This document shows positions 1 to 64,000 of a stretch of DNA of 64,000 nt, piece after piece. The DNA is from Ulva prolifera. Lineage: Eukaryota; Chlorophyta; Ulvophyceae; Ulvales; Ulvaceae. The notes beneath the pieces were generated by a model. It did not search any database and was not told where the DNA came from. It saw nothing but the letters and a program-made list of their open reading frames with translations. The DNA lies in assembly GCA_023078555.1 (NCBI GenBank), contig CM041202.1:4584022-4648021 (forward strand), read 5' to 3'. The position numbers and the translations under genes were made by a program. How positions within the stretch are numbered: position 1 is the first letter of the stretch; each line of letters begins with the position of its first letter.

Positions 1-785
1 GCTCGCGCGTGCCGGCACCCGCGCCAGGCGCTGACTGTTCCGCGGTGGCTGCAGGCGGGCCGGCAGGGGCGGGCTGGGCTGGCGGCGGGGGTGGTGGCGG
101 GGGAAGGTCCGGCTGAGGCTGCTCCACGGGGTGCGCGGCGCCTGCGCTGGCTGTGGCTCCACGGTCGGCGGGTTCATCATTGGCGGGAATGTTGTGGGAT
201 ATCCATATCTAGGCATCCAAGAATATATATGACATAATCAAGGGAGGAGTCATCTAACAAAGGACTCGTTGTTTCAGGTGCGCCGCAGTGGTAGAACATG
301 TCGTGTTGTGAGATATCTCTCACGCTAGCGCATGCTGGCACAATTAACACCTCTTCTTATATGCGTAGCGACTTGTCCAGCCATGTGGACGGTCGCACAC
401 GCATAGCTTTTGAAGTACCGATTGAATTGTACACAGTGTGATCACACGTACGCTCAGTGGGCTTACGTGCTTGCACTCGCCACGTGTGACTGCACGCGTC
501 CACCAGCCTTACGTGCACATGGCATCAGCACTGTGTACAGCCTTCTCCCGGCACAATGTGTCCCGTCATAGGCTTATTATGGCTTTATGCGGCTAGCCGA
601 ATTGTTACTGCACATATTACGTCTTACTGTGTGCATTACCGCCGTTACACAGGGTCCGCCCGGCGGGCTCCAGGGTTGGCATGCACGATAATATCTGTAC
701 AGCCACCCAGAGCTACCCACGAATTACGTGCGCAGCCTTGCTTACACTCATCTCAGGCTCTGTGAGCCATAATTTAAGATCTCCC
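1..785. other. Unassigned sequence; GC-rich proline-coding tract at 1-180
   Basis: No gene is recognised. On the minus strand, bases 1-180 encode a Pro/Ala-rich low-complexity stretch with a run of eight prolines. It could be the edge of an exon or of a retrotransposon linker cut by the window boundary. Bases 181-785 have no convincing coding signal. The only plus-strand ORF, at 556-765, has no recognisable motif. Confidence 0.3.
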
Positions 786-1075
786 GCGCTTATGCGGGAT
801 CTGGGATCAGTGTGGCAGTTATGCGGCACGATTCGGCGAGGCCAGCTTTGACAGGGGGATTGACCTGGGCGCACACACCCCGGTATTTATACCGAGCGCT
901 TGCTGGGACCAGACACGCTTTACAGTAGTCTGGTTGGGGCGCCATCCATTTCTGCACTGGCACGTCGCATCCCTGCGTGTGAGTGTACCCTTGCTTTGTT
1001 TGTGCCTATACAGCCCTCATGCTGCGGCAATCTTGACCCATCACTGCTTCTTCTTACTGCCATCGAGGTCTGTTA
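786..1075 (+). repeat. Gypsy-type LTR remnant, related to the 5' LTR region of element F
   Basis: This stretch aligns with 55570-55870, just upstream of the gypsy gag gene. Shared blocks run in the same order: CGGCGAGGCCAGC, CCTGGGCGC, the TATA-like palindrome GGTATTTATACC (882-893), CGCTTGCTGGG, GCCATCYATTTCTGCA and CCCATCACTGC. No matching internal region follows, so it is probably a solo LTR or a truncated remnant of a related family. Its exact ends and target duplication were not found. Confidence 0.6.
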
Positions 1076-1847
1076 CCCAAGACCAGACCAATAGGTCTCA
1101 ACAGGGAATCGGGCGGTTGGAAGATGGTCGGTGCGCTGGTGGTGCATCTGTAGGCGTCGCTGCTCCGGTGGCTGCTGCAAGGGTGGGCGCTGGGGCTGGC
1201 GTGGCTGATGTGCTTGACAGACCTTCAGCAGCTGGAGCAGCGTTGGCTGCTTCTTCAGTGCAGGGAGGTTCCTCAGAGCAGCTCCGGGAGGGCTGGCCCG
1301 AGAGAGCACCGGGATCCTCTCTCAGCTTCGCCCTCTGCGACCGCGGAGCGCTAGCTGGCACAGAATCAACTCGTAACTTGGTTGCGAGCTGCTTCTGGAG
1401 CCGGCTAGCGGCTGCAGGCGGTTGCTTTGGAGTATCATCTGCTTTGCTGTTCTCAGAGGGGGTCATGCACTCCCGCTACATGGTGGGACCCCGGTGGGCG
1501 CGCAAAATCCACCGCGAATTTGACACTTTGGGGAAGGTTTTCAGTATTGTCTCAGTCGATTGGGCACTCCTAGTGTGCGATATCGGCTTTGGGGAGCCTC
1601 CCCAACAAAAGCAGCCCTTTTGGCGGAAAAGTGCGATTCTCCCCAACCGGTCGGGCTTTCCTCCCCAATCGTACACCAGTGCTTGCAGAGCATGATAAAC
1701 ATCAAAGATAAGATGTCACATGCTAAATTGTTATGTACGGTACATTGTCATTGTGTGTGCATGTCATGGCCGTGTGTGCTATCGTTCGGTTGCCATGTAG
1801 CGCGCTGACCGTCGCCGGCCAGCGGATTTCCGGCCAGAACGCGACTG
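1076..1847. other. Unassigned sequence between LTR remnant and copia D
   Basis: It contains a minus-strand ORF of 122 codons (1098-1466), rich in Ala, Pro, Ser and Thr, with no recognisable domain. A plus-strand ORF (934-1695) overlaps it and runs through the LTR remnant, so it is probably a chance ORF. Short inverted repeats built on TTGGGGAG/CTCCCCAA occur at about 1597-1665. No function can be assigned. Confidence 0.3.
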
Positions 1848-1871
1848 CCTGATTTGACTAGGGGAAAACTG

Positions 1872-2360
1872 CCTGAGTGAAACTATAAGACCGAAAGCTT
1901 CGTTGCGTACGAGCAGAAAGTTTTCTTGTGCTTAGGCCAATTCGAACTGGATCGTCTGTTGAAGCACGCACCATCTACGGACGAACAGCGTGTCCATGCT
2001 AGGGCAAGGACAAAGGTCCTTATGTCTTTGCCTGACGTGGATAGGACGACTGTCTATCGCATGTCACACCTGTGTGAAGCATTTGCCGACTTGACTGCCA
2101 AGTATAGGCGTAGCACCGAAGCCGAAATTCACAGACTGTGGAGTCGGTTTAAGTCTTTATCACAGAATAATAGAGACGTTGCGTTTGACTGTGGTGATGT
2201 GATGAGTGTTGACACTCAACTGGAGGCACTAGGTGCCGATGTGGGCCAGCGATGGCTTCGTTTGAAACCGTTAGAAGTGGGGGAGGAGTTCAACGCTGTG
2301 CGCGGCGAAGTTTCTCCATTCTTCCCCACACGTAATCATTTCACGTTTAACTGAGCATGC
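1872..2360 (+). pseudogene. Gag fragment of copia D
   Basis: Matches the capsid region of Gag in elements A and B, including the segments TDEQRVHARART, DRTTVYRMSHLCEA and STEAEIHRLWSRF. The N-terminal part present in A and B is missing. The frame is lost near 2310-2350, before the zinc knuckle. Gag would form the virus-like particle; this copy cannot do so. Confidence 0.85.
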
Positions 2361-2456
2361 CAATTTCCTCAAGCAACAACGGTTGCAAGCTAGGTCTGGG
2401 CGCCCGCGGGCAAACCAGGCCATGGCTGGCGCAAGCAGCCCCGTGGTGACGGTCTT

Positions 2457-2780
2457 GTGGTCGCCGCTCTCGCGGCAGGCCAGGCTCCTCGCGAGGAGAC
2501 CAGGACGTGCTTCTTCTGCAAGAAGACGGGACATTTGCGTGCGAACTGCCCCCAGCGCAAACAGGCTGCGGCCAAGGATGTTTGTGCCGTAGAAATGCCT
2601 GAAAAGTATCCAACACCTGACGCGTCTCTGCCTTGGAATATTATCATTGATAGTGGTTCGGACATTCATATCGCAGGCAATCGTGAGATGTTCACTGAGT
2701 ACGGTCCGTGTCAGAGGACTGCCAGTCCCCCGGGACCAGGCCAGCCCCCAATTATGGGCAGGGGAACCATTCAGGTGAAC
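2457..2780 (+). pseudogene. Zinc knuckle and protease start of copia D
   Basis: Encodes a CCHC zinc knuckle, CFFCKKTGHLRANC (C-X2-C-X4-H-X4-C), at about 2508-2549, then the copia aspartic protease motif DSGSDIHIAGN at about 2650. The frame continues to GRGTIQVN, where a LINE is inserted after the duplicated 12-mer ATTCAGGTGAAC. The same frame resumes beyond the LINE at 4042. Confidence 0.85.
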
Positions 2781-4041
2781 GTCGTCGCTGACGGCCCCGC
2801 CGTGTTCCAGCGGCTTGACGGGCCGGCCGCGCCGGTCCTGCAGCACGACTGGGACTGCGTCCGCGGCATCTTGCCCGACGTCGAGGGGTGGGTCACGAAG
2901 GTCTCCGGGAAGATCGACGGTGGCTCACCGGCAAACATCTCCAGCAAAGGCGTGCGTCATGTTCTCCCCTCCTTGCAGCATGCTGTGTCCAGGTCCATGG
3001 GTGACAAGGCCGGCAAGGCGTTCTTGGACGGGATGGACTTGAGCATAGAGGCAGGCAGGCTCGGTGCTGCTCGTGTGCGCAGTGCCCGCGGCGCCCCCGG
3101 TAGCGCCTTCTTGTCCGCCCTCCCCGGCCGGCGACGGCTGGACACCACCATCGGTGACCACTCTCTCACCACCATCCTTCGCCACTGCCTCAGTGAGCGA
3201 GTCAGAGGCCCCGTGGAGATGCCGCCGTGCGGTTGCTCTGGCGAGAGCATCGGACGCGGCAACCATCCTATGCTGTGCACCCGAAACAACAAGAGACTTT
3301 CGTCGCGCCATGATAAATTTGCTTTTGCAATGCGCCATATTCATTCTTGTGCTTCGGTGCCCACGAGCATGGAGCTGCCGTACGCGTGCATGAGGACCAC
3401 GGAGCAGGGAAAGTGGGGCGGCACATGGCTGACATCCTCGCCATCCTGCCAGGGGGGCGTCATGTCATGGTGGACGTGGCGGTGACGCATCCGCTTGGGA
3501 AGGAGGCTTTGCGTAAGGGGTCGGCATCCTCCCTGTACGACCCCTCGGCGGCGAAGGTTGCGGAGAAGCTCAAGCGGGATGATTGGGAGAAGTTTGCCGA
3601 TAAGCCGCGGTATGAGTTTGTTCCGTTTGCTGTTGAGTCCTGTGGGAAGCTCGCGCCGCGGGCGGAGGAGTACATCCAGGAGTTGGGTGAAATTGCTGCG
3701 GCATCAGGCCGCGTCTCCAAGTCGGTGTTTGTGATGAATGCGTACAAGTTGCTTTCGTGTGTGTTGCAGAAGGGAAATGCGGAAATATACGCTCACTCGC
3801 TGACGGCCGTCGCCCGGTCGTGCGGCAAGCATTTCACCCATGGCTTTGATGTGCCGGTGGATGCTTTTCTGGGTTGAGAGCTCTGTTGCCGGAGCGTTTG
3901 ATGTAGTTGTGCTTTGCTGTTGTCCAGGTTGTTGGCTGAGGTGGGCTTCGCTGGTTGCTTGTGTGGCAGCTGATCGGTTGGTTGGCTTGATTTGTTTGTT
4001 TGCTTTGCCATACAATGGCCCGGTATGTGTAACTTTATCGA
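2781..4041 (+). mobile_element. 5'-truncated LINE, copy 1 (longest copy in the window)
   Basis: A 1261-bp insertion in copia D, flanked by a perfect 12-bp target duplication ATTCAGGTGAAC (2769-2780 and 4042-4053). The 3' end reads ...GGCCCGGTATGTGTAACTTTATCGA, has no poly(A) tail and is shared by six other insertions here. The 5' part encodes degraded RT C-terminal sequence with a Cys/His cluster, followed by an intact endonuclease-like ORF. Variable duplication length and 5' truncation are typical of target-primed reverse transcription. Confidence 0.88.
3347..3877 (+). CDS. LINE Pol C-terminus, restriction-like endonuclease (RLE) domain
   Basis: A 176-codon open frame at the end of the LINE. 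The order ADILAILPGG ... VMVDVAVTHPL followed by Lys/Glu-rich helices resembles the PD-(D/E)XK-like domain at the C-terminus of RLE-type LINE polymerases, which nicks target DNA to prime reverse transcription. A Cys/His-rich and RHDKFAFAMRH-like segment precedes it in a different frame (about 3200-3345), so a frameshift separates it from the rest of Pol. The first methionine of the frame is not a real start. The same region recurs in LINE copy 4 on the minus strand. The family is inferred from pattern only. Confidence 0.65.
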   Translation: MCFGAHEHGAAVRVHEDHGAGKVGRHMADILAILPGGRHVMVDVAVTHPLGKEALRKGSASSLYDPSAAKVAEKLKRDDWEKFADKPRYEFVPFAVESCGKLAPRAEEYIQELGEIAAASGRVSKSVFVMNAYKLLSCVLQKGNAEIYAHSLTAVARSCGKHFTHGFDVPVDAFLG

Positions 4042-4368
4042 ATTCAGGTGAACCTAGGTACTTATGTTGATAAGCATGGGAACAAGCATCCTTTGGATGT
4101 GGAAATCCCTGGTGTTTACTATGCCCTCGAATGCCCGTACAACCTGCTTAGTACAATGGGTCTGAGGCATGAGCAGATGTTCTTGGATACGCGTAGGAGT
4201 GTGTTGTATGTTCCTGGTCTCGGTGACATGGCTACAAGTATTGAGGATGATGTCAAATACCAGGAGGTTGATGAAGATGGTCACCTTGTCTTTGCGTTCA
4301 AAATGAGTGTTGATACGAAACCTGTTCTTGTTGGTCAACCTGTCAATAGGGGGGTGATCTGGTCTAAC
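4042..4368 (+). pseudogene. Copia D protease to integrase linker
   Basis: Continues the D frame after LINE copy 1, from VNLGTYVDKHGNKHPLDVEI to VNRGVIWSN, matching elements A and B. It ends at the duplicated octamer GGTCTAAC where LINE copy 2 is inserted. Confidence 0.85.
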
Positions 4369-4512
4369 TGGTGTAGTTGTGCTTTGTTGTTGTCCAAGTT
4401 GTTGGCTGAGGTGAGCTTTGCTGGTTGCTTGTGTGGCAGCTGATCAGTTGGTCGGCTTGATGTGTTTGTTTGCTTTGCCATACAATGGCCCGGTATGTGT
4501 AACTTTAGTATA
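4369..4512 (+). mobile_element. 5'-truncated LINE, copy 2 (144 bp)
   Basis: Contains only the LINE 3' untranslated region, aligned with 3903-4037 of copy 1 and ending GTATGTGTAACTTTAGTATA. It is flanked by an 8-bp target duplication GGTCTAAC (4361-4368 and 4513-4520), inserted in the same orientation as copia D. Confidence 0.85.
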
Positions 4513-4566
4513 GGTCTAACCAGAGCTATAGCTATCCGACCTCTGTAATAGAGGACCAGCAGCAGT

Positions 4567-4599
4567 TCGATAAAGTTACACATACCGGGCCATTGTTGT
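4567..4599 (-). mobile_element. Very short LINE insertion, copy 3 (33 bp)
   Basis: The reverse complement of the last ~30 bases of the LINE (GATAAAGTTACACATACCGG...), flanked by an 8-bp duplication GCAGCAGT (4559-4566 and 4600-4607). Removing it restores alignment of copia D with element B at 30205-30230. The intervening D sequence 4521-4558 belongs to the copia pol gene. Confidence 0.8.
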
Positions 4600-4607
4600 G
4601 CAGCAGT

Positions 4608-5588
4608 GGCATCACGTGGCAGCTGCGGCTATTGACCTAGACCCAGTGCTGGGGGAGCTGAGGTCCCACATGATGCACACTTGCTGGAACCTGCTTTCAT
4701 AGCGAATTTCGCTTTCCACCAGTCCACGTGGGTTCTGAAGCGTATGCAAGCCAACGCTGATTTTTATGGTGATTTACGTCTAAGAGTCGATTCCGAGCCA
4801 ATGGGGAATCGTTGTCATGGCTGCAGAATTGGCAAAGTGCCTGCGGGCAACTTCTCTGCCAATGATCGTGAGCTCATGGGCCAGGCCAAGTACCCTGACG
4901 AGCAACTGCATGCCGATTTAGCTGATCCTGTCACTCCAGTAGGAATTGGTGGTGTGAAATATGTTTTGTTTGTGATGTGTGCCTTTACCTGATATACTTT
5001 TGTGGTCGGTCTGCGCAAAAAGAGTGAGGCTGCAGCCATGCTCTCTTACATTATCGAGCGCATTCGGGTGAATGTGGTGAAGCCAGGTGAACCGAGTGTG
5101 CGCATCCTACACACCGACAAAGGGGAAGAGTTCATGGTCGAAGGCTTATTGCTCTACCTCCGACGTCGTGGCATCACTCACCGCACAACCCCCACAGCTG
5201 ATCATCGCTGTATCGGCATGATCGAGCGGAGGATCAAGATTGCCTTTGAGGCACTCCGTGATGTGCTGCTTGCGAGCGGTGTGCCTTTGTTCCTGTGGAT
5301 TGATTGCCTTGCCAGTGTTATCCATGGTCACAATCTCACGCCGTGCTCGGCGTTGAACCATGACAAACTGGCGCGAATTCTAAAATCCCAGAAAGCTCAG
5401 CATGATGTCAACGCATCCGCGGATGTGGAGCAAGCTGAGAAGGGGAACAAGCGCATGAAAAAGGCCGAGCGCGATAAGTTGAGGGATGAGGAAACGCGCA
5501 AGTATCAGTTGATTGCAACGACAGAGCTTGACGAGTTTTTGTCAAGGTCTTGTGACAGGGATATCATTCCCTATATGTCTTTTTTTCA
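4608..5588 (+). pseudogene. Copia D integrase
   Basis: Encodes the zinc-binding N-terminus (FHQSTWVLKRM ... RCHGCRIGK) and the catalytic core of a copia integrase, including LHADLADPVTPV, HTDKGEEF and GMIERRIKIAFEA, which hold the D-D-E residues. An in-frame TGA at about 4989 replaces the Arg codon seen in A and B (CAFTRYTF). The ORF from 5002 to 5604 covers the second half. The frame shifts near 5589. Confidence 0.85.
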
Positions 5589-6664
5589 GAGACACCTCCG
5601 TTAAGGTGTTCCAACATCTGCTGCGGCCACAGCGTCTGTGGGGGGTTGAAGTGTATGCGTACCCTAGGGATGACAAGCTGCGGAAGCTGTCCCCGCGGGG
5701 TATTCTTGCATACTGGGTCGGGGCGGGGCTGGGCCCCAGCATGCAGCGTGTGTACGCCCAGAATGTTCTTGGGGGTAGGGTTGTGGTAGTGCGCCAGGTC
5801 ATGTGCACTGCGGATCAGATGATCCGCCACGTACGTAAGTACGATGCGTCCGCTGTTGTGGACAAGAGGGAGCCTGCGGAGTTAGCAAACTCCTACACGG
5901 TTGTCTTCGAGCGGGACAATGACGGTGAATGCGTGACTGATAGTGATGTACCTCCTTTCATGGATGATCGCACGTATGACAGGGGAGTGTTGCGCCGTCT
6001 GCGTGACCAGCTTCACACCCCCCCTGGTCATGGTAGGGTTCCTGTCATGGATATGACCTTCCAGCAGGACGACCCCCTGCCTAAACCTGACGTGTACTCT
6101 CCACGATTCGGAGCTGGCTCCTCTGCGGAGGTAATCCGGCGTGACCCTGCTCGGGCCACACCGGAGGTAGCCAGGATAGCTTTGTATCGCACGCGTGCGA
6201 CTTCCAGAGCTGCGGCACACCCTGATGTCCTTGTCCCTCCTCGTGTACGCAGCCAAGTGCATCACCCTGAGGCTGTGCCCTCACGCACTGTGGAGTATGC
6301 TGTTACTCGACATGCTACTTTGCACGACCCTGGTGTAGAAGCTGCCTTCCCCGTTCAGCTGTCGGCCAGTCTTTCCGAATCTGGCATGGATGAGGATGAT
6401 GCCGACAGTCTCGGCATCTATGATGACGATGATGAATCGCGGATGGACTACACCATGACAGATGATGAGGAGGCTGCGGCCCATCAGAATCTGGAGGCTC
6501 AGCGGGTTCGTTCCGGGAGTAGTTCGGCCGCGGCCTCAGCGTCTAACGCGGGAGCAGTTGCCCAGCCCCTGCGAGGAGCTGACGCGCCGAGGCCCTTCTG
6601 GGAGGATGAGCTGGATGAGGTGGAGACCGGGTCCGAATTAGGGGGAGAGGTCCCGGACCCCTAA
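5589..6664 (+). pseudogene. Copia D integrase C-terminus and acidic linker
   Basis: Continues pol in another frame: WGVEVYAYPRDDKLRKL, YWVGAGLGPSMQRVYAQ, then a low-complexity linker with an Asp/Glu run at about 6387-6470, before the reverse transcriptase. It stops at TAA 6662-6664, where elements A and B continue. The linker is the fastest-evolving part between copies. Confidence 0.8.
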
Positions 6665-6712
6665 CCCGCTGTCGGGGTTGATTTGCCTGATGAGGTGAGG
6701 GGCATTCCAGCT

Positions 6713-6727
6713 ATGTGTAACTTTTGT
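6713..6727 (+). mobile_element. 15-bp LINE 3'-end micro-insertion
   Basis: ATGTGTAACTTTTGT lies between two copies of CATTCCAGCT (6703-6712 and 6728-6737). Its first 12 bases equal the LINE 3' terminus ATGTGTAACTTT, and elements A and B have a single CATTCCAGCT (or CATTTCGGCT) here with no insert. It is best read as a target-primed insertion that aborted almost at once. Confidence 0.7.
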
Positions 6728-6737
6728 CATTCCAGCT

Positions 6738-8004
6738 GCCTTACCTCGTATTAAAATAATCCTCTTGTACGCAGACGCCTTTTTCCATAGGCTGTGGATG
6801 TAGCTGCTGTACATATGCATGAGCCTGCGGGCTCTGATCTTGCTAGTAGTGAAACAGTAGTAGCTGACATCAAGTCTCCAGGCTGCAATCACGACACATC
6901 AGCCGCGGTTGACTGTGGAGTGTCCTGTGCAGGCCTGAAGCATCAGCATGTGGAGTCTGGCGATCAGCAGAGTGCTCAGCATGTGGAGTCTGGCGATCAG
7001 CAGAGTGCTCAGCATCGTGGGTCACGCAGAGCAGCTGCCGCCAGGAAGCTGAAGCCCTCCGACCCTGATATGCCTTCTTTGAAGGAATGACTTGCGGGTC
7101 CGGACAGGGATGCTTGGCTATGTGCCATGCAAGAGGAGGTGGAAGCACTGGGTGAGCACGGGACTTTTATGTTGTGCTATCTGCCCGCGGGCAAGAAAGC
7201 TATCTTGGGCAAGTGGGTGTTCAAGATCAAGCGCGGGTCTGCGGGTGAGATTCAGCGTTACAAGGCACGCTATGTAGCGCGTGGTTTTTCTCAGGTAGAA
7301 GGAATTTACTTTTGCGAGACTTGGTCTCCTGTCGGTAATTATGGGACACCGCGTGTGTTGCTGTCCATTGCTGCTCAGGGAGATTTAGATATTAGACATA
7401 TAGATATTCAGTGTGCTTTTCTGAACGGTGACCTGGAGGAAGAGGTTTTCGTTGAACAGCCCCCGTATTTCACAGACGGGACAGCACGTGCATGGAAATT
7501 GCATAAGACTCTGGCCTGAAGCAAGCTGCTCGCGAGTCGCATAAAGCTTTAATAAAGGTCTTGGCTGAACTGGGATTTGTGTGCGCACACAGTGATCTTG
7601 GACTGTATATCAGAACAACTGGTCGATGTCTCATTTTTCTGTGGGTAGATGACCTTTTCATTTTCAGTTGCTCTGCCGGGCTACAAGAAATCATCAGTGT
7701 AATTCTCACGAAATTTGAAGGTAGAGATCTAGGTGACCTGTCTTGGGCACTTGGCACTTAGATCACGCGTGATCGAAAGGCCAAAACAACCCTAATGACT
7801 CAACGTAACAAAATCCAGAACCTACTGGAAAAGTACAGCATGACTGATTGTCGAAAGTCTCCCACTCCCTTAGTGCCGCGGCAACAACTATGGAGTGCGA
7901 AAGAGCATCTTGACCTGGAGGAAGCCAGTGCTGCTGAACATTCCAGGTTCATGAGTGCTGTAGGAAGCATCCAGTATATTGAAAGAGTGACACGACCTGA
8001 CCTG
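6738..8004 (+). pseudogene. Copia D reverse transcriptase
   Basis: Encodes the RT region: GKWVFKIKRG, ARGFSQVEG, IDIQCAFLNGDLEEEVFVEQPP and the active site FLWVDDLFIFS (at about 7636-7668). It is broken by TGA near 7087, a loss of sequence around 7515 (LYGLK is missing after HKTLA), and TAG at about 7759. Homology ends at about 8004 in VTRPDL, so the RNase H part and 3' LTR are lost. Confidence 0.85.
6944..7009 (+). repeat. 33-bp tandem duplication in copia D linker
   Basis: Two adjacent identical 33-bp copies (6944-6976, 6977-7009), each beginning CAGCATGTGGAGTCTGGCGA. Elements A and B carry one copy. The duplication keeps the reading frame. Confidence 0.9.
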
Positions 8005-8122
8005 ATGTTGTGAAAGTACCTCGTAGCGCCCAAGGCATGTGCACATGCGGATGCACGCACGGGGTGACACGTGGCAGTCACCAGCCCGCGAATGAGAAGA
8101 CACATTCCAGCTCTCTGTATAG
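8005..8122. other. Junction between copia D and LINE copy 4 / copia E
   Basis: About 120 bp without recognisable homology, between the broken 3' end of D and the target duplication of LINE copy 4. It may be a residual piece of element E, since it lies on the far side of the LINE inserted in E, but I could not align it. Confidence 0.3.
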
Positions 8123-8135
8123 GTCGAACAAGGTC

Positions 8136-8729
8136 ATGTTTGATAAAGTTACACATACCGGGCCATTGTATGGCAGAGCAAACAAACACATCAAGCAAAA
8201 CAACTGATCAGCTGCCACACAAGCAACCAGCGAAGCTCACCTCAGCCAACAACCTGGACAACAGCCAAGTACAACTACCTCAAACCCTCCGTGAACAGAG
8301 CTCTCAACCCAGAAAAGCATCCACCGGCACATCAAAGCCATGGGTGAAATGCTTGCCGCACGACCGGGCGACGGCCGTCAGTGTGTGCGCATACATTCCG
8401 CATTGCCCTTCTGCAACACACACGAAAGCAACTTGTACGCATTCATCACAAACACCGACTTGGAGACGCGGCCTGATGCCGCAGCAATTTCACCCAACTC
8501 CTGGATGTACTCCTCCACCCGCGGCGCGAGCTTCCCACAAGACTCAACAGCAAACGGAACAAACTCATACCGCGGCTTATCGGCAAACTTCTCCCAATCA
8601 TCCCGCTTGAGCTTCTCCGCAACCTTCGCCGGCGAGGCATCCTCCCTGTACGACCCCTTACGCAAATCCTCCTTCCCAAGCGGATGCGTCACCGCCACGT
8701 CCACCATGACATGACGCCCCCCGGGCGGA
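8136..8729 (-). mobile_element. 5'-truncated LINE, copy 4 (594 bp)
   Basis: Minus-strand copy covering the RLE domain and 3' untranslated region, aligned with 3454-4037 of copy 1. It is flanked by a 13-bp target duplication with two substitutions: GTCGAACAAGGTC (8123-8135) and GTCGGACGAGGTC (8730-8742). It lies in copia E in the same orientation, so the element E frame runs straight into the LINE frame. Confidence 0.85.
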
Positions 8730-9469
8730 GTCGGACGAGGTCTGCAGTCTGCCATGCTGAATTTCTTCAGCCGGTTCACTACTTTCTGCTGTTGAGATAG
8801 AGAGATGATCTTCTGCTTCCTATCCGTAGCGATTGAGGCACCTAGTGCCCACGACAAGTCACCGAGGTCTCTACCTTCAAATGCTTTGAGAATCTGATCG
8901 ATCAACTCCTTCAGGCCCGTAGACCCTTCAAAGATAAAAAGATCATCAACCCACAGAAATATGAAACACCTACCAGTTTTTCTGACATACAGTGCTGGGT
9001 CCGAATGTGATCTCGCAAAACCCATTTCCCCTAGCAAACGTGCAAGGGCCTTGTGCCATTCACGTGCAGCCTGCTTCAATCCATACAAGGTCTTATGCAA
9101 TTTCCACACACGTTTTGTACCGTCATTCAGGATATGAGGCTGCTCAACGTAGACAGTCTCATTCATTACCCCATTCAGAAAGGCACACTGGATATCGACA
9201 TGCTTCATTTCTAATTCCTCTACTGCAGCAACCGAAAGCAATGCACGCAAAGTAGCATACCTCCCTACTGGAGCCCACGTTTCAAAGAAATCAATTTTCT
9301 CTTCTTGAGTAAAACCCTTGGCTACATACCGTGCCTTGTACCGTTGGATCTCCCTTGTGGGTCCCCTCTTTATCTTATAGACCCACTTACCAGAAATGGC
9401 CTTGGCCCCTACTGGCAGCTCAACGAGCTCATAAGTTCCGTGCTCGCTCAACGAAGTCACCGCCTTCAT
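8378..9469 (-). CDS. Chimeric ORF: copia E reverse transcriptase fused to LINE RLE domain
   Basis: A 363-codon uninterrupted frame. Residues 1-246 or so are copia RT: GKWVYKIKRG, VDIQCAFLNGVM, LYGLKQAAREWHKAL, active site LWVDDLFIF, then the FSMADCRPRPTP segment. At about 8729 it passes directly into the LINE at PGGRHVMVDVAVTHPL and continues through the RLE domain. The fusion is an accident of LINE insertion in the right phase. The frame is also open upstream of the first Met (ALAGVDAEKWHGA), so 9469 is not a true start. Nothing shows it is expressed. Confidence 0.75.
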   Translation of the reverse strand: MKAVTSLSEHGTYELVELPVGAKAISGKWVYKIKRGPTREIQRYKARYVAKGFTQEEKIDFFETWAPVGRYATLRALLSVAAVEELEMKHVDIQCAFLNGVMNETVYVEQPHILNDGTKRVWKLHKTLYGLKQAAREWHKALARLLGEMGFARSHSDPALYVRKTGRCFIFLWVDDLFIFEGSTGLKELIDQILKAFEGRDLGDLSWALGASIATDRKQKIISLSQQQKVVNRLKKFSMADCRPRPTPPGGRHVMVDVAVTHPLGKEDLRKGSYREDASPAKVAEKLKRDDWEKFADKPRYEFVPFAVESCGKLAPRVEEYIQELGEIAAASGRVSKSVFVMNAYKLLSCVLQKGNAECMRTH

Positions 9470-9533
9470 AGCACCATGCCACTTCTCGGCATCTACTCCA
9501 GCTAAGGCCTGTTTCCAAGGCGGGCTATCAGTA

Positions 9534-10392
9534 TCAAAAGGCTTCCTCTTCTTTTAATGCCTGCAACCCGACGGATGAACGTCGCTGGGCTGACTTACCG
9601 CCATCAAGCTCCCCATGCTTGGTCACCTCTGCACCAGTCACTGCACTGTCAACCGTAGCCAACATGCCTGATGTGTCGGCTACCTTTGGTGCTACTGTCT
9701 GCTCACTCACTGTGCTATGCTCTATATCAACACTAGCTTCTACGACAGCAACATCTGCATGTGGAATCAAGCGCTTGCGTACAAGCGGGTTCCATTTGTG
9801 TGTAACTGGGGCCGACTGCGCTTCCTGCCCTTGGGCATCAGCAGCAGTGTCATGCAAATCAAAACTAACTTTTTTTAGCAGGATGCATAGACTCCCCAGC
9901 GACGGGTGACTTTGGGGCCGGACTTACCTCTCCCCTGGAGATAAATCCACCCAGATGCTCGCGCATATAGTCCATCCCATGCTCCAAGCTGCGAGCCGTA
10001 GCCCGTTCGCTTGAAGCCCTGGGGATGGGTCCCCCAATATCTTCCATGGCCCCTCGCGGCGGGCCAGCTGATCCCGCTGGGGCAGAGCAAGGTTGATGTT
10101 GTATGTCCATGTCGCGGACACTCACCTCATCTACTCTGCCAGAGTCGCCGGCGAGAGATCTCCCCGGAGATGTGAAGCTCTTCGCCCTCTGGCTGACGTG
10201 TGCGGCCGATGGCGACATGTCGATGTTGGAGTGCTCAAGCTCCCGAAAGCGGTCGACGTCGGAGTGATTGTTGACGCACTCCATGTTCTCACCTGGCTGG
10301 AGGTGCAAATCAGCAGCGCCTCGGCGTAACTCTTGACTACGCACTACCGCATGGACGTTCTCCACTACCTCTGGAGTTGTCTGTCTAGTCTT
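9534..10392 (-). pseudogene. Copia E integrase-RT linker
   Basis: Two consecutive minus-strand frames (9865-10365, then 9534-9857) cover the low-complexity region between integrase and RT: Ser/Ala-rich, with VDRFRELEHSNIDMSPSAAH. A frame change near 9860 separates them. The upstream side continues into the integrase ORF across LINE copy 5. Confidence 0.65.
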
Positions 10393-10401
10393 CCGCTGTA
10401 G

Positions 10402-10614
10402 ATAAAGTTACACATACCGGGCCATTGCATGGCAGAGCAAACAAACACATCAAGCAAAACAACTGATCAGCTGCCACACAAGCAACCAGCGAAGCTCACC
10501 TCAGCCAACAACCTGGACAACAGCCAAGTACAACTACCTCAAACCCTCCGTGAACAGAGCTCTCAACCCATAAAAGCATCCACCGGCACATCAAAGCCAT
10601 GGGTGAAATGCTTG
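10402..10614 (-). mobile_element. 5'-truncated LINE, copy 5 (about 213 bp)
   Basis: Minus-strand copy of the 3' untranslated region plus the last codons of the LINE ORF, nearly identical to the matching part of copy 4. It is flanked by a 9-bp target duplication CCGCTGTAG (10393-10401 and 10615-10623). It interrupts copia E in the linker after integrase. Confidence 0.85.
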
Positions 10615-12306
10615 CCGCTGTAGCTCCCCTGAACCGAGGTTATCCCCCAGCTCCGGAACTACATGCTCAAACTCTGCGGCTAGGCTATCGTCGATGTACT
10701 CCGAATCATGCAGGTCAACAAGATTCTTGCCTATGGCCATCCCGTCAAAATCATACTCAGCAGCGCCGTGCACTTGCATGTCCTGCTTGCGAGCAGCAAC
10801 TGCATCGACATCTGACAACGGGGGCGCGTACACCTTTTCCGCCATCTTGGGCTGGAATTGTAGTTTCTCAGCTTCACTCCTAGTCGCTGACGGCATGAGC
10901 CCTATCTCCACGCTATCAAATTTCTTGATGCACTCACGCAACATCGCAGCGCTATACACCATTTGCCGCACTTCAATCACATTGCCCGCCCCCGGTACGG
11001 ATTGGTAAACCCTGTTCATGTGTGGGCCTTGACCCGGACCTACCCACACAGCGTTTGCTCCCCTAGCGTCTAGTCTGTGTAGATGCTGACCATTCTGATA
11101 GAAATACACAGGCAAACCCCATGGGCGCATCTGCTCTACAAGCAGTTTGAATCGTTCAAGATTCAATGATCTCCCGTAGAAGACCACATACGGGACCACA
11201 AGTCGAAAATTAGTGTTTTCCCAGAGTCTGTTGCACCGCTCACTTTCGCCACGCTTTGCCTGTGCCGTGATCTCTTCTTCCGTCATAAGCTTATCACCTT
11301 TAGCTGGAGCAGGCTTGTTACTCACACCTTTCGATTTCACTGCGAGCACTCTACTTCTATTAGCTCTGCTGAGATTTTCAATCGCATTGGACAAATTCTT
11401 CTTTAGGAACTTTTTCTGATCACGAGTCATCAAAGCAGGGCTAGGCACAAGATTAGTGCAATGGTTGACACACATCGCCCCCTCCGGCCATAGCCGGCGG
11501 GGTAGATCGGTGGGGAGAATTGCGGCACGCATTTTGTCAGAGGTGACACCACACGTACGCTCGGCAATACCATTGCCCTCATGGTGTCCAGGAGCACATG
11601 TTTCCCACGATATCCCGTTCTCTGAGAAATAATCTTGGATATTGTGACACTCAAACTCTCCGCCACGATCTCCGTGTACACCCATGACTCTAGGTGTGAT
11701 CTTAATGCCCTCATCATCAACGAACTCATGCGGAAGAACACTAGTCCGTATGTGCTCAATGATTTCAACTAGCAGCTGTGGCACTCTAGACTTCGCATCC
11801 ATTGGACAAGCGAAACTGTAACGTGAATGCTTATCGACGACTATGAGAATGTACCGTGCTGTTCCTACCCGTACAGGCAAAATGGGACCCATAACATCAA
11901 CATGCAGCCATGCACCGGACCATTGGGCCTCATCATGTTCTACGTTTGTGCCATGCTGATTACTAGAGCCGGAATCATGGGAGGCTAGGCGACAACCGTG
12001 GCAGCGACCTAGATTCTCCTTCACCACATCAGATTTAATTCCTAGACCCTTATACACCTCAGCTTTGGACATCATTTGCAGAATGGATGTTCTCGTTTGC
12101 AGACTCAAATGTGTCAAAAATGTCGTGTTCAGCTTGGCAGCACCCGGAACATGTTGTGCATTGCCAGCCAATGCAGCTATTCTGCAGAGATCGGCCTCGT
12201 CACTATCGAGCTTTGCCACGGCATTGCTCGAGGACCACGCACCAGGACTATTGACTTGCTCACCCCTTAGGATGGGCTTGCCCTTATCCGTCTCAATGAA
12301 AAGCAC
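10591..12306 (-). pseudogene. Copia E integrase
   Basis: A 571-codon minus-strand frame. Visible are an H/C zinc-binding region (HLSLQTRTSIL ... GRCHGCRL), then the catalytic core: LHVDVMGPILPV (first Asp), VHGDRGGEF (second Asp) and EGNGIAERTCGV (Glu), and the WPEGAMCVNHCTNLVPS segment typical of copia. The C-terminal part is the linker VYFYQNGQHLHRL ... VWVGPGQGPHMNRVY. The last codons are read-through into LINE copy 5, so the natural frame continues beyond it. The integrase domain itself has no visible lesion. Confidence 0.85.
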
Positions 12307-12363
12307 ATGCCGATTCTCTGCGTCTGTGAACTGGTTAATCCTACCCTCCTTGTGGTCTAGGGC

Positions 12364-12711
12364 CTAGTCTGAGAAACCAAGGATGATGACTATATCACCT
12401 CCCTCCGTGATAGCACGCGTTTGCAAGAAAATATTCTCATGCTTCAACACCTCCGTAGACAAGATGTTAAAGGGCCATGCATGGACATACAGACAACTCG
12501 GGATCTCTAGGTCTAATTCATTAACATCTCCACCCGTAGCCACATACGAACCTACTTTGAAACAAATTGTTCCTTCGCCCACGACATGAATGTCCTCGTC
12601 ACCAACAGGCTGGATGCACGGGATTCTCGGGTTCCGTATGCAGACGAACAGCTCAAGATGACGGATCACATGAGCCTGAGATCCACTGTCATGATCACAC
12701 AAGTGAGTCAA
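12364..12711 (-). pseudogene. Copia E protease region
   Basis: A 115-codon frame holding DHDSGSQAHVI, which has the DSG of a copia aspartic protease, followed by the GEGTICFKVGSYV and PFNILSTEVLKHENIFL segments that parallel NILSTMGLRHE in A and B. It is closed by TAG just before the integrase ORF and so is out of frame with or separated from it. Confidence 0.7.
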
Positions 12712-12733
12712 CTACATACATGTTCACACTGGC

Positions 12734-13010
12734 CTAGACTAAACCTATTTCTCTCGACACATTGTCTATGAGAAAATTGCACAGCTCGCCCAGGCGGGCA
12801 ACATCAACCATACTGAATCCGTCACCTGGAAACTCCAGTGCAGCGACGAATGGGCCTCTGCCCCGTCCGCGTCCGCGTTCGTGTCCTCGTCCGCGGCCGG
12901 TGTTGATGCGGCGAGGCTGAGCTGCCTGCTCAGAGAGGAACTTTCTGACCTCCAGATGGATGTCCGGGCAGTCCTTCTGGAGATGGCCTGTCTTCTTGCA
13001 CACGTAGCAT
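12734..13010 (-). pseudogene. Copia E zinc knuckle (Gag C-terminus)
   Basis: Encodes CYVCKKTGHLQKDC (C-X2-C-X4-H-X4-C) at about 12966-13007, followed by an Arg/Gly-rich stretch (RGRGHERGRGRGRG), a typical nucleocapsid arrangement. It is separated from capsid sequence upstream by frame breaks. Confidence 0.8.
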
Positions 13011-13199
13011 GTGCGGGTCTCATTGGCAGCGACGGCAGCAACTGTGGTTGTTGTGGGTCCCTACCTCTAGGGCCATGATCACGCCCTGCCCCTTGGGGAG
13101 GTCCACAGGCATCTAATGCCCGCGCGTGATTCGTGATGGTAGCTATCTGAGTCAGGAAATCACGACCTCCTTGCTCACTACGCAATGATACAAATTCCC

Positions 13200-14263
13200 T
13201 ACCGAGAGGCTCGAACAGCTTGTTGCTAACCTGGTACTAAGCAAGTTGAGCACCTAAAGCAGTCAGCTGATTGAATAAGGACATAATATATGTGCAGTAT
13301 TCTTATACCTGCATGGCTCTATGACCTTTGAGTACAGAACGGGAGAACCTATCCCACCGGGATCTGATATCTGCCTCTTTGCTAGGCATATACTTGGCAC
13401 GCAGTGCACTCCATACATCCTTAAGGGAGACAAACACACGGACATACTCTAAAACCTGTGGTGGCAGTGCAAAGCACACAACTGCCATGACCTTGTCATG
13501 AGTGGCAGTCTCAGGACCAGTAGGCAATTCTGTCACGAGGTGATGAAGGCCATGGCCTTTCAGCCACAACTCAACACGAAACTCAAACGTTGAGAATCGT
13601 TCACCTTTACTAAAATCCCACGTGGGGACTTCCCTTTGTCAATCGCGGGCTCACGGAAGTTCATATATCTCATTGCGTCAACTATGGCATTAGCATCAAC
13701 TAAGTTCGCATTTAGATGACTATTACCTGAGTCATCAGCTTCAGCCTGGGTTGTAGCACGTAGAGCTTCCGCCTCAGCCTCGGCAGCTTCACGAGCCTGT
13801 TCTGCGCGCGCTAGAGCAGCATGATCTAGAGCTGATCCCATGTACAAGGTCTTAACGTCGAGCGGACTCCTATACTGCATCCGGGCAGCTTCAGTACATG
13901 TAGTCACATGTATGAAGAGGTTGTTGCCCCATGGTGCTGGCAGTATGGGCATCTAGGCCCTGCTAGCTTCTGCGCACAGTCACCTCAACGAATCAACTGT
14001 CAAGGTCTCGATGAGAAGAAGCCATCAATTGCCTTCCAGCTTTCGCTAGCTGCTGGTCTTGTGTTCAGTGCTCCCACAATGAGTATGCGCAGAGCTGCCG
14101 CATGTGGAACGACATTGAGACCAGGAGGAGAGCCGGGCCCTTCAGTAGACCTTGATCCAAATGCTGATGCAAAAGGGGTGAAGACTCGGGTTGAAGATGA
14201 CCCAGAAGAAGTGTGTCCAACTTTCGTATTCCAACGTGGCCTCAGTTGATACAATCGCCACAT
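13200..14263 (-). pseudogene. Copia E Gag
   Basis: Three overlapping frames make up Gag. 14000-14263 includes AAALRILIVGALNTRPAA and WKAIDGFFSSRP, 13560-13952 has a Glu/Ala-rich helix, and 13303-13569 has WLKGHGLHHLV ... VSLKDVWSALRAKYM ... IRSRWDRFSR, which matches copia capsid architecture. Stops and frameshifts separate them. The 5' limit of the element is uncertain. Confidence 0.6.
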
Positions 14264-15050
14264 GCAGTGATCGGATAAAAATTTATTAGTGTAGTATAAG
14301 ACATGTTACAGTTGGCACTACATCTTATCGTAATACTATCGTTCCGTATGGACATGCTGAGGTCACGCAAGGTGAAGAGAGTTAAATGTAAGCAATGTCT
14401 ATGCAAGTCCTGTCCTGACTATCTGCCTACGAATGCTTGTAGACCACCTCAACAAAAGATTCCTTGTCCGGGTCAACGGTGTACAGAACACCTGCTTGTA
14501 TATGCACTCAAAACGGCCTTTGCGGCTGCCCGTATGTCAGGTAGCGTGCACCAATCGCGATTCTCTGTCTGAAACGTGGAACACATGTAGTGATTCATGG
14601 CCTTGGTTATCTCACCACGGACGTCATCGGCCACCGGCCCACGCGGGCAGAGGTTAACCTCTCATGGACCATCATGTTCTCCCAGGCTTCCGCAAGGCTC
14701 TGCCGGAACGTTAACGGATCCGACGCCGTTCGGAAATTTTAAGCATTCTTCCTCCACAAGTCCTCTGGATGCATTGCGGATCCTTCGAGCGTTCCGGCAC
14801 CACTCCGGAAACGTTCCGGCGGAACACCCACGTGGAGTGCCCGTGGAAACAGCCCGGCCGGAACGCTCAAGGAACTTCCTCTGAAGCTCCAAACTGCCTT
14901 CCGGGCGTTCCGAAAACGGTCCTTTCGACGTTCTGGGGCTCCGCCAAGGCTCCGCCACCTCTTCCTCAAGACCTCCTCGCACCGTCCTCACGACCACGTC
15001 ACCATTCTCCTATTTCCTCAGCTACACATTGCCCGAATTGGAACATACCA
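14264..15050. other. Unassigned sequence with GTTCCGG-rich inverted motifs
   Basis: No gene is recognised. Between about 14700 and 14940 the motif GTTCCGG or its complement CCGGAAC occurs several times in both orientations, with GGATCC and TTCCG blocks, giving many short inverted repeats. The ORFs on both strands here are Ser/Pro/Arg-rich and uninformative. Confidence 0.3.
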
Positions 15051-15052
15051 GT

Positions 15053-15823
15053 GACAGCCTGTGCCCAGCTGAGTTTTGGCTGCGGGGTCGTCTCCAACGT
15101 GACTCTGGTGCTGGGTGGTGCTGATCGTGTGATGTACCTCCGCGGATCAAGCCGGGTCGAGTTCCGCAACGTCACAGTTCAAGGTGGGTGCACTTGGCGC
15201 CAAGCGCGGCTGCATCATTGCCGTACAGCACTGCCACAGTGATCGCACTGCGTTTGTGCCAACTTCTGGCTGTACATGTTCATTTTTTCATAATGCCTAT
15301 GAGATTGCCATCATCCCCACTGCTTGCTCTTACCTTACCTGACTACCCACGGCATCGGGGGCCCTCCAAGCCGCCCATGTCTCGTTGATTTTATACGTGT
15401 TACAAGTTGCACATACCGGGCCATTGTATGGCAAAGCAAACAAACATATCAAGCCTAATGCCGCTCATGCCTCGCTGATTTTATGGTACCACCATACCAG
15501 TCAACACCACCTGCCTTCCATGCGCAGGGCTGTGATATATACACTGCAGCAAGCGTCCATCTGCATATGCACAAACATGACATTGCCAGGGTGTTGCAAC
15601 GCACAGCGACACAGATCTGCCTCTTGCCGGGCTCCAATGCATTACCACCAGACACCGTCCGACTCTGTGCAGGGGGCATGCTTGATTGCGAGGGCAAGCT
15701 TTGCCGCGTGGTTCTCAGGGACTCCACCTGTGAGGGCTGCCTGTTGGTGGTGCAGTGGGGCGCGACGGCGCACCTCCACGGCGGGCGGCTGCACGCCCTA
15801 CCACTGCACGTCGCTAAAGAGCG
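15053..15823 (+). CDS. Probable host exons of a right-handed beta-helix protein
   Basis: Two coding stretches look like parallel beta-helix rungs. The first, about 15053-15182, encodes GCGVVSNVTLVLGGADRVMY and VEFRNVTVQGG and ends at CAAG|GTGGGT. The second, within about 15528-15823, encodes LCAGGMLDCEGKLCRVVLRD and CLLVVQWGATAHLHGG and ends near a GTACCT donor. LINE copy 6 sits in the presumed intron. Exon borders are not settled: joining at the first donor and the GCGCAG acceptor at 15527 does not keep phase. It may be a fragment of a larger gene. Confidence 0.4.
15395..15465 (-). mobile_element. 5'-truncated LINE, copy 6 (71 bp)
   Basis: Reverse complement of the LINE 3' end, ACATACCGGGCCATTGTATG and neighbouring sequence. 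It is flanked by an imperfect duplication of about 19 bp (CATGYCTCGYTGATTTTAT at 15376-15394 and 15466-15484). Two substitutions between the duplicates suggest an older insertion than copies 1-3. Confidence 0.8.
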
Positions 15824-15990
15824 GTACCTTTGTATGGCAGGTGGAGAGGCCACCAGCCACCCATCCAGGTCCTTGAATTCTGTGGGAGATCCAGCCTCAT
15901 GCACAGAACATGCTGGCATGCATGTGCAGCCCACCGACTCGCGCTGTGGCTTAGCCCGTGCTATGCTATTCTATGCATTGCTATGCTATG

Positions 15991-16751
<761 letters not shown>

Positions 16752-18395
16752 TTACCACAATTCGGGTCCCCTACCAAACACATTGACCAAACCATGGTGG
16801 CACCTTGCCGACATGTAGCGAGAGCGCATGACCTCTCCATCTACATTCCAGACACTTCCTGGGGTTGCTGTGAGTTCTTCACAACGCCATGCCACGACCT
16901 CCTTCACGTCCACAAAACTGAAAGACTCGTCGACCCCCCCTTGCGACAACGATAGCAGAAAACGAAGAAACTGCCACCGGGTGCATCTCCGCACAATCAC
17001 CAAATGCAACCGCCCATCTGAAAGGTGTGCATGTGGGACAATTCCATGCTTTGACTTATCGCTGCGAGTCGGGGTCACAACGATCATGACCGAAGTCACC
17101 TCGCCTTCCCAGCAATGCCATCGCTCATGATCTTCTACTGAAGTGGCATCATATGGACAAACATCACCAAACCAAGCGTCCGATACACTGATGGAACTAT
17201 AACTGCAGTTTTTCAGGCTCCCATCCTTTAAGTCAAAAAGGCCATGATCACTACCAGGCCTGTCTACCAGTAGTTGCTCACCAAACCCAGAGGCCCCTCG
17301 CATATGGAAAGGTTTATGACGTTGGGAGCCATTCACTTGTGAGACGGAAACACCAGACATACTTTGACTGCTGTTCTCTACCACGCCATTCACTTGTGCC
17401 TCTGGCATTGTAGCAGAATCATGCACTGCTCTGAAAGCAACATCATAATCTACTCTACTGCCAACGGAGCGCTCAGAATGCATAACATCGCTAATAGCGC
17501 CGCCCACGACATCAAAATAGTTGGAAGCAGGTTCAGAACAAACCTGACAGTCTGAACAACACACAGCCTTGCTAGAGTGGGGCGAAATAGGCATCTTGTA
17601 CCACAGTCTCACCGCATAAGACCTCAAGTTCATAAATGTCATCATACCTGATATGTCATATCTTGCAGGGCCCATCCACCGCATCCGTTCACTGGCGCCT
17701 AAAACATCACCTATGAAACCATAAGAGGCAGTTGAACATGCGTAACGACACTGTCCCTCTTGGGTACGAACCTCTAGAACATCTAGCTTTGCTCGGTCTC
17801 CCAACACTACATGCAATGCGGCTGTGACAGCAGACCGACAGCCATTGATAGTGCAGGCTACTGCATCCGTAGATCCTGCTGGGACCTGCGCAATGCGGAT
17901 CGAGGCTGCTTTCTGTTGCCATGCAGACCCTCGAGATCTCAAGGCCAACAGGCCTCGAAGACACTCTTGAAACAATCCATCTCCACCGACGGCAACAATC
18001 CCATTGTATCCCTGGAACTGCTGCAATGGCATTTTCTGCAAAAGTTCCACCGCATGATCACGGTAGCCGGTCCGAAAGGCATCGCATGTAATATTGGCTC
18101 TTTCAAATATTGGCTTCACCACTTCTTGCCAGACAGAATCAGCTGTCTGCCTTCCTCCAAAAGGATTGATGACAACGAATAGATGTAGCGGGCGTTCTGC
18201 AAGATCATATAGCAAAGACTGGATCAAGTCGGTCCACTGCCTAGCTAAGACCTCGTCCATGAACTCGACAGCGTGGTCGACAGGGACCCAGTCAAATTTT
18301 TTCCTGCGAAACGTATGTATCAACATAAGAGGGCCGTCGTGATGGCGACAGCATGTGTTCGCCGCACTGGATTGCAGAGCAGAGCGCATAGACAC
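16752..18395 (-). CDS. Ceramide kinase-like lipid kinase (main exon)
   Basis: A 547-codon open frame of the diacylglycerol/sphingosine/ceramide kinase family, expected to phosphorylate ceramide to ceramide-1-phosphate at membranes. Seen: nucleotide-binding INPFGG at residues 76-81, the catalytic loop VAVGGDG with GGDG at 137-140, VPAGSTDAVACTI at about 171-183, and ASYGFIGDVL at about 223-232. A C-X3-C-X2-C motif (C279, C283, C286) matches the cluster known as a ceramide-kinase signature. Near the C-terminus are HLSDGRLHLVIVRR and WNVDGE. A Ser-rich insertion of roughly 140 residues (about 285-430) precedes the last domain. The catalytic core is uninterrupted. The N-terminus before IHTFRRKKFDWVPV is doubtful; an upstream exon (perhaps within 18510-18810) may supply the true start and a PH-like domain. 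Confidence 0.85.
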   Translation of the reverse strand: MSMRSALQSSAANTCCRHHDGPLMLIHTFRRKKFDWVPVDHAVEFMDEVLARQWTDLIQSLLYDLAERPLHLFVVINPFGGRQTADSVWQEVVKPIFERANITCDAFRTGYRDHAVELLQKMPLQQFQGYNGIVAVGGDGLFQECLRGLLALRSRGSAWQQKAASIRIAQVPAGSTDAVACTINGCRSAVTAALHVVLGDRAKLDVLEVRTQEGQCRYACSTASYGFIGDVLGASERMRWMGPARYDISGMMTFMNLRSYAVRLWYKMPISPHSSKAVCCSDCQVCSEPASNYFDVVGGAISDVMHSERSVGSRVDYDVAFRAVHDSATMPEAQVNGVVENSSQSMSGVSVSQVNGSQRHKPFHMRGASGFGEQLLVDRPGSDHGLFDLKDGSLKNCSYSSISVSDAWFGDVCPYDATSVEDHERWHCWEGEVTSVMIVVTPTRSDKSKHGIVPHAHLSDGRLHLVIVRRCTRWQFLRFLLSLSQGGVDESFSFVDVKEVVAWRCEELTATPGSVWNVDGEVMRSRYMSARCHHGLVNVFGRGPELW

Positions 18396-20492
18396 GCCAG
18401 TAACCTCACGAATCAGAACTGCAGATCACTCCGATGCGTCAGCATATCAGAGGGAATATTGCGTTATTTGTTCCATCAAAACCAAACCTGCAAAGGATAC
18501 CCCAGTCTCAAATCGCGGATGCACCACCTCTAAGAGCACTGTTTGGGCGGCCACGAGGGCCAGCGGTCACGTAAGAGATTCTGACAAAATCATCATCGAC
18601 TTCTATACGGGATCTCCTGCCGCCGTAGTGGCATTCTGCATTTGGTGGTGACGGTCCTGCGCGAATAAAGGCTTGGAAAAAGGGATGTCCCGGACAACGA
18701 TTCACCCATACGGGTGGCAGAAAAGGGAATGACGTACCCACACACAGCATCGCAGTCTCTTCCATGAATATCAGCTGTGCACACGTCTCCAATGCTGTCG
18801 ACAATGGCAATCTATTGGTAGCGACACATGTCTTCCCTCTTCAATGAGCTACGCTGCGCACCAAACAAGCTGCCTATCCAAATGTTACAGCCCTTTCTTT
18901 CATAGTGTGCTGATCTCGATTTCAAGTCGCTTTGATGTTAACGATATACTTCAAAAGCGGATATGACTCACTGCATGTTCCGCCGCTTGAGTAACGCGAC
19001 ATGGCGTAGGGTGAAACCGGTCACTGGCCTTTTGAGACAGTTTGTGAGGGATGGCTGTTACAGCGAATCATGCAACTAGGAGAGACTTACTAGGTGCTCT
19101 CCTAACTATTACTAGGTGCCCTCCAACGATGCAGCACCATGCGTCATGACGCCCGCTGAATACAAGCCACAACGCCAAAACGCAGTCGAACGTGTGCATG
19201 TCCATTAGGTGCCCAGGCAAGGAGGAGGCGCCTTCCAAGACATTTGTGTAGGCCTCAGTGAAATACCTCAACGCGTGCAGATTTCGGCAGCACTTCGTCG
19301 ATGCGGGGAAACACGGATCTCAACGCAGGTATGAAGCCCCTCAGAAGGGAGATGCTGCGCACGGTTGTGAACTGTACGCGGGAGGATGGCGACGTGACGC
19401 TATGCGGTGTGGTACAAGGATGAAGGCGGCAAGGCGGGCAACATTGCGAAACCAACGAGCACCGCACGAGCACAACCAGCTAACCGGGCCAATGCGCACG
19501 CACGCACATGCACACATGCACACACGCGGCCTTTCCTGGCCTTGCCCCGAGTGGCACATATCTCGGATCCGCCCTGGCTCGGGTCACTTGTCAGAACTGA
19601 GGCTATGACGCGATTATGGGCATCTACTCGACGTGATGCCCATCACGACACGTATCAGGGGCTGTATTATTACGCCCGTGACGTGAAGGGGTGCCCGCGT
19701 GACTGCAGACGGCGCGATACTTTGAGCCCCTCTAGCCATGTTGCCAGTCGCGGGTCACGGGGTTCATAGTCCGGAATACACGTCCGCGGACAACGAGAAT
19801 AGATTTATAACAAGTAATGATATATAGCAGTCTAATAGAATCGTAGCAGAGGGCTTGGCCAGCGAGGTTCTTGTGATTTACAGCACCGGGAACCTCACTG
19901 CAACAGGCGATCTGGACGTCTATGTTATTGTTACCAGCCAATAAACGAGTACAATGTATGTATGAAGAATACATGGGCAATATATAGTCTGTATGAAGTC
20001 GTTTAGGTACATATTGTCGACGACCTGAGCGCCACGGGCTGTGTTTCGCAGCACATTGAAGCGGAAGCGTTTGAAACGCCACCACGCGCCTGACTCCAAG
20101 CCACCTAGCCACTTGAGAGAACGGTCAACACTATCCAAGTATGCTATGATGCGTGGCGCTGGCTGGCGTGGCGCGTCTGGCGCGTAATTTGATGTAGTCA
20201 GTACCGCTGATCCTGACAGCCACACGCTTCCGAGCGGCTCACTGCCACGGGAGGACACGAAACAGCGTCTTTTCGACGCAGGGCCGTTCTCAAGACATAT
20301 AAGATGGTACATGCTTAGCGATATAGCGAGCGGCTCAATGTCAAGACGTCTGCCCGTTTGTATTGCTTCAAGTGACCCATGACTGGGCCGACCCGAGCCA
20401 GGGCGGATCCGAGATATCAGGTGCCCTCTGTATCCCCTAGCAAGGGACACATGGTGTGGGCCCGCGGGTGCATACTCCTTCCTCTACAGTGC
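18396..20492. other. Intergenic region, possibly with the 5' exon of the kinase
   Basis: The minus-strand frame 18508-18810 could be a 5' exon of the ceramide kinase gene, but no family motif is visible. From 18840 to 20490 nothing coding is recognised. Features here are the inverted repeat pair listed separately and CA-rich simple sequence at about 19492-19530. Confidence 0.35.
19558..20417. repeat. 860-bp unit bounded by a 28-bp perfect inverted repeat
   Basis: ATATCTCGGATCCGCCCTGG and the next eight bases at 19558-19585 recur in reverse complement at 20390-20417 without mismatch. The interior has no ORF of note. The arrangement resembles a short non-autonomous inverted-repeat element, but no flanking target duplication was found, so it may also be an inverted duplication. 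Confidence 0.55.
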
Positions 20493-21161
20493 TGCTATTG
20501 TTGAGTGCCCAAGACATGTCACCTAGGCATCTACCAAAATTTTGAGAATGACACTGATGATCTCTTGCATCCCCGCAGAGCTGCCGAAAATAAACAAGTC
20601 ATCTAGCCACAAAAAAATTAAAGATTCGACCAGTGGTTCTCACATACAGTCAGGAATCACTTTGTGCGCAAACAAATCCCAGTTCAGCCATGACCATTAC
20701 TAAAGCTTTGTGCCACTCGCAAGCGGCTTGCTTCAGGCCATACAGGGTCATGCAATTTCCATACACGTGTTGTCCCGTGAAGTACGGGGGTTGTTCAACG
20801 AACATTTCTTCTTCCAAGTCACCATTCAGAAAAGCACACTGGATGTCTATATGTCTAATCTTCGGTCCTCCTAAGCAGCAATAGACAGCAACACACACAG
20901 TGTCGCATAACTACCGATAGGGGTCCAGGTTCAAATAAATCTATCCCTTCTACCTGAGAAACACCACGAGCTAAATATCGTGCCTTGTAACGCTGAATTT
21001 CACCCGCAGGCCCACGCTTAATGTAGATTAATTAATCTAGAAGCTTAAGCACCCATTTGCGTGAGATAGCGCGTTTGCCCACAGGCAGATAGCACAACTC
21101 GAAAGTTCCGTGCTCGCCTAGTGCATCCACCTCCTCCAGCATGGCACGCAACCACGCATCT
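20493..21161 (-). pseudogene. Copia fragment C: reverse transcriptase piece
   Basis: A minus-strand fragment of about 670 bp aligned with 22805-23455 of element A: the end of the linker, the RT core (IDIQCAFLNGDLEEEMFVEQPP, LYGLKQAACEWHKAL) and the sequence around the active site. It has frameshifts and a small AT-rich insertion near 21025-21040. Both ends are abrupt, without LTR or target duplication. It abuts the 5' remnant of element B. Confidence 0.85.
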
Positions 21162-21350
21162 GTGGTGAGATACATCTAACAAGGCGCATGCTGGTGCGGC
21201 ACACCCGTAGACCCCTAACGTTGCAGCGAAGACCACTACAGCTACCCTCGTAATGTGTATATGCGTTTGTACAACGCCACTTGTCGGGTTGCGAGCCATC
21301 CCATCGGTCAGTGGCTGCGCGCAACAAACTACCGTTCGTCCTGCTGCAGG

Positions 21351-21587
21351 ATGTCTAACCTCGATCTCTCTAACGCCAACTCTCCTCGCGAGGAGACGCA
21401 AGACGAGGCTGATCAGCAGCCAATCGTCGACAGGGACACTGACCAGCAGCTCCCTGAAGGAGAACAGCCCGCGGGCATGTTACTTCGTGGCGGACGAGTT
21501 ATCCGACCACGACACTCTTCCCAGATCGGGCAGAGCAGCCAGCTGGTGCCTTTTTCCTCTCATGTTGTCAACGATCATGGTCACACT
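21351..21587 (+). pseudogene. Element B Gag N-terminus
   Basis: Starts at MSNLDLSNANSPREE, parallel to MSNSDRSNANSPREE in element A, and runs to SSHVVNDHGHT, where element A is inserted. The frame resumes at 28159 with KSFITLETLTEALRASRGRN. The Met at 21351 is preferred over upstream ones because A and B align best from there. Confidence 0.85.
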
Positions 21588-21936
21588 TGTCAGAATGGCT
21601 ATCCTTCGTCAGGTCAGACACGCAGTCTTTACGACATGTCAGGAGACCAGGCATCTCAGACCTGCTGCGCACAGAGGTAGAACCGGAGAGATGCCCGGGG
21701 AGACAGAGTACAACTAGTACCGTGAAACAGTGAGAATAATGGTTAAAGCTCTCTGTGTGCACAGCCATATATGCACACTGAATAGTCAAGATTACGGCGG
21801 GAGATCCTCGCAGGATCTCCCTCACTACTCCGGGACAATCCCGCTGGCGGCTTACCCCTACACATGATCCGCGGATCATCCGTGCATGGGTGCACCTGTC
21901 ACCACGCTGCTGCCCGCAGGCGCATGCATTGTGACA
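21588..21936 (-). repeat. Element A 3' LTR
   Basis: Begins TGTCACAATGCATG and ends CATTCTGACA in element orientation (TG...CA termini with inverted TGTCA/TGACA). It contains the TATA-like CATATATGG, a 12-bp palindrome GATCCGCGGATC, and a hairpin GGAGATCCT...AGGATCTCC. It lies directly after the polypurine tract. Confidence 0.95.
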
Positions 21937-21947
21937 CTCCCCCATAA
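21937..21947 (-). other. Polypurine tract of element A
   Basis: TTATGGGGGAG in element orientation, immediately before the 3' LTR. The same sequence precedes the 3' LTR of element B at 46106-46116. It is the expected primer for plus-strand DNA synthesis. Confidence 0.85.
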
Positions 21948-21953
21948 ACCCTG

Positions 21954-22905
21954 CTAAGTCTCCACTAGCTGGAGTTTATTACGAACTTCCTGCAAGGCAG
22001 GTCCGGGCAGCACTTTAGTAAACACATCCGCTAACTGATCAACAGTGCCTACCCATGCTATCTTAAGTTCATCCATCTGGACGTATTCCCGCACTCGCAA
22101 GTGCCGCACACGAATGTGCTTGGATCTGTCAGTGGACACAGCATTCACTGCCAAATTATTGGCACTCTTATTATCACCCCACAGAGTCGGCTTATGTGGG
22201 ACAAGTTTCACATCGAGAAGCAATTGCTTCATCCACATGAGCTCGTTGGCTGTTGCGCTCATCGCAATGAGCTCAGCCTCTGTTGTATCCCCAGCCACTA
22301 TACTCAGCTTTTTCGAACGCCAGAGAACACAGTTCCCATACACCCGAACAATCATACCAGATACACTCTTTAGATCCGCAGAATTCGCAAAATCCGCATC
22401 TGAAAAAGCCTCTAGTAAACACCCATGTCCCTCAGAGCCTACAAATTTTATTCCTAGATTTTTCGGACTGCAGGTATCTCAGAACATGTTGCACGGCAGA
22501 CCAATGTTCCTTCAGACTACTAGACATGTGCCGGGCCAGGGCATGTGCCACATAGCTCAGGTCAGGTCGTGTCACTCCTGCAATATACTGGATGCTTCCT
22601 ACAGCACTCATGAATTTGGAATGCTCAGCAGCACTGGCTTTTTCCAGGTCAGGATGCTCTTTCACACTCCTTAGTTGTTGCCGCGGCACTAATGGAGTGG
22701 GAGATTTACGACAGTCAGACATGCTGTACTTGTCCAGCAAGTTCTGGATTTTGTTACGTTGTGTCATTGTGATTGTTTTGGCCTTTCGATCACGCGTGAT
22801 CTCAGTGCCAAGTGCCCAAGACAGGTCACCTAGATCTCTGCCTTCAAATTTCGTGAGAATGACACTGATGATTTCCTGCAGCCCCGCGGAGCAACTGAAA
22901 ATGAA
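21954..22905 (-). pseudogene. Element A: 3' part of pol (RT end and RNase H), broken
   Basis: Continuation of the gag-pol frame after the TGA at 22903-22905. It encodes the RT thumb/connection (MTQRNKIQNLLDKYSMSDC, RHMSSSLKEHWSAVQHVLRYLQS) and RNase H (WRSKKLSIVAGDTTEAELIAMSA, LWGDNKSANNLAVN, HIRVRHLRVREYV). By comparison with element B a 2-nt deletion near 22460 shifts the frame between these parts. It ends at LQLVET before the polypurine tract. Confidence 0.85.
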
Positions 22906-25900
22906 TCAGTCATCTACCCACAGAAAAATGAGACACCGACCAGTTGTTCTGACATACAGTCCAGGATCACTTTGTGCGCACACAAATCCCAGTTCAGCCA
23001 AGACCTTTACTAAAGCTTTATGCCACTCGCGAGCGGCTTGCTTCAGGCCATACAGTGTTTTATGTAATTTCCATACACGTGCTGTCCCGTCTGTGAAGTA
23101 CGGGGGCTGTTCAACGAAAACCTCTTCCTCCAGGTCACCGTTAAGAAAAGCACACTGTATGTCTATATGCCTAATCTCCAAATCCTCCTGAGCAGCAATG
23201 GACAGCAACACACGCAGTGTCGCGTAACTACCGACAGGGGACCAAGTCTCGAAGAAATCTATCCCTTCTACCTGAGAAAAACCACGAGCTACATAACGTG
23301 CCTTGTAACGCTGAATCTCACCAGCGGGTCCGCGCTTGATCTTGAACACCCACTTGCCCGAGATAGCTTTCTTACCCGCAGGCAGATAGCACAACATAAA
23401 AGTCCCGTGCTCACCCAGTGCTTCCACCTCCTCCTGCATGGCACGCAGCCAAGCATCCCTGTCTGGACCCGCGAGTCCTTCCTTCATAGAAGGCAGATCA
23501 AGGTCGGAAGGCTTCTGCTTCCTGGCGGCAGCTGCTCTGCGCGACCCACGACGCTGAGCACTGTGCTGCTCACCAGACTCCCCATGCTGATGCTTCAGGC
23601 CTGCACCGGACACTCCACAGTCAGCCGCGGCTGATGTGTCCTGATTGCAGCCTGGAGACTTGATGTCAGCTACTACTGTTTCACTACTAGCATGATCAGA
23701 GCCCGCGGGCTCATGCACAGCAGCTACATCCACAGCCAAAGGAACAAGGCGTCTACGTACAAGAGGATTGATTTTAATGCGGGGAAGAGCAGCTGGAATG
23801 GCTCTTACCTCATCAGGCAAATCAACCCCGACAGCGGCAGAGGGGGCAGCCTGGATCTCTCCCCCTAATTCGGATCCGGACTCCATCTCAATTTCATCTG
23901 GCTCATCCTCCCAGGAAGGTCTCAGCCCCTCAGCCCCTCGCAGGGGCTTAGCTACTGCTCCCGCGCCAGATGCTGAGGCCGCGGCCGAATTACTCCCTGA
24001 TCGAACCCGCTGAGCCTCGCGATTCTGATGAGCCGCAGCCCGTTCATCATCGCTGATGGTGTACTCCTCCATCTCATCCGCATCGTCCTCATCATAGATG
24101 CCAGGACCGTCGTCGTCATCATCGTCGTCCATGGAATCATCAGACGACAGTGAAGGCATGGGCAGGACAGATGCAGCTTTGATGCCAGGGTCATGGAGCC
24201 GGGCATTGCGAGTCACCACATACTCGACAGTGCGTGCTGGAGGGGCCCCAGATAGGCGCGCCTGGCCTGGGACCCGAGGAGGAACTTCAACGTCAGGGTG
24301 GGCAGCTGCACGAGCAATCGCACGCGTGCGATGCATGGTGTGCCTGGCCACCTCCGGTGTTTCCCGCGCAGGGTCACGCCGGAGCACCTCAGCGGAGGAA
24401 CCTGCGCCGAAACGTGGAGAGTACACTGCCTCATCAGGCAGTGCGTCCTGTCTGAACGTCATGTCCATGACAGGGACTCTACCATGACCTGGGGGGGCGT
24501 GCGAGAATTCACGCAGACGTCGCAGCACTCCCCCATCATGTGTGGAGTCAGTGACGAACGAGGGGACATCACTGTCAGTCACGCGGACACCCTCGTCATC
24601 ACCCTCAAAGACAACCTGTAGGGAGTTCGCAAACTCTGCAGGTTCTCTCTTGTCCACAACAGCGGACGCATCGTACTTACGTACGTGTCGGATCATCTGA
24701 TCCGTGGTGCACATGATCTGCCGCACCACCACAACCCTACCCCCAGGAACGTCCTGGGCGTACACACGCTGCATGCTGGGCCCCAGCCCAGCACCAACCC
24801 AGTATGCGACCATACCCCTTGCGGACAATTTCCGCAAGTGATCATCCCTAGGATACGCATACACCTCAACCCCCCATGGACGCTGCTGCTTCACCAAATC
24901 CTGGAACACCTCAACGGAGGTGTCTCTGAAAAAAGACATGTAGGGAATGATATCCCTGTCACAAGACCTGGTCAAAAACTCGTCCAGTTCTGTCATAGTG
25001 AGCAACTCCCACTTGCGCTTCTCCTCCTCCCGCAACTTATCACGTTCGGCCTTTTTCATGCGCTTATTAGCCCGCTCAGCCTGCTGTACATCCGCAGCTG
25101 TATTAGCATCACGCTGAGCTTTCTGGGCTTTCATCATTATTGCCAGTTTGTCATGGTACAGCGCCGAGCACGGCGTGAGATTGTGACCATGGATGACACT
25201 GGCAAGGCATTCAATCCACAGGAACAGAGGAAGACCGCTCGCAAGCAGTACAGCTCGGACTGCCTCGAAGGCAATACCGATCCTCCGCTCGATCATGCCA
25301 TTACAGCGATGATCAGCTGTGGGGGTGGTGCGGTGAGTAATGCCACGACGCTGGAGGTAGAGCTTTAAGGCCTCAACCATGAACTCTCCCCCTTTGTCGG
25401 TGTGAAGGATGCGCACACCCGGTTCACCTGGCTTCACCACATTTACCCGAATGCGCTCAATGATGTAAGAGATCATGGCCGCAGCCTCACTCTTCTTACG
25501 CCGACCGACAATGAAAGTATAACGGGTGAAGGCGCACATCACAAACAAAACATATTTCACACCGCCGATCCCAACTGGAGTGATGGGACCAGCCAAATCA
25601 GCATGCAATTGTTCGCCAGGGTATTTCGCCTGGCCTAAGAGCTCACGATTATTGGCTGAGATTTTGCCCGCGGGCACTTTGCCAATTCTGCAGCCGTGAC
25701 AACGATTCCCCATTGGCTCGGGGTCAACTTTCAAATTCAGGTCACCATAAAAATCACTATTTGACTGCATCCGTTTTAAAACCCACGTCGACTGATGAAA
25801 CGACAAATGAGCTAAGAATGCAGGTTCCAGCAAGTAAGCATCATGTGGGACCTCAGCTCCCCCAGCATTGGGGCGCTTCAGGTCGATCGCCGCAGCGGCC

Positions 25901-27498
25901 ACATGACACCACTGCTTTTGATCCTCCACAACAGAGGTCGGACTGCTCTGGTCAGACCATACCACTCCCCTGTTAACAGTATGACCCTCAAGAACAGGCT
26001 TCTTGAGGGAACACATTTTGAAAGCAAATACACGACACTTATCCTCATCCAGCTCCTGGTGTTTGGACGCATCCTCAATACCAGTAGCCATATCTCCGAA
26101 ACCGGGGACATACAACACACTCCTACGCGTATCTAAGTAAATCTTCTCGTGACGAAGACCCATAGTACTCAGTATGTTGTATGGACACTCAGGGGCATAG
26201 TACACACCCGGGATTTCCACATCCAGAGGATGCGTATTCCCATGCTCATCCACATAGGTGCCCAGGTTCACCTGAATGGTTCCCCTGCCCATAATGGGGA
26301 TCTTGCCTGGTCCCGCGGGATTGGCAGTTCTCTGGCACGGACCATACTCAGTGAACATGTCGCGATTGCCAACAATGTGAATGTCAGAACCGCTATCAAT
26401 GATAAAATTCCATGGTGCTAATGCATCATGATCCGGGAACTCTTCAGGCAGTTCTACAGCACAAACATCTTTGGCCGCGGCCTGTTTGCGCTGGGGGCAG
26501 TTCGCACGCAAGTGTCCCTTCTTCTTGCAGAAGAAGCAGGTCCTGGTCTCCTCGCGAGGAGCCTTGCCAGCGTCAAGCGCGGCGACCGCAGGACCGTCGC
26601 CTCGCTGCTGATTGCGCCAGCCTTGGCCTGGTTTGCCCGCGGGCGGTCCAGACCTAGCCTGCAGCCGCTGCTGCTTGTGCAAATCAGCATGCTCAGTCAA
26701 ACGTGCAATGATGACATGGGGGGAGGAGTGTTGGACTTCGCCGCGCACGGCATTGAACTCCTCCCCCACTTCTAAAAGTTTTAATCGGAGCCATCGCTGG
26801 CCCACATCGGCACCTAGTGCCTCCAATTGAGTGTACACACTCATCACTTCACCACAGTAAGACCCAACGTCTCTATTTCGCTGTGACAAAGAGTTGAAGC
26901 GACTCCACAGTCTGTGGATCTCGGCTTCAGTGCTAGGCCTATACTTTGCAGTGAGATAGGCCCATGCCTCACACAGATGTGACATGCGATAGACAGTGGT
27001 CCTATCCGCGTCAGGCAAAGACATAAGGACTTGAGTCCTTGCTCTAGCGTGGACACGTTGTTCGTCCGCGGACGGTGCGTGCTGCAACAGATGATCTAAC
27101 TCGAACTGTCCTAACCACAGAAAGACTTTCTGCTCGTACGCAACGAAGCTTTCGGTCTTAAAATTCCATTCAGGCAATTTTCCTTTAGACAAATCAGGCT
27201 CGTTACGTCCCCGAGATGCACGCAGCGCTTCGGTCAACGTCTCGAGTGTAATGAATGACTCAGTGTGACCATGATCGTTCACAACATGAGAGGAAAAGGG
27301 CACCTGCTGGCTGCTCTGCCCAGGCTGGGAAGAGGGACGTGGTCGGATAACTCGTCCGCCACGAAGTAACATGCCCGCGGGCTGTTCTTCGTCAGGGAGC
27401 TGCTGCTCAGCGTCCCTGTCGACGAATGGCTGCTGATCAGCCTCGTCCTGCCTCTCCTCGCGAGGAGAGTTGGCGTTGGAACGATCAGAGTTAGACAT
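22906..27498 (-). CDS. Element A gag-pol polyprotein (ends at a nonsense codon in RT)
   Basis: A long open frame. In order it holds Gag capsid, a CCHC zinc knuckle (CFFCKKKGHLRANC), protease (DSGSDIHIVGN), integrase (FHQSTWVL ... CHGCRIG, LHADLAGPI, HTDKGGEF, GMIERR), a long acidic linker with an Asp run, and reverse transcriptase (SGKWVFKIKRG, IDIQCAFLNG, LYGLKQAAREWHKAL, FLWVDD). I start it at MSNSDRSN, because alignment with B begins there, though the frame is open further upstream to 27615. It stops at TGA in WVDD-stop, where B has TTA (Leu) at the same codon, so it is a single point mutation in an otherwise good frame. Confidence 0.9.
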   Translation of the reverse strand: MSNSDRSNANSPREERQDEADQQPFVDRDAEQQLPDEEQPAGMLLRGGRVIRPRPSSQPGQSSQQVPFSSHVVNDHGHTESFITLETLTEALRASRGRNEPDLSKGKLPEWNFKTESFVAYEQKVFLWLGQFELDHLLQHAPSADEQRVHARARTQVLMSLPDADRTTVYRMSHLCEAWAYLTAKYRPSTEAEIHRLWSRFNSLSQRNRDVGSYCGEVMSVYTQLEALGADVGQRWLRLKLLEVGEEFNAVRGEVQHSSPHVIIARLTEHADLHKQQRLQARSGPPAGKPGQGWRNQQRGDGPAVAALDAGKAPREETRTCFFCKKKGHLRANCPQRKQAAAKDVCAVELPEEFPDHDALAPWNFIIDSGSDIHIVGNRDMFTEYGPCQRTANPAGPGKIPIMGRGTIQVNLGTYVDEHGNTHPLDVEIPGVYYAPECPYNILSTMGLRHEKIYLDTRRSVLYVPGFGDMATGIEDASKHQELDEDKCRVFAFKMCSLKKPVLEGHTVNRGVVWSDQSSPTSVVEDQKQWCHVAAAAIDLKRPNAGGAEVPHDAYLLEPAFLAHLSFHQSTWVLKRMQSNSDFYGDLNLKVDPEPMGNRCHGCRIGKVPAGKISANNRELLGQAKYPGEQLHADLAGPITPVGIGGVKYVLFVMCAFTRYTFIVGRRKKSEAAAMISYIIERIRVNVVKPGEPGVRILHTDKGGEFMVEALKLYLQRRGITHRTTPTADHRCNGMIERRIGIAFEAVRAVLLASGLPLFLWIECLASVIHGHNLTPCSALYHDKLAIMMKAQKAQRDANTAADVQQAERANKRMKKAERDKLREEEKRKWELLTMTELDEFLTRSCDRDIIPYMSFFRDTSVEVFQDLVKQQRPWGVEVYAYPRDDHLRKLSARGMVAYWVGAGLGPSMQRVYAQDVPGGRVVVVRQIMCTTDQMIRHVRKYDASAVVDKREPAEFANSLQVVFEGDDEGVRVTDSDVPSFVTDSTHDGGVLRRLREFSHAPPGHGRVPVMDMTFRQDALPDEAVYSPRFGAGSSAEVLRRDPARETPEVARHTMHRTRAIARAAAHPDVEVPPRVPGQARLSGAPPARTVEYVVTRNARLHDPGIKAASVLPMPSLSSDDSMDDDDDDDGPGIYDEDDADEMEEYTISDDERAAAHQNREAQRVRSGSNSAAASASGAGAVAKPLRGAEGLRPSWEDEPDEIEMESGSELGGEIQAAPSAAVGVDLPDEVRAIPAALPRIKINPLVRRRLVPLAVDVAAVHEPAGSDHASSETVVADIKSPGCNQDTSAAADCGVSGAGLKHQHGESGEQHSAQRRGSRRAAAARKQKPSDLDLPSMKEGLAGPDRDAWLRAMQEEVEALGEHGTFMLCYLPAGKKAISGKWVFKIKRGPAGEIQRYKARYVARGFSQVEGIDFFETWSPVGSYATLRVLLSIAAQEDLEIRHIDIQCAFLNGDLEEEVFVEQPPYFTDGTARVWKLHKTLYGLKQAAREWHKALVKVLAELGFVCAQSDPGLYVRTTGRCLIFLWVDD

Positions 27499-27793
27499 CC
27501 TGCAGTAGGACGGACGGTGGTTTGTCGCGCGCAGCAAACTAAACCATGGGATGGCTCGCAAGCCGACAGGTTGAGAAAATAAACGAACGCATTCGCTTTT
27601 CCCAGCGCTGATCATTAAAGCAAGCGTCTCGAATTGTATCTAATAACAATGTGCTACGAGATCGCCTAATGATGCCTGCGCTTATGACCGCGGTCTGAGC
27701 GCCGGCAGAACAGTGGAATGCCCGCCGTGTCTGCGCACAGACTTTGGCCGACGGCTTCCTGAACAAGACCGTAAAAGACATAGCGCAAACATT
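27499..27793 (-). other. Element A 5' untranslated leader
   Basis: About 295 bp between the primer-binding site and the gag start. No motif stands out. The part near gag (GCGAGCCATCCCATGG) aligns with the start of element B at 21283-21350. Confidence 0.7.
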
Positions 27794-27804
27794 CATCGAT
27801 ACCA
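27794..27804 (-). other. Primer-binding site of element A
   Basis: TGGTATCGATG directly follows the 5' LTR with no spacer. TGGTATC complements the 3' end of initiator methionine tRNA (GATACCA) as used by many copia elements. Complementarity beyond seven bases was not checked against a host tRNA. Confidence 0.65.
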
Positions 27805-28153
27805 TGTCAGAATGGCTATCCTTCGTCAGGTCAGACACGCAGTCTTTACGACATGTCAGGAGACCAGGCATCTCATACCTGCTGCGCACAGAGGTAGAAC
27901 CGGAGAGATGCACGGGGAGACAGAGTACAACTAGTACCGTGAAACAGTGAGAATAATGGTTACAGCTCTCTGTGTGCACAGCCATATATGCACACTGAAT
28001 AGTCAAGATTACGGCGGGAGATCCTCGCAGGATCTCCCTCACTACTCCGGGACAATCCCGCTGGCGGCTTACCCCTACACATGATCCGCGGATCATCCGT
28101 GCATGGGTGCACCTGTCACCACGCTGCTGCCCGCAGGCGCATGCATTGTGACA
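27805..28153 (-). repeat. Element A 5' LTR
   Basis: 349 bp, differing from the 3' LTR at three positions by eye. It carries the promoter of the element; the TATA-like CATATATGG lies near the middle. The TG...CA ends and the adjoining ACACT duplication fix its borders. Confidence 0.95.
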
Positions 28154-28158
28154 ACACT

Positions 28159-28454
28159 AAGTCTTTCATCACACTCGAGACGTTGACCGAAGCGCTGCGT
28201 GCATCTCGGGGACGTAACGAGCCTGATTTGTCAAAAGGGAAACTGCCTGAATGGAATTATAAGACCGAAAGCTTCGTTGCATACGAGCAGAAAGTCATTT
28301 TGTGGATAGGTCAGTTCGAGCTAGACCATCTGTTGCAGCACGCGCCATCTGCGGACGAACAGCGTGTCCATGCTAGAGCAAGGACTCAAGTCCTTATGTC
28401 TTTGCCTGACGCGGATAGGACCACTGTGTATTGCATGTCTCATCTGTGTGAAGC
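28159..28454 (+). pseudogene. Element B Gag, middle part
   Basis: Continues Gag of B after element A: SFITLETLTEALRASRGRN ... ADEQRVHARARTQVLMSL ... MSHLCEA, ending at the duplicated GAAGC where solo LTR S1 sits. Confidence 0.9.
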
Positions 28455-28808
28455 TGTCAGAAATGCTATTCTTTGTGCAGGGCGGACGCGCAGTCCTCAT
28501 TCAGGTCAGGTCAGGACAGCCTGCATCTCATACCTGCTGCGCACAGAGGTAGAACCGAGAGATGCTGAAGGGAAGTGCTAGTACCGGGAAACAGTAAAGA
28601 TAAAGGTTACAGATCTCAGTGTGCACATGCTTATATGCACACTGAACACTCAACACTCAAGGTTACGGCGGGAAACCCTCGCACGATCTCTCTCACTACA
28701 TCGAGACGATCCTAGCGGGCGGCTTACCCCTACACTGGATCCGTGGATCGTTCGTGCATGGGTGCACCTGTCACCACGCTGCTGCCCGCAGGCTCATGCA
28801 TTGTGACA
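28455..28808 (-). repeat. Solo LTR S1 in element B
   Basis: 354 bp, TGTCA...TGACA ends, minus orientation, flanked by a perfect 5-bp duplication GAAGC (28450-28454 and 28809-28813). Its TATA region reads CATATAAGC, like S2 and S3 and unlike elements A and B, so it comes from a sister subfamily. It was left by LTR-LTR recombination. Confidence 0.93.
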
Positions 28809-29572
28809 GAAGCATGGGCCTACCTGACTGCATAGTATAGGCCTAGCACCGAAGCCGAGATCCACAGACTGTGGAGTCGCTTCAACTCATTGTCACAGAA
28901 GAATAGAGATGTTGGGTCTTACTGTGGTGATGTGATGAGTGTGTACAATCTACTGGAGGCACTAGGTGCCGATGTGGGCCAGCGATGGCTTCGTTTGAAA
29001 CTTTTAGAAGTGGGGGAGGAGTTCAACGCCGTGCGCGGCGAAGTTCTACACTCCTCCCCTCATGTTACCATTGCACGTTTGACTGAGCATGCTGATTTGC
29101 TCAAGCAGCAGCGGCTGCAGGCTAGGTCTGGGGCGCCTGCGGGCAAACCATGCCAAGGCTGACGCAATCAGCAGCGAGGCGAAGGTCCTTCAATTGCCAC
29201 GCTCGACGCTGGCAAGGCTCCTCGCGAGGAGACCATGACATGCTTCTTCTGCAAGAAGAAGGGACACTTGCGTGCGAACTGCTCCCAGCGCAAACAGGCT
29301 GTGGCCAAAGATGTTTGTGTTGTAGAACTGCCTGAAGAATTCCCGGATCACGATGCGTTGAAACCGTGGAATTTCCTCATAGATAGCGGTTCTGATATTC
29401 ATATTGTAGGCAATCGCAACATGTTTACCGAGTATGGTCCGTGGCAGAGGACTGCCAATCCTGCGGGACCAAGCAAGATCCCCATTATGGGCAGGGGAAC
29501 CATTCAGGTGAACCTGGGCACTTATGTGGATGAGCATGGGAATATGCATCCTCTAGATGTGGAAATCCCGGG
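28809..29572 (+). pseudogene. Element B Gag C-terminus, zinc knuckle and protease
   Basis: Resumes with EAWAYLTA, then an in-frame TAG, then the rest of capsid. The zinc knuckle is CFFCKKKGHLRANC at about 29238-29280 and the protease motif is DSGSDIHIVGN. A frame change near 29160 is inferred because the ORFs 28890-29162 and 29235-29657 differ in phase. It ends at the duplicated CCGGG where S2 is inserted. Confidence 0.85.
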
Positions 29573-29920
29573 TGTCACAATGCATGAGCCTGCGGGCAGC
29601 AGTGTGGTGACAGGTGCACCCATGCACGGACGATCCGCGGATCCAGTGCAGGGGTAAGCCGCCAGCCGAGATTGTCTCGATGTAGTGAGAGAGATCCCGC
29701 GAGGGTTTCCCGCCGTAACCTTGAGTGTTCAGTGTGCATATAAGCATGTGCACACTGAGATCTGTAACCTTTCTTCTTACTGTTTCACGGTATTAGCATC
29801 TCTCTCTTACAATGTTCCTCGGTTCTACCTCTGTGCGCAGAAGGTATGGAACACTGGCCTCCTGACTTGATCTGAACTGAGACTGCGCGTCTGACCTGAC
29901 AAGATGTAGCATTTCTGACA
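29573..29920 (+). repeat. Solo LTR S2 in element B
   Basis: 348 bp, plus orientation, TGTCACAATGCATGAG...TTTCTGACA, flanked by a perfect 5-bp duplication CCGGG (29568-29572 and 29921-29925). It belongs to the CATATAAGC subfamily together with S1 and S3. Confidence 0.93.
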
Positions 29921-31507
29921 CCGGGTGTGTACTATGCCCCTGAGTGTCCATACAACATACTGAGTACTATGGGTCTTCGTCATGAGCAGATGTACTTAAA
30001 CACGCGTAGAAGTGTGTTGTATGTCCCCGGTTTCGGAGATATGGCTACCGATATCGAGGATGCGTCCAAACACCAGGAGCGGGATGAGGAAAAGTGTCGT
30101 GTCTTTGCTTTCAAAATGTGTTCCATCAAGAAACCTGTCCTGGAGGGCCATCCAGTTGATAGGGGAGTGGTGTGGTCCAGCCAAAGCAGCCCGACCACTG
30201 TTGTGGAAGAACAACAGTAGTGGTGTCATGTGGCCGCTGCGGCGATCGACCTGAAGCGCCCCTATAATGGGGGACTTGTGGTCCCACATGATGCTTACTT
30301 GCTGGCACCTGCATTCCTAGCTCATTTGTCGTTTCACCAGTCGACTTGGGTCTTGAAGCGGATAGAGTCAAATAGTGATTTTTATGGTGGCCTAAATTTG
30401 AAAGTTGACCCCGAGCCAATGGGGAATCGTTGTCATGGCTGCAGAATTGGCAAAGTGCCTGCGGGCAAAATCTCAGCCAATAATCGTGAGCTCTTAGGCC
30501 AGGCGAAATACCCTGGCGAGCAATTGCATGCTGATTTGGCTGGTCCCATCACTCCAGTTGGGATCGGCGGTGTGAAATATGTTTTGTTTGTGATGTGCGC
30601 CTTCACCCGTTATACTTTCATTGTCGGTTTGCGTAAAAAGAGTGAGGTTGCGGCCATGATCTCTAACATCATTGAGCGCATTCCCATTCCCGAGAGCGCA
30701 TTCGGGCATTCCCTCCATGTTGTCTTTGAACAGGATAATGAGGGTGTCCGCGTGACAGACAGTGATGTCCCCTCAATCCTGGTTGACTCCACACATGACC
30801 GGGGAGTGTTGCGCCGTCTGTGTGAATTCTCGCACGCCCCCCCAGGTCATGGTAGGGTTCCCGTCATGGACATGACGTTCAGACAGGATTCACTGCCTGA
30901 TGAGGCAGTGTACTCTCCGCGTTTCGGCGCAGGCTCCTCTACTGAGGTGCTCCGGCGTGACCCTGCGCGGGACACACCGGAGGTGGCCAGGCACACCATG
31001 CATCGCGTGCGCTTGCTCGTGCAGCTGCCCACCCTGACGTTGACGTTCCGCCTCGGGTCCCAGGCCAGGCGCGCCTATTTCGGGCCCTTCCTGCCCGCAC
31101 TATCGAGTATGTGGTGACTCGAAATGCGCAGCTCCATGACCCTGGCATCGAGGCTGCATTTGTCCCGCCTATGCCTCCGCCGTCTTCTGATGATCCGATG
31201 GACGAAGATGATGACGACGAGGACGATGCAGATGAGATGGAGGAGTACACCATCAGCGATGATGAACGTGATGCGGCTCATCATAATCACGAGGCTCAGC
31301 GGGTCCGATCAGGGAGTAATTCGGTTGCGGCCTCAGCATCTGGCGCGGGAGCAGTAGCTAAGCCCTTGCGAGGGGTTGAGGGGCTGAGACCTTCCTGGGA
31401 GGATGAGCCAGATGAAATTGAGATGGAGTCCGGATCCAAAGTAGGGGGAGAGATCCAGGCTGCACCCTCTGCCGCTGTTGGGGTTGATTTGCATGATGAG
31501 GTAAGAG
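29921..31507 (+). pseudogene. Element B integrase (deleted) and acidic linker
   Basis: Continues with GVYYAPECPYNILSTMG and integrase N-terminus (FHQSTWVLKRI ... CHGCRIGKVPAG, LHADLAGPITPV). At about 30688 the frame jumps from SNIIERI to FGHSLHVVFEQDNEG, so relative to A about 0.8 kb encoding the rest of the catalytic core is deleted. The frame is preserved and continues through the linker to the duplicated GGTAAGAG, where transposon T is inserted. Confidence 0.88.
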
Positions 31508-31610
31508 TAAGGCTGGCCCTGAGGGGTATATTGGGTTCCATATATCGGTATAAGGGTATATATTCTTATACCCTTGGTATAAAAGTATAGGATAAAGGTA
31601 TAATGAACGT
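31508..31610 (+). repeat. Left end of transposon T with subterminal GGTATA motifs
   Basis: Tip TAAGGCTGGCC, then GGGTATA, CGGTATAAGGGTATA, TATACCC, GGTATAAAAG and AGGTATAA within about 100 bp. These mirror the motifs at the right end and are likely binding sites for the recombinase or transposase. Confidence 0.75.
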
Positions 31611-32996
31611 TATCGATTGTAGAGACGCAACGAAAACTCGGATCACACAAGTAATTAGATATTTAGAAAGCCCTTGTTCTTGTGGTCTGTATAGATGTCA
31701 ATAGTTGTCAGTTCATATAAATAGGCACTGTGTAGACATCGAATAATGGTTTGGTTCAGAGTGGAAAAACATTCAATGACTCACTCACTTTCCAGAATTG
31801 ATTCTAATTCGCTCACAAAGTTTCAGAGCAAGATAAAAACATCGTTGGAATCTACATGAACAGTAGTTTACGCCTATACAAGTCACTGAATTGACTGGCG
31901 ACGTGTATGATGGTCAAGAGACAGTATCAGCAGGACCTATTCCGGCCCGTCCACAACCCATTCACAGCCTGTTCACGGCTCTTTCACAGTGCATGCACAG
32001 CACATTCACCTATTCTTGTTCTATAGTGCTCAGCATTATTTAAGTGATCCATGCTAGCTGCCTGAGCTCGTCAATTGAAGCAAGCGTGATCATGTGCTGA
32101 CTCGCTCAAGGGACATGGCATTCCTAGCAGCAGTATGTATACATATCGGGACTATAGCAGTATATATATACATACTGAGAGTATGGCAAGATATATGTGT
32201 CCGATCTGTGCGTGCCGGACACTCAGCTCGCTCTGGACAGCGCACCATGCGATCGATGCTACTGGCCGTAGTCCACGTACACAGCAACCAAAAGCACACA
32301 AATGGCATACTTCGTTACAATTAACGCACGAGGGCTCACTTGACTTCGCAACTGTTCTTTTAACCTGAGCTGCGCGACGCGTGCCCGAGTGTGTGGTCAT
32401 TCGCTTGACACTTCGACAGGCTGCCGAGCTGACAACCTTGCCAACATGACTGCATACAAACTTGAACGCGTGTGTGCGGACACTTGGGACCTCGACAACG
32501 CACAGCCTGGTCCAAGCTGATCCAGGCTTCGCTTTGGACGACAGGACTGTCAGTATGTTACGCACAACTTACGAAGACGACAAAGCCACATTGTTGAACT
32601 AAATTGCGGACCGCGGATCGTTTTCAGTCTCCTCTGTGCATCCCTGACGACTAGAACGGATGTTTATCGTGCCTGATGTCACAGTAACGCATGGAGTCGC
32701 CTCAAGCACAGATCCACACATATTTAATGCACTGGTAGGCTACGTAGTCCCACTATACCCCCGTTGCTGTGGGAATAATGTTCTGCAAGGGTATATCACA
32801 GCCTAGAGCATACACATTGACTACCCGGTAAGGGGCTACGGGTAGTGCGGGGAGGATTGAGATATCGAGGGTCAGGGCTAAGGCAGCCTTAGCCTGGTGG
32901 CAGCCAGACGGAGCACTGCAGTGATCATGAAAGCCTATACGCAGCGCAAATCATCTATGCATATTGTTATATTTAGGTATCTGCCCATGTATCACA
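31611..32996. other. Transposon T 5' non-coding region
   Basis: About 1.4 kb with no convincing coding sequence. A GGTATA-like cluster recurs near 32750-32800 (CTATACCCCC, GGGTATATC), and GGCTAAGG/CCTTAGCC makes a short hairpin at about 32877-32894. The promoter of the downstream recombinase gene should lie here. Confidence 0.4.
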
Positions 32997-35900
32997 ATGC
33001 TTTGGTATGCAGTCCTTGATTCCCTGGCGTGGATGGCTGGGTGCTTGGTGAAGGCACAACAGCCCCCTTCACACGTGGGAGATGTTCCATCTGAGAGTAT
33101 ACGCATCGGTGCTGCTGCCATAGAGACCTTGTTGTTTGTGCAGTTTTTTCAGTATCAGCTTTGGGGCAGGGCAACAACAGGTATGAAATTGCAATTTAAA
33201 TTGCATTTCATTACAATATTGGGTGTGACAGTGTTACAGTGATCTCGAGAGTTGTGACATAATGTTGATGTGCAGCCTTGAAATGGTTGCAACTTGGGCT
33301 GTCTCCGCACAGTACAGGGGCATGGGCCATCTTGCTTTTACAATTTACTGACCAATATGGCGACCTCTCTGGTCCCATGGTGAATGTGGAGGAATTGGAC
33401 CTACCTCTGGACCAAGTGTGTGAGGCATGCGCTCAAGTAGCTGTAGTTCTTGGCGAGGAGCCTCGCTCAAAGAGCTTCCTCGACGCTCTTGCGGAGGAAC
33501 CTGCAAAGAGTTTGTTGGCGTTAATGAAAGAGAGTCGCACTGCATGGCATGCCCGGATCCATTCCGTCTTCATGAGCATATACGATAAGCTCACTAATGA
33601 TGAACAGTACAAAAGTATGTCAACTAAGCTCCTGTGGCAAGCACGCTTTGTGCCTTTCATGTTGATAGCATCCATTGTCTGCAGTATCCGTTGGCTCGCT
33701 GGGTCGGAAAACGCTGGACGAGATTCATGCCCTCGATCGCACAAGCAGCATGCTCCGGAAAGTACATTGGACGGATTGGCCAACTTTGAGGTATCTGGGG
33801 GAGCTCAAGCGGCTCGGAGTGGCCACAACATTATACGAGCCTTTGACATTGACAGATGGCATCTGCTTCGGCGTTTACATTCAAAGCAGTGCTTTCACAT
33901 CGGTACTTCTCGAGAAAGCCCTGTTTTTTTTCATGCCTCACCCCATGTAGCACGAGCCTCAACAATTGTTTGATAGCACATGGCTATGTTGGACATCATG
34001 CAATCTCAGATGTATGCATGGTATGCAGGGGTCCCTGTCGTTCTTCAACAACATTACCAATGGCATTGTTCACTTGACAAAGCAATGGGAATTGATTTAT
34101 GGACACAAGTTCCCTTCCAAGGCATTCAGAAGCACTGCTGCTTACAAAAACCACGCTCAGTCGCTCAGCAAAGAGATTGATGCAGCTCGGTGCGTCAGTT
34201 GTAAGTTGTCAGCCCCAGTATCCATGCAACAGCCATTGAATGCGGACACTGCCTCAGGGACCCATTCGCCGTCACAAAAAATACTTGCCTGTACCTACCA
34301 ACCCTGCGAGAGAAAAAAGAGAGCATCATGATATTGTGGCAGCTTGGCATAAAGAATCGTGAGAATCGAGCCACGTCAGGTGTTCAAGTGAAGAAGGCAT
34401 ACCAGTGTGGTCCAAGTTTGAAAGACCAGCTTGGGAATGAATCAACTGGGTATGTGTTTTGGATGTGTGTGCCTTTTGGAGCTCATGATAACACATCTAC
34501 ATACTCCGACTCGATATGGAGAACAGGAGTCAACGAAGCACTTTAAAAATTCACCTGTTATGTAGGAGGCAGCAGAGCATGTTAAAGCCAACGCTAGGCA
34601 GGGGCAAAGAGTTTCGTGACTTCAAGATCGGGATGATGTTTCCATACATCAATCACTATGTGCGACCATGCATCATGCCCATGGTTGTTTTTGCGATCCA
34701 TGGCGCCAAGACAAACAAGGAGGGGAAGCATGCCGACTGTCGAGCTACAACCTATGGCCACGAATTCTTGTTGTGTCCGTTGGTGCATTTATCAATTCAT
34801 ATGCTCAAACGCCTGGTTGTTGGAGACGGTCAGCCATTGCCCGAGAGTGTGGCTGACAGCAATTCATGGTAAAGCATCCTGGAGTCCCGAATGTTTGTTG
34901 CGACTTGTGGAGATCTCTTAACAACATCAAGTGCGTGTAGGATGCAAGCTCGGCTGGTGACATGCCGTTTCCCGGAGCCACCATTCGACCCAGACAGCAA
35001 CAACCCCACAAACGTTATGGATACACGGATTCGGACAATGCAAAAGGTGTGTTTCGGCCGAAGCTTGCCCAAGAAGCAGCACACAAATCGGCGCGATGGG
35101 GCAGAGGAGATTGTGGAGAAGGGGTGTGTCTCATGAACCTGTTGTTGAACATGAGTGGACTGCCACCCTAAAGGCAGGAATGATGATCACTGTTTTAGCA
35201 CGTAGACCATTCATGAATGCGTATCATGCAGAGGGAGTGAGATGGATGCTGCACGGGCGGGCAAGTGGAACCAGACCACTTTGGGGCACACTTACAACAC
35301 AACCCCTTCATCAAGCACCTTGTGCTGGACGCATGACTGGCAATCGCCAAAACATTACCTGCCCAAGCATGGGATCCTCGTGCCTCCAGATGCGATCAAG
35401 GCCATGATGTACACAACAGTGATCCAGCTGAACGACGGCAACCAGCTTGACATCGTGAAAGCCAAAAAGTGGGTGGAAACAAAGGAGGTGCGACTCACAT
35501 TGATGTCACCTTGATGCAAATGGTTTACAGTCAACACATCATACATGGTAATAGCAGGTATAACTCTATATATAGGTGCAAGCCCGTCTTGCCGCCCAAG
35601 GAGACAACAATCTGGAGAAGTTCATCGATGTTCTATGCTTCCTTGCCATTGTTCTGGCGCAGGTCTGCTTACCTCATTCGACTTTTGGCTTGCTCGTGCT
35701 GCATGGCTCTGATCGAATGGTCCCTCCAGGCGCTACCCATCTTGTTAAGAATGTACCGAGAGCACTGGTTGTTTTATGATCATCCTTTGTATTTTGATGA
35801 AAATCGAGCCTTATTCGATGATGACCTGTGGGGGAAATGGGAGGATCTCCAGTGGCAGGTGGGCACCATTGATTACATGCTTCTCCGCTTCATTGAGCAG

Positions 35901-37186
35901 TCTGTGTCCGCGTGGCTCTCAGTGATGAATTGCCTGTAGCTCAAATCGAATATTCACACTTGCTCTGTGATCAGGTTTACCGCCTCTCCAATGATCACGA
36001 GGACGAATGCAAGCGGCTGCACATGACAGGGCACGAGATGCCACCATTTGAACCTCCAAGCTACATAATTAACAGAGCAGAGGCAATCGGTGCAACGTTT
36101 CTGATGGATCAAAGGGTTCCGGACGAGGTGATGGATCCCGCTGCACATGTCGCGCGGCTGGAAACCAAGCGTTTACGAGCACGAGAGTCGCAGGTGCGCC
36201 CCCAGTAAACGAAAAGTTGCCGGGAAAATCAATGAGCATGATCGCATGTTTCGTGCAAGTCACGTGATGATGTTACAGGTCGCACGGAGGCACTTATTGG
36301 CGACAGAGCACGACGACGATTCGCAAGTGACGATGCAGGTGATGATCGAGCGCAACAAAGCACGTCTCATTGAACTTCATCAAAGCACGATGGTGTGTCC
36401 TTCATGATGCTGCTTGACACCAAGCATCAGATCTTCGCATACACATGCATGGTGCTGTGGAGAAGGGGTCATCAAAGGCCTGCTTGGCATGATGCGGTGC
36501 AAAACAACGCTGGCCACATGGCATTTCGGTTGCATACACCAATTGCATGTACTAAGTGCCCTGACTGATGCTATTGACATACCTGGCGGCACCACGGCTG
36601 AAGTGTCAGACGCGGGCCATTCCGATGGCATCAACACACATCAACTTGATACATGCAATCGACCTCTCCGTGTTTGTATTCAGGCGATTTGTCAGAGGGC
36701 TGAGTCTCCCATGGTGAGGTGCATGGCAGAAAGTGTTATGATGAATATGAGAACATGTGAAACACAACATGAGATGCTGGCTCAAGCCGTCGTGGCTCAG
36801 GATGAAGGTTCTTTATTGTTGCAATCAGACCGGCGCATGCAGGTGTTATTGCGCTGATGTTATGCCTTGCCTATCAACAGCGGCAATGCCCGCAACAACT
36901 TCAACATATGGTCTTTGTTTTGTAGGAGTGGAGCAGTTTAGCAGTTCGTTGCCAGTTGCAACATGTGCTCACTGCAGTGAGGAACCTTGCAGCATCCACT
37001 GAAGGCAACTGTGCAGCAACAGACTTACGTCTGGAGGGGATTGAGAACATGGTTGTGAAGTTGAGCGAAGGTCGGACTGTGGATTCTGCCACAGTGCAGA
37101 AAATCAACAACATCAACAACACACTCGAGCATCATCATCGCCAGCAACAAGGCATGCCGACCACCTTGGCATGCTATAGCACCTGA
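32997..37186 (+). CDS. Crypton-type tyrosine recombinase, multi-exon
   Basis: Proposed exons: 32997-33180, 33276-33614, 33685-33902, 34029-34189, 34258-34449, 34566-34868, 34941-35123, 35232-35487, 35576-35619, 35663-35858, 35975-36193, 36279-36338, 36684-36842, 36926-37186. All junctions are GT-AG and the frame stays open for about 924 codons. Visible motifs: LGRGKEFRDFKI (Arg box), FAIHGAKTNKEG (beta-strand Lys region), HEFLLCPLVHLSIHML, the HxxR box HTNR (35080-35091), ARAGKWNQTTLGHTY with the likely nucleophile Tyr at 35293-35295, and HYLPKHGILVPPDAI. This order matches Crypton/NDC10-II-like recombinases, which cut and rejoin DNA through a Tyr-DNA bond. A coiled coil (VQKINNINNTLEHHH) ends the protein. 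The 43-bp intron 35620-35662 is short; without it there is a one-base frameshift after FIDVLCFLAIVLAQ, so this spot is unresolved. Confidence 0.72.
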
Positions 37187-37239
37187 TGCGCACTTTCCAC
37201 TAGCTGTAACAGTGATAACTGTTCAGGCTTAATAGCGAT

Positions 37240-39738
37240 CGCCGGGACGGAGCCTCCACCACCCCGAGATCAGATTCGCCACGACATGATGCCAATCAGT
37301 GTGTTGAAAAGTCTGGATCAATGGGGCTATCGATGCTCTAGTGTGAAGGTGGGCGTCCTTGCCACTGTTTACAGTGTTGCTTCTTGCAGCCACGACATCT
37401 TCCATATGCAGATCGACCATGCTGTGACAGCGGTTCTGCAAGGCTACACCTACAAGGAAGACAAATACGGACCGTTGGGGCTTGGCGACTTCAAGGTTGG
37501 TGGGAAACACTTCGGGAGGTTCATCGATGAGGTGTGCAAGAAGGTTGCTCATACAGGTAGATCTGACCAGGTAGCACAAGCACTACGTGCTGACGCCGTG
37601 CTGGTACAAGCATCGCAGGTATACCGTCGCCCTGCATGATCGCTGTGATGGCCTGTTTGTATTTCACAATACAACATGCATGTGCTGTACAGCTAAAATT
37701 CTCCACGTGGCTCATGTGTGGCATGTGTTGCTTTGCAGGTTGCGCCCTGTGCAGTGGAGTCCGTTCCGCGGTCCACATTTGACACCGCTCATTGTTTGAA
37801 ACAATTGCGCGTTCTGATCCTGGAGATTTCTGCAATGAGAGTGCTCATGAGCCTGAACCTGCCGTACATGAGCATCACAACAAAGGGGACAGGTGTCCCG
37901 GTTGCAAGACTTCCACTTCCCCAACATTATTTGGCAGCTAATTTGTCAAGTATCAAAGGTACTATCAGCCTTGCACGCTGGATTTCAGGAATCCTGGCTG
38001 AAGACAATGCGCAATGTGACAAGACCGCTATACGGAGGTTCATCTACTACTGTGCTACATCGCGCAAGAACAATCGGTCGCACATGACCCTAGAAGCCCA
38101 AGTGTGCACTTGTTTACCGATAATCTTTATGCTGGTGAAGTAGGCGACGCAGTTGATACCTGCATCACGACCGCGGCATGCAGGTAGATGGCCTGACTGT
38201 CCAGGCCCGAGTCCCCAATGAAAGGTATTGTCAGCCGAGAGTTGGTGAGCGAGCTGAGTCCACAGAACATCCTGCTGTCATGAACGAGGCAGTATGCGAG
38301 GATGCTGGAGACATTGAGGAACATCACACCCAAGACGAATCCGCAATGCTGTGCAATATGGAGAATGTACCATCGCAGCAAGAGTGCTGGCCTATGGATG
38401 AATCCGGAGACAGGCAAATCGACACTCAGACACAAGCTGCTTGCAACATGGCAGAGCCAGAGCTGGCTCAGGGTCACGTCACAGCTGAGTCGCAACAGCT
38501 CGGGCCGGATGCAGCTACACCTAATACTGCTGCTGCACCATTGGATCTTAGCATTGCACCTGCTTCGACACCTACTCCGGCCTCATCATGTTTCAACTTC
38601 CAAGGTCACGACGTGACTGCTGCAGTGCTTGCAATGTCTGATCGGGCTTTGTCCATGCATATGCCAGGTGCAGTGGATCACTCCTGCACTCATCCTTTGG
38701 AGCCGGCTCCTTTCCAGTGCCAAGGTGTGATTGCCAGAATGCGATACGTTCTTTGTTATTTGTTCAGGATGTTCGTGGACGCCCGATTGTGTTACGGATG
38801 TGTTGTGTTCAGAGCGCTCACCGACCAGCAGCGATCGGCTTAATTCTCTCACGTCCGCCATAAACAACGCAACAACGTCAGCACGTTTAAAAACCCTGGT
38901 AGACTCTGCGAGTCATGAGATCGGCACAGGTATCAGCAATCATGATTGGACGATTGGTCATTTGAAGGCAGAGTTGCTCAAGGCAAAGCAAGATGGCGAC
39001 AAGCCCATCCGATTCAGGTATGGCAAAGAGAGCATGAAGTATACGTGGAAGAAGCCAAATCCTCCTGGCGGGCAGAGCTGCAGCCAATCAGAGGATGCTG
39101 CAAACAGTCGCGTCGTTTTGTTCACCGACCTTTTTGCTGCCGTGGCTTTGCATGGCGGGATCACCAAGGTGTGTGACGAGCTGTCTGTCTGCTCTGTATA
39201 AGCAATGATCCAAAGCTCTGTATCAGGCCATTCAATTTTGCAGGTGTTCTCAGGGCAACAAGCACCCAAATATGGAAGCGAAGCGTATGCACGCTCATGC
39301 GCGTGTCTGATTGACCTCAAGCTACTGTCATTGCGTGAATCGGTTGCACCGCCATGTGAACGGGACGTTGGGACCGTGAGGTACAGATACCATCAAGTGT
39401 GATCACATACATGGGATTGTGTTGTTCATGTGAATCATGCACGTCTGTGATGTGTGTGCCATACAAATGCTACAGTCATCATCGCAGGTCAGAGGTGAAT
39501 GATATATCAATAGGTTGATGTGTGCAGGTGCCAGATAATGCACTACTTTCTCAAACACTGCAAACTCATCGAGGAGGCAGCGGCGCTCAAGAGAGTTTGT
39601 GATCATGCCGCACCTGGAGAAGACAGCCCCACGGTCAAACTCCTAATCGTCTTGATGGAGAGCATGAACAGAGTAGAATGCAAATCGGCAGAAGAAGTTA
39701 CCCAGCATGAGCCATGCAAACGCCCACGAATTGAGTAG
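37240..39738 (+). CDS. Unrecognised multi-exon gene downstream of the recombinase
   Basis: Plus-strand coding segments separated by likely introns. About 37286-37640 includes MMPISVLKSLDQWGYRCSS and HFGRFIDEVCKKVAHTGR. 37739-38143 follows a TTTGCAG acceptor. 38178-38730 is an acidic Gln/Glu/Ala-rich linker. 38840-39201 includes WTIGHLKAELLKAKQDGDK and GKESMKYTWKKPNPPGG. The last segment follows GTGCAG at 39529 and ends with KRPRIE-stop at 39738, a basic tail. I did not resolve exon borders or frame, and recognise no family. The lysine-rich part could be the C-terminal DNA-binding part of the recombinase if the stop at 37186 is spliced out. It may also be separate cargo. Confidence 0.4.
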
Positions 39739-39908
39739 AGTACCCAACTGAGCTGGAGTGTTGTTGTGATTCTAAGGGCGGGCAATATAGGCGCCTTTGC
39801 TGTTTGTGTGGGATATGTACAATATAGGATAGAGATTCCCACAGGCACGGCGTCTATGTTGCAACTTTGCCGATAGTTGAGAAGCATTTGCCCACATTGT
39901 AATTCGAA

Positions 39909-39921
39909 CCCCCCCCCCCCC
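39909..39921 (+). repeat. Poly(C) run of 13
   Basis: Thirteen consecutive C within the non-coding interval between the last exon of T and its minisatellite. Confidence 0.95.
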
Positions 39922-40151
39922 GATGCGTGTTCATTGCTGATCAAAATTTCGCTGATCAAATACTCTTGGTAGCACTTGACAATAATGTGCAATTGAGTCC
40001 CTGGATGCGGTCCACACACATGTGCATATTGTTACTGCACTGTGACGGCTTCTTCACGAGAAGATGTGCTAGAAACGTAAGCATTAGCCTGCTGCCAGCA
40101 GGGCCACACGGTCTGATGTGCAGACCTGCCCTCATAATGCCCGAGCTGTTG

Positions 40152-42585
40152 GCAAGCAGTGCTGGAATGCTTCAAAGCTGCTGCACACAACCAACTCAAC
40201 AGCAGTTGTGAGTGTCAGCCCCATGTGGCATCACACACACATACACAGCAGAGGGGCATGTGCAGCTACAAGTGGCAAGCAGTGCTGGAATGCTTCACAG
40301 CTGCTGCACACAACCAACAACCCAACAGAAGTTGTGAGTGTCAGCCAGCCCCATGTGGCATCACACACACATACACAGCAGAGGGGCATGTGCAGCTACA
40401 AGTGGCAAGCAGTGCTGGAATGCTTCACAGCTGCTGCACACAACCAACAACTCAACAGCAGTTGTGAGTGTCAGCCCCATGTGGCATCACACACACATAC
40501 ACAGCAGAGGGGCATGTGCAGCTACAAGTGGCAAGCAGTGCTGGAATGCTTCACAGCTGCTGCACACAACCAACAACCCAACAGCAGTTGTGAGTGTCAG
40601 CCCCATGTGGCATCACACACACATACACAGCAGAGGGGCATGTGCAGCTACAAGTGGCAAGCAGTGCTGGAATGCTTCACAGCTGCTGCACACAACCAAC
40701 AACCCAACAGCAGTTGTGAGTGTCAGCCAGCCCCATGTGGCATCACACACACATACACAGCAGAGGGGCATGTGCAGCTACAAGTGGCAAGCAGTGCTGG
40801 AATGCTTCACAGCTGCTGCACACAACCAACAACCCAACAGCAGCTGTGAGTGTCAGCCAGCCCCATGTGGCATCACACACACATACACAGCAGAGGGGCA
40901 TGTGCAGCTACAAGTGGCAAGCAGTGCTGGAATGCTTCACAGCTGCTGCACACAACCAACAACCCAACAGCAGCTGTGAGTGTCAGCCAGCCCCATGTGG
41001 CATCACACACACATACACAGCAGAGGGGCATGTGCAGCTACAAGTGGCAAGCAGTGCTGGAATGCTTCACAGCTGCTGCACACAACCAACAACCCAACAG
41101 AAGTTGTGAGTGTCAGCCAGCCCCATGTGGCATCACACACACATACACAGCAGAGGGGCATGTGCAGCTACAAGTGGCAAGCAGTGCTGGAATGCTTCAC
41201 AGCTGCTGCACACAACCAACAACTCAACAGCAGTTGTGAGTGTCAGCCCCATGTGGCATCACACACACATACACAGCAGAGGGGCATGTGCAGCTACAAG
41301 TGGCAAGCAGTGCTGGAATGCTTCACAGCTGCTGCACACAACCAACAACCCAACAGCAGTTGTGAGTGTCAGCCCCATGTGGCATCACACACACATACAC
41401 AGCAGAGGGGCATGTGCAGCTACAAGTGGCAAGCAGTGCTGGAATGCTTCACAGCTGCTGCACACAACCAACAACCCAACAGCAGTTGTGAGTGTCAGCC
41501 AGCCCCATGTGGCATCACACACACATACACAGCAGAGGGGCATGTGCAGCTACAAGTGGCAAGCAGTGCTGGAATGCTTCACAGCTGCTGCACACAACCA
41601 ACAACCCAACAGCAGCTGTGAGTGTCAGCCAGCCCCATGTGGCATCACACACACATACACAGCAGAGGGGCATGTGCAGCTACAAGTGGCAAGCAGTGCT
41701 GGAATGCTTCAAAGCTGCTGCACACAACCAACTCAACAGCAGTTGTGAGTGTCAGCCCCATGTGGCATCACACACACATACACAGCAGAGGGGCATGTGC
41801 AGCTACAAGTGGCAAGCAGTGCTGGAATGCTTCACAGCTGCTGCACACAACCAACAACCCAACAGCAGTTGTGAGTGTCAGCCAGCCCCATGTGGCATCA
41901 CACACACATACACAGCAGAGGGGCATGTGCAGCTACAAGTGGCAAGCAGTGCTGGAATGCTTCACAGCTGCTGCACACAACCAACTCAACAGCAGTTGTG
42001 AGTGTCAGCCCCATGTGGCATCACACACACATACACAGCAGAGGGGCATGTGCAGCTACAAGTGGCAAGCAGTGCTGGAATGCTTCAAAGCTGCTGCACA
42101 CAACCAACAACCCAACAGCAGTTGTGAGTGTCAGCCAGCCCCATGTGGCATCACACATACATACACAGCAGAGGGGCATGTGCAGCTACAAGTGGCAAGC
42201 AGTGCTGGAATGCTTCACAGCTGCTGCACACAACCAACAACTCAACAGCAGTTGTGAGTGTCAGCCCCATGTGGCATCACACACACATACACGGCAGAGG
42301 GGCATGTGCAGTTACAAGTGGCAAGCAGTGCTGGAATGCTTCAAAGCTGCTGCACACAACCAACTCAACAGCAGTTGTGAGTGTCAGCCCCATGTGGCAT
42401 CACACATACATACACAGCAGAGGGGCATGTGCAGCTACAAGTGGCAAGCAGTGCTGGAATGCTTCACAGCTGCTGCACACAACCAACAACTCAACAGCAG
42501 TTGTGAGTGTCAGCCCCATGTGGCATCACACACACATACACGGCAGAGGGGCATGTGCAGTTACAAGTGGCAAGCAGTGCTGGGA
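40152..42585 (+). repeat. Minisatellite, about 19 tandem units of 122-130 bp
   Basis: A tandem array of a unit containing GTGCTGGAATGCTTCACAGC, TGAGTGTCAGCC, CATCACACACACATACACAG and GCAGAGGGGCATGTGCAG. Length variants differ by small indels (CCAG in CAGCCAGCCCC; AACAACCC versus ACTC). Units are nearly identical, so the array expanded recently. It gives long overlapping Gln/His/Ser-rich ORFs in all plus frames, which are by-products of the repeat. Confidence 0.97.
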
Positions 42586-42634
42586 TGCTGGTGGGCAGGG
42601 ATGCTGGTGGGCAGGGAGCCTGGCATTGGAAACT

Positions 42635-42703
42635 GTACGTGCCGTGAGTTGAACACGGGCCTCTTGGCTTGAAGCCAGCGCTCTTCCACTGAGCTACACG
42701 CAC
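42635..42703 (-). tRNA. tRNA pseudogene or SINE head with shortened anticodon arm
   Basis: 69 nt on the minus strand fold as acceptor GTGCGTG/CACGTAC (one G-U), D-arm GCTC-AGTGGAA-GAGC and T-arm CCGTG-TTCAACT-CACGG. A-box (TAGCTCAGTGG) and B-box (GTTCAACTC) are good. The anticodon arm is damaged: TGGC/GCCA closes a 5-nt loop, about two nucleotides short, so no anticodon can be assigned. It sits at the edge of the minisatellite, as if it headed a SINE-like unit. Confidence 0.6.
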
Positions 42704-42709
42704 TTCTGA

Positions 42710-43739
42710 TCTGATCCTACTGTTTCACGGGATATTGCCATGTGTGGCAGCGGTATGTGTTAAGGGCTTACGGACAATGTGATGTGATCTTGTGCTACAC
42801 GTGCAGGCTAGATTGAGACCACACCTGACACCTGCTGGTTACCTTCGACACCGATACATCCAGGATTTGGCACTACAGGTCGCGTTACTGCCGACGAGGC
42901 GATCGGCTGAGAATCGCACAAGCTCCCCTTAGCCACGTTGTATGCTCTGCCGTCTGCAGCGACACGTTGTGTCCCTGGTCCCGATGGAAAGGACATTGCT
43001 CACCAGCACATCTGGAACCTGCGCTGCATGCTATTCTATCGCGCTTTTTTGGGAATGCCTTGACGTGTGGGTGCGCCAAAAGATCGACGAGCATCAACAA
43101 GCATTCAAGACGTGCAGCGAACCCACAAATCGCCTTGCAGTTTTCTTGTACACACCATAAGAATTCACGTGCCTTGCATGTGCTAGGATCATGCCGCGCT
43201 GTACGCAACGGCATTGCAGCCGGAGTGCAGTATGACGACAGTCAACACGCCGAGACGGCTTCTTCCTCGAGCAATTGCTCCAGCCGTCCGACAGGATGGT
43301 TCGCTGGAGGCTGGAGGTCAAGATGAAGGCCAGACTGTGGGTCCAGTGGTGGGAATGCCCGCACAGCTGCCAACCCTCCCACCCATCCACCCACCCATCC
43401 AACAGCAGCCCGACGACAACGTTCAGAGATGGCGTTTCAACAGAAACAGAGACATACATATATTCCGCCGGTGCGCCACGCGACGTCGTCGTACGATGCT
43501 GTGAGGTTACGTGGAACGTGCGATTACGTGGAGCGTGACCGGAGCCAGTGATCTGCAAGCGACACACACAGGGCCACGCAGACCACCAGAGAGGTAAGAG
43601 AGAGGTAAGAGAGGTGTACCTCTGGCCGTACGTCGGTGTCGCGGTGGCCCGGTGTGCGTCGGTGTGCGTCGGCTGGGGGTAAGGGGCTAAGGGGCTACGA
43701 GATAGCGGGGCCCCGCTGCCCGCGGCGGCCGAGCGGGCA
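42710..43739. other. Transposon T 3' region, unassigned
   Basis: No recognised gene. ORFs of 96-157 codons on both strands overlap each other and lack motifs. At 43591-43611 the octamer GGTAAGAG occurs twice, identical to the target duplication of T. GGGGCTAAGGGGCTA repeats lie at about 43680. Confidence 0.35.
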
Positions 43740-43888
43740 AGTAAGACAGCCTGAATATACCCCTCTCAAGGGTATACCGACATATCGAGATTATACCCCT
43801 TATTCTGTTGACTTTGAACGTACACCGGTATATATACCCTATACCCACATACTGGTATAAACCCTTATACCGGTATAGGCCAGCCCTA
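43740..43888 (+). repeat. Right end of transposon T with TATACC motifs
   Basis: The tip is GGCCAGCCCTA. Inside are the perfect palindrome TATACCGGTATA (43866-43877), 11 bp from the tip, and ACACCGGTATATATACCC, TATACCCACA and ATACCCCTCT. The palindrome at this distance is matched in element U. Confidence 0.78.
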
Positions 43889-43896
43889 GGTAAGAG

Positions 43897-44617
43897 CCAT
43901 TTCGGCTGCTCTTCCCCGCATTAAAATCAATCCTCTTGTACGCAGACGCCTTGTTCCTTTGGCTGTGGATGTAGCTGCTGTGCATGAGCCCGCGGGCTCT
44001 CATCTTGCTAGTAGTGAAACAGTAGTAGATGACATTAAGTCTCCAGGCTGCAATCAGGACACATCAGCCGCAGCTGACTGTGGAGTGTCCGGTGCAGGCC
44101 TGAAGCATCAGTGTTTGGAGTATGGTGAGCAGCAGAGTGCTTAGCGTCGTGGGTCGCGCAGAGCAGCTGCCGCCAGGAAGCAGAAGCCTTCCGACCCTGA
44201 TATGCCTTCTATGAAGGATGGACTCGCGGGTCCAGACAGGGATGCTTGGCTGCGTGCCATGCAGGAGGAGGTGGAAGCACTGGGTGAGCACGGGACTTTT
44301 ATGTTGTGCTATCTGCCTGCGGTTACGAAAGCTATCTCGGGCAAGTGGGTGTTCAAGATCAAGCGCGGACCTGCTGGTGAGATTCAGCGGCACAAGGCAC
44401 GATATGTAGCTCGTGGTTTTTCTCAGGTAGAAGGAGTTGATTTCTTTGAGACTTGGTCCCCTGTCGGTAGTTATGCGACTCTGTGTGTGTTGCTGTCTAT
44501 TGCTGCTCAGGAGGATCTGGAGATTAGGCATATAGACATAAAATGTGCTTTTCTGAACGGCGACCTGGAAGAAGAGGTTTTCGTTGAACAGCCCCCGTAC
44601 TTTACAGACGGGACAGC
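43897..44617 (+). pseudogene. Element B linker end and reverse transcriptase start
   Basis: Resumes at the codons for ISAALPRIKINPL-type sequence and runs through LAVDVAAVHEPAGS, then RT (SGKWVFKIKRGPAGEIQ, ARGFSQVEGVDFFETW, IDIKCAFLNGDLEEEVFVEQPP). A TAG at about 44142 breaks the frame. It ends at the duplicated ACAGC where S3 is inserted. Confidence 0.88.
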
Positions 44618-44965
44618 TGTCACAATGCATGAGCCTGCGGGCAGCAGCGTGGTGACAGGTGCACCCATGCACGCACAATCTGCGGAACCGGTGCAGGGGT
44701 AAGCCGCCGGCCGTGATTGTCTCGATGTAGTGAGAGAGATCGTGCGAGGGTTTCCCGTCGTAACCTTGAGTGTTCAGTGTGCATATAAGCATGTGCACAC
44801 TGAGATCTGTAACCATTCTTATCACTGTTTCACGGTACTAGCTGTATCCTGATCTCCCCCCGCATTCCTCGGTTCTACCTCTGTGCGCAGCAGGTATGGA
44901 ATGCTGGCTGCCTGACCTGACCTAAGACTGCGCGTCTGACCTGCAGATAGAGAGTGTTTCTGACA
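44618..44965 (+). repeat. Solo LTR S3 in element B
   Basis: 348 bp, plus orientation, flanked by a perfect 5-bp duplication ACAGC (44613-44617 and 44966-44970). Same CATATAAGC subfamily as S1 and S2. It splits the RT gene of B between FTDGTA and ARVWKLH. Confidence 0.93.
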
Positions 44966-44970
44966 ACAGC

Positions 44971-46084
44971 ACGTGTATGGAAATTGCATTAGACTCTGTT
45001 TGGCCTGAAGCAAGCCGCTCGCGAGGGGCATAAGGCTTTAGTAAAGGTCTTGGCTGAACGGAAATTTGTGTGCGCACAGAGTGATCCTGGACTGTATGTC
45101 AGAAAAACCGGTCGATGCTTTGTTTTTCTGTGGGTAGATGACTTATTCATTTTCAGTTGCTCCGCGGGGCTGCAGGAAATCATCAGTGTCATTCTCACAA
45201 AATTCGAAGGTAGAGACTTAGGTGACCTTTCTTGGGCACTTGGCACTGAGATCACGCGTGATCGAAAGGCCAAAACAATCACAATGACACAACGTACCAA
45301 AATCCAGAATCTGCTGGACAAGTACAGTATGTCTGACTGTCGTAAATCTCCCACTCCCTTAGTGCCGCGGCAACAACCAAGGAGTGTGAAAGAGCATCCT
45401 GACCTGGAGAAAGCCAGTGCTGCTGAGCATTCCAGGTTCATGAGTGTTGTAGGGAGCATCCAGTGTATTGCAGGAGTGACACGACGTGACCTGAGCTATG
45501 TGGCACATGTCCTGGCCCGGCACATGTCTAGTAGTCTGAAGGAACATTGGTCTGCCGTGCAACATGTTCTGAGATACCTGCAGTCCACAAAGAATTTAGG
45601 AATAAATTTTGTAGGCTTTGAGGTACACGGGTGTTTACTAGAGGCTTTTTTAGATGCAGATTTTGCGAATTCTGCAGATATGAAGAGTGTGTCTGGTATG
45701 ATTGTTCGGGTGTATGGGAACTGTGTTCTCTGGCGTTCGAAGAAGCAAAGTATAGTGGCTGGGGATACAACAGAGGCTGAGCTCATTGCGATGAGTGCAA
45801 CAGCCAACGAGCTGATGTGGATGAAGCAGTTGCTTCTCGACGTGAAATTTATCCCACATAAGCCGACTCTGTGGGGTGATAATGAGAGTGCCAATTTCTT
45901 GGCTGTGAATGATGTGTCCACCGACAGATCCAAGCACATTCGTGTGCGGCACTTGCGAGTGCGGGAATATGTCCAGATGGATGAACTTAAGGTAGAATGG
46001 GTTGGCACTGTTGATCAGTTAGCATATGTGTTTACTAAGGTGCTGCCCGGACCTGCTTTGCAAGAAGTTCGTAATAAACTCTAG
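44971..46084 (+). pseudogene. Element B reverse transcriptase end and RNase H
   Basis: Encodes FLWVDDLFIFSCSAGLQ (active site), EITRDRKAKTITMTQRTKIQ, SYVAHVLARHMSSSL, then RNase H with WRSKKQSIVAGDTTEAELIAMSA, LWGDNESANFLAVN and HIRVRHLRVREYVQ. From 45050 it is an uninterrupted 344-codon frame ending TAG at 46084, so it serves as the reference for the lesions of A. It is untranslatable as part of B because of the upstream breaks. Confidence 0.88.
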
Positions 46085-46116
46085 CTAGTGGAAACTTAGC
46101 AGGGTTTATGGGGGAG

Positions 46117-46460
46117 TGTCACAATGCATGCGGGCACCAGCGTGGTGACAGGTGCTCCCATGCACGATCGGTCCGCGGATCAGGTGCAGGGGTAAGCCGC
46201 CAGTAGGATTGTCTCGGAGTAGTGAGGGAGATCCTGCTAGGATCTCCCGCCGTAATCTTGACTATTCCGTGTGCATATATGGCTGTGCACACAGAGAGCT
46301 GTAACCATTCCTATCACTGTTTCACGGTACTAGCAGTACTCTGTCTCTCCCTCAGCATCTCTCCGGTTCTACCTCTGTGCGCGGCAGGTATGAGATGCTG
46401 GACTCCTGACCTGACGTAAGACTGCGTGTCTGACCTGTACGAAGGATAGCCTTTCTGACA
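46117..46460 (+). repeat. Element B 3' LTR
   Basis: 344 bp, directly after the polypurine tract TTATGGGGGAG (46106-46116), ending GCCTTTCTGACA. The TATA region is CATATATGG as in element A, and both belong to the same subfamily. The 5' LTR is missing, so its age cannot be judged from LTR divergence. Confidence 0.92.
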
Positions 46461-47691
46461 ATCAGCACTTCACTTATACCTCATGTGATCTCCTGTTTGA
46501 ATGTGAGCCTCATTCCTTGCACACCAGCTCCAACAGCTATTCTGCGTGTGCGTGTGCTTTCACCCCCGAACATGTGTGTGATGCACCATTCTTTATGCGG
46601 AAAGTTGCTATGCGCTCGGTGCAACAAATTGAGAGCGATCACCAGCGAATTTTTACGTGTCTCGCGAAACTGCGATCCACTGGTCAACAATGCTGTCGTG
46701 AAGTGCATGGCGCAACGGTGTGGGGAGGTGTGCCGCATGACGGTAGCTGATGGTAGCTGCTGATTAGTTTTGCATGAGACGGTGGCCCGCGGTGGAAACT
46801 TCTTCTGACCCCGGGTGGGCGCCGCCACGACATGACTGATGGCCACATGTGGCTACATGTGCACATGCATGTCGGGTTGTATGTGCCAGCTGTCTGCCTT
46901 CACAGCTGCATGGATTGTTTAGCGGGCTACCAACATCGCGTGTCTGTTTATGGCACTTTCTCTAGGTCTGGGCTGTGCTCGTGTTGGTTGCATTTATCAG
47001 TCTCGAGTCTCGGTTCTCTCTTGATTTCTCATCTGTGTGCAGGGCTGTGTGCAGGGCTGTTCCTACGTTCCTTCTTCGAGCTGTGCTCCGGCGGTTTCCG
47101 TTCCTATGCTATCGGGTGGTGGGTGGGTGCGTTTCTTATTAAGCTGGATCCAGCTAGTAGGTCGACCTATGGAATTCATGCAGGATCAGCAACGAACGAT
47201 GCTGTGCTTGTTTGTCTCTTCCCTACATGTCCTTGTCTGTTATCTCATGTTCAGTACTCGACGTTGAGCTGAAATCTGGCCTCGTTATCTCGAGGCGTCC
47301 TTGCGCCCTCGTGCCGTCAGTGTAAGTGGGGAAGAGTTCGCCTGCAAAACGGTGCGGTATGATAGTGATCATATGGTGGAAGATAACTCGCCTATCGATG
47401 ACGAGGGGCCAATTATCAAAGCCTTTGATGGATGTGTAAGGCAAGTGCATGTGCAGTGGCATCTGAAGTAGGACACATTTCGTACCGCTTCCTGTACCGG
47501 CATACATGGAACGGGACATCACCACTAATCATTGTTTTGCAGATCGTCCCTCCACCGACGAGAAACCCGGGACACCACGAAGTCATATGTTTGCAATTTC
47601 GTCAATTTCAGAGTCGCTGGGATGGGACACAACATTTAATTCGTTGTTCTCACGTTATCAATTTTGGGACGGACACGGACGACTCTTTACA
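46461..47691. other. Unassigned sequence right of element B
   Basis: No recognised gene. A plus-strand stretch at about 46540-46750 encodes FMRKVAMRSVQQIESDHQRI and similar, and could be an exon, but no family or neighbouring exon is apparent. A minus-strand ORF at 47223-47525 and plus ORFs at 46832-47272 have no motifs. Confidence 0.3.
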
Positions 47692-49287
<1,596 letters not shown>

Positions 49288-49296
49288 GTATGTATG

Positions 49297-50540
49297 TATC
49301 CGTTGTCCGGCGGCTGCTCCATTCCGGCCTCGCCTCCGCGTCGGGGCCTCGGCGTCGGCTTCGCGTCTGTGCATCTGCTTCCAGAGACCCCGCGACGCGG
49401 GTCGCTTCGCGTTCGCGTCGTGCCTCTGCAGCGGTATCGGGCGCCGAAGTTGCGCTGCACCTCTGGCCACGCGGCTTTCAGCGGCGCTCCGCCACGGATG
49501 CGGCCGCTTCTGGCGCGACCGAGGCATCGCGTATTCTAATTAAATTATATGCATCATGTTCAGTGCATCAGAAACGAATTGCACCGAGCTTCGAGCATGA
49601 CGCATCGCGCGGCAGAGCGCTGCACCTCTGGCCACGCTGGCTGCAGCGCTCCGCTTCAGCATCGAGCTTCATGCTTCAGCTTCGAGTATCAAAGCGTAAG
49701 AGCCCCCCGAAGGGGGGCTCGTCGCTTGTCTATCTATCTATCTATGTATCCGTTGTCCGGCGGCTGCTCCATTCCGGCCTCGCGTCCGCGTCGGGGCCTC
49801 GGCGTCGGCTTCGCATCGGTGCATCTGCTTCCAGAAACACCGCGACGCAGGTCGCTTCGCGTTCGCGTCGTGCGTCTGCAGCGCTGTAGGGCGTCGAAGT
49901 TGCGCTGCACCTCTGGCCACGCGCCTTTCAGCGGCGCTCCGCCACGGACGCGGCCGCTTCTGGCGCAGCCGAGGCATCGCATATTTTAATTAAATTATAT
50001 ACTTCATTTCTAATGTATCATAAACGAATTGCATCGAGCTTCGAGCATGACGCATCGCGCGGCAGAGCGCTGCACCTCTGGCCACGCTGGCTGCAGCGCT
50101 CCGCCACGGATGCGGCCGCTTCGGAGCCAGCCGAGGCATACCAGAACTTATGTGTAGCGTTTGCATTGTTTTCAGCGTGTCACGCTTCGCTTGCGTCGGC
50201 TTCGAGCATCGGTTTTCTCAAGCGTCGAAGACCATGAGGCCCCCCGTCGGGCCACGTCTACTGGCTGCCGAGCTTTTCAGCGGCGCTCTGCCACGGACGC
50301 GGCCACTTCGGGCGCTGCTGAAACATCACATGTTCTGATCATACCTTTGCATTACATTTACCGCGACAGAAATCGCTTGCGTCGAGCGTCGAGCACCCTG
50401 CATCGAGCAGCAGGGCGCCGCAGCTGCGATGCACCTCTGGCCACGCTGGCTGCAGCGCTCCGCCGGCATCCAGCTTCATGCTTCAGCTTCGAGTATCAAA
50501 GCGCAAGAGCCCCCCGAAGGGGGGCTTGTCGCTTGTATAT
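49297..50540 (+). repeat. GC-rich satellite-like region, ~450-bp imperfect units
   Basis: The segment starting CCGTTGTCCGGCGGCTGCTC (49299) recurs at 49750 with about 90 percent similarity by eye; a third, rearranged unit follows to 50540. Shared blocks include CACCTCTGGCCACGC, CGCTCCGCCACGGA and TCGAGCATGACGCATCGC. A perfect hairpin GAGCCCCCC-GAA-GGGGGGCTC lies at 49700-49720, and nearly the same one at 50507-50527. ORFs are open in several frames because of base composition and are not thought real. Confidence 0.85.
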
Positions 50541-50579
50541 ATATGTATCTAAAGTATAATATTCATCGACGTGTATTTA

Positions 50580-50757
50580 TGTATCCCCTCCGTGTTCTTC
50601 GGTTCTACTGCATGCGCAGAAAGGTATCTAGAGATATGGAACACTTCTGTTCTACCTGTGTGCGCAGAACGGTGTCGAACACACTAACCAACTTGCATAG
50701 CTGACCTGGTTGACTACGTGTCTAACCTGCCCACGAGTGTGTTAGACACATTCATTG
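50580..50757 (+). repeat. Diverged LTR-like 3' segment
   Basis: TTCGGTTCTAC, TGTGCGCAGAACGG, GCTGACCTGG and the ending GTGTCTAACCTG...GTGTTAGACA follow the same order as the R-U5 part of the copia LTRs (CGGTTCTACCTCTGTGCGCAG ... CTGACCTGAC ... TGTCTGACCTG ... TTCTGACA). It is probably a remnant of a more distant copia LTR. No partner LTR or target duplication was found. Confidence 0.5.
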
Positions 50758-52399
50758 CGCTCCGAGTTCGGGTGTCAGAGCGATAATAATATTTTTACTA
50801 TGCATGACATGGAAGCTTCTCCCCACTACGTGGTGGATCCTGATCCATACGATACTCACGCACGATCGATACGTGGCGCCCTCGTGCACGAACACATCAC
50901 GCTGGTGAAGCATTAAGAAGGCTAGACAACGTGCACGCACAAGTCACGTCGGTGGCCAGTATCGTGTGCGCACACGTCATGTTAAAGTGAAAGGTCAGCG
51001 TGTGCAGCGCTGTGCGCACACATCACCCTACTGCAGACATACTGAGGTACATATATTACCGAGCAAGGCAGAGCGCGACTTTGTGGACAGTGCCGCGCGG
51101 TCGGACGTTTTCGCTGCACCGTTCAAAGTGAACGCCTTTGTTACAGATGAATTTCCATGGCTCCGGTGTCATAAGTGCAGCTGTGGAAACCATTTGCACA
51201 TTGACGGAAAAGCTGGTCAAAGTGGTAGAGCACGCGTCAGTCGCCCCTGTTGCCTTATCTGGTGAAGGTCGATTCCCCGTGACCGAATCTTCGATGCCAC
51301 ATGCATGAGCCATATGGTTGCTAAGAAATTATTATTACCGGTGAGTGGTACGGGTGACATATTGCGGGCCGTGGTGCCTACCCGGCGTGCTTACCTATCT
51401 ATGGGCCAGGTGATTGCCTCTCCGCGTAAGGGCGCGGGTTGCGGAAATGATATACAGCCGGATATCGATGTTGAAAGTTTGATATGGTGGCAATACCATT
51501 GATACACATGTTACATACAAGGTACAGCCAAGGAGGCTCTAGGCCAGTATCATCGTATTGACGGTATGAAGTCGCCGGTATCGCATCCCCGCACGGTATT
51601 CTCGACACAAGTCCAGTATCCAGACACATTGGAGCCACGGTACACGCGCACAAATACCCACCGCAGATCGTGCATCTAGTCGATCCTAGCTGCGTGCATA
51701 TACAATCTATCATCACACTTATCATTGTCCTGCAAACTGCACGCTCGCTAGCTCAGCCAGTCGGTCGCTAGCAGCCCGAACCGTTGCCATATCGGAGCAT
51801 TCTGCAGTATCAGACGGGCATCGCAGCCATGCATGTAGTATTACAGACAAGAAAAGGATGTAGACACGCAGACAATTCTCTCCCGAAACGCACTGTCATC
51901 TACCAGCAGCGCCACTAGAGGGCCAGTCAACGACGTTGCATCGATTCAAGGCGCTGCCAGGTTCTCCAGCATGCGGCTGCGTTGTGATTCTGGCAGGGCG
52001 TTCAGAAAGATACCTCATTCTCGCTCTGGAAGACACTTGACCGAATGCAGAAGCATGCTCAGAGTCTCACTGTCCTGATCATTTTCCATTTGCGCTTGTG
52101 CTTGTGCCTGGAAGTCGTGAAACGTTCGGCATGTTGTGTGCCACGGTAACATCAACAGTGTTTCAATGTACTGTAAGCCTAGAGACAGATGCAATTGACA
52201 CACACCTGTACCCGTGCAGAGACACGGGGCTGCGGACTAGCTTGAGCTGCGTCTGTGGTGTCTTTGTTCACCCTTGCTGAACTCTTCTTACCTTGAGCTT
52301 TTGTGGCCTTCATATTCCCTTCATATTCTGTGCGCCCTACATGGCAAAGTGGTGAGTGTAGCGATTGTCAAGCACAGGCAATCGTACTCAGGGACAGTC
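50758..52399. other. Unassigned intergenic sequence
   Basis: About 1.6 kb with short ORFs only. Short inverted repeats such as GTGCGCACAC are present. At about 51220-51275 there are weak A-box- and B-box-like motifs (AAAGTGGTAGAGCAC, GGTCGATTCC), but no tRNA fold. Nothing else recognised. Confidence 0.3.
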
Positions 52400-52805
52400 A
52401 CGTCAGAGTTGCGCACCGGCGACGCAGCTGCACCGCCTCGCTGAGACGCAGAGGCCGTGGTGACCATTTCCTCTGCAGCACTCTAGTGTGTGACTTGGCT
52501 GACCACGGGCGCGTCCACATGCAGGGGCAGCAGCAGTGGGGAGCACACATGGGCCTGGACGGGGGGATTGGGATGCAGCACGGCTGCAGGCACTGCGTGA
52601 CCAGCAATGGGTTGTGACGCTTGTGCTGCAGCCAGCCGCTGCTGGCACATTTCCTCTGGCTGGCCGGGCTCCGCTTGCACCACAGCGGGCTGAAGAGCAG
52701 CGACCTGCACCAATGACCTCTGCAGCGGTGTTGCCTTGGAGCAGGCTGACCACGGGCAAGTCGCAGGCAGGGACTGCAGCAGTGGGGAGCACACCTGGGC
52801 CTGAA

Positions 52806-52844
<39 letters not shown>

Positions 52845-54190
52845 TCGGGCTGCAACATGACTGCAGGCATGCGTGACCAGCAACGGGCTGTGAAGCTTGT
52901 GCTGCAGCCAGCCGGTGATGATACGTTCTCTGAGGCTGGTCGGGCTTCGCTTGCACATACATTTCAGTGGGCTAAAGAACACATCGATATCCGTTCACGC
53001 CTCGGCACACGCATGGTAACCTGAAAGCAATTTGGACTTATACACACCTTTGGAAGACTTGTGCTGGGGGCTGCATTGGTCTGACGCTGCGCATGCTCTG
53101 ATGGGCAGAAAGTCTCCCAAGGGACTTCTGGCTGGAGATACAGAGCATGGATCCGTTGGAATAGAAGCTCTGAGCGAACATCGGTATGGGCTGGCAGTAC
53201 CTGCAACTCTGTTGGTGGTATCTGCAACTCTGGTGCACCTTCCGTTGTTCCTCGCAGCTCACGTATCTGCCTCTTCAGTTCTTCGGGCAAACACGATTCG
53301 AAATGTATCAGGACGCGGATGCATTGTTTCTGCGCAGCCATTTCTCAGTTGTATCTAACAGAAGCTTGTCTTTTAAGTCCTTGGGTCCAGTCCAGATACT
53401 TCTGGTCGATGAACCACGTGTTGAAAGCAGCTGCTGCAATGTCTTGGATGTCAATGAACTAAGAACCACACGCTGACAGAGTTCAGGGCCGTTGACTCAC
53501 CATGATAAAATTTTCCACTGTGTGAGCCTGACCCGCATAGTGCAATTTCATGCTCAATTTGAAGCACTGTACGTATTGTTGGCAACAATTGTACATGTAG
53601 ACTATCGCTCAGTCCAAGGAGAGCAAGCTTCAGTGATGAAGACTTGATCTGAATTGCAGCTCCGTGGATTCCAGTGTCGTCGTCTTCACAATGTGCTGCC
53701 GTTTATTGAGTGCTGTGAGAACTTGTCCTGAGTTGACAGACCACCAAGCTCGGACTCGGGACATTTGCCCCACAGACTGCTGAATTGACGAGTCTGCTGA
53801 TCATCTAATTTGGTCGCCCTGCCTATGGCCAATTTATCCCAACGAACTTCTCAGATGTGTACTTACTGCATTCCAGAGTTTCCATGATGCACGCCTCCGA
53901 GCTCCGTGATCCAAGTTCTGCATGTTGCCTTTATGGCTGCAACTTCGAGTCCATCCGTCATGATATCTATCCTTGAGCAAGGCGTGGGCGATGCGTAGGA
54001 CAACATCTGCGACTTGCCAGAATTCAAGCTTGCTGCTGCTTGCACGATCTTCGTAAAGTTGCATCCAATAGCCGCATCCAATAGCTCCTAGCTTTGACAA
54101 GCACCGGCGAAGTGCGGACTCGATTTCATACAGAATATAATCGCGAACTGTTCTTGGCAGAGCACGACAGAATGCAGCCATCACGAGCAA
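52400..54190 (-). CDS. Doubtful minus-strand gene, possibly broken
   Basis: Three coding-like blocks on the minus strand. 53834-54190 encodes FCRALPRTVRDYILYEIESA and QVADVVLRIAHALLKDR. About 53310-53470 encodes SIWTGPKDLKDKLLLDTTEK. 52964-53341 encodes IHFESCLPEELKRQIRELRG and VRSELLFQRIHALYLQ. A Gln/Pro-rich repeat region follows at 52483-52962. Adjacent blocks overlap in different frames and I could not find junctions that link them, so it may be a pseudogene. No domain is recognised. Confidence 0.3.
52430..52930 (+). repeat. Two imperfect tandem copies of a ~265-bp segment with a 37-base poly(G)
   Basis: CAGCAGTGGGGAGCACACMTGGGCCTG and the following TGCAGGCA...GCGTGACCAGCAAYGGG, CTTGTGCTGCAGCCAGCCG occur in both copies (about 52430-52690 and 52695-52930). 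In the second copy the G-run is 37 consecutive G (52807-52843), against six in the first. The length of such a run is prone to assembly error. Confidence 0.9.
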
Positions 54191-55560
54191 TAAAACATAT
54201 CCGGCGCAACATTAACGATCTCCCATATGAATCTATCAGTGTATTTTGTTGCGTTGGCACGACTAGGTTCAGATGGAACGCTGGATGCGACGAGACTGCA
54301 GCCACATGATGTGGCTACGAGGGTGACCATTCACCGGTCAGCAACTGGAACTTTGAAGTGCCAGGCAGCACCCGGCTCGGAGCAACGAACACACATTGAC
54401 GATATACAATCCCCACACTGAAAAACAGCACACGTGCAAGGCTGCGGATTTGCATGGAGTGCGTGACAGGTGTTGTAGCAAATACTGCAGCCCATACCGC
54501 TTCAGGCACCCCAGCAACAGATACAAACAAGGACCTCAGACACAGCGCGAATCGGGGCAGAATTCAAAGGGTTATGATATATTCTCAGAATTTCGTGTGT
54601 CAGATAGCGATTTTCGCGCTAAGCATCGACTGCCCAGAGAACAAGGCGGAATACGCACCTGTACAGTGCTGCGAACAGGGCTCTACATCCCGATCGGTTT
54701 CCCGACGAAAAAATGGAAAAAGGCAAAAAAACCGACGGTGAGCGAAGCGAGTCGTCGGTTTCCCCCGACAAGCCAGGGGGGGGGGGGGGGGGGGGCGGCG
54801 GGCGTGCCCGACGGCCGCCAATGGTGCTTTTCGGGATACCCCGACCGACGCCGACAGCTTGTCGGGATCCCGAAATCCGGTCGGGCCTGAAGGCACCGGA
54901 TGCACATTGCAATGACAGAGCATTCATCAGGTGAGTCGCAACAATGTTGCTTGCTGCTTGCGCATTGCGAGAATGACCTTGCTTTCGTTCGGGTTCACTG
55001 GTCAGGGGCCGTATGTTGTGAGACGAACATCTCACACTGGCGCTCAGAAAATATCAGCCAAAAACATGTGTTGTCACTCGCTGACTCGGATGCATGCATG
55101 CTCGCTGACGCGACCCTTGCATGTCCAAGTACAACCCACAATATACACTGCAAATGCGTGTCAGACAAATACATGAAGTTCGGGCAACACCGTTCATCAC
55201 AATACGTTTGGTCGCAACTCGAACACTGCACCAGGCTCAAAGCATTCGGGGCAACCTTGAACGCTGCGACACGAACAGTCACGCGCTTGACGCGTCTACA
55301 GCCAGCATCAGCAGCGCACACCACGTCCATCAACACAATAATCACGGACGATGACACCTATCTGTCCTCCTACCGAGATGCTGCACAACCAGCACTCGCA
55401 CCGAGCCATCAGCGCCCCACGCGCCTGCAACCATGCCACGCCACAGCGGGCTTAGGGTGCGTCCTACATGGGCGCATGCATACACCGCTGCTCACACATC
55501 CAGCGCGGGCACTCCGTAATATCAACGCAGCGCCTGCTCTGATGAATACCAACCACAACA
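54191..55560. other. Unassigned sequence with strong inverted repeats and a 20-base poly(G)
   Basis: No gene recognised. Inverted repeats: ACCGACGG...CGTCGGT at about 54730-54760, and CGGGAT/ATCCCG with CCCCGAC/GTCGGG between about 54829 and 54882. A run of 20 G lies at 54776-54795. The plus ORF 54900-55892 has no motif and overlaps the LTR of element F. Confidence 0.35.
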
Positions 55561-55569
55561 TGCAGATTT

Positions 55570-55925
55570 CCCTCGCATATTCGGGATCTCTGGTGGGTGC
55601 TCGCGATTGCGCGGCATCTCGGCGAGGCCAGCCAAGCAGGGGGTCGTCCTGGGCGCGTCACGGGTATTTATACCTGCGCTTGCTGGGTCTGGACACACAT
55701 TTCTTCCGTCCAGATGGGGTGCCATCTATTTCTGCATACTGCTTACACGCTGTCGTAGCATATTGCCTATTTCCCGCTTGTTCCACTGTCGGCAAAGGTC
55801 TACGAACCGCGACGAAAGCCCATCACTGCGCTACATCCGGAGGTAACAAGCCCCCACGGAGCTCCGCTCCTAGACAGGTATCGATTTGCTAAAATTCTCC
55901 TGACCTGAACATACGAATTTCTGCA
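55570..55925 (+). repeat. Gypsy element F 5' LTR region (approximate borders)
   Basis: Shares ordered blocks with the remnant at 786-1075 and lies just upstream of gag, so it is the R/U5 and core promoter part of the LTR. The TATA-like palindrome GGTATTTATACC is at 55665-55676, followed by CGCTTGCTGGG. No second copy is found before the window ends, so neither LTR border can be fixed by comparison. Confidence 0.6.
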
Positions 55926-55948
55926 GATAGAACAGCGCTGGCGCCACC

Positions 55949-58228
55949 ATGGTCGAACCAGACATCCCGGTTGCACCCGAATGGGGGGCGGTGAACCAGT
56001 CCTTGTGTGATCCCAGGGATTCGAACATGTCTGTAGACCACGCCCAGGCACAGATTCCTGGCATCAGTATGCAGTCGCATGATAGTGTTGATAAGATTAG
56101 GCGCGCTGTAGCTGGCATGCGTTGGCTAGGCCATGTTCTCGCGGATGCCAGCCGCGGTACACGTGCGGTCGCGTCCACAGCATTCAAGGACGCGCGCCAG
56201 GTTCTTCTTCAGACCGAACTTCCAGAGGCGGAACTCCCATTCCGTCCTCTGGAACCCAAGTCCAATGCACCTGAGCTGACGGCAGCTATTGCGTTGCCTG
56301 AGGGTGGACGTTGTGAAGTTGAGTGGGGCCCTAACCCCGGCGTGACCCGTGATCTCTTGTGCCCCACGAACATGGCTGTCATGTGCTGGTTGGGCCCCCG
56401 ATTCGCAGCCCCGATGCTCGATCTGGCCTTTGCTTTTGCTACTGATTACACCTCGTTTATGCTGGCATGGCTGATGTGCCCGGCGACGGCGGACGCGCTC
56501 ATGCATATGAGCGTTCAGACTCGCGCTGCGAAGCTGAAATCTTCACCAGCCATCACCAGCCCAGGTGCAGCCGTCGTGCACTTGGCTGATGCAGCGGACA
56601 CTGTGCTGCTCCAAGTCATTCATGCCGTTTTCTTTGCGTTCAAATCTAGAGGATTTTGTTTCAACAGCATCAAGAGAGACGCCCAGATCGTCCATGTGGC
56701 CGAGTTCGTGAAGTCGGAGGCTACTCAATATCGGGACTGTACCACGCCAGCTACAACACAGGTACAATCTGTCCTCCCCACGACGTCCTCCTTCCCCGAC
56801 GTAGAGCCTAATTTTGAGGATGACAAATCTCCTATGTGGTTTAAAACAGCAGAGTACACATTTGACAACATTAAAATGCCCACAGGGGCTGCCTTGCGTG
56901 GCGACCAATCGGCGGAGTTGCGTTGGCACAAATACCAGAGTGACGCATTGCATGCACGTGCATCTTGCATGCGACTTTCTGAGCGACAGATCATCCAGCA
57001 TATCATGTCGCGCTCATGTAAACAGTCTGATCAGCACTTCGCTGTGGCACAAGAGACAGCTCTGCGTCCAAATTGCACTCTTCGCCAATGGTTGGAATGC
57101 ATCCGTGATTTTTATTTCACCAATGGCCAGTTCCGTCACAATGTTGAACGCGCATGGCAAAATTACAACATGACAGAAGCTTGCGACTTCAATGAGATCA
57201 TACATCACATCAAATCTTATTATCATCTGATTTTCCTCGATTATGCACACATGCCAGGAAAGCAGACGCGTCTTGAGTTTGCATGCATTTTGTTCACGAA
57301 GCTGCAACATATCATGTCACCCTCGTGCCAATCGCAGGTCACATCCACACTTGTCATGTTCATGCCCTTGTCACAGCTGCTGGATAAATTCCAAAATGAA
57401 TTGACACCGGCCATGCTTGAGAACACAGAGAAAGCTGATTCAGTCGCAATGAATTTCGTGTCATGGGCGATCAAGCAGCTGCTTCAGGTTCGCGAGTCTG
57501 CCAACACTGTCAGAAGATTTTCAGCAGATACATCTGAAAGTCGGTTCGACTATGCCATGTTATATAACAAACGCAAAAACATGACTGACAAACCCGCACA
57601 GCAGGCCGCTGCAGCAAACATTCCACGACCCCCTAATAAAGGCCGACATATGCAGACTCAACAGGACACTCAACCAGTGGGACATATCCCGTTTCTCAAA
57701 GAAATGTGCAACACTAATAGCGAAACCGACCTCCGCCGGTTTTGGCAGGAGCTGCAACATTTTCCTGGTGTCAAACTCACACCGGCGTTCATAGCAGCAG
57801 TGGAGAAAGAGTTCGCCGGCGGGCCCACCTCGCTCCGCGGCGCCCTCTCCCACGCAACAGGCCCCCTCCCGGGCACATTGACAGCCGATACCCTTGGCAC
57901 AGTTCAGCTGTTGTGCAAGGTATACTTCATGTTCAAGTATAAACAGTGTGGCATGTGTCCCCCCAACCGCAGCAACCCGCAACAGGCAATGCACAAGTTG
58001 GGCGATTGCCCATGCTTCACCAACCTTGTGCCGCCAGCAGCTAAGGCAGCGTTCTTCGCGGACCCGTCCAACAGGGACAGGACGCTCACCCCGCTGCCAA
58101 CCGGGTACCAGCTTCCACCACCAGCAGCCGATCAGCGGCATGACAGAGGCAAACGCAACCGGTATGACCCTAACAACCGTAAGGGTAACCCCAAGCGGAC
58201 ACGGCATGACGCACCACATATACGCTGA
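55949..58228 (+). CDS. Gypsy F Gag
   Basis: 759 codons, ATG in a strong context (GCCACCATGG). It forms the particle shell and binds RNA. The central part (LRQWLECIRDFYFTNGQFRH ... FNEIIHHIKSYYHLIFLDY) has the helical character of a gypsy capsid. Near the C-terminus CGMC-X11-H-X4-C (CGMCPPNRSNPQQAMHKLGDC) looks like a zinc knuckle with an unusually long spacing instead of C-X2-C-X4-H-X4-C. A basic tail (RGKRNRYDPNNRKGNPKRTR) follows. It ends at TGA 58226-58228, directly in frame with Pol. Confidence 0.8.
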   Translation: MVEPDIPVAPEWGAVNQSLCDPRDSNMSVDHAQAQIPGISMQSHDSVDKIRRAVAGMRWLGHVLADASRGTRAVASTAFKDARQVLLQTELPEAELPFRPLEPKSNAPELTAAIALPEGGRCEVEWGPNPGVTRDLLCPTNMAVMCWLGPRFAAPMLDLAFAFATDYTSFMLAWLMCPATADALMHMSVQTRAAKLKSSPAITSPGAAVVHLADAADTVLLQVIHAVFFAFKSRGFCFNSIKRDAQIVHVAEFVKSEATQYRDCTTPATTQVQSVLPTTSSFPDVEPNFEDDKSPMWFKTAEYTFDNIKMPTGAALRGDQSAELRWHKYQSDALHARASCMRLSERQIIQHIMSRSCKQSDQHFAVAQETALRPNCTLRQWLECIRDFYFTNGQFRHNVERAWQNYNMTEACDFNEIIHHIKSYYHLIFLDYAHMPGKQTRLEFACILFTKLQHIMSPSCQSQVTSTLVMFMPLSQLLDKFQNELTPAMLENTEKADSVAMNFVSWAIKQLLQVRESANTVRRFSADTSESRFDYAMLYNKRKNMTDKPAQQAAAANIPRPPNKGRHMQTQQDTQPVGHIPFLKEMCNTNSETDLRRFWQELQHFPGVKLTPAFIAAVEKEFAGGPTSLRGALSHATGPLPGTLTADTLGTVQLLCKVYFMFKYKQCGMCPPNRSNPQQAMHKLGDCPCFTNLVPPAAKAAFFADPSNRDRTLTPLPTGYQLPPPAADQRHDRGKRNRYDPNNRKGNPKRTRHDAPHIR

Positions 58229-61200
58229 GAAACAGGCAAGCCGCCCTCCGCAGGCCCTCAATGGGCGGTAGAGCCACACATATTGGCTGCACGATTGTCC
58301 CCTGTTTCAGCACAACGCTTTGATTCACACCTAAAATCCCAACAAGGAACTTTATTTGATGTTCACAAGCTATCTAGCAATATTGTGGTCACGCTGCCTT
58401 ACACTGACGAAGCACAGGTTGCGTTGAGGCACATACACACAATTGATATGAACAAACATACCATCACGATTGTTGTTCCTGCGCGAATCTTTGAGTCATC
58501 GGCATTTCTGCCATTCCTACGCCAACATTCGCACACCACTGTGGATGAAGCATGTCATATTCTTGAATATACAGCTGGCTCAGCTGTCCCTGGAAAGCAA
58601 AAGTACCATATCTGCACTTTTATCACGAATCAGCGTGCATCCATCCACCCTGACAAAAAAGCTGCCGTATCGGTCACACATGCAGATTTTATGGATCTGC
58701 TGTGCACAATGCCCACGTCTATCCACGGCCATTTCACGAAGGCACTGGTTGATACCGCGGCCAACCATAGCATGATCACGCGCACCTTCCTGAACCGACA
58801 TGACATTGCTTACACACCACAACACAGCGTCACTATTGGAATTTCCGCCACCGAGGCATCATGTCTTGGCACGGTCACCCTTGACACACGAGTCGGCAGA
58901 AACATCATATCCGTCACGTACACAGTGGTGGATTCGCTACCATGTGCAGCGGCAGACTTTCAACCTAATGAAGCTCTATTTGCATTGGATGTGATATCTG
59001 CTGTAGACATGCATATCAAATTCAAACATCCCCACATACTGATCACGATTCCCCCTCCGAAGCCGAAGCGTGGCAAGAAGGGCAGGATATGGTTGCATGC
59101 AATACACAAAAGCACAAATAAGTTCACTACTGAAACTAGCACGATGGATGATTTTTTTACATCTGCCCGTGAACTCAAAGCCATGACTAGCTCTAAGCGC
59201 GCTGCGAAATATCCCGTGTATGTCGCACACATCAAACCAACCATCGAGTCTATACGTACCAGTTGTGCTAGTGCGCGCAGGAAAGGATACTTGTCGCAAC
59301 AAGTGGCTCCAGCGCACCAGCCACAAGCACCTGACACGATACCAAAACAAATACAAGCCATCATTGACAAACATTCCCACGAAGGCGGCACGCTGGGGCC
59401 GGCACCGCCGAATACATCAGCATCTGGTTTTGAAATGGACATTGACTTGTTGCCGGGCACTCGCCCTAAGGCTGCCAGGCAATATAGGTTGACACCTATC
59501 GAACAACTAGAACTCGAGAAACAATTGCAGCATTTGATTGACATGGGGTGGGTACAGCCATCCATCTCCCCGTGGGCGTCTTGCGTCCTTTTTGCACCAA
59601 AACCGGGTGGCAAGCTTAGACTATGCATAGACTATCGATACTTGAACGAGAACACCATCAAAAACACATACCCACTGCCACGCATTGACACGTTGCTTGA
59701 CAAACTCAGGGGTCACAAGTTCTTTTCTGCGCTTGATTTACAGTCTGGATACCACCAAATCAAATTGTCCGAATCAGCAGGCCCCAAAACAGCATTTCGC
59801 ACCCCGGATGGTCTATATCAATGGACTGTCATGCCATTTGGACTTTCCAATGCACCATCAGTATTCCAACAAGCTGTCCACGTTGTCTTGAAAGGTCTTA
59901 TAGGAAAAATATGCTTAGCTTACCTTGACGACATCATAGTGCTAGCACCGTCCGAGAAAGATCATGCGAAAAATCTAGATGTTGTTTTGACGCGACTCTC
60001 TGAACACCGGTTCTTCTGCAACACCACCAAGTGTCAATTTGCATTACAAGAGATCAAGTATCTGGGTCATGTAGTCACGGCTGACACGGTCAAGCCGGAC
60101 CCCTATAAAGTCTCGGTCTTGAAGGATTGGCCCTTGGAAGACTTGCAAAAGTCGCCAAACAATATCAGATCATTTCTTGGGTTAGCAGGGTACTTTCGAC
60201 GATTCATTCCAAAGTTTCCCACCCTGGCGGGCCCGCTGCTCCAACGCATATGTGCTAAGGAGCAACATCCATGGACAGTGCATCACACACAATCCTTCGA
60301 AAACATTAAACACGCGTTGATAAATGCCACAATCATGCGTCACCCCGATCCCAACCGGCCGTTCCACATGTACACTGATGCGTCCGACTACGCGTACGGA
60401 GCGGTGCTCACGCAAGAATATGAGGGTAAATTGGCTCCGATTGCCTGGGTGGGTCGCAAGCTCAACAAGTCGGAAGAGAATTATTACACCCTCGAGAAAG
60501 AACTCGGGGCCATAGTGTTCGCATACCGCCAATGGCGGTGTTACTTAGAAAACAATCAAACTGTGTTCATACATTCAGACCATAACCCTCTGCGGTTTTT
60601 GCAAACACAGAAAAAGCTGACAGGCAAACATGCCCGATGGCTTGAATCTCTTTCCCGTATTGACTGGAAAATAACATACATACCCGGAGACAAAAATGTG
60701 GTTGCTGACGCAGTCAGTAGAGCTACACATTTGCCCAATACAGAAGTGACCCTTCATGATGGCATGACATTGTGCGCGGAACATCCCCAGCAACCATATC
60801 GGGCACTTGCGCTTACCAATCTTCTAGTGCGCAGGCCACTTACACCCACGGATTTTCCACCCCTGCCAACATCGTCGGAATCATCAAGTGGGACATCCCG
60901 GGCGACCCACCGCCAGACTTCCCAACAGGCCTGTCAGTCAACCGGCACAATGGGCAGCATGCCTTTACATATGGTGGGTCAACCCGCACGGCCAACTCCC
61001 GCCGCCAGCGCCGACAACATCCTCCCGGCAATCTTCACATCGGGCAGGCGCTCAATACTCCCGCAAACCTTGGGGCTGCCGCCGGGTCTCCCGGAAGTAC
61101 AGCCTCCACAGTCGTCGCCGACGGCCCCGTCACACCCACCGTCGACGCCCCCGCCAGGGCTGCAGCTACCGCTGCGAAGTTCTCCGCCGACATCACAACC

Positions 61201-62749
61201 TCGGGCCCAGCACACGCAAACGCCGCCGCCGCCCGAGCTGCCGCAACAGCAGCAGCTTTCGCCAAAGCCCTCTTACCACCAACACACATCGCCCAAGGAA
61301 GTTCTACCCCCTCCCCCAGCACACCCGGGAAAGAACCTTCAGCAACAGCCACAGCCACGGCAGCCGCCACAGCAGCTGCCGCCGCCGCCCTTGCCGCCAC
61401 CTCACTCGACGATTCGGAACGCCCCTCCAAAAGCCGCAACCTCGGCGCTCGAATCACTCCCGGCAGAAAAGTCTCCGCAGCTCTCCGAGGAGCCCACGCC
61501 CGAGCAGCCAGAGGGAATGGTCATTGACCAAGAAACTTTTGCAGAAATCGGTGCGAATCTCCACGACCAGCACAATAAACACCTAACATTAGACACAGTG
61601 ATAGATGATTTTTGGGAACGCCTCCGTACTGGATATGCACATGACCCGGCATTTCGGAACCCGTCCCCGAAATTTCGTTTTGACAAACATTTTCAAGCAT
61701 ACTTCCTTGACCACAAACTGGTTGTGCCCGACCACGATGCCTTGCGTAAACGAATCTTGTTGTGGCACCACGTACACCCATGGCACGCGCATCTGGGTAT
61801 ACACAGGACACAAGCACTCATCATGGACACATTCCACTGGGACAACATTAGTGATGACATTGCAGCATTTGTCACACAATGCCATTCTTGCCAACTAATG
61901 AAGTCTCCGGGATGCTCTGATAGCACGTTGTCACCGTTGCCTATACCCACAGCATGTTGGCGCGTTGTTAGTCTGGGCATGATTACACAACTACCGCGCA
62001 CGACATCGGGGTTTGACTGCATCACCGTGTTTGTCGACCAATTTTCCAAGATGGTTCGCCTGATCCCCACTGTCAACACACTGGATGGGCCTGGTTTTGC
62101 TCAACTGTTTTTCACACACATATACCCCCACTACGGTTTGCCTTTGGGGATTTGTAGTGACAGAGGAGCGCAATGGAACAATAAGTTCTTCAAAAGCATC
62201 TGTTCGCACATGGGCATCGACTTGCGTCTCACGTTTTCATATCACCCTCGTGCAAATGGTCAAGTCGAGCGCCTCAATAGAGTCATTGAGGAAGCTCTGC
62301 GCCATTTCGTCAACCCGGCACACGACGATTGGGACACGTTCCTCCCCCACGTCGAGTTCAGCATCAATAGCGCAAAGAACGCGAGCACCGGATGCACACC
62401 ATTTCAGCTCAATCGCATAACACCCCCGCTGTCCCCCACAGCACTAGCATTTTCCCTCCCGGAATCACGTAAGTTGCATACATCTGTCTTGCACCGTATG
62501 TACTGCCACTTGGCAAAACAAGCCTTGTCTGAAGCCAAACAGAGCATGTGGTCAGGCCCCCTCAACTCGAAACCGTCGCCACAATTTGCGGTGGGCAACC
62601 GGTGTTGTTGTCAATATCTAAACTGGCACTGCATCATCCGTCGTTGCGCCGCAAGTTCACGGCGCGGTGGGTCGGTCCATGCACAATTTTGGAATTGGTG
62701 GGCACACGTGCAGCCAAGCTGCAACTACCCGCCACTTTGCGTGCCCTGA
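58229..62749 (+). CDS. Gypsy F Pol: protease, RT, RNase H, integrase
   Basis: Open in the Gag frame straight after the TGA; no ATG is needed or obvious near the start. Protease has ALVDTAANHSMIT (at about 58744), where DT-G/S-G is usual. RT has FFSALDLQSGYHQI, MPFGLSNAPSVFQ and the active site YLDD (59921-59932). RNase H has TDASDYAYGAVL, ENYYTLEKELGAIVFA and HSDHNPLRFLQT. A Pro/Gln/Ser-rich stretch of about 220 residues (60840-61500) separates it from integrase, which has a C-X2-C zinc half (CHSCQLMK), SDRGAQWNNKFF and HPRANGQVERLNRVIEEALR. The first catalytic Asp is replaced by Gly (GGC, 61976-61978, in VSLGMITQLP). The frame is lost near 62598, so the last ~50 codons are out of frame. Confidence 0.85.
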   Translation, partial: ETGKPPSAGPQWAVEPHILAARLSPVSAQRFDSHLKSQQGTLFDVHKLSSNIVVTLPYTDEAQVALRHIHTIDMNKHTITIVVPARIFESSAFLPFLRQHSHTTVDEACHILEYTAGSAVPGKQKYHICTFITNQRASIHPDKKAAVSVTHADFMDLLCTMPTSIHGHFTKALVDTAANHSMITRTFLNRHDIAYTPQHSVTIGISATEASCLGTVTLDTRVGRNIISVTYTVVDSLPCAAADFQPNEALFALDVISAVDMHIKFKHPHILITIPPPKPKRGKKGRIWLHAIHKSTNKFTTETSTMDDFFTSARELKAMTSSKRAAKYPVYVAHIKPTIESIRTSCASARRKGYLSQQVAPAHQPQAPDTIPKQIQAIIDKHSHEGGTLGPAPPNTSASGFEMDIDLLPGTRPKAARQYRLTPIEQLELEKQLQHLIDMGWVQPSISPWASCVLFAPKPGGKLRLCIDYRYLNENTIKNTYPLPRIDTLLDKLRGHKFFSALDLQSGYHQIKLSESAGPKTAFRTPDGLYQWTVMPFGLSNAPSVFQQAVHVVLKGLIGKICLAYLDDIIVLAPSEKDHAKNLDVVLTRLSEHRFFCNTTKCQFALQEIKYLGHVVTADTVKPDPYKVSVLKDWPLEDLQKSPNNIRSFLGLAGYFRRFIPKFPTLAGPLLQRICAKEQHPWTVHHTQSFENIKHALINATIMRHPDPNRPFHMYTDASDYAYGAVLTQEYEGKLAPIAWVGRKLNKSEENYYTLEKELGAIVFAYRQWRCYLENNQTVFIHSDHNPLRFLQTQKKLTGKHARWLESLSRIDWKITYIPGDKNVVADAVSRATHLPNTEVTLHDGMTLCAEHPQQPYRALALTNLLVRRPLTPTDFPPLPTSSESSSGTSRATHRQTSQQACQSTGTMGSMPLHMVGQPARPTPAASADNILPAIFTSGRRSILPQTLGLPPGLPEVQPPQSSPTAPSHPPSTPPPGLQLPLRSSPPTSQPRAQHTQTPPPPELPQQQQLSPKPSYHQHTSPKEVLPPPPAHPGKNLQQQPQPRQPPQQLPPPPLPPPHSTIRNAPPKAATSALESLPAEKSPQLSEEPTPEQPEGMVIDQETFAEIGANLHDQHNKHLTLDTVIDDFWERLRTGYAHDPAFRNPSPKFRFDKHFQAYFLDHKLVVPDHDALRKRILLWHHVHPWHAHLGIHRTQALIMDTFHWDNISDDIAAFVTQCHSCQLMKSPGCSDSTLSPLPIPTACWRVVSLGMITQLPRTTSGFDCITVFVDQFSKMVRLIPTVNTLDGPGFAQLFFTHIYPHYGLPLGICSDRGAQWNNKFFKSICSHMGIDLRLTFSYHPRANGQVERLNRVIEEALRHFVNPAHDDWDTFLPHVEFSINSAKNASTGCTPFQLNRITPPLSPTALAFSLPESRKLHTSVLHRMYCHLAKQALSEAKQSMWSGPLNSKPSPQFAVGNRCCCQYLNWHCIIRRCAASSRRGGSVHAQFWNWWAHVQPSCNYPPLCVP

Positions 62750-63291
62750 AGATACACAATGTTTTTCACTTCTCTTGCCTGAAGCCGTACATAGACGCGC
62801 ATTATCATGAATGTACCGCCGCGCCGCAACCTAACGCGAGTATGGATGCTGACAAGGTGTTTGAAGTTGAATCGGTCATAGATTACAGACGGACACACCG
62901 CGCCACAGCGACAACAGCACGCGCGGGGCCGCACTACCTCGTCCGCTGGAAAGGGTACTCTGCGCAACACGATATGTGGCTCCCGGTCGGCGAATTGGGC
63001 AATTGTTTAGACAAAGTTGCCGGATACTTATTTCAACACGCGTCGTCCAAAGAACGCGACATCATGATAGACCAATTCCCGAAGCGTGCGCGCTTGCAGC
63101 TTACCCATTTGGTGCAGCGAGCACATCGCACAGCACACCGCGATACCAATACGTGCGAGTCTCCGTCGCGACCACCTCGGCTGCACACGAAGACGCGCCG
63201 GAAGTCACAACGAATTTCCAATATGCCTCCAAAACATGCAGCCGTTGCTCGCTTTCGCTATTGTAGCGCATGTGCGGCATACTTGCATTGA
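62590..63291 (+). CDS. Gypsy F integrase C-terminus and chromodomain (shifted frame)
   Basis: After a one-base frameshift near 62598 the protein continues as VLLSISKLALHHPSLRRKFT, RWVGPCTILELV and IHNVFHFSCLKPY, the conserved GPY/F-type integrase end. A chromodomain follows at about 62867-63040: FEVESVIDYRR ... HYLVRWKGYSAQHDMWLPVGEL, with the Tyr/Trp aromatic positions expected for binding methylated histone H3. In chromoviruses this domain directs integration to heterochromatin. A basic tail ends at TGA 63291. Confidence 0.85.
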   Translation, partial: GGQPVLLSISKLALHHPSLRRKFTARWVGPCTILELVGTRAAKLQLPATLRALKIHNVFHFSCLKPYIDAHYHECTAAPQPNASMDADKVFEVESVIDYRRTHRATATTARAGPHYLVRWKGYSAQHDMWLPVGELGNCLDKVAGYLFQHASSKERDIMIDQFPKRARLQLTHLVQRAHRTAHRDTNTCESPSRPPRLHTKTRRKSQRISNMPPKHAAVARFRYCSACAAYLH

Positions 63292-64000
63292 GCTGCGCCC
63301 AGCGTCGGTTGCGGTAGGGGACGCCTGAATGTAATTGTTACGCTAACATGGGCATACCAGGGTCGCTAGGAGCGGGTATGACGCAGAACTTGCGACCGAG
63401 TTCTGCCCGCTCCGCCGCACACCTTTGTGTCGGTTCATATGATGCGTCAGTGTTGTGGCACGGCATTTCCTCTCTTTTCACCGATCCTCATGCATTCGTC
63501 ATGCACGGTTTAATAGACTGCCGCGATGCTTCCGCCGGCAGAAACAGGAGGTCAACACGTAGCACGTGTCAACACGCGTGTCGCATTTTTCAATGTGTGC
63601 ACAGGCCGTGCACGCCCGTCGTGGTCCCCATGAGCTACCGCAATATGACGGTTTTGTGCAGTGGCAGCACTGCCTACATTCGACAATGGCCATGCGTCCA
63701 CAGACACGCGGCCCTTTGAGTTGTTGAAGAATATCAAGCATCTGCTTCAAGAAGTGGGCCAAATGCCCATGTTTGGCGTCTCAATATCAGAGTTTCGGCG
63801 CCTTCTGCTTGAGGTCATCGACGCCAATGAAGCCGCCGACTCGGCCGCGGTTCGTAGGTCTACAGCTATTGCCAACCTGGTCAGCGTCACGGCCGCTTCA
63901 AAGGGCAGAGTCGTGGGAACATACCTTGAGGATATCATATTCGCATTTTATCAGACTTGATTTCCTGACAAATGTATCCTAACATCCTTGTAACCTGATT
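63292..64000 (+). other. Sequence downstream of element F pol; small ORF at 63661-63960
   Basis: No match to the 5' LTR region was seen. A 99-codon plus-strand ORF (63661-63960) encodes RPFELLKNIKHLLQEVGQMP ... FRRLLLEVIDANEAADSAA ... GTYLEDIIFAFYQT, a balanced helical composition that could be a real exon or an extra ORF between pol and the 3' LTR. No family is recognised. Confidence 0.35.

Follow-up and report, generated by a model that had tools for sequence, protein, structure and literature searches.

In the window, a stretch of 64,000 nucleotides of Ulva prolifera DNA, an interval of 12,381 bp (31508..43888) lies between two copies of the 8-bp target duplication GGTAAGAG, the left one at 31500..31507 and the right one at 43889..43896. 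The interval opens with the tip TAAGGCTGGCC at 31508 and closes with TAGGGCTGGCC, the reverse complement of 43878-43888. Tips of the TAGGG type are typical of hAT elements. Both flanks are retrotransposon sequence. On the left, the 5' part of a Copia element on the forward strand (28154..31507, start approximate) is 88-93% complementary, in pieces, to a minus-strand relative at 24000-27266, of which a frame matches RVT_2 (160.4 bits) and a copia gag model. On the right, the 3' part follows on the same strand (43897..46084, end approximate) with a frame at 44993-46081 matching RVT_2 (57.7 bits, cut-off 31.6). The site formed by joining the two flanks was uninterrupted in 40/40 scored copies of the surrounding repeat (317 candidates).

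Within the interval, a tyrosine recombinase gene on the forward strand (32997..37186) was modelled with 14 exons, 13 GT-AG introns and 934 codons without a stop. In this splice model the reading frame carries the predicted catalytic residues: the R, HxxR and Y boxes, which we take from their motifs to be R377 (34600-34602), H513 (35080-35082), R516 (35089-35091) and Y548 (35293-35295). A second recombinase family shows 61% identity over 437 columns; its exons are conserved, its intron number is equal and all four residues are kept. A third relative was seen at C8:4109237 (47%); its two loci do not overlap and gave no assembly. Downstream of the gene, further exon-like open frames (37187..39735, forward strand) matched no family above its cut-off, and a Pfam search with short single-exon pieces of the interval gave no match. 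These frames are followed by a minisatellite with 19 copies of a unit of about 130 bp (40150..42589, from repeat analysis) and by a tRNA-like gene on the reverse strand with anticodon TCA (42634..42703, predicted by ARAGORN). The scanned frames of the interval contained neither a reverse transcriptase nor a DDE domain.

The ends of the interval were compared with 60 loci elsewhere in the genome. Of these, 26 extend across the junction, and in all 26 the sequence of 31508-32804 continues directly into that of 43753-43888; 14 of the 60 loci stop before the junction and are uninformative, and the count does not include end matches that yielded no locus. Joined in this way, the two halves align end to end with loci L004, L005, L012, L013 and L017. 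Since the parts are directly joined in 26/26 places, the tips and the 8-bp duplication belong to a non-autonomous element of about 1.43 kb, of which the window holds the left part (31508..32804) and the right part (43753..43888, tip on the minus strand). By its sequence this carrier is a non-autonomous hAT element. A hAT dimerisation domain (Dimer_Tnp_hAT, 31.5 bits, cut-off 21.4) was found in locus L020, which has the same tips and a perfect duplication CATATGAG, and transposase remnants also occur in L042 and L016/L035. No convincing hAT remnant was found in the window copy, which is at most 95.1% identical in its hAT part to the sister copies compared. A search for an autonomous hAT element with the ends of the carrier found none; further hAT domains lie elsewhere in the genome, with ends outside this comparison, and the four such hits with the longest frames are at C2:2130530, C4:6825936, C10:632410 and C4:10092314. 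For KDZ transposases there was no match to PF18758, a profile that gave no match in the control genomes either.

The 8-bp duplication was also perfect at 14 of 20 other tip pairs (12/18 in one set and 2/2 in another) and not perfect at the remaining six, two of these having one mismatch; the set of 18 left out tip pairs lying off the mapped element ends (e.g. L001, L009, L048, L051 and L056). Because of these 14 perfect cases and the uninterrupted site in 40/40 copies of the surrounding repeat, the duplication of GGTAAGAG is not due to chance, and the hAT element is, judged from its sequence, situated within the Copia retrotransposon.

The recombinase has an element of its own. A Crypton-type element of about 10.95 kb on the forward strand (32802..43752) could be delimited by three copies that have the same two borders and unrelated flanks, its ends being CCTAGAGC and GTAAGACAGCCT. 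The target core ACAGCCT is present on its left side (32798..32804) and again at its right end (43746..43752), the latter supported by copies of both families, and empty sites reading ...TATATCACAGCCTGAATATACC were found in L013, L018, L021 and L056. The nesting is thus directly visible, with borders for both elements and an empty site for each insertion. With its target, the element shares CCT (32802-32804 in the window) in all three copies, GCCT in two of the three and the full ACAGCCT in the window copy. The right end of the second family is homologous and stands against six different flanks, a count that leaves out L100 (C3:6125020) as too diverged for a border. An element with its own borders, a CCT core and a related right end on six flanks has the anatomy of a Crypton. 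Terminal inverted repeats were not detected, as the inverted alignment of the two ends scored 11.0, a value equalled by 185 of 500 shuffles. Two other features were considered and dropped: subterminal repeats, with a direct end alignment of 15.5 equalled by 63 of 500 shuffles, and a palindrome-like target GGGTATAT..ATATACCC in the window, which by eye is absent from the other two Crypton targets. Over the recombinase region these two copies, both read in part, are 99.94% and 99.1-99.3% identical to the window copy, against at most 95.1% for the hAT part and its sister copies. The other copy on C7 measures 13.7 kb between its borders.

The earlier note had presented the interval as one transposon, and one of its two options was a new tyrosine-recombinase element having ends with terminal inverted repeats and a target duplication. 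A new kind of transposon in which the recombinase acts on such ends is suggested by the presence of both within one 12.4-kb interval flanked by a perfect duplication, but it is refuted, with next to no probability left to it: the hAT parts are directly joined without the recombinase in 26/26 other places, some copies with the same ends retain hAT remnants, and at other sites the recombinase element is bounded by borders of its own. The check set beforehand, whether copies with matching ends always contain the recombinase, gave the opposite result, all 26 junction-reaching places lacking the Crypton insert. The companion check for a DDE-type transposase among same-end copies did yield hAT sequence, in the form of remnants only, as in L020. 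The observations on which the proposal was built were accurate. The perfect duplication and the tips are exactly where they had been reported and recur at other tip pairs, and the in-phase multi-exon gene with Arg, HxxR and Tyr boxes holds as the 14-exon model, its residues kept in the second family. The other proposal of the note, a hAT- or KDZ-like carrier with a captured Crypton, holds in substance, with a hAT element as the carrier and a Crypton inside it; the arrangement represents one nested insertion rather than a captured gene seen to travel with its carrier. A fungal setting, like that of the Starships mentioned in the note, looks wrong, the one host gene compared indicating a green alga near Ulva.

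A composite of this kind could still be moving by its hAT ends with the Crypton as passenger, as in the Mariner-Crypton fusion MarCry-1_FO (PMC3212892), which provides a published precedent. Both carrier tips are intact, so that mobilisation of the unit by a hAT transposase is conceivable in principle. This is nevertheless very improbable, given that the loci examined include a single composite, that the other two Crypton copies are not flanked by the hAT sequence of the window and that the scanned frames of the interval contain no transposase domain. The 12.4-kb interval is almost certainly, on the evidence of its sequence, a composite of a large Crypton-type element and the small hAT element that surrounds it, the latter inserted in turn in a Copia retrotransposon.

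The nest probably arose in separate events. The short hAT element (1,433 bp), presumably mobilised in trans by some hAT transposase, would have entered the Copia retrotransposon with an 8-bp duplication, and the sequence ACAGCCT within it would then have served as the entry site of the Crypton-type element. If it behaves like known Cryptons, the Crypton-type element may have been excised elsewhere as a circle by a presumably active recombinase. The circle would recombine at a short core, which is CCT in each of the three copies and extends to a 7-bp match in the window copy, with strand exchange probably placed within CCT and no inverted repeats left behind by the insertion. If the Crypton excises, the joint expected on the circle is GTAAGACAGCCTAGAGCATAC. 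The apparent new transposon class is removed: ends with inverted repeats and a target duplication can come to enclose a tyrosine recombinase when one ordinary element inserts into another, and empty sites in sister copies decide between this and a single element.

The recombinase element itself appears to be a large green-algal Crypton family. In a Pfam scan at E up to 10, the 934-aa protein matched a single family, NDC10_II; the matches to NDC10_II, of 20.4, 25.7 and 12.7 bits, all lie under the cut-off of 26.3. In the same scan there was no match to DUF3435, the domain of Starship captains, or to GCR1_C, the C-terminal domain of CryptonF. No sequence relatives were found among 7,249 protein candidates (query of residues 250-720) or 8,000 (query of a two-sequence alignment), and none among solved structures. 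A non-Crypton tyrosine-recombinase element (Starship, DIRS, Ngaro or other) would be compatible with this lack of relatives, with a Pfam match under its cut-off, with the large size (10.95 kb here, 13.7 kb on C7) and with the further open frames. It is unlikely, considering that the sole Pfam match is NDC10_II, that Cbf2/Ndc10 is described as Crypton-derived by Kojima and Jurka (PMC3212892), that DUF3435 is not matched at E up to 10 and that reverse transcriptase and DDE domains are missing from the scanned frames of the interval. That the Crypton family may form a deep green-algal lineage, as yet unclassified and separate from groups F, S, A and I, is a tentative suggestion, somewhat short of an even chance; the features cited for it are the size of 11-14 kb, a recombinase gene of 14 exons, additional genes carried by the element, the 3-bp core and the near-identity of copies, which points to recent movement. 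A well-bounded green-algal family with near-identical copies could help to place algal Cryptons and to test core recognition.

With the Cryptons described by Kojima and Jurka (2011, PMC3212892), the element shares a tyrosine recombinase of the R-H-R-Y type, the absence of terminal inverted repeats, a short direct repeat in common with the target, borders that stay constant while the flanks differ, and the presence of more than one family per genome. The terminal direct repeats given there are 4-6 bp, so that the shortest core found here, CCT with 3 bp in all copies, is below the published length, the match in the window copy being 7 bp. CryptonS elements are described in that source with terminal repeats of 5-6 bp and mostly TATGG termini, which differ from the ends CCTAGAGC and GTAAGACAGCCT in the window, and CryptonF differs in GCR1_C, which was not found in the window recombinase. 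Also unlike the Cryptons of that account are the size of 10.9-13.7 kb, the further open frames, the minisatellite and the tRNA-like gene, as is the host, green algae being absent from its Table 1, although a Chlamydomonas suffix appears among the recombinases in the legend of its Figure 2.

MarCry-1_FO of Fusarium oxysporum (PMC3212892) similarly has a Crypton within the TIR ends of a DDE transposon. Its description rests on four copies and gives TIRs of 16 bp, duplications of TA and a Mariner transposase belonging to the element, whereas the nest in the window is a single case with no transposase found inside. In its TAGGG-type tips and 8-bp duplications the carrier resembles other non-autonomous hAT elements, as it does in belonging to deletion derivatives, some of which retain part of the C-terminal dimerisation domain of hAT transposases; unlike these, the window copy is interrupted by an insert of 10.95 kb.

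The interval T (window 31508–43888) measures 12,381 bp between two copies of GGTAAGAG, at window 31500–31507 and 43889–43896, and has the tips TAAGGCTGGCC and TAGGGCTGGCC; the duplication, tips and interval described in the earlier note were all found at these positions and are real. The genome comprises 88.9 Mb in 44 contigs, with the window at C7:4584022–4648021. At least 43 stretches matched the left end of T (193 bp) and at least 35 the right end (189 bp), and 60 loci were examined, 30 from each search.

When T was mapped onto these loci, many sister copies proved to be about 1.1–1.6 kb long, with window 31508 to ~32804 joined straight to ~43746–43888. In the counted test, the junction was reached from one side in 46 of the 60 loci, the other 14 stopping short of it and falling outside the count. 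Of these 46, 44 were joined and two (L001 and L031) are both the window itself. Since the 44 joined loci collapse to 26 distinct places, the hAT parts run on without interruption in all 26 other places for which the junction is covered. The empty Crypton site TATATCACAGCCTGAATATACC was present in L013, L018, L021 and L056, and on the opposite strand in L012, L016 and L017; variants also occur, for example TATATCGCAGCATGAATATACC in L005. The window agrees with the empty sites up to ACAGCCT on the left and again from GAATATACC onwards on the right, and these two points lie 10.95 kb apart. T is a composite unit, the only hAT-Crypton composite among the 60 loci examined. The proposal of a new tyrosine-recombinase transposon with its own TIR/TSD ends is therefore wrong, as the other places join the hAT parts without the recombinase; the second proposal, a hAT- or KDZ-like carrier with a Crypton, holds in the form of a nested insertion.

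The carrier is a hAT element, for which TAGGG-type tips are usual. Perfect 8-bp duplications were found in 12 of the 18 other places with both recognised ends in one locus (L005, L010, L011, L012, L013, L014, L017, L020, L026, L042, L044 and L059), one mismatch was present in L004 and L008, and the duplications of L006, L018, L021 and L053 did not match. Both places with their ends in two loci were perfect (GTTATCAC in L019/L038 and TGCATGCG in L016/L035), giving 14 of 20 other tip pairs overall. The hAT dimerisation domain PF05699 had 16 genomic matches, of which three fall within sister copies (L020/L052, L042 and L016/L035); the L020 fragment, which includes LLAMHPTSASTERNWSLWGRVYTASRNSLSLERARKM, scored 31.5 bits (cut-off 21.4). 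Shorter hAT remnants are kept in further sister copies, and no convincing one was found in the window copy. Two copies with these tips are only 109 bp (L059, perfect duplication CTCATGAA) and 207 bp (L008, one mismatch). A related hAT element has six of its left ends clustered at C5:3.33–3.46 Mb (L024, L025, L027 and L028), mostly spaced by 23–26 kb, with four in minus-strand and two in plus-strand orientation; the cluster looks like an amplified segment.

Window 32802–32970, at the left end of the Crypton, had three matches in the genome, all 100%, and the right end (43560–43753) three full and seven partial matches. The left border CCTAGAGCATACAC is preceded by CACAG in the window, CATTA in the C7 copy and TCGGG in the C2 copy, and the right border GGGCAAGTAAGACAGCCT is followed by GAATATACC, ACATACATAC or GTGAGTACC across the three copies; CCT is common to the three targets. 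Identity to the window copy over the recombinase region is 99.94% for one of the two other copies and 99.1–99.3% for the second. Both were read in part, with 13,673 bp between borders in C7 and 24,545 bp in C2. A segment of 1.59 kb, located between window 32968 and 32970, is present in both (L091, C7:4688332–4690400; L093, C2:4430280–4432300) and absent from the window copy, more likely through a deletion in the latter; its exon-like frames matched no family above its cut-off. With its borders 24.5 kb apart, the C2 copy (C2:4407595–4432139) probably harbours a further nested insertion. Family 2, a related second Crypton family, is 61% identical to the window family over 437 columns and has a homologous right end, GGGCAAGTAAGATAGCAC (AACAC in one copy). 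Right borders were compared at seven places: in six (L094–L099) this end adjoins unrelated flanks, and L100 is too diverged to count.

The recombinase gene model, spliced by conserved exons, comprises 934 codons in 14 exons. One family-2 copy, when aligned with splicing, likewise showed 13 introns and has one in-frame stop. The two sequences do not differ in the Arg, HTNR and Tyr boxes. The only Pfam match of the recombinase was NDC10_II (E 2.9e-4, 20.4 bits), below the cut-off of 26.3, as were two family-2 pieces (12.7 and 25.7 bits). Pfam scans of a selection of other frames of T (6 pieces, one of them not letter-perfect, 2 hand-joined models and 10 frames) gave no DDE transposase, the 10 frames having sub-cut-off matches to unrelated families only (best PBP_N, 18.7 of 30 bits). 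The Crypton also contains a minisatellite (window 40150–42589, nineteen copies of a ~130-bp unit) and a tRNA-like gene of 70 nt on the minus strand (42634–42703, anticodon TCA, Rfam tRNA 53.7 bits). The latter shows 100% identity across the three Crypton copies and is matched outside the Crypton at C10:952783 (99%) and C1:8917863 (87%).

The outermost layer, into which the hAT element is inserted, is a Copia retrotransposon. The joined flanks of T (153 bases) matched essentially end to end, at 94–97%, in all 40 scored stretches out of 317 candidates. One match lies within the window (23710–23862, minus strand), in a 1577-aa frame with RVT_2 (160.4 bits) and Pol_BBD (35.2), and with rve and Retrotran_gag_2 below their cut-offs; the Copia part right of T gave RVT_2 at 57.7 bits. 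At L094 (C8:579990–580240) a family-2 Crypton end abuts sequence aligning with the T-flanking Copia (window ~43940 on), and this Copia family is therefore also a direct Crypton target.

The nearest sister copies of the hAT part among the loci examined, L002 and L004, reach 95.1% and 93.2% identity to it, against 99.94% between the Crypton and its closest copy in the compared stretches. This lower similarity of the hAT part fits a late insertion of the Crypton into an older hAT copy, the sister divergence being no insertion date. Judging from known Cryptons, the element would form a circle and recombine at CCT.

Elsewhere in the window, a ceramide/diacylglycerol kinase frame (16752–18425, minus strand) shares 76% identity with a protein of Ulva partita, the next organism-named matches being the green algae Trebouxia and Coccomyxa. 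Judged by this single gene, the host is a green alga allied to Ulva, and a fungal setting finds no support. A dinucleotide repeat made up of TG alone, 105 units long, occupies 15992–16202.

Among the literature matches listed, none was a green-algal or Ulva Crypton by title or start of abstract, most subscription literature and all of Repbase lying outside this scope; PMC11630846, in its accessible portion, refers to Cryptons generally and to Ulva in a different connection. The accessible text of Kojima and Jurka (PMC3212892) gives Cbf2/Ndc10 a Crypton origin, describes Cryptons as having short direct repeats and no TIRs, and presents MarCry-1_FO as a fusion of Mariner and Crypton that has TIRs. 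The MCi-2A elements, according to the part of PMC3627910 available, combine a partial Crypton protein with target duplications and are of uncertain membership, a further caution on composites of this type. The window Crypton itself belongs to an already known kind of element.
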